Shown here in pieces: positions 1 to 44,971 of a stretch of DNA of 44,971 bases (within the stretch, counting starts at the first letter, position 1; each line of letters opens with the position of its first letter). The DNA lies in assembly GCA_017505725.1 (NCBI GenBank), contig JAFVOR010000061.1, positions 1 through 44,971 on the forward strand, given 5' to 3'. The position numbers and the translations under genes are program-made. The notes beneath the pieces were generated by a model. That model saw only the letters and a program-made list of their open reading frames with translations. It was not told the DNA's origin and did no database searches. The stretch comes from Alistipes sp. GTDB lineage: Bacteria > Bacteroidota > Bacteroidia > Bacteroidales > Rikenellaceae.

Positions 1-31
1 AAACCCTCTGAAACGATGTTTCAAAGGGTTT
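1..31 (-). terminator. Hairpin downstream of tRNA-Gly
   Basis: The arms AAACCCT-c-TGAAAC and GTTTCA-a-AGGGTTT face each other across a 3-base loop with one internal mismatch. The hairpin lies 31 bases beyond the 3' end of the minus-strand tRNA gene, so it probably ends that transcript. The window edge hides any following T-run. Confidence 0.6.
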
Positions 32-62
32 TGCTTGATTTTGTCCTCAAAACTTTTGGACT

Positions 63-138
63 TGGAGCGGAAAACGAGACTCGAACTCGCGACCCCAACC
101 TTGGCAAGGTTGTGCTCTACCAACTGAGCTATTTCCGC
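63..138 (-). tRNA. tRNA-Gly (anticodon GCC)
   Basis: Read on the minus strand, this 76-nt sequence folds as a complete cloverleaf. The acceptor starts GCGGAAA and pairs with TTTCCGC, the D-arm contains AGCTCAGTTGGTAGAGC, the anticodon loop carries GCC inside CTTGCCAAG, and the T-arm contains GGTTCGA-like GAGTTCGAGTCTC. The CCA end is encoded (TGG at 63-65 on the plus strand). A promoter-like element lies at 282-313 and a hairpin at 1-31. A second copy of its 5' half sits just upstream at 204-239. Confidence 0.96.
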
Positions 139-203
139 ATTTGACTGCGTTGCTGTTGTTTGAGCATTTCCCATTGCCAAGGTTGGATATATTATCCTCC
201 TGG

Positions 204-239
204 GGCAAGGTTGTGCTCTACCAACTGAGCTATTTCCGC
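204..239 (-). pseudogene. Truncated tRNA-Gly 5' half
   Basis: Positions 204-244 are identical to 103-143 (41 bases). The copy therefore covers the 5' acceptor strand, D-arm, the 5' side of the anticodon arm and a few bases of 5' flank of the intact tRNA-Gly. After the anticodon position the match stops, and a short hairpin-forming stretch replaces the rest of the tRNA. It lies between the promoter-like element and the intact gene, so it would be transcribed as the leader of the tRNA precursor. It most likely is the remnant of a former tandem tRNA pair. Confidence 0.8.
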
Positions 240-281
240 ATTTGCTAGAACATTGCAACCAGCATTTCCTGATTGCGAGTG

Positions 282-313
282 CAAATATAGGGCAAAAAAA
301 AATACTGTGCAAG
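282..313 (-). promoter_or_regulatory. Putative promoter of the tRNA-Gly transcript
   Basis: On the minus strand CTTG (one mismatch to the Bacteroidetes -33 TTTG) is followed after 20 bases by TATATTTG, a match to the -7 consensus TAnnTTTG. A start near 275 would run through the tRNA 5' half and then the intact tRNA. Confidence 0.5.
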
Positions 314-490
314 AAATTTGTGGAAAAAATTGAAAAATCTTTAAAAAATTTTCTCTCTTTGCCCATTTTTACCCCATTTTGCAGCCTTTTGGGGAGGATT
401 CATCACCCCAAACCGCAATTAAAATCCGTTGGCCACAGGTCACAAATCCAACGGAAAAATGGATAATTTCCGCCCAACACCACAAATAAT

Positions 491-521
491 TTGGCAAGCC
501 CACTTTAAGCGGACTTGCCAA
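491..521 (-). terminator. Terminator of the AAA+ ATPase gene
   Basis: TTGGCAAG-c-CC pairs with GG-a-CTTGCCAA around a 9-base loop. It lies 27 bases past the stop codon of the ATPase gene on the minus strand and is followed by an A/T-rich stretch. The remaining sequence between the tRNA fragment and this hairpin (245-490) shows only the tRNA promoter element and A/T-rich DNA. Confidence 0.6.
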
Positions 522-547
522 GAGCACACTACCGCACGAAGCGGAGC

Positions 548-2239
548 CTAGAAACCGATGCGACGATTCGAGTGACCTCCGTCGAGTCGCTCCTCGTTGC
601 AAAACTCCATCAGGCGGTTGATATCAGCGATGTTACCTGTGAGAATCTCCTCGACAGACTCTTTGCGCACAACATTCTCGATCTGGCCACCGCTGAAGTC
701 GTACTTTGTGGCTAATACCGCAGCATCGGCATCGGAGAGCGAAGGTAACATTGCTTGCCAAATGGCCTGCTTCGCCTCGAGCGACGGTTTGGCAAACTCA
801 ATCTTGTAGAGGAAGCGACGCTCGAAGGCGCTATCCAGATTTTTGGTGAGGTTAGTCGTCGCTATGAGAATACCCTCGAGGTTTTCCATCTCCTGCAAAA
901 TGATATTCTGGATGGAGTTCTCCATCTTATCAACCGAGCGCTCGACATTCTCGCTACGCTTGTTGATGATGGCATCCGCCTCGTTGAAGAATAGGATTGG
1001 GGCCTTCTCCGTCTCCTTCACCAGACGACGATAGCGATCGAAGAGGGCCTTGATATTCTTCTCGCTCTCGCCCACCCACATACTCTTAATCTCTGCGACA
1101 TTCACCTCCATAAGGTCACGACCCGTCTCGCGGGCGAGCTGCAGAACAGTCTCGGTCTTGCCTGTACCCGGAGCGCCATAGAAGAGGCAGGCAAAGCCTC
1201 GGCGGAGTCCCTTCGCTTCAAGGCGCGCACAGATGCCCTCGAACTGCTCAGGTTCGAGCAACGAGCGCAGCTGCTTCAGCGCACGCTCCTCGCGTGGGTT
1301 ATAGTAGAGCTGCTTGGCGGTAATCTTCGTATATGGGATGAGTTGCTTATCGCTCTTTTTCTTCACCTCGACACCAAGTCCCTTGAGTAGCTCGTTGCGA
1401 GTAAAAGCGGTGAGCTCAAACTCCTCGGCACTGCCTATCCCCTCGTTGTTGAGGGGGCGGATCAAATCGTGTCGGAAGAGTGGTGACTTGGGGCTGCGAA
1501 GCTCATTCTTACGATCACGCATATGGATATGGCTGCCATCATAGAGTGCCTCCAAATCGAACGAGACAATCACGCCATCGTTCTCATTCACCAACATATT
1601 GCAAGCCCAAAGCAAGAATGCGGTATCGTCGGGGTCGAGTCCAAACTTCTTGAGCGAAGCCACAAAGTCTAACGACGCATTCTCCTTGATAAGCTCGGTC
1701 AGATCCTCGCAGAAGGTCTCGTAGCTGAGCTCTTCATCACGACGCTGCGACACCAACTTGCCCACACACTCGAAGAACTCTTCGAGGGTGAGGTCCGAGG
1801 TCTTGGGCTGCTCGATATCTCGATTCTCGCGTATTGCATTCAACGCATCGCTCGAGATTTGATACATCTCCTTGTCATTGCGCGTTCTGATGCGAATAAA
1901 GCGGCGTTTACGCAACGAGTGCAGGGCATCGACATAGCGCAACAACTGCAATCGACTACAGTCCATATAGGAGGCGTACTCCTGCAAAATACACCACTCG
2001 CCATAGAGGGAGGCAGCTACCGAAAGTATCAACGCCTCATACTCGTTTATAGCGAGACGCTTGGTCAGATAGGCTATCTCCTCCTCGATCGAATCGAGGC
2101 ACTCCTGCGACAGCGAAGAGTTCTCCACCTGATTCGCCACTTTTTCAACTGCATCCAGCAGGGTCAAACCCTCCTTTTTTTTGGTAGTCGGACGCTTCAC
2201 TACCCTCTTTTTCGCTTCTGTTTCTCTCCTCATATTCAT
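548..2239 (-). CDS. AAA+ family ATPase, cytosolic
   Basis: This 563-residue protein has a basic N-terminus, a helical middle region (about 40-240), and a C-terminal AAA+ module. Visible motifs are Walker A GAPGTGKT (355-362), a Walker B-like strand ILFFNEADA (about 415-423), and a sensor-1-type ATTN followed by an RR pair. The usual Walker B Asp is Asn here while the catalytic Glu is kept. No signal peptide or membrane span is seen. A longer reading frame continues upstream to 2572, but the -7 element at 2265-2272 places transcription start downstream of that extension, so the ATG at 2239 is chosen. The gene is separated from its upstream neighbour by that gene's own terminator and is probably monocistronic. 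It is likely an unfoldase- or remodelling-type ATPase; the substrate is unknown. Confidence 0.85.
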   Translation of the reverse strand: MNMRRETEAKKRVVKRPTTKKKEGLTLLDAVEKVANQVENSSLSQECLDSIEEEIAYLTKRLAINEYEALILSVAASLYGEWCILQEYASYMDCSRLQLLRYVDALHSLRKRRFIRIRTRNDKEMYQISSDALNAIRENRDIEQPKTSDLTLEEFFECVGKLVSQRRDEELSYETFCEDLTELIKENASLDFVASLKKFGLDPDDTAFLLWACNMLVNENDGVIVSFDLEALYDGSHIHMRDRKNELRSPKSPLFRHDLIRPLNNEGIGSAEEFELTAFTRNELLKGLGVEVKKKSDKQLIPYTKITAKQLYYNPREERALKQLRSLLEPEQFEGICARLEAKGLRRGFACLFYGAPGTGKTETVLQLARETGRDLMEVNVAEIKSMWVGESEKNIKALFDRYRRLVKETEKAPILFFNEADAIINKRSENVERSVDKMENSIQNIILQEMENLEGILIATTNLTKNLDSAFERRFLYKIEFAKPSLEAKQAIWQAMLPSLSDADAAVLATKYDFSGGQIENVVRKESVEEILTGNIADINRLMEFCNEERLDGGHSNRRIGF

Positions 2240-2264
2240 CTCGGTTTTTTTTAGGTTAACGGTG

Positions 2265-2272
2265 CAAACATA
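2265..2272 (-). promoter_or_regulatory. -7 element of the AAA+ ATPase gene
   Basis: TATGTTTG on the minus strand matches TAnnTTTG, 25 bases upstream of the chosen ATG. No TTTG is seen at the expected -33 spacing, so only the -7 half is supported. Confidence 0.45.
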
Positions 2273-2426
2273 CTCCACCTCTCTGCTAAAGGATGTCAGA
2301 CCCACGCGAAATCTATCACTCGCAGCCGAGAAATGGCGCATTGATTTTGACACAACAAAGCTATGCAATTCTATTCGGATATGCCAGCCCGTTATATGTA
2401 TAAAAAATGGAACGTCACAAACAAAA

Positions 2427-2451
2427 ACGCGCCCGAGATCATCGAGCGCGT
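2427..2451 (-). terminator. Rho-independent terminator of the HTH gene
   Basis: A GC-rich stem (ACGCGC-c-CGA with TCG-a-GCGCGT) is followed on the minus strand by TTTTTGTTTG. It begins 23 bases after the HTH gene stop codon. Confidence 0.8.
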
Positions 2452-2474
2452 GGTGATAGCAAGGTGGTAAGCGG

Positions 2475-3038
2475 TTAACCCTTAATATATTTAAGGAGTT
2501 TCTGCGTCTGCATCTGCTCGGCGCGGGCGAGATACTTCTCGGGCTCCTTAATACCGAAATATTTTGTAGCAATGGTCACATTCAAGGCAAGCATATGGTC
2601 GCCTTGAATCGCCATTCGCTCACGCCAAACGCCACGAATGCGCTTGCGAGGGAAGAGCTCGAACAATAGCTCGATATCCGCCTCATCGAGCGTCATCAGA
2701 CACTTCTCGATAAAGAGTTTATCGGGGATGCGCTCCACCGCCTGCGCCTTGTACGACCAAAAGGCATTCTTGGCAACAAGACGCTCGTAGAGATGTTTGC
2801 GAAGTGCCACCTTGCGCTGCTCGAGCGACTGCTTCGCCTGCATCACCACCAACTCGCCCTCGGGCAGATCGAAGTAGGATTCGAGCTTCATAGCCAACTG
2901 CAACGAGAGTTCTCGCTTGCCGCAGATAATGAGACTGAGCAACTGACGAGATACACTCACTGCACGAGCCACCTCCGACTGCACAACTCCATTTTCAGCG
3001 ATTAATTGTTCGATGTATTTGCCTGTATTATAATTCAT
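2475..3038 (-). CDS. XRE-type HTH protein, antitoxin-like
   Basis: The 187-residue protein starts with a helix-turn-helix of the XRE/HigA kind (about 18-60: VQSEVARAVSVSRQLLSLI followed by a GKRELS turn and LAMKLESYF). The C-terminal half (about 90-165) has an FWSY motif, then I-D-x-x-FIEKCL, LDEADIELLFELFP and VWRERM. This resembles the antitoxin partner domain that I associate with AbiEii-type nucleotidyltransferase toxins (DUF6922-like), an assignment made by eye. A perfect promoter at 3070-3101 starts transcription near 3063, so the upstream in-frame extension is ruled out and the ATG at 3038 is used. A dedicated terminator follows. No toxin gene is adjacent: the neighbours are a nucleoside hydrolase and an AAA+ ATPase. 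It may be an orphan antitoxin or a plain regulator. Confidence 0.8.
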   Translation of the reverse strand: MNYNTGKYIEQLIAENGVVQSEVARAVSVSRQLLSLIICGKRELSLQLAMKLESYFDLPEGELVVMQAKQSLEQRKVALRKHLYERLVAKNAFWSYKAQAVERIPDKLFIEKCLMTLDEADIELLFELFPRKRIRGVWRERMAIQGDHMLALNVTIATKYFGIKEPEKYLARAEQMQTQKLLKYIKG

Positions 3039-3069
3039 AGCAGCAATTTGTTGTCTACAATTCTGTTTA

Positions 3070-3101
3070 CAAAGATAAAACATTTTTTTGTAACCACCAA
3101 A
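3070..3101 (-). promoter_or_regulatory. Promoter of the HTH gene
   Basis: On the minus strand TTTG-N20-TATCTTTG matches the Bacteroidetes sigma-ABfr consensus exactly. It leaves a 5' leader of about 25 bases before the ATG at 3038. It lies between the terminator of the upstream nucleoside hydrolase and the HTH gene. Confidence 0.8.
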
Positions 3102-3107
3102 CAAAAA

Positions 3108-3136
3108 AGTGGAACAACTTTCAGGGCTGTTCCACT
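3108..3136 (-). terminator. Rho-independent terminator of the aspartate kinase-nucleoside hydrolase pair
   Basis: A perfect 9-bp stem AGTGGAACA/TGTTCCACT is followed on the minus strand by TTTTTTG, 23 bases after the nucleoside hydrolase stop codon. Confidence 0.85.
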
Positions 3137-3159
3137 CTATTTTTCAACTCAAATCGAAG

Positions 3160-4173
3160 TTATTTCTGATAGCACTTCGGGGTGCGAAGCGTAAGCTCCG
3201 ACACACGACGGATAATCTTGGCACGCTGCTTATCGTCTACGATGTAGTAGTGGCGGTTCGACCCCTTATCCTCAATAAAGAAAGTGTTGCTCTTGAAGTC
3301 GACCTGCACCATACCCGCCTTCGACACCGAGGCGTAGCCACCCTTCGGCTCGGCAGCAAAGAGCACCGCAGTAGGGTCCCACAATGGGCGGTTGTAAGGC
3401 ATCTTCGAGTAGTACTCGAAGGCCTTGACGCAAGGGTGATTCTCCACATATTTGTAACCCGTGTAGATATCCTGCCAAGGGTATAGAATGGTGCGACCAA
3501 GGCGGTAGTCCGTGAAGTACATCGGCACAGGGCACTCCGAGTAGAACTTAACCGCTGCGAAGTGATCCTTGCGGACATTGTACTCCGGTTTCTGCTCGGC
3601 AAAGTTACCGGCCATAATAACCACCTTCTCGACCTTCTGTGCGAAGAGTTCCTTGCCCGAGAGTGGCGAGAACTCGTCACCCTGCGACTCCATCATACGG
3701 GCCAGGTTAGTCGAAAAACCCACCGCCACGACCACCACGCTGTGATCCTCCTCCTTGGCGAGGAGTTTGCGAAGGAGTTTGTAACCATCAGGAATCGAGT
3801 CCCAATCTTTGACGGTATGTTTATAGTTGTAGTTTGCCACAACCCAATCGGCATAGTTCAGACGCTTGGATGTTGCGGTGTCGACATAACCCTCCTCCGG
3901 GTATATCTTTGCGATGCCGATAGGAATATTCGGATAGCCATAGAGCACATTCATAGCATCGATAAACTTGACGCTACCACCCTCACGCTTGCTCGAGAGA
4001 ATGCCGAGCAGGTCGATTCTGCCCTCATCCTGATACTTGTAGAGCATATCCAAGGCGATGACATCGTCAACATCGTTACCCATATCGGTATCGAAGATTA
4101 TCTTGATAGGTTTGGCCGCCTCGACCGAGGCAAAAGCAAAGATGGCAACAAGTGCCAAAAGTATTCGTTTCAT
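3160..4173 (-). CDS. Nucleoside hydrolase, exported
   Basis: This 337-residue enzyme belongs to the inosine/uridine-preferring nucleoside hydrolase family, which cleaves the N-glycosidic bond of nucleosides to a base and ribose. The family's Ca-binding Asp cluster is present as DTDMGNDVDD (28-37), and a later ILSSKREGG/KFIDAMNVLYG segment fits the fold. A signal peptide of about 19 residues ending VEA-A suggests export to the periplasm, unlike the cytosolic enterobacterial enzymes. The start lies 10 bases after the aspartate kinase stop codon, so the two genes form an operon. The substrate cannot be read from the sequence. Export suggests nucleoside scavenging outside the inner membrane. Confidence 0.9.
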   Translation of the reverse strand: MKRILLALVAIFAFASVEAAKPIKIIFDTDMGNDVDDVIALDMLYKYQDEGRIDLLGILSSKREGGSVKFIDAMNVLYGYPNIPIGIAKIYPEEGYVDTATSKRLNYADWVVANYNYKHTVKDWDSIPDGYKLLRKLLAKEEDHSVVVVAVGFSTNLARMMESQGDEFSPLSGKELFAQKVEKVVIMAGNFAEQKPEYNVRKDHFAAVKFYSECPVPMYFTDYRLGRTILYPWQDIYTGYKYVENHPCVKAFEYYSKMPYNRPLWDPTAVLFAAEPKGGYASVSKAGMVQVDFKSNTFFIEDKGSNRHYYIVDDKQRAKIIRRVSELTLRTPKCYQK

Positions 4174-4183
4174 AAATTATCTG

Positions 4184-5440
4184 TTAAAGTGGTTTTACAT
4201 AGCGCACCGTGTCGGGCGTAAGCTGGCTGATAATGAAGTCATCGCACTCGACATACTTGTTGAGCAACTCGTCGTTGTAGTGGCGAATGGTCAGAAGCTC
4301 CACTTTCGAGATAATCTCAACATTGAAGCCCTCCTCCTGCAAGGCGGTAGCCACCTCCTCCAGATGCCAACTCGACTCCACACACAAGCCGAGCTCTACT
4401 GCAGTGTTGTGGATAAGGTTGGTCTTGATGCGGAAACGCTCCAATGTAGCGAAGATGATTGGAAACTTCTCCTCCAACACGAACGAAAGGTCGCGCGAAC
4501 GCAGACGCAAGAAGCTCTGGTTGCGCTTAACAATGATGATTGGGGTTGCCACAGCGTCGGCATTTCCGTCAATCACCGTACCCGCAGCGTGCTTGTTGCC
4601 GAAAGGCTTCACATACAACGGAATATTCTTGTTCTGCAACGGCTTGATGGTCTTGGGGTGGATAATCTGCGCACCACTATATGCCAACTCGATGGTATCG
4701 ACATAGTTGAGATGGTCTATCTTCACCGCATCAGGGAAGATTTTAGGATCGGCATTGAGGATTCCGTCCACATCCTTCCATACGGTCATCGAATCTGCAT
4801 TGAGGATATTGGCAACCACTGCGGCCGAGTAGTCCGAGCCCTCACGACCGAGTGTGGTGGTGGTACCGTCCGGCGCCGAGCCGATAAAGCCCTGACCCAC
4901 AAATACACGACACTCAGCACCTGCACACGCACGACGAAGCGGTGTCTTCGACTCCTCGATCAGCACATTTGCATCCTTGTGACGAGCCTGCGTCACGAAG
5001 CACTTGCGCATATCAATCCAGCTGTTCGCAACACCCTCTTTCGAGAGGAATGCCGAGATGATGGTGGTCGAAACCAACTCACCATAAGCTACGATATGGT
5101 CGTACCACTCTTCGGCACGACTACGCTCGAACTTATTGGTTGTAACCGCCTTAAGCAACGCCTCGAACAAGGCTTCGACCTCCTCGATGCGATACTCCGC
5201 CGAGCCAAAGAGGTCGGCGATGGTGGTATAGTGATATGCTTTTATCTCGGCAATCTTGCTCTCGCAGAATGCTGTATCGCCCTTGCGCATAGCGTCGAAG
5301 ACCTCCTCCAAGGCGTTGGTGGTCTTGCCCATAGCCGAGACTATGATGAACAACTCGTTCTCATCACGAACAATATTGAGGAGATTACGAACACCCTCGG
5401 CGTGACGCACCGAGGCTCCTCCAAATTTGTAGACTTTCAT
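4184..5440 (-). CDS. lysC: Aspartate kinase
   Basis: Phosphorylates aspartate, the first step towards lysine (diaminopimelate), threonine and methionine. The 418-residue protein opens with KFGGASV (5-11), the amino-acid-kinase nucleotide-binding signature. It also contains GQGFIGS, a TTLGREGSDYSA segment and KDVDGILNADP, all typical of aspartokinases. The C-terminal part (about 300-418) is the ACT-type regulatory region and is somewhat shorter than in enzymes of about 450 residues, so feedback control may differ. It is monofunctional, with no homoserine dehydrogenase domain. The ATG at 5440 is placed just downstream of a -7 element at 5464-5471. The nucleoside hydrolase follows in the same transcript. 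Confidence 0.92.
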   Translation of the reverse strand: MKVYKFGGASVRHAEGVRNLLNIVRDENELFIIVSAMGKTTNALEEVFDAMRKGDTAFCESKIAEIKAYHYTTIADLFGSAEYRIEEVEALFEALLKAVTTNKFERSRAEEWYDHIVAYGELVSTTIISAFLSKEGVANSWIDMRKCFVTQARHKDANVLIEESKTPLRRACAGAECRVFVGQGFIGSAPDGTTTTLGREGSDYSAAVVANILNADSMTVWKDVDGILNADPKIFPDAVKIDHLNYVDTIELAYSGAQIIHPKTIKPLQNKNIPLYVKPFGNKHAAGTVIDGNADAVATPIIIVKRNQSFLRLRSRDLSFVLEEKFPIIFATLERFRIKTNLIHNTAVELGLCVESSWHLEEVATALQEEGFNVEIISKVELLTIRHYNDELLNKYVECDDFIISQLTPDTVRYVKPL

Positions 5441-5463
5441 ATAATTTCTAATTGCTTTGGGTG

Positions 5464-5471
5464 CAAATATA
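5464..5471 (-). promoter_or_regulatory. -7 element of the aspartate kinase gene
   Basis: TATATTTG on the minus strand matches TAnnTTTG, 23 bases upstream of the ATG. The expected -33 position falls inside a heptad repeat (AGTTGAG units at 5479-5499) and shows no TTTG. Confidence 0.5.
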
Positions 5472-5478
5472 GCAAAAA

Positions 5479-5577
5479 GTTGAGAGTTGAGAGTTGAAAA
5501 TTAGAAATTTTCTTCACTGCTTCGCCTCGGCATAGCCCAAACAAGTTCGGCTCTGCCCTCGGCTTAATCGCAGCGGT
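5479..5577 (-). repeat. Dispersed intergenic repeat, copy 1 (heptads plus GC core)
   Basis: Three AGTTGAG-type heptads (5479-5499) lead into AATTAGAAATTTTC and then a GC-rich core (about 5514-5577). Read on the minus strand, the core aligns with 34983-35036: both contain CCGAG-GCAGAG, then a short spacer, then CTATGCCGAGG followed by GCGAAG or GCAAGC-like bases. Both are flanked by AAAATT and heptad runs. It looks like a short dispersed repeat family of unknown function. Confidence 0.6.
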
Positions 5578-5611
5578 GAGAGTTTAGAGATTTTTTGTTT
5601 TGCGCCAGAGA

Positions 5612-5760
5612 ATAAGGGATAGTAAGGGCCAGTAAGGGCTATTAACAGCTAGTAAGGGTGGCGCAATTTATAGAGGTTGTTAGTGGCAATTAGAGGGTGT
5701 TAAAGGAGGTTAGAGTGTGCCACCATAATAACCGCTAACGACTCTAACGCCCCTAACGAC
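5612..5760. repeat. Decamer and nonamer low-complexity repeats
   Basis: About 5612-5665 holds four to five imperfect decamers of the type AAGGGNTAGT. About 5685-5760 holds decamers of the type GTTAGNGGNN followed by three copies of the nonamer CTAACGACT or CTAACGCCC, partly self-complementary. This array fills the gap between the aspartate kinase promoter and the 3' end of the tRNA-editing gene. No gene is seen here. Confidence 0.65.
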
Positions 5761-5761
5761 T

Positions 5762-6265
5762 CTAATACAACTCCACGAACTCCCACGAGTTGCCAACTGC
5801 TTCGAGGTAGCGCAGAAACTCCTCGCGCGAGATAACCACCGTACCTCGGCTATCGTTAGGATGGAAGCTCAGGCTCTCGGCACTCTCCAGGTTCTTGTCG
5901 AGGAAGAGATGGGTGTGATTCTCCTCATCGTTGATAAGCCCAAAAGGCGAGACCGAGCCGGGCTCCAGACCAAGATAACGCTCCATACGCTGTGGCGAGG
6001 CGAAGCTCAACTTGCCCTGATGCAAGCGGTGTTCCATATCGTGAATTGCCATATCCCTGTCGCAGTCAAAGCAGACCAGGTAGTGGCGGTTGCCCTTGTG
6101 GTTGCGGAAAAAGAGGTTTTTGCAGTGTACCGAGCCATCCTCGCGCCAATATTGCTTGGCTATCTCGATAGTTGGCGACTCGGGATGAAAATAGACCTTG
6201 TATTTAATATTGTGCGCATCCAAAAAGTCAAAGACTTTTTTGCTGCGTAGTTCTAATGCCTCCAT
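5762..6265 (-). CDS. YbaK/ProX-type aminoacyl-tRNA deacylase
   Basis: The 167-residue protein matches the YbaK/EbsC editing fold of free-standing prolyl-tRNA-synthetase-associated proteins (ProX/PrdX). These hydrolyse mischarged tRNA such as Ala-tRNA(Pro). Typical features are the N-terminal YKVYFHPESPTIEIA strand-turn, KNLFFRNHKGNRHYLVC with the conserved Lys, and SVSPFGLINDEENHTHLFLD, followed by FHPNDSRGTVVIS. It is full length for the family. There is no signal peptide, so it acts in the cytosol. The gene stands alone, with decamer repeat arrays on both sides, and no clear promoter consensus was found. The specific tRNA substrate is inferred from the family. Confidence 0.88.
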   Translation of the reverse strand: MEALELRSKKVFDFLDAHNIKYKVYFHPESPTIEIAKQYWREDGSVHCKNLFFRNHKGNRHYLVCFDCDRDMAIHDMEHRLHQGKLSFASPQRMERYLGLEPGSVSPFGLINDEENHTHLFLDKNLESAESLSFHPNDSRGTVVISREEFLRYLEAVGNSWEFVELY

Positions 6266-6340
6266 ATCTTTGCTTTTAGCTATTAGCCATTAGTTTTTTA
6301 GTTTTGCGAACTCTTACCCTTATCACGGCGCAACATAATT

Positions 6341-6426
6341 AAGGGTAATTAACGGCTAGTAACGGCTAGTAAAGAGAGGCGCTATACCCTTACTAGCCTT
6401 TATTAGCCCTTACTTGCCCTTATTAA
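6341..6426. repeat. Inverted arrays of a decamer repeat
   Basis: Decamers AAGGGTAATT, AACGGCTAGT and AACGGCTAGT (6341-6370) are followed, after GAGAGGCGCTATA, by four decamers in opposite sense (CCCTTACTAG, CCTTTATTAG, CCCTTACTTG, CCCTTATTAA; 6387-6426). The two arrays can pair into a long imperfect hairpin. It lies immediately after the prolyl oligopeptidase stop codon and may serve as its transcript end. The same decamer family occurs at 5612-5665. Confidence 0.7.
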
Positions 6427-6427
6427 A

Positions 6428-8590
6428 TTATCTCTTATACTCACTCTTTGTATTCTCAAACACAAACGCAAACATATCGGCGGTCTCCTCGATGCGCTTC
6501 GATGTCGGTTTGCCTGCTCCGTGACCTGCATTGGTGTCGATGCGGATAAGCACAGGGTTGTCGCCCCTGTGGCAGTGTTGCAACTCGGCAGCAAACTTAA
6601 ACGAGTGCGCCGGCACCACGCGGTCGTCGTGGTCACCCGTAGTAATGAGCGTTGCAGGGTACTCCACACCCTCGCGCAAGTTGTGCAGTGGCGAGTACTT
6701 TATAAGATAGTCGAACTGCTCCTTCACTGCAGACGATCCATACTCCACAACCCAGCCGTGACCGATGGTAAAGAGGTGGTAGCGCAACATATCCAGCACT
6801 CCCACCGCCGGCAAAGCTACAGCGTAGAGATCAGGGCGTTGCGTCATACAAGCACCCACCAGCAGACCACCATTCGAGCCGCCTGCGATGGCAAGTTTCT
6901 CGCTTGAGGTGTAGCCCTCGTTGATGAGATGCTCGGCAGCCGAGATGAAGTCATCGAAGACATTCTGCTTGTTCTCCAGCATACCGCCCTTATGCCACTC
7001 CTCGCCATACTCCGAGCCGCCACGCAGATTGACTACAACCCACACACCGCCCTGCTCCATAAACATTGCCGCAGTGGTCGAGAACGAAGGGGTGAGGTTG
7101 ATCTGGAAGCCACCATAACCATAGAGGTAGCAAGGGTTTTGGCCATCGAGCTTGAGGCCCTTCTTGTGCGAGACAAACATCGGCACACGGGTACCATCCT
7201 TGCTCTCGAAGAAGAGCTGCTTGGTCTCGTAGTTCTCGCAGTCGAACTTAACCGCCGAGCGGTGGTAGAGGTACGACTTGCCCGTCTCGATATCGTAGCG
7301 GTAGATTGTGGCAGGTGAGGTGTAGTTTGCCACCGCATAGTAGACATCCTTATCCTCGCGCTCGCCATCGAAGCCACCCACCGAGCCTATAATCGGCAAC
7401 TCGACCTCGCGCACAAGGTTACCCTTGCGGTCGTACTGGAAAATCTTGCTCTGCGCATCGATGAGGTACTCGGCAAAGAGATATTTGCCCACCATACCCA
7501 CCGACTCGAGCATCGACGAGCTCTCAGGAATGATGTCGTAGCGTTTGCCGGTGTTGAGATTGACACCCACAAGTCGATAGTTTGTGGCGTTGTCGTTGGT
7601 CATAACGAGCGCCTCATCCTCGTAGCAGTCAAGCAGAAGGTAGTCGTAGTCGAAGCCCTCGAACAGGACTCTCCACTTGCGCTCTGAGGTGCGCTTGTAG
7701 AGGAGCTGCGAGCCCGATGTACCTGCCTGTGAGGTGATAAACTGCCACTTGCCATCCTCGCTCTCGCCACCGCTGTGGTAGTGGAGCGGATTGGTCTTAT
7801 CCTCAAAGATGAGGGTATCCTCCGCCTGCGATGTACCGAGTCGGTGGAAGTAGACCTTCTGATTGGTATTTTGTGCCGAGTAGACGCCATCGCCCTCCTT
7901 CGGAGCGTCGTAGGCGCTATAGTAGAAGCCTCTGCCATCGCGTGTCCACGAAGCACCCGAGAACTTCACCCACTTGATGTGGTCGGCAAGTGGCTGCATG
8001 GTCTCGGTATCGAGCACCTTGATCTCCACCCAATCCGAGCCGGCCGAAGCAAGTGCATAGGCGAAGTAGCGACCATCCTTTGTAAAAGTACCTGCGTGTA
8101 GTGCCACAGTACCATCCTCAGAGAGGGTATTCGGATCGAAGAACACCTCCTCCTCGCTGTCGGCAAGGTTGCGCTTGCGGTAGAGCACGCTCTGGTTTTG
8201 GAGTCCGCTATTGCGCGAGATGTAGTACCACTCGCCGTGCTTGACAGGGGCACTCTGGGTTGGATAGTCGAGCAGCTCGGTCAAACGCTCGCGAATAGCC
8301 TCGCGTGCAGGCAATGAGTTGAGGTAGCCGAAGGTGACCTCGTTCTGCGCCTTGACCCACTCGGCCGTGCGCTCCGACATATCGTCCTCAAGCCAACGGT
8401 ATGGATCGGCAATCTCCACTCCGTGATAGTTGTCGACCACGCCCTCACGCGCAGTCTCAGGATAGTTTATCTTCATAGTTCTCATATTTTTCAAAATGGT
8501 TGCTCCGCCATAAACGCCCACATACATAATGGCGAAAAAGAGCAAAAAAGCGAGTATGCTCTTCAAAAATTCTTTGCGGTTTATCTTCAT
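6428..8590 (-). CDS. Prolyl oligopeptidase (S9A family)
   Basis: This 720-residue serine peptidase cleaves after proline in short peptides. The N-terminal propeller region starts with the typical DNYHGVEIADPYRWLEDD motif. The catalytic alpha/beta-hydrolase domain contains GGSNGG (Ser572), GDHDDRVVP (Asp at about 655) and NAGHGAGK (His690). A hydrophobic stretch at about 11-33 suggests a signal anchor or uncleaved signal, placing the enzyme in the periplasm or at the membrane. An internal Met (MRTMKINYPE) would give a soluble form. A -7 element at 8610-8617 lies 20 bases upstream of the chosen ATG and supports the long form. The gene is monocistronic between repeat DNA and the terminator of the next operon. 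Confidence 0.92.
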   Translation of the reverse strand: MKINRKEFLKSILAFLLFFAIMYVGVYGGATILKNMRTMKINYPETAREGVVDNYHGVEIADPYRWLEDDMSERTAEWVKAQNEVTFGYLNSLPAREAIRERLTELLDYPTQSAPVKHGEWYYISRNSGLQNQSVLYRKRNLADSEEEVFFDPNTLSEDGTVALHAGTFTKDGRYFAYALASAGSDWVEIKVLDTETMQPLADHIKWVKFSGASWTRDGRGFYYSAYDAPKEGDGVYSAQNTNQKVYFHRLGTSQAEDTLIFEDKTNPLHYHSGGESEDGKWQFITSQAGTSGSQLLYKRTSERKWRVLFEGFDYDYLLLDCYEDEALVMTNDNATNYRLVGVNLNTGKRYDIIPESSSMLESVGMVGKYLFAEYLIDAQSKIFQYDRKGNLVREVELPIIGSVGGFDGEREDKDVYYAVANYTSPATIYRYDIETGKSYLYHRSAVKFDCENYETKQLFFESKDGTRVPMFVSHKKGLKLDGQNPCYLYGYGGFQINLTPSFSTTAAMFMEQGGVWVVVNLRGGSEYGEEWHKGGMLENKQNVFDDFISAAEHLINEGYTSSEKLAIAGGSNGGLLVGACMTQRPDLYAVALPAVGVLDMLRYHLFTIGHGWVVEYGSSAVKEQFDYLIKYSPLHNLREGVEYPATLITTGDHDDRVVPAHSFKFAAELQHCHRGDNPVLIRIDTNAGHGAGKPTSKRIEETADMFAFVFENTKSEYKR

Positions 8591-8609
8591 AACAATATAC
8601 TATTTAGCG

Positions 8610-8617
8610 CAAATATA
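8610..8617 (-). promoter_or_regulatory. -7 element of the prolyl oligopeptidase gene
   Basis: TATATTTG on the minus strand matches TAnnTTTG. The -33 half is not recognisable. Confidence 0.45.
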
Positions 8618-8644
8618 GTAAAAAAAAAGATTAACACAACAGAA

Positions 8645-8672
8645 GAGGCTGCCACTTTGTTGTGACAGCCTC
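8645..8672 (-). terminator. Terminator of the DUF4493/PCMD operon
   Basis: GAGGCTGcCA and TGaCAGCCTC form a 10-bp stem with one mismatch, 39 bases past the last stop codon of the seven-gene operon on the minus strand. A T-rich stretch follows. Confidence 0.7.
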
Positions 8673-8711
8673 CTGCGGGTTATTTTGTAAGAGGGTTGAG
8701 TTGTTTCTTGC

Positions 8712-10499
8712 CTATCGTGGCTGGTTGGCATCGTCGAGATCGTAGAGAAGCTCTATATCGTCGACAAACATCCACGAAGAGTCACTTCCCGTGAAGTAGT
8801 CACCATAGCCCGAGCAGGTGAAGGTCAGCACAAGGCGCGAGGCGACAATCTCAGGGTTGGTGTACTCGATAGGGAGGGTCATTGTGTGCCACTCCTTGGT
8901 CTCCTCGGCAACCATCTCAGGGTTGGCATTGCTATCAAAATAGCCCAAGCCAAAGACACCATCTGCGTAGCGAGGATCGAAGAATGTCTTCTCGTCGGCA
9001 CTATCTACGCAGTGCGCCTCGCTCCACTCGGTAAGACAGATGAACACCTTGGCTACATCAGGCTCACCGCCCACAATGCGAATCTGCTTGCTACCGATAT
9101 GGTACTCGGTACCTGTCGAAGCTGACTTGCTGTTGATATAGTTGATACCGCCGCGCGAATACTTAACCTTGAAGCGCAGAGCCACAGGCTTGACATTCTC
9201 GCTTACAGGGCGACCAAAGTAGACGGTTGCGTTCGTACCGAGTGTACGACCATAGTGACCCACGAAGAGGTTACCTGCAGCAAACTTCATATTGAGCACA
9301 TTCTGCGAGCCCATATAGGCTGCCACCTCGCCCGTAGAGTCGCTTGGCACATTGTCAGCATTAGCACTCTTGTAGACAGGGTAGGTAAGGTTGTAGGCCT
9401 CGCCGAGCGATGTACCGCCAGGGTTACCTGTAGCCCAGAACATATTCTCAGGCGATGCGAATGGATACCAGCAAGGGCCAGCCTCGCCTGAAGGGAGCTT
9501 GTTCTGATCGTTTACAAACTTGCCCCACTCCTCCATCTGCGAGTTAGGCATCTGATAGAGAGGTGCGGTAGTAACAACGCGCGGAGCCTCCTCCGAGAGC
9601 TTGCCATCGGTGTAGCCCGAAACCTCGTACTCTACACCCGACTCCAAGCCACGAACTACAGCCTTGACATAGCCCTGCTCGAAGCGGTTGTAAGGGTTCG
9701 AAGCGTCGGTAGCATACCACTCAGGCTTAACCTTCGTCCACTCGTCGGTACCCTTCTTGCGGTAGACGAGTTCGATATTCGAGCCCTCGATAGCGACAGC
9801 CTTGATCCAGATGACCTTACCACCGGCTGCCACGTGCGAGAAGGTGAGCGAAGGTTTGGTAGGCACAACAATCAGCTCCCACACAGAATTACGACCATAG
9901 GTGGTCACCGAGAGTGTACGGGTGTGATTCTCGTTGTCGAAATCGGTTGGAACCTCCTCCAACTGCGGATAGTCGAATGCCGAGCGTGGACCGAAGCGGA
10001 GCTCGGTGGTGCGGACATTGTTGAGAGCATAGTCATCACGACGCTTGACGATGGCGCGATGGCCCTCAACATCCCACTCGGTAGCACCAATCTGACCATC
10101 GACACTCCAGATGCGGTTGATGGTCTGGGTAGCCACAATCTTCCAAGTGTAGCTCTGGAAGTAGGTCAAGTCGATATACTCGGGTTGCGACATATTGACA
10201 ACCTTGCCATTAAGGTCCTTCGAGACCACGATTTTGCTATTGTCGGCCTCGTAGTTGACATTGGTGATAACATCGGTACCAAAGGTGATGGTCTTGAACT
10301 GCACCGCCTCGATATTGGTCTCCTCGGCGAGAGGAATCGTAGCGGTGTAGGTCGAACGATCGAGCACGATATCGCCGCTTACGCCCTCAACATCGAGCGA
10401 AGCGATAAAGAGATCTACCACAGGTTTTGGCAAATCGTTCTTGATGCACGAGGTCAAAGCCACGGCAGCAATGAGGGTTATAGCGAGTCTTTTAGTCAT
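8712..10499 (-). CDS. PCMD-domain surface lipoprotein
   Basis: The 595-residue protein has a lipoprotein signal with Cys18 in ALTSC followed by IKNDLP, a start typical of Bacteroidales PCMD (putative carbohydrate metabolism domain) proteins. The N-terminal third looks like beta-sandwich repeats. The C-terminal part (about 310-590), with an MPNSQMEEWG opening, a YFGRPVSE segment and GDYFTGSDSSWMFVDDIEL at the end, is the PCMD jelly-roll-like domain. The same pattern closes the 700-residue protein encoded at 12192-14294. It is the last gene of the operon and overlaps the upstream barrel gene by 8 bases. A surface role, perhaps glycan binding, is inferred from the family only. Confidence 0.82.
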   Translation of the reverse strand: MTKRLAITLIAAVALTSCIKNDLPKPVVDLFIASLDVEGVSGDIVLDRSTYTATIPLAEETNIEAVQFKTITFGTDVITNVNYEADNSKIVVSKDLNGKVVNMSQPEYIDLTYFQSYTWKIVATQTINRIWSVDGQIGATEWDVEGHRAIVKRRDDYALNNVRTTELRFGPRSAFDYPQLEEVPTDFDNENHTRTLSVTTYGRNSVWELIVVPTKPSLTFSHVAAGGKVIWIKAVAIEGSNIELVYRKKGTDEWTKVKPEWYATDASNPYNRFEQGYVKAVVRGLESGVEYEVSGYTDGKLSEEAPRVVTTAPLYQMPNSQMEEWGKFVNDQNKLPSGEAGPCWYPFASPENMFWATGNPGGTSLGEAYNLTYPVYKSANADNVPSDSTGEVAAYMGSQNVLNMKFAAGNLFVGHYGRTLGTNATVYFGRPVSENVKPVALRFKVKYSRGGINYINSKSASTGTEYHIGSKQIRIVGGEPDVAKVFICLTEWSEAHCVDSADEKTFFDPRYADGVFGLGYFDSNANPEMVAEETKEWHTMTLPIEYTNPEIVASRLVLTFTCSGYGDYFTGSDSSWMFVDDIELLYDLDDANQPR

Positions 10500-11358
10500 T
10501 TTGCAATCTCAATTTTTGTTCGTTTTTCTTGCTCCAAAGGTGTACGGTCACACCGATGTTAATCTCTGCGATATTGAGGCGGAAGGCCAACTTCGAGAAG
10601 TTGCGAGTGCCAATCGGATTCATCTGCGAGTCGAACTGCTTGATGTGGGTATAGCGCAAGCCACCCAAACCAAACGACACCGTAGCGCAGACATTAGGGA
10701 AGATGTAGGCTGCCACACCAGGGTTGAAGTTGAAGCGCACCTTGTAGCTATCCGAGATCGAGCCACTCCACTCGTTGTTGAACATAAAGTTGAATCCCGA
10801 GCGACCATACGAGCCCTCCAGCTCCAGCTCACCAAAGACACCAAAGCGACCACGCTTGTCGATAGGCACATAGGCGCGATGGAAGAACGAGAAGGAGTAG
10901 GCGTTGCTCAAGTACTTGAGTGCCACACCCTCGGTGCTGAACTCCAAACCGTTAATGAAGTTGCCGAGGTTGATGTTTGCGTTATCGAAATTGCCCACCA
11001 TATGGGTATAGCCCAAGCGCAAGCCAATCGAGAGATTGTCGCGATAGAACCATCCGAAGTATGGCTTGACGCTCACTACCGAGCCTCCGAGGCGAAGATT
11101 CTCGACCAGGAGAGCGAGGTCAGAATCGTCGGTCGAGAGTGTACCGTACGATGCCGAGACACCGCAAATCCACTCATTCTTGTAGGCAAAGGCGTTCTGG
11201 TCGATGTGACGGTCGATGCGATTGACCTGAATGAGTTTGCCAGGCTTACGCATCTTGGTGGTGTCGCGCTTCTGAGCAAAGAGAATACCCTGTGCATCTG
11301 CTGTATATGACACGCTCGCTACGAGCACTGTCACTATCAATAGAAATATCTTCTTCAT
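10492..11358 (-). CDS. Outer-membrane beta-barrel protein
   Basis: The 288-residue protein has a signal peptide cleaved near SYTADA-Q. It then shows alternating aromatic and polar strands such as WICGVSASYG, FGWFYRDNLSIGLRLGY, FHRAYVPID and GVFGELELEG, typical of an outer-membrane barrel. It is a paralogue of the protein encoded next to it at 11379-12161: both share the order of a GxSxSY strand, a VKPYFGW or VTPLLGY strand, then LGYTH or FGYSR and FDNAN or LDNAS. The gene overlaps the following PCMD gene by 8 bases. It may anchor or export the operon's lipoproteins; that is inference from context. Confidence 0.8.
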   Translation of the reverse strand: MKKIFLLIVTVLVASVSYTADAQGILFAQKRDTTKMRKPGKLIQVNRIDRHIDQNAFAYKNEWICGVSASYGTLSTDDSDLALLVENLRLGGSVVSVKPYFGWFYRDNLSIGLRLGYTHMVGNFDNANINLGNFINGLEFSTEGVALKYLSNAYSFSFFHRAYVPIDKRGRFGVFGELELEGSYGRSGFNFMFNNEWSGSISDSYKVRFNFNPGVAAYIFPNVCATVSFGLGGLRYTHIKQFDSQMNPIGTRNFSKLAFRLNIAEINIGVTVHLWSKKNEQKLRLQND

Positions 11359-11378
11359 TTTCGTGTCCTGTTTTTAGA

Positions 11379-12161
11379 TTAGAGATAGAATGATGCACCC
11401 AATCCAATGGAGAAGATGTTTACCTTGAAATTCATCTGCGATGACGAGCTGCCACTCATCACCACCTGATTGCTCACCTGACGGGTATTCGAGTAGTTGA
11501 AGCCAAACACACCGATATTGACCTCGATGGCCATATTGTTGGTGAGGAATGCCGAGATACCCGGATTGACACCAAAGGCTACGTCGAACGAGGTGGCGTA
11601 TGTTCCACTCGGACTTGCCGACGGACCTGCCGCAAGCTTCATCTGCGAGCCACCCATAGCCAAACCAACCTCCGCAAAGAGAGCAAAGCGTTTGTTATCC
11701 TTGCCCAGCGGAATATACTTGCGCCACAAGGCCTCCACATTGTAGGAGTGCTTGAGCGAAGAGTAGTTGGCATTATCGAGCGAGGTTATAGAGAGGCTGG
11801 CATTGTCCAGATCGGTCATACCGCGCGAATAGCCAAAGCGCACACCCACCAACGAGTTTCGCGAGTAGGCGTAACCAAGCAACGGAGTGACCTTGAACTG
11901 GTAGCCGGTCGACTGGATATCCTCGATGATAAGGAAGTTGTAGTTGTTGTTATTGTGGGTTGAGTATGACACCGAACCACCGAATACCCACTGCCCCTTT
12001 GGAACGAACTCGGTCTTGAGGTTCGATATGCCGCGATTCTGGCGGCGAAGGCCGTGGTTATAGGCGACGCTATCGGCACCCTTCTCCACCACTCTCTGTG
12101 CCATTGCCGAGCAAGGCAGCAGAAGCAGAGCCACAACCATTAGTTTCAAAATATTCTTCAT
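11379..12161 (-). CDS. Outer-membrane beta-barrel protein, paralogue
   Basis: The 260-residue protein starts MKNILKLMVV with a signal peptide ending SAMA-Q. An in-frame ATG at 12185 would add eight polar residues before the signal and is judged less likely. Barrel-like strands include WVFGGSVSYS, LLGYAYSRNSLVGVRFGYSR and FALFAEVGLAMGG, and the final strands end in a hydrophobic FYL, as in many outer-membrane barrels. It matches the neighbouring 288-residue barrel in layout, so the pair probably arose by tandem duplication. It lies in the middle of the seven-gene surface operon. Confidence 0.8.
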   Translation of the reverse strand: MKNILKLMVVALLLLPCSAMAQRVVEKGADSVAYNHGLRRQNRGISNLKTEFVPKGQWVFGGSVSYSTHNNNNYNFLIIEDIQSTGYQFKVTPLLGYAYSRNSLVGVRFGYSRGMTDLDNASLSITSLDNANYSSLKHSYNVEALWRKYIPLGKDNKRFALFAEVGLAMGGSQMKLAAGPSASPSGTYATSFDVAFGVNPGISAFLTNNMAIEVNIGVFGFNYSNTRQVSNQVVMSGSSSSQMNFKVNIFSIGLGASFYL

Positions 12162-12191
12162 CGGTCTCTTTGTGTTACCTTTCATTTGAGT

Positions 12192-14294
12192 TTAGTATAC
12201 GAGCTCGATATCGTCGAGATACATCTCAGAGCTACTACTTCCTGTAAAGTAGTCGCCATAACCCGAGCAAGTTGCAGTAAATACGATGTAGTTTGGAACT
12301 ACGCTCTCATCGGTACCCTCAACCTTCTCGAATGGGATGTAAAGCTCGTGCCACTCGTTATTCGAGGTTTTAGATTCGAAGTATGCAGTGTAGAGCACGC
12401 CATTGTAGCGACCATCGGTGCAATTCTTGATGCTCTCCATATCTGGGCTGAAGGTTGTTTTGTCAGCCTTGGTACTATCTACACACCACGCGCTGCTCCA
12501 ATTACACATACAGCAGAATATCTTTGTAAGATCGGGATCACCCTTTGCACCTACCGAACCTACATTGTCGATGCTACCGCAGGTGTACTTAACCCACATC
12601 TTCACACCCTTCGGCTTGGCATTGTACGAGAACGGTTGACCGAAGTAAACAGTTGCACCAATTGGGCTAAGACTCGCCTGACCAAAGCGGCCGATAAAGA
12701 TATTTCCCGCACCAAACTGTGTCATAATTACGGCATTGATAGTCTTCGAGTCGAGGAAGGCACAATACTTACCCTTAGCACCCGCACGCACCTTGTCGCT
12801 GCTGCTTGTAAGGGTCTCGCTCACCATCGAAGTACCACCATTACCACTATCCCAGTATTTGGTACTTGAGCTTGCTGCTGGATAGGTAACTTTGTCTTCA
12901 ACACACCACTGCTCCATATCGCCATTCGGAATCTGCGCCCCTTGCTCAGTTGTAAATTGCTGGGCTGTACCAACCACCTTACCGCCAATCTCGAGGCGAT
13001 ACTCGTAGCTGCTGCTGGCCAAAATACCACTAACCTCGGCAACATAGGTGTTTGCACCACTCGGCTGCGCTGCATAGCTCTGCCACTCACCCTCGCCCTG
13101 ACGGAATGCAATATTTACGCTCGACGGTGTGCCAAAGATAGTTGCCGAGAGCGAAGCTACACCTCGCCACAAATTAATTGACGACTTGTCGTAGCTATTT
13201 ACACCTGGGAGGTTGTATGGCAACTCCTTGCGAGCCTCGCCACCGCTTACATCGGTTACGCACAACTCGATAATCTGTGAGCCACCATTCAACGAGTAGA
13301 AGAAATCCTCAGAGAGGGTTACATAGAGCTCCGGAGTGTTCAAGCCCTCGAGCGCAATACCCGCAACAGGGGTTTCCACAGGATTGAACTCCTTGCCACC
13401 TGCAACAAGGGTTACGCCCTTGAACTCTGCCGGCGACTTTGCCATATACTTACGCTCGCCTCCTGTATAGTCGCAAGGCAACGAAAGGTCGAAATCTACA
13501 CCCTTCAACTCCGGATCGGGGTTGAACGAGAAGTGGTCATCGCGCTCCTCGATGCTCTCGTCGACCTTGACATCCAAGCCACTCAAGAAGCCATTGGCAT
13601 CCTTCGAGAACTTGAACGAGAGTTTGTAGGCCCTCTTTGGTGCCACATTCTCGAGTGTACCACTCTTGTCGATGGCGACCTGCTCGCCATCCTCATACTC
13701 GAAAGTTCCCACAAAACGCCACGAAAGAGTTGTTACGCCCTCGGGCATAATGAAGTAGCCCTTCTTGCTCTCGGTGTAGGAGAGTTTGACTTTGTCATCA
13801 GCCTTCACCTCCACGCTATATCCATCGTGGAAGCCATCGATGATGGTCTGGTCGAATACGACCTCGACAGGTACATTCTGCATCACCGCCACCACATCTA
13901 CGGTTGCGGTCTCGCCACCCTTGAGATCAAACGATGTCTCGCCAACAAAGTAGTTCTTTGCCTCGTCGAAGGTTGCAGCCACAGACTCGCCACTCTCCAC
14001 CTCTGCCGAATAGTTGCCGGCCAAGAGCCAGATGTAGTCAGGCTTCTGCATATCCTGCTTCGACGAGTCGTACTTGCGCACAAGCGTCTGCTTGCCCGCC
14101 TCGTGCTTGAATATCGAGAGGATGTAGTCGCGTTGTGACGCTCCATCGGTTGTACGCGTAGCGACATTGAGCTTCACCGCACCCTTATCGGTGGATGGAG
14201 CGTTGTCGGCATTGTCGACCTTAGGCGAGTTTACACACGCCGACAAGGCCAACACACACGCACATATTGTTATATTAAGTATTCTCTTCATCAT
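12192..14294 (-). CDS. DUF4493-PCMD fusion lipoprotein
   Basis: The 700-residue lipoprotein (Cys20 in LALSAC) joins two modules. Residues about 35-240 resemble DUF4493, with a GAVKLNVATRT start, YDSSKQDMQKPDYIWLLAGNY and repeated beta strands. About 440-700 is a PCMD domain, from IPNGDMEQWC to GDYFTGSSSSEMYLDDIELVY. A middle region of about 200 residues resembles the Ig-like part of other PCMD proteins. The start follows the upstream DUF4493 stop codon by 3 bases, which indicates tight co-transcription. The fusion ties the two DUF4493 proteins upstream to the PCMD protein at the operon's end. Confidence 0.82.
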   Translation of the reverse strand: MMKRILNITICACVLALSACVNSPKVDNADNAPSTDKGAVKLNVATRTTDGASQRDYILSIFKHEAGKQTLVRKYDSSKQDMQKPDYIWLLAGNYSAEVESGESVAATFDEAKNYFVGETSFDLKGGETATVDVVAVMQNVPVEVVFDQTIIDGFHDGYSVEVKADDKVKLSYTESKKGYFIMPEGVTTLSWRFVGTFEYEDGEQVAIDKSGTLENVAPKRAYKLSFKFSKDANGFLSGLDVKVDESIEERDDHFSFNPDPELKGVDFDLSLPCDYTGGERKYMAKSPAEFKGVTLVAGGKEFNPVETPVAGIALEGLNTPELYVTLSEDFFYSLNGGSQIIELCVTDVSGGEARKELPYNLPGVNSYDKSSINLWRGVASLSATIFGTPSSVNIAFRQGEGEWQSYAAQPSGANTYVAEVSGILASSSYEYRLEIGGKVVGTAQQFTTEQGAQIPNGDMEQWCVEDKVTYPAASSSTKYWDSGNGGTSMVSETLTSSSDKVRAGAKGKYCAFLDSKTINAVIMTQFGAGNIFIGRFGQASLSPIGATVYFGQPFSYNAKPKGVKMWVKYTCGSIDNVGSVGAKGDPDLTKIFCCMCNWSSAWCVDSTKADKTTFSPDMESIKNCTDGRYNGVLYTAYFESKTSNNEWHELYIPFEKVEGTDESVVPNYIVFTATCSGYGDYFTGSSSSEMYLDDIELVY

Positions 14295-14297
14295 TCA

Positions 14298-15623
14298 CTA
14301 TTTTACAGTTTGAAGCATCAGAGTCTTAACAGTGGTGTTACCATCGTTGTCGGTAACATTGATTACGAAGTCGTGATTGCTCGATCCCTCAGGGCTAACA
14401 GCTGCCAAAAGTGGCACGAACTCCGAGATAGACAACTTTACAAAAGTTTGATTGAGGACTTCGTCTCCAACAACAAACTTCAAATTACGCAATGGTATCT
14501 CGGTATCGATCAAGACCTCAGGATTGCGAGAATCGTACGACTTGGCCGGGTAGCAAAGGTTGAGAACATTGCAGAGATTTACACCTGCCAACACATCTGG
14601 GGTCATCACATCCGACTTAATCTCAACGAGAAACTCCTTGATACCCTTAGGTGCGGTGATGAGCAGATCAACCTCCAAGCCCTCAACATAGACCTCACGC
14701 TGGTCGATATTGTGCTTGTCCCACACGATGGATGGACCCTCACCCTGTGGTGAGTTGCCACCCTCGTCGCCACCGCTTGGCTCTTTCCACTCCTCCTCGG
14801 TTACGAGATCGGCAACATTGCAGGGAACAATCTCGTCGGTAACCCAATTCTGAAGTGTTACGCCTACGCTGATATTACCCTCGGCAGCGTGCTCTACATA
14901 GAAGTGAATCTTGCTGTGCTGACCAGCCTTCACATCGCGCACCTGCTTGTTCATCTCGATAGGTTTGAAGTTTACCTTGTCGGCAGCGTATGTACCCTTG
15001 ATGGACATATCGATGTTGTTCAACACCTGCGGAGCAACAAAGAAGCCTGCGCGAGTCTCGGTGAGCGAGAAGCTCAAGGTGTTCTCGCCGACAGTAACCT
15101 CTGTCACAGTCTTCTCGCCAAGGCGCTCGAGCAAATCGGGAGCATACGATACCGAAACCTTGATCTGCAACAACGAGCAGACAATCTCCGAAAGAGTGGT
15201 AGTCTGGTTGCGGACAATCTTGAAGGCACGCTCGGTACCATACTCAGGGGCATCCCAAGCGGCACCCTGCACCTCGCCCGACTGAATCTTGAAGATGTAG
15301 TCGCCGGCAGCGAGCTCGATATCGGTAGTTGGACGCTCGCCATACTTGAAGGCCATCTCCACCTCGTTGTCCGAGTTGAGGATTGTGCAGTCGAACATAT
15401 CTACATTTGTGCTACGAGTTGCGCGTGTACCGAGGATACCCATATCAGGGTCGCTCTCGTCGACACGGCAATCTACCGCAAGATTTGCTATAGAGAGAAG
15501 TCCTGTGTTCGAAACGGTGGTGTCACCTCCATTGTCATCGCCTCCGAAAGAGAGATTTCCCTCGGCACAACCCACGAAGAGGGCTGCGATGAGTGCTACT
15601 ACTGTGAATTTTGTAATTTTCAT
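14298..15623 (-). CDS. DUF4493-type lipoprotein
   Basis: The 441-residue protein carries a lipoprotein signal (Cys19 in LFVGC) and a Gly/Asp-rich linker. It then shows DUF4493-like features: a GLLSIANLAVDCRVDE strand, a TDIELAAGDYIFKIQSGE segment and QTTTLSEIVCSLLQIKVSVSY. The C-terminal 150 residues are a second beta-rich domain after another Gly-rich linker (GGDEGGNSPQGEG). In-frame ATGs at 15635 and 15641 exist, but the one at 15623 begins a classical signal peptide and follows AAAGAT. It starts 4 bases after the previous gene. Cell-surface location is inferred; the ligand is unknown. Confidence 0.8.
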   Translation of the reverse strand: MKITKFTVVALIAALFVGCAEGNLSFGGDDNGGDTTVSNTGLLSIANLAVDCRVDESDPDMGILGTRATRSTNVDMFDCTILNSDNEVEMAFKYGERPTTDIELAAGDYIFKIQSGEVQGAAWDAPEYGTERAFKIVRNQTTTLSEIVCSLLQIKVSVSYAPDLLERLGEKTVTEVTVGENTLSFSLTETRAGFFVAPQVLNNIDMSIKGTYAADKVNFKPIEMNKQVRDVKAGQHSKIHFYVEHAAEGNISVGVTLQNWVTDEIVPCNVADLVTEEEWKEPSGGDEGGNSPQGEGPSIVWDKHNIDQREVYVEGLEVDLLITAPKGIKEFLVEIKSDVMTPDVLAGVNLCNVLNLCYPAKSYDSRNPEVLIDTEIPLRNLKFVVGDEVLNQTFVKLSISEFVPLLAAVSPEGSSNHDFVINVTDNDGNTTVKTLMLQTVK

Positions 15624-15627
15624 ATCT

Positions 15628-16368
15628 TTAAGCATTTTCATTCAATTCATATTCGAGTTCTACGGTCTCGACAATCTCGCCATCGAACACGACATTTACT
15701 GTCGCATTACCTGCGGTCGAGAGGTCGAAAACAACCTTGTGACGAGTGGTTGGGCGGAGAGTTATTGTGCTCTCGAGTGTGGTTACCGAGCCTGTCTGAC
15801 GGATAGCCTCGCAGGTGATCTTCACCTCGCCCGCATTCATAAAGAGCATCTCCTCGCTCTCACTATTCCAATCTATAGCCTTAATCTTGAAGCTCGACTG
15901 AGGGAAGTAACCATCGAAGAGCTCGGTGGTCTCGATTGCGATAATCGAGTTCTTCATCTCGACCTCAACAGCAGCCTCGGCAGTCAAGCCATACATAGGC
16001 ACCTCGACGCTTGTCGAGCCCTCGAAGTATGGCTTCGACCATCCCTCTGCGCCCTTCTCTCCATAGGAGAGGGTTACGCTGTAAGGAGCCGACACGAAGG
16101 TCAAACCTCCGTTTACCGCCTCTTTGAACTCTGTGAGTGTCGCCCAAGTGAAGGCGTTGTTGTTGCCTGTTATCTCCACCTTCAGGTCATTAGCCGAAGG
16201 CATCAGGTTCTCGGGTAGAAGGAAGCTGTCTGCCGCCTCGCTCTCGCTCACCTCGCTGCGGGTTGCAGCGTTGATTGCGATTTTGCCCACCTGAACATCG
16301 CCACCCTCATTCGTGTGGCACGCAGTCGCTACGACCGCAAGTGCTATTGCAAAAAGTATCTTTTTCAT
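15628..16368 (-). CDS. Short DUF4493-type lipoprotein
   Basis: The 246-residue protein has a lipoprotein signal (Cys17 in VATAC) and a single DUF4493-like domain: GKIAINAATRSE at the start, a VSAPYSVTLSYGEKG segment, and later EVEMKNSIIAIETTELF with RPTTRHKVVFDL near the end. The layout matches the first domain of the two larger DUF4493 proteins downstream. It is the second gene of the operon, 15 bases after the fimbrillin-like gene. Confidence 0.8.
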   Translation of the reverse strand: MKKILFAIALAVVATACHTNEGGDVQVGKIAINAATRSEVSESEAADSFLLPENLMPSANDLKVEITGNNNAFTWATLTEFKEAVNGGLTFVSAPYSVTLSYGEKGAEGWSKPYFEGSTSVEVPMYGLTAEAAVEVEMKNSIIAIETTELFDGYFPQSSFKIKAIDWNSESEEMLFMNAGEVKITCEAIRQTGSVTTLESTITLRPTTRHKVVFDLSTAGNATVNVVFDGEIVETVELEYELNENA

Positions 16369-16383
16369 ATCTCTTGGTCGTTT

Positions 16384-18192
16384 TTACTGTGCGATTGATA
16401 CTCGGATGTTGTCGATATAGACAAAGCACTCTGCATTACCGGTGTTTAAACCCGACGCCTTAATTGACGTATCTGGATAGAACACCAATCGAGTAGCATT
16501 GGTTACATTAGTTGTTGTGGCGCTGAATGTAGGGAACGAAGCTCCGAAGTCACCAGTGCCGTAGCTATCGTCGAGATTTTTCGTAAAGAATGTCGAGCCA
16601 TAATCACCCAAACTTCCGCTTTGTGCTGCACCCGACGCAACTCCGTCAATTGTGCTTGCGCTGTTGGTATGGGTGGCAACTCCTATGATACTGCAATTTG
16701 TTCCGTTGAATCCGGAGAGACCCGAATCAACGTGGGCTCCAGCATCAAACTCAACCTTAATGTTTACATTTGCTCCGCTCTTCAAACCTGCTAATTTTGG
16801 CGTATCGAGTCGTCCGCGATGAGTAGAGGTAAACAACGCAGATACAGCTTGATAACGAACATTTATGCGCGCACAAGTTCCAATACCCAATTGGAAACGA
16901 GCGGCATTCCATCCTGTGTGGTACATATACGGATCCAAGTTTACTCCTGGTTGATGACGCTCCTCGGCAGAGTTACGCTCGTCGTCACCATAGCTCTCGC
17001 CTGCGGTGTGGATGCACGAGAAGTCCTCGAAGAATAGGTATGGAACATCTATCGCAGGTACAACGGTTGTGGTGTACTCTGCAATGGTTGGCATTGTAAA
17101 CTGCTGCTCCACGATAGCGTGTGCGCTCTCGAAACGAGCAGTGAAGGTTCTACCACCAAAGCTACCATAGCCGCTATTCTCGAACACACCATTGTAGGTC
17201 AGTTCGTAAGTATTCGAGCTATTTACATTGAAAGTGCCCAAGTTGGCACCATTGTTGTCGAGAATCGTGAGTTTCTGAACCGCCTCGCCGAGCTTGTTCT
17301 CACCAATCGAGAAACGGATGGTGGTAACACGCAAGATGTCTGGAATAACCAACGACATAGGTGTGATATGGCCCTCGTTCAACTCCTTCGACATATTAAA
17401 TACACGAGGAAGCGAATTATGCCCCTGGGTCGATTGTGCAGTCAGTTTTACCTCACCATTGATAGAGCCCGGTAAGACGATAGCGTAGAGCACATCGTTC
17501 GCATTCAGTTCCTTGTGGATATTGAGTGTAAGAGTATTGCCCGACTCGCTAACCTCTACGGCTGCATCCCTATTTTGGGCATCGACAACAACCTTTCCTA
17601 CAACCGACGATGGGAACTCAAAGTTAAGCTTGCTGACAACAAAAGGAAAGTTATTCTCCGCAATGGTCATCTTCAGCGTGTGCATCTTGTGGCGGAAGTC
17701 GAGTGCAAGATTGTTTACCTTGTCTGGCGAAAGAGCCTCAGCCTCGACAGGTGATGCCACCATAATGTCGTAGGCACCATTGAACGAGGCACCATTCTGC
17801 TCGGCAGGGATGGTGTAGGTAGCCTTGAGTGCGTTTGTCGACTCCGGCGTTGGCGATACAGCATAGTAGGTGTAAATTCCCTCTGCCAACGAGTTGGCAT
17901 TCGAGGTGAAGACCGCCTCCTGCAACGAGTGCCAATAGTACATCATCCGGAACGGAACGGCATTGTAGATATAGCCTCCCGTCGCATTCTCGGCCCACAA
18001 GGCAAAGGTGTCGCCCTCCACCCACGAGGCTCTGCCCTCCGCGTCTACCGCAGTTCGGCTGATGCCGATAGGCAGACCAATCGAGAGCTCGGATTTTGTC
18101 ACAACCTGCTCAGCCTCGTTACCACCCGATTTCGAGCAGCCACCGAGGAGTGCCAGCGCAACAAAAGCCATCAGAAAAGTCAATTTTTTCAT
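16384..18192 (-). CDS. Fimbrillin-like lipoprotein with C-terminal beta-sandwich
   Basis: The 602-residue lipoprotein (Cys19 in LLGGC) is the first gene of the surface operon. The N-terminal half resembles fimbrillin/Mfa-like proteins: IGISRTAVDAEGRASWVEGDTFALW, then YTYYAVSP and a DFRHKMHTLKMTI segment, as found in the paired beta-sandwich fimbrillin fold. The C-terminal 240 residues are Gly/Ser/Thr-rich strands ending GNAECFVYIDNIRVSI, which looks like a carbohydrate-binding jelly-roll. The ATG at 18192 is used; the frame continues to a TTG at 18201, which is less likely. A -7 element lies 23 bases upstream. It could be a surface adhesin or glycan-binding protein. Confidence 0.78.
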   Translation of the reverse strand: MKKLTFLMAFVALALLGGCSKSGGNEAEQVVTKSELSIGLPIGISRTAVDAEGRASWVEGDTFALWAENATGGYIYNAVPFRMMYYWHSLQEAVFTSNANSLAEGIYTYYAVSPTPESTNALKATYTIPAEQNGASFNGAYDIMVASPVEAEALSPDKVNNLALDFRHKMHTLKMTIAENNFPFVVSKLNFEFPSSVVGKVVVDAQNRDAAVEVSESGNTLTLNIHKELNANDVLYAIVLPGSINGEVKLTAQSTQGHNSLPRVFNMSKELNEGHITPMSLVIPDILRVTTIRFSIGENKLGEAVQKLTILDNNGANLGTFNVNSSNTYELTYNGVFENSGYGSFGGRTFTARFESAHAIVEQQFTMPTIAEYTTTVVPAIDVPYLFFEDFSCIHTAGESYGDDERNSAEERHQPGVNLDPYMYHTGWNAARFQLGIGTCARINVRYQAVSALFTSTHRGRLDTPKLAGLKSGANVNIKVEFDAGAHVDSGLSGFNGTNCSIIGVATHTNSASTIDGVASGAAQSGSLGDYGSTFFTKNLDDSYGTGDFGASFPTFSATTTNVTNATRLVFYPDTSIKASGLNTGNAECFVYIDNIRVSIAQ

Positions 18193-18214
18193 AATAAACA
18201 AAATTTTACGGGCG

Positions 18215-18222
18215 CAAAAATA
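18215..18222 (-). promoter_or_regulatory. -7 element of the DUF4493/PCMD operon
   Basis: TATTTTTG on the minus strand matches TAnnTTTG. At the -33 distance only an imperfect TTTA is found. It heads a seven-gene operon with no larger internal gaps than 30 bases. Confidence 0.5.
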
Positions 18223-18282
18223 GATGGCTTATATGAAATATAAAAATTTTTTCAACGAACTGCCTATTTATTCCCACGAAAA

Positions 18283-18306
18283 AAGCCCCGAGTTCCCCCG
18301 AGGCTT
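18283..18306 (-). terminator. Rho-independent terminator of the S9 peptidase gene
   Basis: AAGCCcCG and CGaGGCTT pair around a C/G-rich loop, and TTTTTT follows on the minus strand. It begins 22 bases after the peptidase stop codon. Confidence 0.8.
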
Positions 18307-18328
18307 ACAATTGTGCTATTTTCAATCG

Positions 18329-20440
18329 CTATTTGAGATACTTATCCAACCAGCCGAAGAATTCGCGGTTCCACACCAATGAGTTCTGCGGTTTGAATAC
18401 CTGGTGTGCCTCGTTCTCGAACGACACCAAGCGCGACGGAATACCGCGCAGACGAGCTGCGGTAAAGGCCTCCAACGACTGGGTGTAAGGGATGCGATAG
18501 TCCCTCTCGCCTGTGATGATGAGGATTGGCGTATCCCACCTATCCACAGCCTTGTGCGGCGAGTTGGCATACGAGCGCATTGCGGTCTTGTTCGACTTGT
18601 CCCAATATGCGCCTCCGTAGTCGTTGTTCACAAAGAACAACTCCTCAGTGTGACCATACATCGACTCGAAATTGAATATTCCACAGTGGGCAATGAATGC
18701 CTTGAAGCGCTTCTGGTGGTGTCCCGCCAGGTAGAAGGTCGAATAGCCGCCATAGGATGCGCCCACGCAACCGAGACGCTCCTTGTCGCACCAGCTCTCC
18801 TTCGCCACATCGTCGATTGCCGAGAGGTAGTCGCGAATATTCTGTCCCGAGTAGTCGCCCGAAATCTGATCGAGCCACTCCTGACCGAACGAAGGGAGTC
18901 CGCGACGGTTTGGTGCCACTACGATATAGCCCTGTGCCGCCATAAGCTGGAAGTTCCAACGATAGCTCCAGAACTGCGACACCACACTCTGCGGGCCACC
19001 CTGACAGTAGAGCAAAGCAGGGTATTTTTTGTTTGCATCAAACTCCGGCGGAAGTATCACCCAAACGAGCATCTGCTTGCCATCGGTGGTCTTAACCCAG
19101 CGTTTTTGCACCTCGCCGAGCTTGATATTGCTGTAAACAAAATTGTTGACATCTGTAATCTGTTTTTTGTCGCCATTTTCGAGATTGAACTCAAAGAGTT
19201 CAGAGGCCATAGAAATGGTCATCAACGAGCCGACACACTTGCCCGAAACAATCTCAAATGAGTTGATATCGTGGTCGCCGTGGGTAATAACCTCGACTGC
19301 ACTCTTGCCATCGGCCGCAACACGACAGATTTGGTGTGTTGCCTCGATAGGAGCAATGAAGTAGAGCATCTCCTCGCCAACCCAAACAACATTGGTTGCG
19401 TGGTAGTCGAACTCTGCGGTCAAATATTTAATCTCGCCCGACTCGAGGTCGCAGACCATAAGTCGCTCCTTATCCGCCTCGTTGCCCGGGCGCTCCTGCG
19501 AACGGAAGGCAATCTGCTTACCACTTGGCGACCACACAGGGTACTTATCGTAACCCACAAATGGGTAGGCTCCACCCCGCTTGCAGAGGTTGAGTGTGGC
19601 ACCACTCTCGAGGTTGTAGACAAAGATATCCGAATCGGTTGACACCGCATATTCGGTGCCCTCAAGCGGTTTGCAGGTGTATGCAAGCATATTTCCGTCT
19701 GGGCTCCAGGCAATCTCGGCGTGGTCGAAGTATGGTGCAAGAGGTGCATCCCAGGCCGACTCCTTGCCGATGATGTCGACACCCTCGCCAACACCCTTGT
19801 CCGAGAGGTCGGCAACAAAGATGTGGAGGTACTTGCCGCTATCCCAATAGTCCCAATGGCGCACCATCAAATCGTCGTAGATGCGAGCCTTCGACTTCGC
19901 CATATCTTTGTGAACATCAGCCGAATTGACATCCTTTGCGTGGACATATTGTGTATAGTAGATATGGCTCTCGTCGGGAGCTACACCAAAGCCCTCGATG
20001 CCACCCTCAATCTTCGAGATTTGGGTCTGATTGGAGCCATCCGCCTCCATCTGCCAAAGCTGCATATCGCCACCACGATTTGTTGCATACCAAATATGGC
20101 GGCCATCGCTACTCCACGATGGCGAAACTGCATTGGCTGCGAGGTCTGTAAGTTCGCGCTCCTCGCCCGTCTCGAGCTTGTGAGCGACGATAACTGTTAC
20201 ACCCCTGTTCTCCGCCATATTGTAGCGTGTGAGGGTGTAGAGCAGGGTTTTGCCATCGGGCGAGAGGGCGTGTGAGCCCACGCGGCCCATCTTCCACATA
20301 ACCTCAGGGGTGAGGCGTGCAGCCGCAATCTCCTCGGCGGTCAGCGCATTGTCGATTTGGAGAGGCTCGGGTGCGGTGTTACACCCCACCAAGCCCGAAA
20401 CTAAAAGTGACATAGCAATAAAAAGTTTTTTCATACCCAT
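18329..20440 (-). CDS. S9 family serine peptidase, lipoprotein
   Basis: The 703-residue protein resembles acylaminoacyl/dipeptidyl peptidases of family S9. It has a lipoprotein signal (Cys20 in GLVGC), WD-type propeller blades (for example SPDGKTLLYTL, WSSDGRHIWYATN and WSPSGKQIAFRS), and a C-terminal alpha/beta-hydrolase domain. The catalytic residues are Ser562 in GASYGG, Asp647 in GERDYRIP and His679 in ENEAHQVF. The lipid anchor suggests the outer membrane, and peptide degradation for nutrition is likely. The ATG at 20440 is used; the ATG at 20434 gives an equivalent signal. It diverges from the Nudix gene across 49 bases. Confidence 0.92.
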   Translation of the reverse strand: MGMKKLFIAMSLLVSGLVGCNTAPEPLQIDNALTAEEIAAARLTPEVMWKMGRVGSHALSPDGKTLLYTLTRYNMAENRGVTVIVAHKLETGEERELTDLAANAVSPSWSSDGRHIWYATNRGGDMQLWQMEADGSNQTQISKIEGGIEGFGVAPDESHIYYTQYVHAKDVNSADVHKDMAKSKARIYDDLMVRHWDYWDSGKYLHIFVADLSDKGVGEGVDIIGKESAWDAPLAPYFDHAEIAWSPDGNMLAYTCKPLEGTEYAVSTDSDIFVYNLESGATLNLCKRGGAYPFVGYDKYPVWSPSGKQIAFRSQERPGNEADKERLMVCDLESGEIKYLTAEFDYHATNVVWVGEEMLYFIAPIEATHQICRVAADGKSAVEVITHGDHDINSFEIVSGKCVGSLMTISMASELFEFNLENGDKKQITDVNNFVYSNIKLGEVQKRWVKTTDGKQMLVWVILPPEFDANKKYPALLYCQGGPQSVVSQFWSYRWNFQLMAAQGYIVVAPNRRGLPSFGQEWLDQISGDYSGQNIRDYLSAIDDVAKESWCDKERLGCVGASYGGYSTFYLAGHHQKRFKAFIAHCGIFNFESMYGHTEELFFVNNDYGGAYWDKSNKTAMRSYANSPHKAVDRWDTPILIITGERDYRIPYTQSLEAFTAARLRGIPSRLVSFENEAHQVFKPQNSLVWNREFFGWLDKYLK

Positions 20441-20457
20441 TTTTTAAGTTTAATTCC

Positions 20458-20465
20458 TATCTTTG
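20458..20465 (+). promoter_or_regulatory. -7 element of the Nudix-porX operon
   Basis: TATCTTTG matches TAnnTTTG, 24 bases upstream of the Nudix ATG. The -33 half would fall in the start region of the divergent peptidase gene and is not a clear match. Confidence 0.5.
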
Positions 20466-20489
20466 TAATCAAATAAAGCACACATCACG

Positions 20490-21080
20490 ATGCAGACCAA
20501 GATATTTTTTACCGACAAAGCACTCATACTCACCGACACACCTGTCGAGGTTGAGGGTGCTGTTCGTCTGCCTTCGAGCGAGCTTTCGAAGGCGAATGTA
20601 CTCAAAATTTTTGAAACTACCAACTCCATCATCGTTTGTGACGAGGCCATTGAGGCTGTGAAGGAGCGATTCTTTGGCGAGTTCAAGTATGTGCTGGCCG
20701 CAGGAGGTGTGGTACACAACGAGAGGGGCGAGTCGCTGATGATATACCGCAACCACCGCTGGGATCTGCCCAAGGGACACGTTGACGGCGAGGAGAGCGA
20801 CGAGGAGTGTGCAGTTCGCGAAATAGCCGAAGAGACGGGCGTAGAAGGGGCAAAAATTGTTCGTTTTTTGTGCAATACACTCCACTCATTCGACGTTTAT
20901 GGAGTGTGGGAGATAAAGCGCACTGCGTGGTATGAGCTCGAGGCCGACACCACCGAGACCAAGCCACAGGCCGAGGAGGGCATCAGCTGCGCCAAGTGGT
21001 GCTCCGAAGAGGAGGTTGCCGAGAACCTTAAGGCCACCTACCCCACCATTCGCGAAGTATTCGCCGCTAAAAATGAGTAG
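20490..21080 (+). CDS. Nudix hydrolase
   Basis: The 196-residue cytosolic protein has a complete Nudix box, GHVDGEESDEECAVRE followed by IAEETGV (96-118). It fits GX5EX7REUXEEXGU with Glu102, Arg110, Glu111, Glu114 and Glu115 as metal-binding and catalytic positions. About 65 residues precede the Nudix fold and form a separate small domain. The family hydrolyses nucleoside diphosphates linked to another moiety; the substrate here cannot be told. The gene ends 3 bases before porX, so the two are co-transcribed. Confidence 0.9.
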   Translation: MQTKIFFTDKALILTDTPVEVEGAVRLPSSELSKANVLKIFETTNSIIVCDEAIEAVKERFFGEFKYVLAAGGVVHNERGESLMIYRNHRWDLPKGHVDGEESDEECAVREIAEETGVEGAKIVRFLCNTLHSFDVYGVWEIKRTAWYELEADTTETKPQAEEGISCAKWCSEEEVAENLKATYPTIREVFAAKNE

Positions 21081-21083
21081 ATT

Positions 21084-22631
21084 ATGGTAAGAATCCTATG
21101 GGTTGATGATGAGATTGAGTTGCTGAAGCCACACATAATGATACTCCGCTCGAAGGGGTACGAGGTGGACACCTGCAACAATGGCTACGATGCAATAGAT
21201 ATGGCTACCGAGGTCGCCTACGATGTGATTATCCTCGATGAGATGATGCCCGGAATGACGGGACTCGAGACACTTCCGCTGATCAAGGATGTGCGCCCTA
21301 CTACGCCAGTAATTATGGTGACCAAGAGCGAGGAGGAGGATATTATGGACAAGGCTATAGGCTCGAAGATTGCCGACTATATTGTCAAGCCTGTGAACCC
21401 GTCGCAGATGATTCCGCTCATCAAGAAACACGTTCAATCCCAGCAACTTGTGGCCGAACAGACCACCGCCGACTACCGTGCCGAGTTTGGTCGTATTGCC
21501 ACCTCGATGCAGAATGCACGAAGCTTCCAGCAGTGGGCCGCCATCTATCGCAAGTTGGTCAATTGGGATATCGAGCTGGTCGAGGGCGATGAGTCGATAC
21601 GCGAGATTCTGCAGTACCAGAAGGCGGAGGCTAATCGAGTATTTGGTCGCTTCGTCTGCGATAACTACAAGGATTGGATCAACTCGCGCGACGAGGATAC
21701 GCCCGTGATGTCGCACACGCTGATGCGCCACAATATTTTCCCAGTGGTGGATAGCCACTCCAAGACCACTCTGCTGCTTATCGACAACTTCCGCTACGAC
21801 CAATGGCGCACGATAAGCGGAATGTTGCGCGGCTACTTCGACATCGCCACCGACGACTTCTACTGCGCCATACTGCCAACCGCTACGCAATACGCCCGCA
21901 ACGCCATTTTTGCGGGTCTGATGCCTCTGGCCATCGACAAGCTGATGCCCCAGAAGTGGCTCAACGACAACGAGGAGGGTGGCAAGAATCAGTTCGAAGA
22001 GGAGTTCCTCGCTCGACAGATTGCACAATCGGGCAAACGCTACAAGTGGTCGTTCGACAAGCTCGTACGCCCCGAGGCAGGTCGCAAGTTGATAGATAAC
22101 ATTCAGCGCATCTACGATGCCGACTTCTCGGTTATCGTCTACAACTTCCTCGACATTCTCTCACACGCTCGTACCGAGACCGAGATTATACGCCAGCTCA
22201 CCGAGGATGACGCCTCGTTCCGCTCGCTCACACGCTCGTGGTTCGAGCACTCGGAGCTCTTTACCCTGCTGAAGATGCTCTCGGAGCGAGGACACACCGT
22301 AGTCATCACATCGGATCACGGAACAGTGCGTGTGGACAATCCTGTGAAGGTGACAGGCGACCGCGAGACATCGGCGAATCTGCGCTACAAGACGGGGCGA
22401 AATCTCGCCTACAACCGCAAGGAGGTGTTCGAGGTTACCAAGCCCGAGGAGGTGCAGTTGCCATCGTCAAATCTCACCTCGAGCTATATCTTTGCCTACA
22501 ACAACGATTTCCTGGTCTACAACAACGATGCAAATCGCCACATCCGCTACTACCGCGACACCTTCCAGCACGGAGGCATCTCGATGGAGGAGATGATCGT
22601 GCCTTACATAGTCCTCCACCCCAAGCGATAG
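21084..22631 (+). CDS. porX: PorX: response regulator with PglZ domain
   Basis: The 515-residue protein starts with a CheY-type receiver (acidic pocket Asp8/Asp9, phospho-acceptor Asp52 in IILDEMMPG, Thr80 and Lys102-Pro103). A helical linker follows, then a C-terminal PglZ domain of the alkaline-phosphatase superfamily. Metal-ligand motifs are LLLIDNFRYDQW, TATQYARNAIF, ITSDHGT and a late QHGG. This is the architecture of PorX, which with the sensor PorY controls type IX secretion in Bacteroidota; the PglZ domain of PorX has been reported to act as a phosphodiesterase. All key residues appear intact. It is co-transcribed with the Nudix gene, ends in a terminator hairpin, and converges on the protease operon. 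Confidence 0.93.
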   Translation: MVRILWVDDEIELLKPHIMILRSKGYEVDTCNNGYDAIDMATEVAYDVIILDEMMPGMTGLETLPLIKDVRPTTPVIMVTKSEEEDIMDKAIGSKIADYIVKPVNPSQMIPLIKKHVQSQQLVAEQTTADYRAEFGRIATSMQNARSFQQWAAIYRKLVNWDIELVEGDESIREILQYQKAEANRVFGRFVCDNYKDWINSRDEDTPVMSHTLMRHNIFPVVDSHSKTTLLLIDNFRYDQWRTISGMLRGYFDIATDDFYCAILPTATQYARNAIFAGLMPLAIDKLMPQKWLNDNEEGGKNQFEEEFLARQIAQSGKRYKWSFDKLVRPEAGRKLIDNIQRIYDADFSVIVYNFLDILSHARTETEIIRQLTEDDASFRSLTRSWFEHSELFTLLKMLSERGHTVVITSDHGTVRVDNPVKVTGDRETSANLRYKTGRNLAYNRKEVFEVTKPEEVQLPSSNLTSSYIFAYNNDFLVYNNDANRHIRYYRDTFQHGGISMEEMIVPYIVLHPKR

Positions 22632-22660
22632 TGCTCGCCCGCAACAACAAACCTAAAGAA

Positions 22661-22689
22661 CCTGTCTAACTTTTTACTTGTTAGACAGG
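22661..22689 (+). terminator. Terminator of Nudix-porX
   Basis: A perfect 10-bp stem CCTGTCTAAC/GTTAGACAGG with a T/A-rich loop lies 29 bases after the porX stop codon and is followed by CTCTTG. It lies between two convergent operons. The T-tract is poor on the plus strand. Confidence 0.75.
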
Positions 22690-22750
22690 CTCTTGAAAAT
22701 TTAACATAAACTTTTTTTCGGTCAAACCTCAAAAAAGTTTGCTAATTAGG

Positions 22751-25700
22751 TTAATTCTTGAGAATCTCGCAATCACTATAACTTAATGGGGCTACAGTAA
22801 GATAAAGCAAGCGGTCACCATCATCCGAACTATGGAACTTTGGGAAAGTCGGGAAAACCTTAGCCAAACTAGTTGTATACTCTGCTACATTATGCGAGAT
22901 AATGTGTTTCATAACCTGAATATCAGGGTCGGCACTAGGGCTGAAATGGATGAATAAGTCGGACTGACTATCACACTCATTTGCCATTTTCCTATCCACC
23001 GGAACCAACCACTCATAAGCTGGGCCTGCGATATGACGCGACATACTGAAACTATTAATCTTAGAATAGTTGCGCAGAAATATAGTTGCTTTATCAACCA
23101 GACTATGTCGTAGATCTGCCAAATCCTCTGTGCTTATCAACGCATCCGATTTGATAGTTTCGCAGAAGTCTATCTCAAACTCATTGTTTCCCTTTATGTT
23201 CTCATTAAAGAACTGATCCAAAAGCTCTTTATCAAGCAATGAGATAATAGGGATGCCTTTGTTCGACATATCCGCCATTGACATCAGGTCTGTCTCCTTG
23301 TACCACGCACGCAAGTTGTTGAGCATCTTGAGAAGGTTGAGATATCTATTCTCCAACAAATTGTGAACTCTGCTTATCTCCTGCATCAGGTGATATGTCG
23401 AATAGGTCTTATACTTAAGTCCCTGCTTAATCTTCTCATCTCTCCTTATTGCTTCATCGAGCTGAGCGTCGTCGTTTGCGAGCTCGTGACTCTCTTCGCG
23501 CCAAGCCTTCCACCTCTTGGTAGTGATATAGATCACACAAATCAGACCTGGAACAATAACATAGAGCATTTTTAAGTAGTTACAGTGGTATAATCCACCT
23601 GACAATTCAACCAGGCTATTGATACCCCAAATCAGCAACCAACAGAGAAGAACAACAACACTACTTATGATAGTTGTCTTAAGGTAGAATTTCTTCAACT
23701 CCTTCTTCTTCAACTCTTGCATCTCCTCGATCTCCTTGCGTCTATTGCGAGCATCGTCGATGCGACTTTGCAAGGCCTCTGTCGACGATTTTAGGTAGCC
23801 ATCGCGAGTGAGAGGCTGCGACGAGAACTGTGCGATGAGGGTCTGGCACGCAATAAACAGCTCGTTGCGTTGCTGTCGTGATTGGGCCAGGTCGCTCTCA
23901 ATTTTCGCAAGAGAAGCCTGCGCAATATAGTATCGAATGTTCAAATCCTGGTCATCGACTGCCAGGAAAGGAATATTCTCCATCTTGAGCGTTGGCAGAG
24001 ACTCAATCTCGGTAAAGATGGTTGCACTCTGACACAATCGCTCGTGGTCGATATATTCATAAGGTACATAGCAATAGCCATTCTCGCCCCAATCTACATC
24101 CCAAGAGTTACGGACAATGAAGCGGCGAAGTTTTTCGCTATAACCCACCACGACCATAGCGTGCGAGGAGTGCTTATCCTTTTTCTCCTCATCTGGCAGA
24201 GGAGCAAACCTCTCCTCGATCTCCTCTTGTGATGGCATAGGAACATATCCATCATTAGATGCCGAGTTGAAGCTCTTGCACAGCGCCAACGAAATGGCAA
24301 CTGGATAACCCTCGTTCAATGCAGACTTGATAGCGGTGGTATTGCGCTCAACGCTCATAGCCTTGATCAATCTGCGTTTTGCAGCATCAGCATACGCCTC
24401 CGCAGATGGCTTGGTAGTCCAATCATCCTCGTTGTAGCGACAGAACTCCTCCTTTGCGATACCATACTTCATCAAGGATTGCACCGCTGGCGTAACGCGC
24501 GAACCAATGTCAGTATTGGTAGAAACATCGCCTGTGGAATCCATCTCACGCGCATTGTAGTACAGGAATGCCTCACTCAGGTCGATCTCCTCGTTGGTAC
24601 TCAACTTGCTCGCATACTCGAATATAGCGGTCAAGGCGTGAGCCAAGCACGAACCCTGCGAACCCTGACTTTGAATAGGGCGGAAACCTCCGCGCAAATC
24701 GATACTATCGCGAATAATCAAGTTTGGAGACGGTTGGTAAATATCCTCCAATGGATCCTCCTCCAAGTCGGGCATAAGACGGAAGTGGTGTCCCTTGAAG
24801 TGGAATACACCATCCTCGAGATAGCACTCCTCGACGTTATGACTCTTGTCGATTTGCTGACCCAAAATCTCGAGTTGCTCGGCCATAGCTCGACGCTGTG
24901 CCTCCAAATCGATAACCAGCGCATCCAGCTTTTTCAACTCCGGAATAGGATTCGTTGGTGCATTGTCGCCAACTTTGAGATAGCCACCGTAATCGTTCTC
25001 AATAAAGAAATCAAGGCTCTCAGAGAACAGGTCATAAATACGCAAACCATCTTGGTTGTAGACCGCCTGCGAGAATAGCTCGCATTCGTTCTTTGACAAC
25101 AATGTCGCCAATATAGCCACTTTGTCAGGTATGCTCTTCGTGCGATTTAGTCGCTCCAAACATTGGTTGTACACACCGACAGCCTCTTCGCAAAAACCTT
25201 TCTGCACCTCTGAGAAATCTTTCTCTTCAGTTATTTTGAAGAACTCGCTTAGGATGTTTAGCTTACCCTTGAGAAGGTTGGTTGCAATCTCGCTTGCCTT
25301 GCTCGAGCTGACATCTTTTTGGTTGACGCAAGACATATCCATCGCATTGAGTACAGTACGCTGGAGAAGATAGTCCACCAACATAAATTTATCAATCTCG
25401 ATCGATGCCAAACCAAATGCCACAACATCCTTGTAGACAACTACTGATGGGAATAACTCTGTATAGTGGTTGCTGCAACTTATGGCAAAGTGCGAAATAA
25501 CCTCGGTTAATGAATGGGCATTCAGACTGAGTGTGATTCCGTAACGATTTGAATTCTGCAAGACAATTAGATGCTGCGATTTGAGCAACTTTTTGTTTTT
25601 GCGGAATTCGGCGAATTTAACAGCCTGCTTAGCGGCGTGAGATACCTCCTTGAGACCAGGCTCCACGATGTGGGCCAAATCCTCACAGTAGCCTACGAAA

Positions 25701-26122
25701 TCGATCTGCATAGGCATATTCACGCTTGTTATAGCTCCATAAAGATTCTGAACGGAACCCACAATCGCATCCTTATAGAGAGGGAAATGGAGCATTACAT
25801 AGAGCTGCGTTGCTCCCATCGTGGCCGTGATAAGTTCGTTGTACACATCACGCCACTGCTTGCCAAACTCGGCAAGTTTAGTGTCCGAATAGTCGGACCA
25901 CACAAGTTCCGTATAACGATCTTGGCCTATCAACTCGGGCTGAGGTGCGCTGTTCTTGACGACTAGGCGACTGAGCTGCACGGTCTCGTCCTTGATGTCG
26001 GCGACCAGATAGTTGATGTTAGCAATAGCCGTACTACCGCCAATGCGTAGCGTAGTACGGCCAATGCCCATTACCAAGTCTTTATACTCCTTGCCAACAA
26101 ATATGTGTGCAAAGATAGACAT
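22751..26122 (-). CDS. Membrane-tethered papain-like (C1) protease with large N-terminal domain
   Basis: The 1,123-residue protein is the last gene of the vWA-tubulin operon, starting 6 bases after the tubulin-like gene. Residues about 480-705 form a papain-type C1 peptidase: Gln486 (oxyanion hole) and Cys492 in QGSQGSCLAHA, His654 in SSHAMVVVGY and Asn672 in VRNSWDVDWGENGY. A coiled-coil (about 735-810) leads to two membrane spans (about 814-833 and 848-867). With no signal peptide, the protease and the 250-residue tail should both face the cytosol. Residues 1-300 match no domain I know; a stretch near 232-262 recalls the tubulin-like partner. No pro-peptide is evident. Its target is unknown, and the tubulin-like protein or the membrane partner are obvious candidates. 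Confidence 0.88.
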   Translation of the reverse strand: MSIFAHIFVGKEYKDLVMGIGRTTLRIGGSTAIANINYLVADIKDETVQLSRLVVKNSAPQPELIGQDRYTELVWSDYSDTKLAEFGKQWRDVYNELITATMGATQLYVMLHFPLYKDAIVGSVQNLYGAITSVNMPMQIDFVGYCEDLAHIVEPGLKEVSHAAKQAVKFAEFRKNKKLLKSQHLIVLQNSNRYGITLSLNAHSLTEVISHFAISCSNHYTELFPSVVVYKDVVAFGLASIEIDKFMLVDYLLQRTVLNAMDMSCVNQKDVSSSKASEIATNLLKGKLNILSEFFKITEEKDFSEVQKGFCEEAVGVYNQCLERLNRTKSIPDKVAILATLLSKNECELFSQAVYNQDGLRIYDLFSESLDFFIENDYGGYLKVGDNAPTNPIPELKKLDALVIDLEAQRRAMAEQLEILGQQIDKSHNVEECYLEDGVFHFKGHHFRLMPDLEEDPLEDIYQPSPNLIIRDSIDLRGGFRPIQSQGSQGSCLAHALTAIFEYASKLSTNEEIDLSEAFLYYNAREMDSTGDVSTNTDIGSRVTPAVQSLMKYGIAKEEFCRYNEDDWTTKPSAEAYADAAKRRLIKAMSVERNTTAIKSALNEGYPVAISLALCKSFNSASNDGYVPMPSQEEIEERFAPLPDEEKKDKHSSHAMVVVGYSEKLRRFIVRNSWDVDWGENGYCYVPYEYIDHERLCQSATIFTEIESLPTLKMENIPFLAVDDQDLNIRYYIAQASLAKIESDLAQSRQQRNELFIACQTLIAQFSSQPLTRDGYLKSSTEALQSRIDDARNRRKEIEEMQELKKKELKKFYLKTTIISSVVVLLCWLLIWGINSLVELSGGLYHCNYLKMLYVIVPGLICVIYITTKRWKAWREESHELANDDAQLDEAIRRDEKIKQGLKYKTYSTYHLMQEISRVHNLLENRYLNLLKMLNNLRAWYKETDLMSMADMSNKGIPIISLLDKELLDQFFNENIKGNNEFEIDFCETIKSDALISTEDLADLRHSLVDKATIFLRNYSKINSFSMSRHIAGPAYEWLVPVDRKMANECDSQSDLFIHFSPSADPDIQVMKHIISHNVAEYTTSLAKVFPTFPKFHSSDDGDRLLYLTVAPLSYSDCEILKN

Positions 26123-26128
26123 AATAGA

Positions 26129-29068
26129 TTATTTTAGATTCTCAAGCGCGATAAGAAGGCCACTAGTTTCGTCGGTGATGTAATCCCACTCAGCAGTAAT
26201 CTGTGTGAGCTCCATCTTCTTCTGGCTATAGTATGTAGCACTTGCCTTATCGGTACAGAGTACAAGGTCGATATAGTCCTCCATTCCCATCGCTTTTACC
26301 TCGGCAATCATCGCCTTCAGTACTTCACTACCCTTGGTAGATTTCAACCCCAGGATAAAGGAGTGGAGATCAGACTTGAACTGCGGGAAGGTGATCGCCT
26401 TGAAGTTCTCGAATGCCTTGAGACGGTCGCCAGTGCTTACACTACCGATAGGATACCACTTCTTGTCTGCGCCATTGTTCTTGCTGCGCTCCTCCCAGAA
26501 GTAGTACTTACCCTTACGGTTAGCGATATACTTAGGATGGGTAACATCCTCCTTACGCAACTGCTTGATAGGGGTACCATCGCTCTCCTTCTCCATAATG
26601 TAGCACTGCTCGGCAACATCTACGTAGCCGAAGATTTGACCACATACCCAGTAGAACATAGCCTCGTTTGGAAGTTCCGGCTCGAGTTTGAAGTTCTGCT
26701 TGCGCATCTCCTCAAACAAGATCTTGTCGAAGTGAGGGTTGAACTCTGTAGAACCCGGCATCATCGAATCCTTAATTTGCTGCTCATATTCGTCGACAAC
26801 CATATCGTTTAAGGCTCCTATGCAATAAGGAATCACAGCATACTCAGCGCGGAAGATAAACATCTTCTGGCGGAGCTGCTCACAAGGATTTGGGTAGAAT
26901 TTGCAGCTTGCAGCTTGTGCTACATTGCGGGTAAATGCCCTATCGGTCTCAAGTCTGCACTGCTCGTTCTGGTCGCAGTAGAGTGAAACCATATACTCAC
27001 GCACGATTATGTCGGTTGGCTTTTTACCTCTACTATTCTCCTGACCACGATTATCAATTCGCAACAAGCTGCTCGACTTAGCCTCAATGTTGGTCTTGAG
27101 AATATCGTACTCCTTGTCGCTGAGGGTGTTGATAACATCAATCAGGCGCTTCTCGCGATAAGCCACCGCCTCAGGCAACATCGATACATAGCCATCGATA
27201 GCCGGCTTCAACTCCGTCTGAATATCCATCTCGAGCAGGGGCTTTGAAATGGTTGTCATAAAGCCAGCAAGACCGACCTCGTCCGGGTTGAACGGCATAT
27301 TTGTGCGTATATTGTAAGAGAGGTCGTACTCGAATGTAGATGCGCTCGTCTCGTGTATCTTCTCGGTAGCATTTTCGGTGTACGCCTTGCTCAAGTTGAC
27401 GAGCAGTTGGTCTATAGCTTCAATCTGCTGACCATAAACCTCCACCTTGGCAATCAAGGCTGTGAAGATATCGCGAGCAGCCTCACGACGCTTAATCTCG
27501 AGTGCCAACCTAAGAGCCGATTTAGCAGAAGATGAAACATTGTTCAAACGATCCTCCTTACCGCCTCCACGGAATACCTGAAATGCTTTGTGGCTATACT
27601 CGTCGTACTCCTTAAGGGCACCCTCTACAGCCTGAGTCTTAGAGTTGAGCTCCTGTGTGAGCTTTGTTGCCTCCTGTTCCATCTCTCGCTTGCAAATCTG
27701 CAAGTACGACTTCAGAGTTACGAGGAACTGCTTAGCATTACCAATGCCACACTCTGCGCTCATAATAGCATTCAACTTATCACCCAGGGCCTCAATCTTA
27801 CTCTCTTTAAGAGCCTCGATATCCTTCTCGGTAGGGAACTCCACAAGGGTGTTCATATACCTAGAAGTCTCGGTCTTGATATCATTGAAGGTGTCATCAA
27901 TAGTTATCTTCGGATTCTTGAGCTTACCCATACTCTCTGGCGAGTAGATCGAATCGATGAGGAGGTCGTGACCCTCGTTCTCGCGAACCTTCACCAAGTC
28001 CATCCAGTCGGTTACCACCTTCTCAATTCCGTTGCCCTCCAAGCGCATCTTGCGGATAAGCTCTATGGCTGCTTTCGAGCCATAGATATCTGCCAACAAG
28101 TCGCCCTTGTATACTATCTGGCAACCACCCAGGGCCTGCACCCAACCTTTTTTGTGGAGAATACCATAACTACCAAGTTGCCAACGAACATTGCTCTGAC
28201 CACCCTGAATAGCAGAACCCATATCACCGCTACTTGCAAAGAGGCAAGAACCTACAGCCTCGCAAAGAGAATTTATATCATTGATAGAGTATCCATTTGC
28301 GGTTTGGTTGTCAATTACAAAGAACTCGTTGAAAATAGGGCCTGTCAACTCACGTACAGCACCATTAATCTTAAACTCAATTGGATTTGTTGGTGTTGCC
28401 GACATTAAGTAGTCGAGGTCAACAATTGAAGAGTACGCATTCACTCGAACCTTTGGGGTTTGCACACCTAGAGGGTCCATAGCTCGGAATACTCCGTGAA
28501 GAACGCCATAACCAACGATATGAGCTCGCTTGCCATAGTTGCGGTGAACCATCTCGGCAATATTGATAAATGAACCTGCGCCGGTTCCACCCGCCAACGA
28601 CATCACAATGTGGATATCTATCTCCTCGCAAGGTACCGATTCACCCTTTTCATTTACATATGTGATACTTGAAACCTGCTGCCAGCAACGCTTCAAAGCT
28701 GGCTCAATAGAGCTCATTACGTACTCGGTGTAGAAGCGACCAGTGGTGCGCACCTGACTTGCTCCATCGGTGATTTTGTGAGATATAGTATCTGTATTAC
28801 CATCAAAAACCCAACGATAAGCGCCTTTTTTAGCGCGACTCTCATACTGTTCACGAGGACTACCGTTATAGTTAATCTGCACTGCATCATCACCCATTGG
28901 TGTTGGCAATTCTGGACTATCAATATCCGCAAGGTTGAAATCCATAGCCAAGAAGGCGATGTAGTTAGGGATATTCCCCTTACCGTGGATATCCTCATAC
29001 AGTTTTTTTGCTTGTGAGATGGCTCTGATACCAGTACCACCCAAACCGATGTAGATTGTTGGTCTCAT
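26129..29068 (-). CDS. Large tubulin/FtsZ-like GTPase
   Basis: The 979-residue protein has two nucleotide-binding loops of the tubulin/FtsZ superfamily: IGLGGTG near the N-terminus (7-13, start of the Rossmann fold) and SLAGGTGAGSF (157-167), equivalent to the tubulin signature GGGTGSG. This fits the Tubulin_2 group of bacterial tubulin-like proteins, which are much longer than FtsZ (about 400). The middle part (about 390-560) is rich in heptad-like helices. The C-terminal 350 residues are of unknown fold. There is no signal or membrane span. It lies between a lipoprotein with one span and a membrane-tethered C1 protease, with gaps of 49 and 6 bases, so a cytoplasmic GTP-dependent polymer or switch working at the membrane is likely. 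This is not cell-division FtsZ. Confidence 0.87.
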   Translation of the reverse strand: MRPTIYIGLGGTGIRAISQAKKLYEDIHGKGNIPNYIAFLAMDFNLADIDSPELPTPMGDDAVQINYNGSPREQYESRAKKGAYRWVFDGNTDTISHKITDGASQVRTTGRFYTEYVMSSIEPALKRCWQQVSSITYVNEKGESVPCEEIDIHIVMSLAGGTGAGSFINIAEMVHRNYGKRAHIVGYGVLHGVFRAMDPLGVQTPKVRVNAYSSIVDLDYLMSATPTNPIEFKINGAVRELTGPIFNEFFVIDNQTANGYSINDINSLCEAVGSCLFASSGDMGSAIQGGQSNVRWQLGSYGILHKKGWVQALGGCQIVYKGDLLADIYGSKAAIELIRKMRLEGNGIEKVVTDWMDLVKVRENEGHDLLIDSIYSPESMGKLKNPKITIDDTFNDIKTETSRYMNTLVEFPTEKDIEALKESKIEALGDKLNAIMSAECGIGNAKQFLVTLKSYLQICKREMEQEATKLTQELNSKTQAVEGALKEYDEYSHKAFQVFRGGGKEDRLNNVSSSAKSALRLALEIKRREAARDIFTALIAKVEVYGQQIEAIDQLLVNLSKAYTENATEKIHETSASTFEYDLSYNIRTNMPFNPDEVGLAGFMTTISKPLLEMDIQTELKPAIDGYVSMLPEAVAYREKRLIDVINTLSDKEYDILKTNIEAKSSSLLRIDNRGQENSRGKKPTDIIVREYMVSLYCDQNEQCRLETDRAFTRNVAQAASCKFYPNPCEQLRQKMFIFRAEYAVIPYCIGALNDMVVDEYEQQIKDSMMPGSTEFNPHFDKILFEEMRKQNFKLEPELPNEAMFYWVCGQIFGYVDVAEQCYIMEKESDGTPIKQLRKEDVTHPKYIANRKGKYYFWEERSKNNGADKKWYPIGSVSTGDRLKAFENFKAITFPQFKSDLHSFILGLKSTKGSEVLKAMIAEVKAMGMEDYIDLVLCTDKASATYYSQKKMELTQITAEWDYITDETSGLLIALENLK

Positions 29069-29117
29069 TTTGGATTACTAGTTTGAGTTAATAATATGTT
29101 ATTCTATTTGATACGTA

Positions 29118-29996
29118 TTACATTGTTTGAATGCCAATCTTTTGGTTGTCGTCGTTGTAGACATAGAATATCTCCTTGCGCTCTGGCATATCGAATGGCG
29201 AAGAGTCGACACTAAGGCGCGTGGAGACACGAATGCAACCTTTACGTGCCGGATGAATCGTTACATCCTGTGTGAAACACTCGTTGACAACGATTGCACT
29301 ACGCACCATAAAAATGGTGTGCAAGAAATTCTGCTTGCAAGGCTTGTTCGTAAGGATAATTTTGGTGCAATTCTTGCACGACACTCGAACCTCGTCTGTG
29401 CTACCTGGGTAGGTTATATATACATTCGCAAACTTCAAGTGCTTTCGGCTGATAAATACTATCCAAATAATGTACAATATTAAGAGCGCAATTAGACCTA
29501 TCATAGTCCACTTGTTTGCCGGATTCATAATATCGACCTTCTTGGCGATAACACCTTCGCCAAGTTTAATATATTCGATTCTATCAAGGCCACCCAACGA
29601 TACCTCCTTCAAGTAGTAGAGATGATTACCCTCGGCAACAGCATCGGTAAACTCGATACCCAACTCTACATCGCCCTCGTTACCCTTGACACGAAGAATG
29701 TTGTCTGCGCACACCGCACCATTTTTATAGACCACAATGCCTTCTGCCTCGACCATCTTCTCGGAAGGCAACTTCTCGTAGACCTTGAACTCGAAGGTGT
29801 TGTTGCTCAAATCTTGAGCATCCTCGTTAAGACAAAAGTTCAGGGTGCGAGTCATAACGACCGGCTCATATTTCTTGAGCAGAGAGCTGCGATAATACTT
29901 GGTTTTGCCCCAGTCCGCACCAGTAGACTTCTGCTGACAACCTACCAATGCAAAGGCCACTAAAGCCGATACAACTATGCTAATAATACGTCTCAT
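29118..29996 (-). CDS. Bitopic lipoprotein of the vWA-tubulin operon
   Basis: The 292-residue protein starts with a lipoprotein signal (Cys20 in ALVGC). A periplasmic beta-rich region of about 140 residues follows, then one clear membrane span (164-183, TMIGLIALLILYIIWIVFIS), a positive RKH flank and a cytosolic tail of about 110 residues containing a CKNC motif. Lipid anchor and span together make it an inner-membrane linker between periplasm and cytosol. I do not recognise either soluble domain. Its place between the exported vWA gene (8 bases upstream) and the tubulin-like gene suggests that it couples the two. Confidence 0.78.
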   Translation of the reverse strand: MRRIISIVVSALVAFALVGCQQKSTGADWGKTKYYRSSLLKKYEPVVMTRTLNFCLNEDAQDLSNNTFEFKVYEKLPSEKMVEAEGIVVYKNGAVCADNILRVKGNEGDVELGIEFTDAVAEGNHLYYLKEVSLGGLDRIEYIKLGEGVIAKKVDIMNPANKWTMIGLIALLILYIIWIVFISRKHLKFANVYITYPGSTDEVRVSCKNCTKIILTNKPCKQNFLHTIFMVRSAIVVNECFTQDVTIHPARKGCIRVSTRLSVDSSPFDMPERKEIFYVYNDDNQKIGIQTM

Positions 29997-30004
29997 ATCT
30001 CAAA

Positions 30005-31030
30005 TTAATCGATTAGTTCTACCTTCAAAACACGCTCCTTCTTGTTCTTGATAACAAGAGTAACCTCAGATGGAGTGAGCACAACTTTTACCTTCTCGCT
30101 ATTCTCGCTATATATCTTGCTGGCCTCCACAAGGTCCAATTGCAATTTGCAATATGTCTCCTCTTGCGGGAACTGATTCTTGAGTGTCTCGTAATCAAAC
30201 TGGAGTGCAAGGCATATGCTACCACCTACGATTGTCGCCTTCTCGTCGATACGCAGTGGACAACCTGGCTCACTCTTGATAGTCACCTCTACGCCATCAG
30301 GAATAGCTGTTTCGGAATTCTTTGCAAATGTTATCTTTAGACTCTTATCATTCTTAATATTGAGGTCTACTCTCTGCGAGGGGGTGAGATTGAGAGTTTC
30401 AATCTGATTTGTAAAACGATCTGTATCCGTAAAATCAACATTTGGAATAGGCTCAATAATAGGCCTCTTTGCGTTCTCTGTAGTCAAAACATAAACCATA
30501 AAGTCTGTGGCGTCGGAACTACGATTCCACTCTTTGATAGCATCCACAAGCGCCTCGGATCCGCCAGCCATATTCTGCACACCATCGGTAAGCACCACAA
30601 CTTTGTCATTTCTACTTTTGTCTTGATAGTTTTGTAGCGCATAGTAGATAGGACCCGCAATGTTTGTTCTGCTGTGTGTCAGCTTGAAGCACGCAGGACC
30701 GGTCTCCTTGATTTTGGCAATCACAGATCTCTTCGACTCAGGAGTTGCATCATCAGCGGTGATGATGTAGTCCCTGAGCACATCCTCCTGAAATGGAATA
30801 ACTACAATCCGAGTGCTAGGTATAGAGATTTTTTCTATATCTTTGATAAGATATTCCTCCACCTTGTCGTAGACATTAGGAGTCTTTACACCGATGACAG
30901 TACCCTCGCCAATCATCGATCGCGTCACATCCCACACATAGATATTGGTGTTTTGCGCCACTGCCAGGTGCGCAAACAATAGCGCACACAAAGTAAACAA
31001 AAGTTTAATTTTTCTCATCGCGGTATTCAT
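30005..31030 (-). CDS. Exported von Willebrand factor A (vWA) protein
   Basis: First gene of the four-gene operon. The 341-residue protein has a signal peptide ending LAVA-Q and a vWA fold with a metal-ion-dependent adhesion site: DVTRS (34-38, a DxTxS variant of DxSxS), Thr122 in SRTNIAGP and Asp149 in VVVLTDG. After about residue 210 there is a second beta-rich domain. vWA domains with an intact metal site bind protein partners. Its export puts the ligand in the periplasm. The first in-frame ATG (31030) is used; the ATG at 31018 gives a slightly shorter signal. A consensus promoter lies about 125 bases upstream. Confidence 0.87.
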   Translation of the reverse strand: MNTAMRKIKLLFTLCALLFAHLAVAQNTNIYVWDVTRSMIGEGTVIGVKTPNVYDKVEEYLIKDIEKISIPSTRIVVIPFQEDVLRDYIITADDATPESKRSVIAKIKETGPACFKLTHSRTNIAGPIYYALQNYQDKSRNDKVVVLTDGVQNMAGGSEALVDAIKEWNRSSDATDFMVYVLTTENAKRPIIEPIPNVDFTDTDRFTNQIETLNLTPSQRVDLNIKNDKSLKITFAKNSETAIPDGVEVTIKSEPGCPLRIDEKATIVGGSICLALQFDYETLKNQFPQEETYCKLQLDLVEASKIYSENSEKVKVVLTPSEVTLVIKNKKERVLKVELID

Positions 31031-31152
31031 TTATTATTAAGTCGGTTTTATAGACTCCCAAAGTCAACAAAATCACCTAGACCCTCTACCACTAAAGAAG
31101 AGGCAGCAGGATTTTTCCTATCATCAACCTCACAAAAGAGTGTATTTCTATG

Positions 31153-31184
31153 CAAAGATAAGAAAAAACTTTGGATTTTTCAAA
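31153..31184 (-). promoter_or_regulatory. Promoter of the vWA-tubulin-protease operon
   Basis: On the minus strand TTTG-N20-TATCTTTG matches the Bacteroidetes consensus exactly. The predicted start near 31146 leaves a leader of about 115 bases before the vWA ATG. It is the only promoter consensus found for the four genes. Confidence 0.8.
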
Positions 31185-31211
31185 TGAAAACATAAAAACT
31201 TAACCAAACAG

Positions 31212-31277
31212 CCCGTAAACCCCTAACTTCAAGGCACTTACACCCTAGTAACCAACCCGCACACCCCTCCACACCCC
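31212..31277 (-). other. C-tract cluster, potential G-quadruplex on the minus strand
   Basis: The plus strand shows six C-runs of three or four (31212-31214, 31220-31223, 31243-31245, 31256-31258, 31264-31267, 31274-31277) in an A/C-rich, G-poor stretch. On the minus strand the last four give G4-N6-G4-N5-G3-N10-G3, a loose quadruplex pattern. It lies between the two divergent promoters. No gene is seen in 31185-31370. Confidence 0.45.
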
Positions 31278-31370
31278 AACTCTCCGAGCTTCATCTCACG
31301 CGTTTGGAGACCCAACATTTACGGATTGATGTATGTTATTGATTATGTGGATGTTATATAGGAAAATTCA

Positions 31371-31382
31371 GGGGGGGGGGGG
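31371..31382 (+). repeat. G12 homopolymer upstream of the fimbrial promoter
   Basis: Twelve consecutive G residues lie 42 bases upstream of the fimbrial -7 element, at roughly -57 to -68 from the expected transcription start. It is the longest homopolymer seen in the window and lies in non-coding DNA. Such runs change length by slipped-strand mispairing. Confidence 0.9.
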
Positions 31383-31424
31383 TAAATTATTGACTAAATA
31401 TGCTGTTTTTGGGGAAAAAATTTG

Positions 31425-31432
31425 TAACTTTG
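31425..31432 (+). promoter_or_regulatory. -7 element of the fimbrial operon
   Basis: TAACTTTG matches TAnnTTTG and lies about 65 bases upstream of the first gene. At 19-21 bases upstream there is no TTTG, so the promoter may depend on an activator bound further up, close to the G12 run. Confidence 0.6.
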
Positions 31433-31496
31433 CAATTCGAAATTAGGAGCAAACAGAAGAGTAGAAAATCTTTGATTTTTCCGAACTTGTACAAAA

Positions 31497-32813
31497 GTGA
31501 GGTTAGTTAGAAATATATTCGTTTTTCTAATTCTCACCCTTATATCCATCGTAGTGGTTCGGGCGCAGAATACCGAGGCAAAAAACCTCGGTAGCTCTTT
31601 TGCGTCCGCACGCGTGAGCGAGCACGATCACGCCCTTGCACGCATTGCCGAGGCTGAAGCGCAGCTGAATCTGCAGAGTGTATCGGTGCTTTATGAGCAC
31701 GACAAGGCGTGGCCTCGCTGGTCATATAAGAACAACATCGTAGCCTACCGCAAGTTGGTAGCGATGGTCAAGCAGGTTGCCTCAAAAAAGGAGGGCAGCC
31801 ACACCATCGTCATCGAAGGCTCGGCATCCCCGATTGGTAGCGAGAAGTACAACCACGCCCTCGCTCTGCGTCGTGCAAATGTGTTGCGCAACATCATCGC
31901 CAAGATGGAGGGTGGCGACAAACTGACAATTCACACCACATCGGCAGGTGAGGATTGGAAGGCTTTTGAGTCGTACATAGAGGCGACCTATCAGGCCGAG
32001 AATCGCCGAGAGGTGCTCGCCATTCTTCGTATGAACGCATCGATTGTCCAGAAGGAGAGGTATATCCACGCCCTCGATGCGGGTAAGACCTGGCGATTGC
32101 TTACGACAAAGTTTATGGGCTCGGCACGAAATGCCACTGTGGTGCGCATTGTCGAGGAGAAGGCGTTGCTCGACGATCGCGCCTTCTGGTCAATGAAGCC
32201 CCTCGAACTTATTCCACCTCTGCGCTTCGAATACAAAACAAATACAGAGCCTGTCGAGCTGCGCAAGCCTGTTGTGGCAATACGCTCGAATCTGCTTGTT
32301 CCGGCACTCAACTTTGGTGTCGAGGTGCCTATAGGAAACAATTGGTCGGTGGGGGCCGACTACTACTACCCTTGGGTATGGCCAAAGAGAGACAACAAGA
32401 ACTGTTTCGAGTTGCTCGCCTGGGGTATCGAGGGCCGCTACTGGTTTGGCAAGGAGAGAACCGTATTTGACCGCCTTCAGGGCCATTCGATAGGTTTGTA
32501 CGGCTATATGGGCTACTACGACTTCGAGCGCAACTTCCACGGCCATCAGGGCGAGTTTGTGAATGTGGGCGTGGACTACACCTACGCAATGGCAGTAGGT
32601 AAGAAAAAGTCGGTACATTTCGAATTCTCCATCGGTCTGGGCTTTATCTACTCGCAAGCGCGACAATACTCCGTAATCGAGGCCAGTGGTCCGCTCATCA
32701 GCGACAAGATAACCAAGAGTATAGGCTTCTTCGGCCCTACCAAGGCGAATATCTCGCTCGTAGTGCCAATTTTCCAGAGAGTTAAACCAAACGACAAGGA
32801 GGTGCGACGATGA
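31497..32813 (+). CDS. OmpA-like plus DUF3575 outer-membrane protein
   Basis: The 438-residue protein starts at a GTG, the only suitable start before its signal peptide (ending VVRA-Q). Residues about 55-165 resemble an OmpA-type peptidoglycan-binding domain: VSVLYEHDKAWPRWSYKNN, then IEGSASPIGSEKYNHALALRRANVL. The C-terminal 170 residues (from KPVVAIRSNLLVPALNFGVEVPI onward, with NWSVGADYYYPW) match DUF3575, an outer-membrane barrel family common at the head of Bacteroidales fimbrial loci. It overlaps the next gene by 4 bases (ATGA). It is probably the outer-membrane anchor that fixes the fimbrial base to the wall. Confidence 0.85.
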   Translation: MRLVRNIFVFLILTLISIVVVRAQNTEAKNLGSSFASARVSEHDHALARIAEAEAQLNLQSVSVLYEHDKAWPRWSYKNNIVAYRKLVAMVKQVASKKEGSHTIVIEGSASPIGSEKYNHALALRRANVLRNIIAKMEGGDKLTIHTTSAGEDWKAFESYIEATYQAENRREVLAILRMNASIVQKERYIHALDAGKTWRLLTTKFMGSARNATVVRIVEEKALLDDRAFWSMKPLELIPPLRFEYKTNTEPVELRKPVVAIRSNLLVPALNFGVEVPIGNNWSVGADYYYPWVWPKRDNKNCFELLAWGIEGRYWFGKERTVFDRLQGHSIGLYGYMGYYDFERNFHGHQGEFVNVGVDYTYAMAVGKKKSVHFEFSIGLGFIYSQARQYSVIEASGPLISDKITKSIGFFGPTKANISLVVPIFQRVKPNDKEVRR

Positions 32814-33760
32814 GTAGAGTGCGTTACATACTGCTCGTCGTTGTGGCGGCTCTTATCTCGGTGGCGTGTCAGCGTCGTCCGATGGAGGATATGTACCTCA
32901 AGGTATATCTCGACCTCACCATCGAGGAGGAGATTGTAAACTACGACTATGTCGACCCGGGTTTGATGCGTGTGGCATTCTTCGATGCCGAAACGGGAGA
33001 GTATCTCAGCCACGACTTCGTATCGAGCAAGGGAGGATACATATTCGCACCGTATGGCGATGTCGATATGGTTGTCTACAACATCGAGGCGGGCGAGACG
33101 CGAGTGCGTAACTACTATGTATGGAGTGATGTAGAGGCCTACACCAATGAGATCAGCGAGCAGCAGCGTAGCCCATTCACGCGCTATCTGCAGTCGCGTG
33201 TCGAGACCCGACCTTCGTATGACAACATCCGAGTGACACCCGGACACCTCTTTGTGGCACGCGAGCGAAATATCCACATCCCTCAACATATCACCGAGGA
33301 TGTCTTTATCATCAAGACCACAGCACGCACCATAGTCGAGAGCTGGACCGTCGAGATCAATGGCATAACGGGTATGGAGTGGGTTGGAAGTGTCGCTATG
33401 ATACTCTCGGGTCAGGTAGGTTCGAACTTTTTGGCCACAAACACACGCTCAACCGACCCCTTGGCAATCTACTTCGATGTCATCAGCGCACAGCGTCGCA
33501 GTGCGTTTATATCCTCGCACTTCGAGACCTTCGGACGCGAAAAGACGAGTGGCGATGTGGCATTGTTGAGCATCCTCTTTACCGATATTGCCGGCCACCC
33601 GTATATGTACAACTTCGACGTGTCGGACCAGATGGAGGATAACCCTCGACAGCATATCGTGATAAACGGAGATATAGACATACCTAAGCCTGAGGTCGGA
33701 GGTGGCTTTGCCCCTACGGTCGACGATTGGAAGGAGTTTGAGTACGATATCGACATCTAA
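32810..33760 (+). CDS. DUF5119 lipoprotein of the fimbrial locus
   Basis: The 316-residue lipoprotein (Cys20 in LISVAC, followed by QRRPMEDMYLKVYLDL) shows a FimB/Mfa2-like beta-sandwich pattern: VDPGLMRVAFFDAETGEYLSHDFV, then GDVDMVVYNIEAGETRV. DUF5119 proteins are usually found beside DUF3575 barrels and fimbrillins. It has no Arg-type maturation site like those of the downstream fimbrillins, which fits a role as base or anchor subunit kept on the cell. Translational coupling to the upstream barrel is shown by the ATGA overlap. Confidence 0.83.
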   Translation: MSRVRYILLVVVAALISVACQRRPMEDMYLKVYLDLTIEEEIVNYDYVDPGLMRVAFFDAETGEYLSHDFVSSKGGYIFAPYGDVDMVVYNIEAGETRVRNYYVWSDVEAYTNEISEQQRSPFTRYLQSRVETRPSYDNIRVTPGHLFVARERNIHIPQHITEDVFIIKTTARTIVESWTVEINGITGMEWVGSVAMILSGQVGSNFLATNTRSTDPLAIYFDVISAQRRSAFISSHFETFGREKTSGDVALLSILFTDIAGHPYMYNFDVSDQMEDNPRQHIVINGDIDIPKPEVGGGFAPTVDDWKEFEYDIDI

Positions 33761-33916
33761 CGAGTGAAGAGAGATGCTAACAACCTAAAAACTTTGATTA
33801 ATACGAAACAGAGAAAGAGAACAGTTTAACAAACACATTTTTACACATTTACACATTTTTTAACAAACCTTTTTTAATTAACTTTTTTATTAACCATTTT
33901 TTAAAACATTTAAATT
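33761..33916 (+). other. A/T-rich leader of the major fimbrillin gene
   Basis: A 156-base gap, far larger than the other gaps upstream in this operon, is built of A/T-rich runs with repeated ACATTT and TTTTTTAA motifs. No exact TAnnTTTG element is seen. It may be a translation-enhancing or stabilising leader, or hold a promoter of another form, for the major subunit gene. Confidence 0.35.
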
Positions 33917-34867
33917 ATGAAAAAGATTTTCTTGTTTGCTGCAGCAGCGATGGTATCGTTGAGCAGTTGTGTTCAGACCTCGGAGATTTACACAGGTAAG
34001 TTGCAGGAGATGGGTTTCAAGTCGGCCGTAACTCGTGGTATCATTCAGACCAACGATGATATGACCTACCCAATCTCAGTTACTGCTGTATGGGATGACG
34101 CGCAGGACGGTAACTATTCAAGCTACTTCGAGAACGGCAAGTTCGTTTACGATGCAGGTACTGAGTTGTGGAAGGGTGAGCCTGCTCGCTACTGGCCAAC
34201 CAGCGGTGATATGCAGTTCATCGGCCTTTGCCCTTATCCGGCAAACTCGTCTATCACCCCTTCGTACAAGACTAACGGTGAGATCGAGAAGGTTGTTTGG
34301 GGTACTATCGACAACAACTTGATGGATCAGCACGATGTTGTCTTCTCGGACCTCCTCAGCGTTGAGGCTCCTCAGACTTCGGCTCAGCCATTGCTCTTCC
34401 ACCACGCTTACGCTCAGCTTAACGTAACCTTCAAGAAGACCGATTCGGCTGCTGCCGTTATCGTTAAGAATGTCTCTGTTAAGGATGTGAACTTGTCGGG
34501 TATCTTGACCGTAACCCCTGTAGTTGGTGCAAAGAGCGAGGCTACTTGGCAGGCTGGTTTGCCAATCTCTCGCTACTTCTTGCCAGAGACTACAACTGGT
34601 GTTGAGAATGGCACTTTGGATGCAACCCTCGAGGCTGCTACTCCATTTGCTCCACAGCCAGTTCTCGTAATCCCTGCTGCACAGACCAAGATCGTTATCG
34701 TCTACACTATCGATGGTCACGAGCACACTTACACTCACACTCTTTCGGGCAACTGGGAGATGGGTTACAAGTACACCTACAACTACACTATCAACGTGAA
34801 CGAGATTATCTTCGACTGCACAGTTGAGGATTGGATTCCAGTTGATGGCGGTAACATCACAATCTAA
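33917..34867 (+). CDS. Major fimbrillin (FimA/Mfa1-like)
   Basis: The 316-residue lipoprotein precursor has Cys18 in LSSC and an Arg40-Gly site in KSAVTRGIIQ, the pattern at which type V fimbrillins are trimmed by an Arg-specific protease before donor-strand polymerisation. Two beta-sandwich domains follow, with typical HAYAQLNVTFKK and PAAQTKIVIVYTIDG segments and a C-terminal VEDWIPVDGG. Codon use differs from every neighbour: GCT, GTT, ACT/ACC and AAG dominate, as in highly expressed genes. A long A/T-rich leader precedes it and a GC hairpin follows. Together these mark it as the shaft subunit, with the surrounding fimbrillins as minor ones. Confidence 0.86.
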   Translation: MKKIFLFAAAAMVSLSSCVQTSEIYTGKLQEMGFKSAVTRGIIQTNDDMTYPISVTAVWDDAQDGNYSSYFENGKFVYDAGTELWKGEPARYWPTSGDMQFIGLCPYPANSSITPSYKTNGEIEKVVWGTIDNNLMDQHDVVFSDLLSVEAPQTSAQPLLFHHAYAQLNVTFKKTDSAAAVIVKNVSVKDVNLSGILTVTPVVGAKSEATWQAGLPISRYFLPETTTGVENGTLDATLEAATPFAPQPVLVIPAAQTKIVIVYTIDGHEHTYTHTLSGNWEMGYKYTYNYTINVNEIIFDCTVEDWIPVDGGNITI

Positions 34868-34882
34868 TTGTTACAAAATTTA

Positions 34883-34912
34883 ACCTGTGGGGGTTTGATC
34901 GCCCCCTCAGGT
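34883..34912 (+). terminator. GC hairpin after the major fimbrillin gene
   Basis: ACCTG-t-GGGGG pairs with CCCCC-t-CAGGT around an 8-base loop, 16 bases after the stop codon. No T-run follows, so it may be a partial terminator or a 3' stabiliser that separates the major subunit message from the minor subunit genes. Confidence 0.65.
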
Positions 34913-34916
34913 ACTA

Positions 34917-35099
34917 CGAATTGATTGAGGATTGAGGATTGGAATGCAGAATGCAGAATGCAGAATGCAAAATGCAAAACCGACGACAAACCGAGAGCAG
35001 AGGCTGCTTGCAGACTATGCCGAGGTGCGAAGGAGGAAAAGCCTGCAAAGCAGGGTTAATGCAAAATTAGTTTTCCGCTTTCCGTTTTCCGTTTTCCGT
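34917..35099 (+). repeat. Dispersed intergenic repeat, copy 2 (heptads plus GC core)
   Basis: The gap before the next fimbrillin gene holds ATTGAGG heptads (about 34919-34940), five AATGCAG/AATGCAA heptads (34943-34977), a GC core (34983-35036) similar to the minus strand of 5514-5577, a small CCTGC/GCAGG hairpin, and four TTTTCCG-type heptads (35071-35098). The last run ends 13 bases before the ATG at 35112. No gene is seen. Confidence 0.75.
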
Positions 35100-35111
35100 T
35101 TAGAATAAATT

Positions 35112-36077
35112 ATGCGTAAGGTATTGACAATAGTATTGGCATTGTTGGTTTTGGCAAGTTGTGAAACAGCAAAACCGATAGGTAATGATGTGTTGACCGA
35201 GATAGGCTTCGCTTCACAGTATGGCCGCGCTCTCATCGAGGGCGTTGAGGGGCTGCAACAACAGGAGCTCAAGCTCTTTGGCACCTATACTCTCGATGGT
35301 AATACGGCACGCATATTCGATGCCGAGCGTCTATTCTACAACACCACAGCCGAGACACCTTGCTGGGACTACGACAACACCCAGTATTGGATATCGAAGG
35401 CCTCGTATAATTTCTGTGCCGTATGTCCATACGAAGCCCCTTGCACCTTCTCTGACGCAGAGGGACGAGTGGTGCTTGGCAACTACGAGGCAACCACGGG
35501 TGGCCCCGATCTGTTGTACGCCTCGGCACAGCGCGACCTAGCCGAGAACGAGGACTTCTCCACCGTACACCTCAACTTCCGCCACGCCTGTGCTGCGTTG
35601 CAGTTCAATATCATCAACGCATCGAATGCCACATTGATTGATGTACGCAATATCCGTCTGGTGGGTTTGCACAATGTCGGCTCTTTCCATTTTGGAGCAA
35701 ATGGCTCGGCGCAGTGGATTCTGAGCGAGACGGTGCTGAACGAGCTGTCGCAAGCATTTGGTGGCGCTTGCACCCTGCCCGACAATGGCTTGCCGGTAAA
35801 CCTCGATGTACGACATCCGCTCTACGATGTGGGTACAATATTGGTATTGCCACAGACCATCTACAAGACCGATGTAACGCTCCACCTCGAGTATAAGAAG
35901 CAGGGCGATGCCGAGTATGCCATACGAAACATACAACTTGGACGACTTGCGAGTTCTTCGGTGCCTACCGAGTGGAAGTCGGGCGAGAAGTACGAATACA
36001 ATTTGACCATCACCGACAACACCATAACCACCGAGGTCAGGGTTGTTGATTGGATTGACCACTATGTCGATTTATAG
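35112..36077 (+). CDS. Minor fimbrillin family protein
   Basis: The 321-residue lipoprotein (Cys17 in VLASC) has the two-domain fimbrillin pattern: a QYGRALIEG segment that may be the Arg maturation site, then LNFRHACAALQFNIINAS in the first domain and a C-terminal ITTEVRVVDWIDHYVDL strand, comparable with the VEDWIPV end of the major subunit. Codon use is GC-rich, unlike the major fimbrillin. It is followed by the next fimbrillin gene after 11 bases with a purine-rich GGGAGAGAG site. It is likely an accessory shaft or tip-adaptor subunit. Confidence 0.83.
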   Translation: MRKVLTIVLALLVLASCETAKPIGNDVLTEIGFASQYGRALIEGVEGLQQQELKLFGTYTLDGNTARIFDAERLFYNTTAETPCWDYDNTQYWISKASYNFCAVCPYEAPCTFSDAEGRVVLGNYEATTGGPDLLYASAQRDLAENEDFSTVHLNFRHACAALQFNIINASNATLIDVRNIRLVGLHNVGSFHFGANGSAQWILSETVLNELSQAFGGACTLPDNGLPVNLDVRHPLYDVGTILVLPQTIYKTDVTLHLEYKKQGDAEYAIRNIQLGRLASSSVPTEWKSGEKYEYNLTITDNTITTEVRVVDWIDHYVDL

Positions 36078-36088
36078 AGGGAGAGAGT

Positions 36089-37081
36089 ATGAAGAGAGTA
36101 TATATTCTATTGTTTGCAGTGTTGACATTGTCGGCGTGCGGTAGCGTTGGCGAGGAGATGGCAATCGCACAATCGGGCGAGATTGCCTTCAATGCCGAGC
36201 ATATCCAGCGAGGTGCAATGACGCAGGAGGATATAAACAACCGATCGGTCTATATCTATGGCGTGCAGAACAACACCTCGCGCATCTACAACAACGCCCC
36301 CATCACTCGCGATGTGGCTACGGGTAAGTGGTTTCCTTCGACCAAGCGCAGCTGGGTGGAGGGTAGCAGCTACTCCTTCTACGGTTATGCCTACAACACA
36401 ATGAATGGTCTGACCCTCGTAAGCGGAAAGGATGCTCTCGAGATAGAGGTGCAGCAACCTACCACCTACAACGAGGCGGCGATGATAGACTTCCTCCTCT
36501 CCTACACCTACAAGGTGGCGGATGGTGCGATGAAGCCTATCGTGCAGCTCTACCTCGAGCACGCAATGTCGCTGGTAGAGATATATGTGGTGCGAGGCAA
36601 TATGTTCGATGCGCGATTGAAGAGGATGACCTTCGAGAATATCTACACATCGGGATCGATGAAGTGTACAGCGCAGGCGATAGCCAACTCGGGCGAGCGC
36701 AATGTATGGCAGACAACACCTTCGGGATCGAATAGTGTAGTATACACCTTTGCGCCAACATCGACAACCATAATTGGCGACGAGCGCGAGAATACCGAGG
36801 CGGTGATGAAGATAATGTGCATCCCTCAGCAGATTACTGCAAATACCAAACTTACCATAGAGTACGAGATTAACGAGAAGGTGACGGCCGATAGCCCCGA
36901 TAACTTTGTGACACATAGCGAGGAGTTCTACCTCTTCAACTACAACCCTATCAACTACCAATCGGGCCATCGTGTTATCTATACGGCAACCATCGACTCG
37001 GGTGTGAACCTCGAAGGTGTGGTCAAGGATTGGATAAATGTCGATTATATCGAAGGTACTGTGTTGCCAGAGATTCATTAA
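36089..37081 (+). CDS. Minor fimbrillin family protein
   Basis: The 330-residue lipoprotein (Cys17 in TLSAC) has a possible maturation site IQRGAMTQ near residue 50. Fimbrillin features follow: RSVYIYGVQNNTSRIYNNAPI, WVEGSSYSFYGYAY, YLEHAMSLVEIYVV and a C-terminal VVKDWINVDYIEG strand. The close similarity of order to the previous gene points to paralogy. It ends 12 bases before the first giant tip gene, which has an AGGAGGAG site in that gap, unusually strong for Bacteroidota. Confidence 0.83.
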   Translation: MKRVYILLFAVLTLSACGSVGEEMAIAQSGEIAFNAEHIQRGAMTQEDINNRSVYIYGVQNNTSRIYNNAPITRDVATGKWFPSTKRSWVEGSSYSFYGYAYNTMNGLTLVSGKDALEIEVQQPTTYNEAAMIDFLLSYTYKVADGAMKPIVQLYLEHAMSLVEIYVVRGNMFDARLKRMTFENIYTSGSMKCTAQAIANSGERNVWQTTPSGSNSVVYTFAPTSTTIIGDERENTEAVMKIMCIPQQITANTKLTIEYEINEKVTADSPDNFVTHSEEFYLFNYNPINYQSGHRVIYTATIDSGVNLEGVVKDWINVDYIEGTVLPEIH

Positions 37082-37093
37082 GGAGGAGCAGAG

Positions 37094-40000
37094 ATGAAGA
37101 GATTCGTGATATATATATCGCTAATGATGGCTGTGGCACTCGTTGCTGTGGGCTGTCTGAACGACCATAGCGAGGAGGTGCAGAACCTCGACTCGAAGCG
37201 TGTGAGGTTGTGGGCCGATGTGGGCTACTCGCCAAACATTGTCTATTCGCCAAGTTCGACACGCGGCAATGCCAACTCCACAAGTGGTATCATTGATGCT
37301 GCTACCGATACGGTCATCTCGATAGGTATGGCGCGTATTGACGAGGTCTACTCGCTCTCCTACCCCGCATTCGTAGATTGTGGTGAGCCTATCCTTGCCG
37401 AGATGGGGCTGCCAAATCCGAACAATAGCTATATTCGCGATATCGTATTTACGAGTGCAGCGCAGTTCTTCTACAACACTACCGACTATGTGAAGTATGT
37501 GGCTTGGCAACCTTGGCGTCCGGGCGAAGAGGGCTACGAATATAACTCCACGTCGAAGGCTACGACGGTGCGAATCCCTATTACGGGAGATTCGGACATC
37601 CTCTATGGAAATGTCACCACGGGATCGCAAACCGAAGGTTTCGAGTTGATGAAGTTCGACCACGCACTCTGTGTGTATAGAATATTTGTATATACGATGC
37701 AGGAGGAGGGCACTACCCAATCTATGGCGTGGGGTGCGCTCGAAGATATGCAGATCGAGGAGCTTCCGACATCGTGCGTGCTTACACTCCCGACCGATGA
37801 TGAGGGGCTCTTCGGCATAGCCTACGAGGGCAGCCAAACTCTGAAACTCTCCGACGAGAATAACAACATCTACTTCTCGCCGGGCGAGAAGATTCCTGTA
37901 GGTCTGTCGAATCGTCGTATGGTGGCAAAGTGTGTGGCAGCACCTCCGACAGGGGGAATGCTCAACATCTCGCTCTCGACAAGTGCGGCAACGGCTCGCC
38001 AGAGAGTCTCGATTGCCCGCAACTTCAAGGCGGGACACGCCTACGATATCGTATTGCGATTCTCGAATCACGGCTTGATAAATGCCGATGTGTCGGTTAG
38101 CGATTGGAAGCGCCACGACGAGGTGGTTGAACAGGAGGTAGATGTAGATATGTTCTACAACCTCTCGAACTACGAAACAGCAAACTCTTATATCGTAAAC
38201 TCGGCAAATTATGGCTACTGCTTTGATGGTACGGTGAAGGGTAATGGCGACAATTCGCTTGTTGGGGGCAACACCTCGCTCAATCCCGGCTATATCGACA
38301 TCCTCTGGGACGATACGCCTATGATTACTGTTGATGGCGTACAACGCAAGGCCTTGACACTCGATATGCACGAGTTGTCACTGGGCAGAGTCCTGTTCCA
38401 CGTGCAGGGTAATCCGAACGACGAAGGGGATAAGCGTCTGCTTTCGGAGGGTAATGTGGTGATTGCAGCCTACGACGAGGAGGGTGGTAACATCCTCTGG
38501 ACTTGGCATATATGGCTTACCGATAGAGTCAAGGCGCAAGGTTGCCCTAACGGATATATCGTACAGGACAGAAACCTTGGTGCCACCTCTTGTGAGCCTG
38601 ATGGTGGAGACGGAATGGATGGATTGTACTATCAGTGGGGCCGTCCAACGCCATTTAAGCCGGCATCGTCGGGTGTCTATGGAGCGGTGTCGAAGGTACC
38701 AAGTACCTCTCGGCAGGTGGCTACGGTCGAGGAGGCTGTGGCGAATCCTACGACTATGTACGGAAGCGGATATAGCGACCGCTACGATTGGTTGGCGACA
38801 AAGAACAACGCCTTGTGGGGCTATCAGAACGAGCATACCGACCTCGAAAAGACGATGTACGACCCTTGTCCTCCGGGATATATGGTTGCCGATATGCGAG
38901 TATGGCAGAATATCGCCAACTATGAGCGAAGTGGAGGTTGGCACAGTGGTCAGGGTGTGAATCTCTCGGTTGCCTCGAACAATGTGTGGTATCCATTCCA
39001 GGGCTACATCGAGAGCGACGGTGCGGAGAACCTCACCCGTGATATTGTGCGCTTATGGTCGAGTGCCATAGATTTGAGAGCGAATAACACTCCACCATAC
39101 GAGTTGCGCTATACAGCAAGTGGCAATGCCGGCTGGAACTCTTCGGAGAGCCATCGCAATCGTGCTTTGCCCGTGCGCTGTGTATCGAGCCACTCGACAG
39201 CTATTGTAACAAATCTGAGCGCCTCGCAGACAGCAAACTGCTATATGGTACATCGTGCCGGCTACTACAAATTCAAGGCTTCGGTACGAGGCAATGGCGT
39301 AGGCTCACTCCTTCCGCTGGGTGGTACAACCACCGCCGAGATTAACGGTGGATTATCAACTACCATTGCCCCTGCAAAGGTCGATTTCTTGTGGTGGCAG
39401 GGCGATTTCACCAAGGTTACGGGCAATGCCAGCGATGTGGATAACTTCATACCTATGCAAATTCTCAACAATGGCGAGCTGGATAGCGAAGGCTATGTGA
39501 TGTTCCACGTCGGAGAGTTCCACGAGGGAAATGTGGGTCTGGCAGCATACGATGTCGATGGCGAGATTTTGTGGTCGTGGCATATATGGTTTACCGACAA
39601 GCCAGTCGACCTGATCACCGGAAACTACACCTTTATGGATCGCAACATCGGTGCAACCACAACTCCGAACACAGCGGTGAGCAAGCTATCGTTCGCAAAT
39701 ACCAACGAGCGTATGGCAACATACGGTTTTTACTATCAGTGGGGACGCAAGGACCCTATTATGGGCCCTCCAGCATATAACTCCGGCGATGAAACTGTTA
39801 GTGGCAAACCAAAGTCGTCGAAGTATTGGATCAAGAACTACAACACCGGTGCCTGGTCAAGCCGCACCGACATAGATACGGCAGCTGCTGCTACAATACC
39901 TGTGGCTACGCAAAATCCGATGGTATTCTACAAGAGTACTTCGATGTGCGGAAACAACACCTGCGGTTGGTTCCCTTCGACCTTTGCCGATGGTTATACC

Positions 40001-40450
40001 AATGTGGCACTGTGGGGCTACGCGGTGAAGGACTACTCGATTCAGGGTCAGACCTTCTCGAAGACGATGCACGACCCTTGCCCTCCGGGCTACCGAACTC
40101 CATTCCACCACGCGTGGGGCTATGGCAACAATCAGGGCTACACCTATGGCGAGAATGGCGGAAATATCAACCTGGGCAATGGTGAGCAGAACTTCGATAG
40201 CTATGGATTGGTCTTCAACAAGGCGAACTTCGATAGGTCGTGGTATCCGTTTATGGGCTATAGACACCCTCAAGACGGAGGCTACGAGGATGTTGGACAA
40301 CAGGGCCGCCTGGTTACGGGTATGCCAATGGGTCAGTACAACACCCGTTCCTATATCTATACCAACACCTACACGGGACAGATTGCCAACTCGGGTGGTG
40401 ATGGTTGTGGACCGGCTTACGGAATGCCTGCCCGTTGTCAAAAAGAGTAA
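37094..40450 (+). CDS. Giant fimbrial tip protein with two FISUMP-like modules
   Basis: The 1,118-residue lipoprotein (Cys21 in VAVGC) starts with a fimbrillin-type region (SSTRGN as a possible Arg site; FDHALCVYRIFVYTM; VSVSDWKRHDEVVEQ near 340). Two modules follow, each with the order ILW-WHIW-TD, DRN-GAT, YYQWGR, MHDPCPPGY or MYDPCPPGY, and WYPF-GY, at about 400-700 and 730-1115. These match the FISUMP (Fibrobacter succinogenes major paralogous) type domain found in adhesive surface proteins. The modules differ in sequence but keep all landmarks, so they arose by duplication. The likely role is an adhesive tip of the fimbria. The ligand is unknown. Confidence 0.83.
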   Translation: MKRFVIYISLMMAVALVAVGCLNDHSEEVQNLDSKRVRLWADVGYSPNIVYSPSSTRGNANSTSGIIDAATDTVISIGMARIDEVYSLSYPAFVDCGEPILAEMGLPNPNNSYIRDIVFTSAAQFFYNTTDYVKYVAWQPWRPGEEGYEYNSTSKATTVRIPITGDSDILYGNVTTGSQTEGFELMKFDHALCVYRIFVYTMQEEGTTQSMAWGALEDMQIEELPTSCVLTLPTDDEGLFGIAYEGSQTLKLSDENNNIYFSPGEKIPVGLSNRRMVAKCVAAPPTGGMLNISLSTSAATARQRVSIARNFKAGHAYDIVLRFSNHGLINADVSVSDWKRHDEVVEQEVDVDMFYNLSNYETANSYIVNSANYGYCFDGTVKGNGDNSLVGGNTSLNPGYIDILWDDTPMITVDGVQRKALTLDMHELSLGRVLFHVQGNPNDEGDKRLLSEGNVVIAAYDEEGGNILWTWHIWLTDRVKAQGCPNGYIVQDRNLGATSCEPDGGDGMDGLYYQWGRPTPFKPASSGVYGAVSKVPSTSRQVATVEEAVANPTTMYGSGYSDRYDWLATKNNALWGYQNEHTDLEKTMYDPCPPGYMVADMRVWQNIANYERSGGWHSGQGVNLSVASNNVWYPFQGYIESDGAENLTRDIVRLWSSAIDLRANNTPPYELRYTASGNAGWNSSESHRNRALPVRCVSSHSTAIVTNLSASQTANCYMVHRAGYYKFKASVRGNGVGSLLPLGGTTTAEINGGLSTTIAPAKVDFLWWQGDFTKVTGNASDVDNFIPMQILNNGELDSEGYVMFHVGEFHEGNVGLAAYDVDGEILWSWHIWFTDKPVDLITGNYTFMDRNIGATTTPNTAVSKLSFANTNERMATYGFYYQWGRKDPIMGPPAYNSGDETVSGKPKSSKYWIKNYNTGAWSSRTDIDTAAAATIPVATQNPMVFYKSTSMCGNNTCGWFPSTFADGYTNVALWGYAVKDYSIQGQTFSKTMHDPCPPGYRTPFHHAWGYGNNQGYTYGENGGNINLGNGEQNFDSYGLVFNKANFDRSWYPFMGYRHPQDGGYEDVGQQGRLVTGMPMGQYNTRSYIYTNTYTGQIANSGGDGCGPAYGMPARCQKE

Positions 40451-40459
40451 TAGGAGAAG

Positions 40460-43400
40460 ATGGATATGAGAAGGATATATACTATATTGATGATATTGAC
40501 CACGCTTTCGATCTCTGTTTCGTGCGAGATTGCCGGTGAGGGTTTGCAAAGTGTGGAGATAGGCAACAACGCCTCGCTGAACACATCTTCGACAATATCC
40601 CCATCGTGCGTGGTTGAGTCGCCGAATGTGTCGCGTGCAAAGAGTGCCGGCATCGCAGTGCGCTCGTTGATAGACCAGATTACGACCAAGCAGATGGATT
40701 CGAACTTTCTCCGCTTGGACGAGGATTTGGATGGTATAAATGATGGATTATACACCTTCACAGGAAATGATCCTACAACACCATATCACACAAATTGGAA
40801 CAAGGCTCTGCTACTCGAATCGACAGTAATCTCATCGCCTGATAACACCGAAGGCATCCACTATCGTTCGGTCTCGCTCGCTCCGGAGCAATCCTACAAG
40901 ATGAATATCGTGGAGGAGAAGATCGATGGTGTAATCCACCGTGATACCACCCATTTCTACCACACAAGAATGGTCGGCTGGTATCCGATGAACTGTCGCC
41001 TCCCCCGCAAGGAGGGAGTACCGGCAACTGCCCAGTTCGACTTCTCGGAGTTTGACGCTGTGCGACTTAACGAAACTGTCAATATCGACGGAACACCTAC
41101 CGAGGTGGTGGCACTGCAGTTCAAAGGTCTTGATGGTGAGACAGATTTGATGATAAGCAATGTGTGCGAAGGCCAGTCGTGGCACAAGTACAACCCCGCC
41201 TCTCCGCACAAGAGCGATATCCATCCAACGGACAAAAGCAACATCTATCGCGAGCCTTTCGGCCACAATTTCACCGCGCCATCCTACTCTAACTACTTCA
41301 CCTATCGCCACTATCGTTCGGCTATTCGTGTAACAGCATATGCTGACCAGAGCCCTCAGAACCTTCTGATGTGGGGCGAGATCACCAATGTTATTATTCG
41401 CAACCAGCCTACATCGTGCAAGGTGTGGCTGCCTACTCGCATAGGGGAATTTGGCGAGGTCTACAACTGGGGTGACTACGACAATCTGCCGATTGTAACG
41501 ACTCCGATGTTCGACAACGACTCGAACCATCCCGACTATCACGACTCGGCGAAATATCCTGTCCAGATGGAGGGCTCCTCGTCGAAAGAGGACCACTATC
41601 TCGGCTACTCGCTGGTCGAGCCCAATCGCGATGTGGAGTTGGAGATTCACACCTCGTCGGGAGTCTACAACACTATTATCAAGGCTAAGCACAAGGTCAA
41701 GGATGCCGACGGCAAGGAGAGCATTGTCGACATCTTCGAGGCGGGCCACATCTATGATGTAAAGCTCAATTTCCAGACCAATGGAACAATCGGTGCAATC
41801 CTCGAGAAGGAGGGTGATGAGCGCTACTACGACCTCTCGCTCCTGCACGAGTTTGAGGTTAGCGAGGAGGAGGAGCTCGACCTGAACAAGGTCTCAACCT
41901 TTAAGTTGGCAAACTGCTATGTGGTGGCTCCGGATGAGTTGAAGGATGCCAATGGCAACGACATCTACGATGGATATTGCTTCCTCGCAAGGATTGTGGG
42001 TAATGGCGAGTCGGGAATCATCTCGTCGGGTGCTCAGACGCTCTATCCAACCTCCGAGCGCATAAACCCTGTCACCGCACACCTGTTGTGGGAGAGCCAG
42101 CTCGGACTTATCACGGATGTGGAGCTCAAGTATGGATATGCCCGTTTCAAGCTGCCCGACACTTCGGCCCGAGGCAATGCTGTCATTGCGGTCTATGACG
42201 CGGAGGGAAAGGTGCTGTGGTCGTGGCATATATGGATTACAGACCACCCCGCAGAGCAACCTGTAACCATCGGCGAGCATACGATAACCTTCCTCGACAG
42301 AAACCTTGGTGCTACGGCGGCCACCTGCAACAGCGCAGAGAACGCATTGGCAACATATGGCTTGTACTATCAGTGGGGGCGCAAGGACCCTTCGATGGGA
42401 CCTCCTACATACAACTACTCGCCAATTAACCTCAATACAGCTCCGTACTACGACTTCTCGTCGGACGAAAAGACGGCAGCCGAGGTGGTGCAGTTTGCAC
42501 AACCATCCCTGCAGAACGGAGTGGAGAATCCGATGTACCTGATTCTGCCTACAGCACAGCCATTGTCCTATATCTTCAACTGGACACATCAGCGTTACGA
42601 CTTCCTTTGGGGCTATAATATGGCCACAGGTATGACCACAAAGACCATCTACGACCCTTGCCCTTATGGCTATCGTGTGCCAAGTAGCGAGCTTGGAGCG
42701 CTGTTTAGTATGGGTAGCGGCTCGGTAGGCACTTATGGCTATACTCGCACCATAAATGGCGTGCAGTTCTTCTTCCCATATGCGGGATTCAAGGGTGTTG
42801 ATGTCGGCCTGAACTCACTGGTATGTGCGTGGAAGTACGTGGGAGAGAAGGGCGACTATCAATCCTCGATGTATTGCGACGATGCCGATGCCGAGAATAA
42901 TGGCAATATAAGCCAGTATATGCACCGCTCACGCATATATATATCCAAGGAGTCGTCGTGGAACGAGACAAATGTTGGCTCCTATAGTGGCAATCTGCAT
43001 ATCGACTATGCTAATCGTCGTACCGCAACTCCAATACGATGCGTCAAGGATGAGAAGATTGGTAGTATTACAGCGACATTGACCCCTTCGATGCGAAACC
43101 TTGTTGCCAATACCCAGATGACCATCTCGTACAAGTCGCATTCATATGGTAGCGCAATCGAGGAGGTGACCATTATGGCAAACTACACCACAACATCGGG
43201 CGAGGAGAGAGAACGAGTTATCCGTACCATCGAGGGTGATGGTGCCTATGAATTGGAGGGTACAGTCTCCTATATCACCCCATCTGACTGTGATGACAAT
43301 GGTGTTGTCCTACATATGGTTGTCCGCAACGAACACGGACTTGTATACACCGAGGAGGTTACATTGGTTAAGTCGGTATTGAAGGTGCAATTCAGCCATT

Positions 43401-44101
43401 GGGAGGACTCGATCAACAGCTCGATTAATAACGACGAGCGAAACTTTGTGGTTGTGGGCGAGAAGATTCGCTACTATGTGAACATCTCGGCAGGCGCAGA
43501 CCCTTCGTCTGTTTTCATAGATGGTGTGCAAGCAACACGAAGCGGATATTTCAATGGTACTGAGGTGTCAAATACAACCTGGTATGTCGAGTGGAGCAAG
43601 ACCACAAAGGGTATCTACGATATGGAGGTTGAGGTAACCGTAAACGACAAGAGCAAAGCCGAGATTTTGCAGCCTCTTACCGTTTATGGTTTGACATTCA
43701 GCAATCGCACAACAAGTGTTGATACAAGCGGAAATACCCTCTATATGTTGCAGAATGCCGCCTACACATCGACCTACCTTACAGCGGAGGGCACAACCCT
43801 CGCTGCAAATATCGCGAGCAACTACTACAATCTGTTTACCGTTGAGGGAACTAACATAAAGAGTGTTGCCCGAGATACATACTTGAATGGAACAAACGGA
43901 AGCGTATCCTTCAGCTCTACCGCAACCAACTACAACATAGCGAGATCGGGTAACTATATTCGTATCTCGGCCTCGATACGTTCGGGCTGGCAGACGCAAA
44001 CGGTCTACCTCCGCCAGACAAGCAACACCGCGGTGCAGATATCGAATAACACAAGTAACCGAAATTGGTACTTGTGGATAATAACCTACGATATGCCTTA
44101 G
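40460..44101 (+). CDS. Giant fimbrial tip protein with FISUMP-like and Ig-like modules
   Basis: The 1,213-residue lipoprotein (Cys22 in SISVSC) is the last gene of the operon, 9 bases after the previous one. Residues 1-470 resemble a fimbrillin-type head (YRHYRSAIRVTAYAD; AGHIYDVKLNFQTNG). Residues about 495-870 hold one FISUMP-like module (VLWSWHIWITD, FLDRNLGAT, YYQWGRKDP, IYDPCPYGYRVPSS). About 870-1100 looks like two Ig-like domains, and the last 110 residues form a Ser/Thr/Asn-rich beta domain. The module shares DNA-level landmarks such as TGGCATATATGG with those of the previous gene. It probably forms the outermost adhesive subunit. Confidence 0.83.
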   Translation: MDMRRIYTILMILTTLSISVSCEIAGEGLQSVEIGNNASLNTSSTISPSCVVESPNVSRAKSAGIAVRSLIDQITTKQMDSNFLRLDEDLDGINDGLYTFTGNDPTTPYHTNWNKALLLESTVISSPDNTEGIHYRSVSLAPEQSYKMNIVEEKIDGVIHRDTTHFYHTRMVGWYPMNCRLPRKEGVPATAQFDFSEFDAVRLNETVNIDGTPTEVVALQFKGLDGETDLMISNVCEGQSWHKYNPASPHKSDIHPTDKSNIYREPFGHNFTAPSYSNYFTYRHYRSAIRVTAYADQSPQNLLMWGEITNVIIRNQPTSCKVWLPTRIGEFGEVYNWGDYDNLPIVTTPMFDNDSNHPDYHDSAKYPVQMEGSSSKEDHYLGYSLVEPNRDVELEIHTSSGVYNTIIKAKHKVKDADGKESIVDIFEAGHIYDVKLNFQTNGTIGAILEKEGDERYYDLSLLHEFEVSEEEELDLNKVSTFKLANCYVVAPDELKDANGNDIYDGYCFLARIVGNGESGIISSGAQTLYPTSERINPVTAHLLWESQLGLITDVELKYGYARFKLPDTSARGNAVIAVYDAEGKVLWSWHIWITDHPAEQPVTIGEHTITFLDRNLGATAATCNSAENALATYGLYYQWGRKDPSMGPPTYNYSPINLNTAPYYDFSSDEKTAAEVVQFAQPSLQNGVENPMYLILPTAQPLSYIFNWTHQRYDFLWGYNMATGMTTKTIYDPCPYGYRVPSSELGALFSMGSGSVGTYGYTRTINGVQFFFPYAGFKGVDVGLNSLVCAWKYVGEKGDYQSSMYCDDADAENNGNISQYMHRSRIYISKESSWNETNVGSYSGNLHIDYANRRTATPIRCVKDEKIGSITATLTPSMRNLVANTQMTISYKSHSYGSAIEEVTIMANYTTTSGEERERVIRTIEGDGAYELEGTVSYITPSDCDDNGVVLHMVVRNEHGLVYTEEVTLVKSVLKVQFSHWEDSINSSINNDERNFVVVGEKIRYYVNISAGADPSSVFIDGVQATRSGYFNGTEVSNTTWYVEWSKTTKGIYDMEVEVTVNDKSKAEILQPLTVYGLTFSNRTTSVDTSGNTLYMLQNAAYTSTYLTAEGTTLAANIASNYYNLFTVEGTNIKSVARDTYLNGTNGSVSFSSTATNYNIARSGNYIRISASIRSGWQTQTVYLRQTSNTAVQISNNTSNRNWYLWIITYDMP

Positions 44102-44126
44102 CAAGGTGAATAGCAATCAAGGAAGA

Positions 44127-44156
44127 GAGGGTGTCCAATACATTTTGGATACCCTC
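44127..44156 (+). terminator. Terminator of the fimbrial operon
   Basis: GAGGGTGTCCAA pairs with TTGGATACCCTC (one mismatch) around a 6-base loop, 25 bases after the last stop codon. The following ATTCTGTG is only weakly T-rich. Confidence 0.7.
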
Positions 44157-44164
44157 ATTCTGTG

Positions 44165-44287
44165 ATAATGTGTATAACAAGAGCTATTTTGGAGCTACTC
44201 GCAGTCTGATAAAGCGCAGTTTGCTGAGCGTAAATGACCATTTTTCAGACAAGGCAGATGACAAAAGAGCCTTGTTATACACATTAT
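44165..44287. repeat. 17-bp perfect inverted repeat bounding a 123-bp segment
   Basis: ATAATGTGTATAACAAG (44165-44181) and CTTGTTATACACATTAT (44271-44287) are exact reverse complements with 89 bases between them. No target-site duplication is visible at the ends, and no gene lies inside. It could be a MITE-like element, a large hairpin or an inversion site. Confidence 0.85.
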
Positions 44288-44306
44288 TATGCTTGGAGAG
44301 GGGATA

Positions 44307-44590
44307 GATGGGATTGACTGCGCTACGCTCGTCTTTCCCACCCGCTCGCCGCGGTGGCTCTTCCAAAGAACTGCACTGCGCAAAAAGTTGGCAATCAACT
44401 ACTTTGTTTTCATAGCCTATGTCTGCAAATAAATTTGCGCCATAGGTGGAAGATGGGATTGACTGCGCTACGCTCGTCTTTCCCACCCGCTCGCCGCGGA
44501 GGCTCTTCCAAAGAACTGCACTGCGCAAAAAGTTGGCAATCAACTACTTTGTTTTCATAGTCTATGTCTGCAAATAAATTTGCGCCATAG
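44307..44590. repeat. Tandem duplication of a 145-bp non-coding unit
   Basis: Unit 1 (44307-44451) and unit 2 (44452-44590) are nearly identical, both starting GATGGGATTGACTGCGC and ending GCGCCATAG. They differ at few positions, for example GCCGCGGTGG against GCCGCGGAGG. A 12-base piece of the junction (GTGGAAGATGGG) recurs near 44649. Reading frames that run through both units on the minus strand are not believed to be genes. Confidence 0.88.
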
Positions 44591-44594
44591 ACTA

Positions 44595-44766
44595 TAAAAA
44601 CAAAAGGTGTCGAATTCTCGACACCTTTCTGCTTCGTTTGTTCTTTGGGTGGAAGATGGGGATGTTGTTCACTCCTTAAAATCCTTACTACAAGTATTTA
44701 CAGACCATTTCAACCACTATTTTTTACCATATGGTCACATATAGGTCTCAGAAAAATAGTGCCTTG
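44595..44766 (-). ncRNA. Candidate small RNA
   Basis: A consensus promoter (44773-44803) and a strong terminator (44603-44628) enclose about 170 bases on the minus strand without a convincing reading frame. Near its 5' end, ACTATTTTT pairs with AAAAATAGT, enclosing a second stem (CC-bulge-ATATG with CATATGG). The transcript would thus have a structured 5' end and a terminator stem. A very short coding sequence is not excluded. Confidence 0.4.
44603..44628 (-). terminator. Rho-independent terminator of the candidate small RNA
   Basis: A perfect 11-bp stem AAAGGTGTCGA/TCGACACCTTT with a 4-base loop is followed on the minus strand by TTGTTTTTAT. The plus side also has a T-rich stretch, so it may work in both directions. 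Confidence 0.8.
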
Positions 44767-44772
44767 TATCTG

Positions 44773-44803
44773 CAAAAGTAGCCTAAATCTTTCACCTGGC
44801 AAA
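44773..44803 (-). promoter_or_regulatory. Promoter of the candidate small RNA
   Basis: On the minus strand TTTG-N19-TACTTTTG matches the Bacteroidetes promoter consensus. It points away from the window edge towards the terminator at 44603-44628. Confidence 0.6.
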
Positions 44804-44971
44804 GTGTACTCAAAGGTTTCTTCTACCTGATTTCAATAGTGTAATTAACAATCCTTATAATGCTCTTATTATCAACAATATAATTGAGATTGTTCCTAAC
44901 TATTTGTTCTCTTATTATATTTCTCTTCTTATCTCTTTAATTCTTTCTTAATAAATCTATAATTACTTATA
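44804..44971. other. A/T-rich window end, no gene seen
   Basis: The last 168 bases are much more A/T-rich than the rest of the window. No reading frame of convincing length is present on either strand. A gene running in from beyond the edge on the minus strand (stop near 44930) cannot be excluded. Confidence 0.4.

What the first reader, a model, noticed from the sequence alone, without database searches (positions are those of the whole stretch)
22751..31184. Undescribed four-gene system: periplasmic vWA, bitopic lipoprotein, giant tubulin-like GTPase and membrane-tethered papain-like protease
Seen: four genes on one strand with gaps of 8, 49 and 6 bases behind one perfect promoter. Intact vWA metal site (DVTRS, Thr122, Asp149), tubulin loops (IGLGGTG; AGGTGAGS) and C1 catalytic residues (Gln486, Cys492, His654, Asn672). 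Known: each fold links to partner sensing, GTP-driven polymers and proteolysis. Inference: an exported vWA protein senses a partner, a bitopic lipoprotein passes the state across the membrane, the tubulin-like GTPase switches or polymerises, and the C1 enzyme cuts a cytosolic target. This could be a defence or cell-death module, a surface-assembly quality control system, or a cytoskeletal scaffold. I know of no characterised example of this set.
Basis: partly seen in the sequence, partly recalled or inferred. Interest (0 to 1): 0.88.

Follow-up and report, generated by a model that had tools for sequence, protein, structure and literature searches.

The report
Tubulin-like GTPase system with swappable protease
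Some gut bacteria carry a four-gene kit in which a sensor outside the inner membrane appears wired, through a membrane protein, to a tubulin-like GTPase and a papain-type protease inside; the kit recurs in many related bacteria, but what it cuts and why is still untested.

Summary
Window 22751-31030 (minus strand) encodes vWA, lipoprotein/TM, Tubulin_2 and papain-C1 proteins behind one promoter-like site. Of 61 Bacteroidota loci found with the tubulin-like protein, 55 have a C1 homologue immediately downstream, 4 another effector, and 2 end at a contig edge. In other loci vWA and lipoprotein are often one protein. Metal-site and catalytic residues are invariant in the rows aligned.

It is not wholly undescribed. 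The tubulin is FtsZl1; FtsZl1+vWA operons were predicted in 2010 to remodel membranes (PMC2875224), and tubulin+vWA conflict systems were described in 2020 (PMC7159879). Neither, as far as I read, puts a papain effector in such an operon.

New here: the effector has a conserved N-terminal domain on interchangeable C-termini (papain; transglutaminase-like; none recognised). Profile comparison suggests, without proving, that this domain is tubulin-like with the GTP loop lost, so effector and GTPase may co-assemble. Recurrent optional neighbours are nucleases and DUF6565/PqiA. The cassette is patchy and compositionally atypical.

Best reading: membrane-anchored, GTP-gated protease activation, for conflict/cell death or envelope-damage response. 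New variant of a known kind.

The parts
31153..31184 (-). promoter-like TTTG-N20-TATCTTTG upstream of the vWA gene
   Evidence: exact pattern match; 6 found in the window, 0.25 expected
30005..31030 (-). exported vWA-domain protein, 341 aa, putative sensor
   Evidence: 33-row profile matches 4cn8 E 1.6e-10; one N-terminal hydrophobic segment
30917..30931 (-). MIDAS motif D34-V-T-R-S38 (completed by T122 and D149)
   Evidence: D34, S38, T122, D149 invariant in the 33 rows aligned
29118..29996 (-). lipoprotein with one TM helix, 292 aa, putative relay with cytosolic tail
   Evidence: Cys20 invariant in the 26 rows aligned; TM 164-182 with more positive charge after it; fused to vWA in other loci
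29451..29507 (-). TM helix of the lipoprotein (residues 164-182)
   Evidence: hydropathy scan
26129..29068 (-). FtsZl1/Tubulin_2 GTPase-like protein, 979 aa
   Evidence: Pfam PF13809 E 1.8e-48; glycines of GLGGTG and GGTGAG invariant in 43 rows
28058..29056 (-). tubulin-like domain (residues 5-337)
22751..26122 (-). effector: N-domain + papain-type C1 peptidase + TM hairpin, 1123 aa
24713..26122 (-). effector N-domain (residues 1-470); related to the N-part of the swapped effectors, best supported at residues about 101-243; possibly a tubulin-like domain without a working GTP loop
   Evidence: hhalign to swapped effectors prob 94, E 1.5e-7 over 139 columns; to the tubulin-like protein P 0.002-0.006
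24053..24706 (-). C1 peptidase domain (residues 473-690) with Gln486/Cys492/His654/Asn672
   Evidence: (stretch 473-687); best solved relative 3ois E 7.1e-49
23519..23677 (-). TM hairpin of the effector (residues 816-868)
   Evidence: hydropathy scan of the window protein, positive charges outside both ends; some homologues show one segment only
22656..22740 (.). two inverted repeats between PorX and the effector gene, possible terminator
   Evidence: I11 and I15; not among the terminator-like sites

Best explanation
An accessory, envelope-spanning signalling cassette. A periplasmic vWA protein senses a ligand or damage; a lipidated single-pass protein carries the state to its cytosolic tail; a tubulin-like GTPase (FtsZl1) assembles at the membrane together with the effector, whose N-terminal domain is a tubulin-like domain with a lost GTP loop; clustering activates the effector's peptidase. 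The effector end is exchangeable: papain here, transglutaminase-like elsewhere. Most likely use: a response to attack on the cell (phage, toxin or membrane damage) ending in self-directed proteolysis. Shown: gene set, order, conserved catalytic and metal residues, effector swaps, patchy distribution; topology by hydropathy only. Inferred: sensing, tubulin nature of the N-domain, GTP-driven co-assembly, activation by proximity, defence role.
For: C1 homologue directly downstream in 55 of 61 Bacteroidota loci, another protein in 4, contig edge in 2. The 4, plus L127, share an N-domain related to that of C1; L128 matches the merged N-domain profile (prob 74). L069 and L076 carry Transglut_core (the latter scanned as its duplicate L011). 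A trypsin-like gene follows a more distant tubulin in L119, beside a protein with only a weak vWA match, E 0.039. TUB and C1 trees agree closely (Mantel rho 0.873, largest of 999 permutations 0.328; 42 filtered rows, window included), the vWA less (0.296 and 0.387). Tubulin-like nature of the N-domain. Neighbours: Endonuclease_NS in 6 of 148 proteins, one ion channel in L041. Patchy: TUB in 4 of 61 genomes, own included; C1 in 4 of 41 of the genus, own included; TUB profile in 16 of 393 of the order. Cassette GC 0.458 against 0.509 in the flanks.
Against: No PADLOC model matches. Defence genes beside the loci: each of the 25 families shown (of 47) hits one protein, and no control was run. DUF6565 (8 of 148) and PqiA (5 of 148) neighbours point to envelope physiology. 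Almost no trace in phages, plasmids or viral contigs. The tubulin reading of the N-domain rests on weak to moderate profile scores: C1 N-domain 6-13 percent, merged profile 42 percent, and the swapped set falls from 86 to 57.5 percent with a broader tubulin profile. In the reverse search, the tubulin model ranks effectors no better than unrelated ORFs (best E 0.26). Of ten distant FtsZl1 partners, one matched the effector profile and one the tubulin profile.
Confidence: 0.4

Rival explanations
1. Envelope maintenance or membrane-remodelling machine, as proposed for FtsZl1 in 2010: the vWA and lipoprotein monitor or build envelope structures, the tubulin-like filament organises the membrane, and the peptidase matures or removes components.
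For: The published prediction for the family; DUF6565 and PqiA directly upstream of the vWA gene in L013, L016, L021 and L036, both rare in the order (3 of 60 and 2 of 60 genomes); one of the four proteins exported and two membrane-anchored by hydropathy.
Against: Patchy, compositionally atypical, at variable genomic sites; exchange of the effector domain fits conflict systems better; the two window genes on either side of the cassette are PorX, NUDIX, DUF3575/OmpA and DUF5119, not DUF6565 or PqiA, and the window's genome has no match to either family.
Confidence: 0.33
2. Not exclusive of the others: the effector N-domain is an unrelated adaptor and the peptidase is simply recruited to the membrane; the GTPase acts as a switch, not as a co-polymer.
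For: C1 N-domain against tubulin only 6-13 percent probability; effector model against 1133 ORFs gives tubulins at E 6.5e-4, 0.004, 0.077 and an unrelated ORF at 0.098; reverse search at noise level.
Against: The swapped effectors' N-domain gives 71-86 percent; the aligned region is collinear; reversed and 60 column-shuffled controls of the C1 comparison score at most 22.8 against 30.4.
Confidence: 0.42
3. Part of the function of the neighbouring PorX (type 9 secretion) or fimbrial genes.
For: Physical adjacency in this window.
Against: Long PorX matches are listed for 40 of 41 genus genomes but C1 for 4 of 41; none of 11 PorX loci fetched from relatives shows a cassette gene (two of these stretches end within about 2-4 kb of PorX); other cassettes have other neighbours.
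Confidence: 0.03

Closest known systems
FtsZl1 (FtsZ-like 1) operons, Makarova and Koonin 2010, PMC2875224
   Same: Same tubulin family; large protein; vWA gene in most operons, some with predicted signal peptide or TM and most with intact MIDAS; membrane-associated partners.
   Different: The text read names protein kinases, a P-loop GTPase and OmpA proteins as partners; protease, papain and peptidase have no occurrence in its main text. Its supplementary family lists were not available to me, so an unnamed partner family there could be this effector.
GAP1-N2 GTPase-centric conflict systems with tubulin and vWA, Kaur et al. 2020, PMC7159879
   Same: Tubulin plus vWA, membrane-proximal, predicted conflict function; Firmicutes versions have two tubulin genes, recalling a tubulin plus a degenerate second one.
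   Different: Defined by GAP1 and zinc-ribbon GTPases; tubulin theme said to be restricted to Firmicutes and Actinobacteria; no peptidase effector in the tubulin theme of that section. [quoted passage not shown]
Peptidase plus NucA-like nuclease systems (System 3 of the same paper)
   Same: Peptidase coupled to Endonuclease_NS nuclease.
   Different: Core peptidase is trypsin-like (a papain-like domain only among accessory effectors), no tubulin in the section; the nuclease is an optional neighbour here and absent next to the window's cassette.
Papain-type cysteine protease 3ois
   Same: Closest solved relative of the peptidase domain, E 7.1e-49.
   Different: A 291-residue chain, about a quarter of the effector's length; the match is confined to the peptidase region.

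Membership tests
FtsZl1 / Tubulin_2 | N-terminal FtsZ/tubulin-like domain with the GTP-binding loop | tested here: met
   PF13809 E 1.8e-48; GGTGAG glycines invariant in 43 rows
FtsZl1 / Tubulin_2 | extended coiled-coil then mostly helical C-terminus | tested here: inconclusive
   profile positions 373-520 match an SMC6 chain, E 0.0095; no dedicated predictor or structure
FtsZl1 / Tubulin_2 | operon with a vWA protein | tested here: met
FtsZl1 / Tubulin_2 | frequent protein kinase, P-loop GTPase or OmpA partners | tested here: not met
   none in the 13 window proteins scanned except an OmpA/DUF3575 gene divergent at 31497 beside a fimbrial cluster; these families are not among those shared by two or more of 148 neighbours. 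The paper calls these partners frequent, not obligatory
GAP1-N2 conflict system | GAP1 protein and zinc-ribbon GTPase | tested here: inconclusive
   none recognised and the 25 of 163 families shown; no GAP1 model was searched for
GAP1-N2 conflict system | tubulin theme limited to Firmicutes and Actinobacteria | tested here: not met
   61 of 68 loci are from records named as Bacteroidota
Known anti-phage systems (PADLOC 2.0) | match to a model | tested here: not met
   best hit E 0.026, for one of four proteins
Papain family C1 | Gln, Cys, His, Asn catalytic residues | tested here: met
Papain family C1 | proteolytic activity | not testable with these tools
   needs an assay
vWA domain | complete MIDAS | tested here: met
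   D34, S38, T122, D149 invariant in the 33 rows aligned
alpha/beta-type tubulin pair | both partners have the tubulin fold | tested here: inconclusive
   profile comparisons only; structure prediction not accepted

The most novel reading that the evidence does not exclude
A bacterial tubulin-based death or defence complex: a GTP-binding tubulin-like subunit and a second tubulin-like subunit that has lost GTP binding and carries an exchangeable protease co-assemble under a membrane sensor, so that filament formation switches the protease on, in the manner of an inflammasome or apoptosome but built from a tubulin pair.
Probability: 0.26. Interest if true: 0.9.

Novelty: new variant of a known kind. 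Interest (0 to 1): 0.62.

Why it matters
FtsZl1 proteins have been described since 2010; the paper listings I saw show no experimentally tested function for them that I recognised. A conserved four-gene unit with a catalytic, exchangeable output gives that question a handle: the output (proteolysis) can be assayed, and the swaps suggest which part is core (tubulin and effector N-domain) and which is exchangeable. If the N-domain is a second tubulin, it would be a tubulin pair used to gate an enzyme rather than to move or divide something.

Tried and rejected
Chance neighbours: rejected by gene-order conservation and tree agreement.

PorX or fimbrial link: rejected.

Carriage by phages or plasmids: 1 of 50,697 phage records (24 percent identity over 30 percent of the query), 3 of 72,556 plasmids (27-29 percent of the query covered), 1 viral-contig locus at 25 percent identity. 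Not supported.

Defence-island enrichment: PADLOC hits among 148 of 164 neighbours, one protein per family in the 25 of 47 families shown; no control run, so no conclusion.

An early hhalign row with probability 98.8 over only 26 columns between the effector N-domain and the C-terminal part of the tubulin-like protein was not reproduced with other settings (C-terminal part alone P 0.11); treated as an artefact.

Distant FtsZl1 partners as the same domain: of ten tested, only L128 matched the effector profile and L115 the tubulin profile.

The order-wide search with the swapped effectors found only the two genomes that had supplied rows of that alignment, so it shows rarity, not independent linkage.

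RNA families and tRNAs: only a tRNA-Gly near the contig end.

Literature: searches listed no paper that I recognised as describing this gene set; DUF6565 had no occurrence in the 15 papers listed of 358. Listings are capped and the library holds open-licence papers only.

Changed on checking: the odds of the main and the novel reading were lowered slightly because the reverse search and the broader tubulin profile weaken the tubulin reading of the N-domain, and because one search is not independent.
Full report
What is there. The window is contig C52 of a draft genome. Same-genus genomes G035, G029 and G003 have contigs of the same lengths as records named Alistipes sp. from deer gut, so the host is probably an Alistipes-like gut bacterium (inferred). 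Four open genes lie on the minus strand at 22751-31030 with gaps of 8, 49 and 6 bases, behind one perfect TTTG-N20-TANNTTTG site at 31153-31184. Pfam identifies Tubulin_2 (E 1.8e-48) and Peptidase_C1 (E 3e-15); the vWA and the lipoprotein are not recognised from the single sequences. As a 33-row profile the vWA matches 4cn8 at E 1.6e-10. The lipoprotein profile has no credible solved relative (best E 0.0085 to haspin kinases over 46 positions, taken as chance), and the tubulin profile matched no solved tubulin or FtsZ.

Topology, by a simple hydropathy scan. The vWA has one N-terminal hydrophobic segment, read as a signal peptide. The second protein has such a segment with a lipobox Cys20, and one TM helix with more positive charge after it. 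The tubulin-like protein has none. The C1 protein has a two-helix hairpin with positive charges outside both ends; some homologues show one segment only at this threshold (for example L012, L024, L028). This suggests a periplasmic vWA and cytosolic GTPase and protease.

Conservation. A scan of one genome per species returned 68 loci; 61 come from records named as Bacteroidota (L012-L070, L072, L076). In 55 of 61 a C1 homologue follows the tubulin directly (L036 only as a 297-residue piece at a contig end); in 4 another protein does (L065, L068, L069, L076); 2 end at a contig edge. By my ORF of 61 have separate vWA and lipoprotein genes both found by BLAST, and 23 have one long upstream ORF labelled a fusion; some of these hit only one half by BLAST, but the 8 aligned show both MIDAS and TM tail. 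The other 9 have contig ends or an upstream ORF not matched by BLAST; L020 lacks a called vWA. The scan was seeded from this family and so favours close relatives. The metal site is invariant in 33 rows, the lipobox in 26 and the catalytic residues in 41. On 42 filtered rows, window included, the C1 and tubulin trees agree strongly (rho 0.873; largest of 999 permutations 0.328), the vWA less (0.296 and 0.387; 0.209 and 0.222): a fixed core with a faster-changing sensor is one reading.

An exchangeable effector. The 4 exceptions and L127 encode proteins of 591-976 aa. L069 and L076 (as its duplicate L011) carry a transglutaminase-like domain; L065, L068, L127 and L128 match nothing above a Pfam cut-off. 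A profile of the N-terminal parts of L065, L068, L069, L076 and L127 matches the C1 N-domain (hhalign probability 94, E 1.5e-7) over 139 columns, C1 residues about 101-243; a greedier setting extends this to 416 columns. L128 matches the merged N-domain profile (74 percent). In 393 genomes of the order the swapped-type profile matched 2, which are the genomes that supplied two of its rows; the C1 profile matched end to end only in the window's own genome, while 100 others matched in the protease region. At most two candidates per genome were scored in these searches. A trypsin-like gene follows a more distant tubulin in L119.

Is the N-domain a tubulin? Swapped N-domains against the tubulin give probability 71-86 (P 3.6e-5 and 5.2e-6); the C1 N-domain gives 6-13 percent (P 0.002-0.006) over about 205 collinear columns. 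Against the C1 N-domain, other parts of the system score below 24; against the swapped set, the C1 C-terminal part reaches 29.7. For the C1 comparison, reversed (16.2, 16.6) and 60 column-shuffled controls (largest 22.8) lie below the real 30.4; no such null was run for the swapped set, and column shuffling is a weak null. Broader profiles: merged N-domain 42 percent (P 2.6e-4), swapped set 57.5 percent. Searching 1133 ORFs (some duplicated) with the N-domain model, the first hits after the effectors are tubulins (E 6.5e-4, 0.004, 0.077), with an unrelated ORF next at 0.098; in the reverse direction effectors rank no better than unrelated ORFs (best 0.26). In the alignment, the loop GGTGAG of the window tubulin falls opposite KDAIVG in the window effector, so one of four glycines remains.

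Optional neighbours. Among 148 of 164 neighbouring proteins prepared, the most shared families are DUF6565 (8), Endonuclease_NS (6) and PqiA (5). DUF6565 occurs in 3 of 60 and PqiA in 2 of 60 genomes of the order, so they are unlikely to be background; no baseline was taken for Endonuclease_NS. DUF6565 then PqiA sit directly before the vWA gene in L013, L016, L021 and L036. A cluster of seven related proteins, of which L023 was scanned singly as Endonuclease_NS, follows the effector in L023, L035, L039, L050, L051 and L056, and is second in L025; 5 of 6 examined have an N-terminal hydrophobic segment. Nucleases fit a conflict system, PqiA an envelope one; I could not decide between them.

Mobility. 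The tubulin is in 4 of 61 genomes and C1 in 4 of 41 genus genomes, own included; Tubulin_2 is in 13 of 395 genomes of the phylum and the tubulin profile in 16 of 393 of the order. None of 11 PorX loci fetched from relatives shows a cassette gene; two of these stretches end within about 2-4 kb of PorX. GC is 0.458 in the cassette against 0.509 in the flanks, and GC3 0.48-0.55 against 0.58-0.73 for ten other window genes. PorX places G029 nearer than G035 (81 and 75 percent) while the tubulin does the reverse (45 and 57 percent): one comparison, suggestive of transfer.

Known work. I read parts 1-2 of 5 plus found passages of PMC2875224, sections 29 and 32 plus passages of PMC7159879, and passages of PMC8195603 and PMC9871819. 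The 2010 paper defines FtsZl1 with vWA operons and predicts membrane remodelling; the 2020 paper describes tubulin+vWA conflict systems and, in other systems, transglutaminase-like and papain-like peptidases. Neither, as read, puts a papain effector in a tubulin+vWA operon.

Verdict. A real, conserved accessory system: a new variant of FtsZl1/vWA systems with a catalytic, exchangeable effector that may itself be tubulin-like. Mechanism and purpose are inferred.

Noticed in passing
window 31371-31382: A run of 12 G upstream of the divergent DUF3575/OmpA gene that starts the fimbrial cluster; a possible phase-variable tract.
   Followed up: no
L009 9840-12041 (G029) and L013 17616-20462: A second tubulin-like gene downstream of the effector; 948 aa in L013 (PF13809 E 4.1e-36), 733 aa with an altered GTP loop in G029.
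   Followed up: partly
L013, L016, L021, L036 upstream of vWA: DUF6565 plus single-domain PqiA genes directly before the vWA gene; both families are rare in the order.
   Followed up: partly
L013, L026, L059 downstream of the effector: A shared 322-358 aa protein family; the one member scanned singly (L013) has no Pfam match above a cut-off.
   Followed up: no
L114 2926-6486: A protein with protein kinase and HSP70 matches beside an FtsZl1 gene, recalling the HSP70/tubulin themes of the 2020 paper.
   Followed up: no
L111, L122, L125, L126, L129: More distant Tubulin_2 genes of the order lie in another context, with no vWA found by the A6 profile.
   Followed up: no
window 31497-44101: A fimbrial-type cluster (DUF3575, DUF5119, Mfa-like proteins, two proteins over 1100 aa) near PorX.
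   Followed up: no
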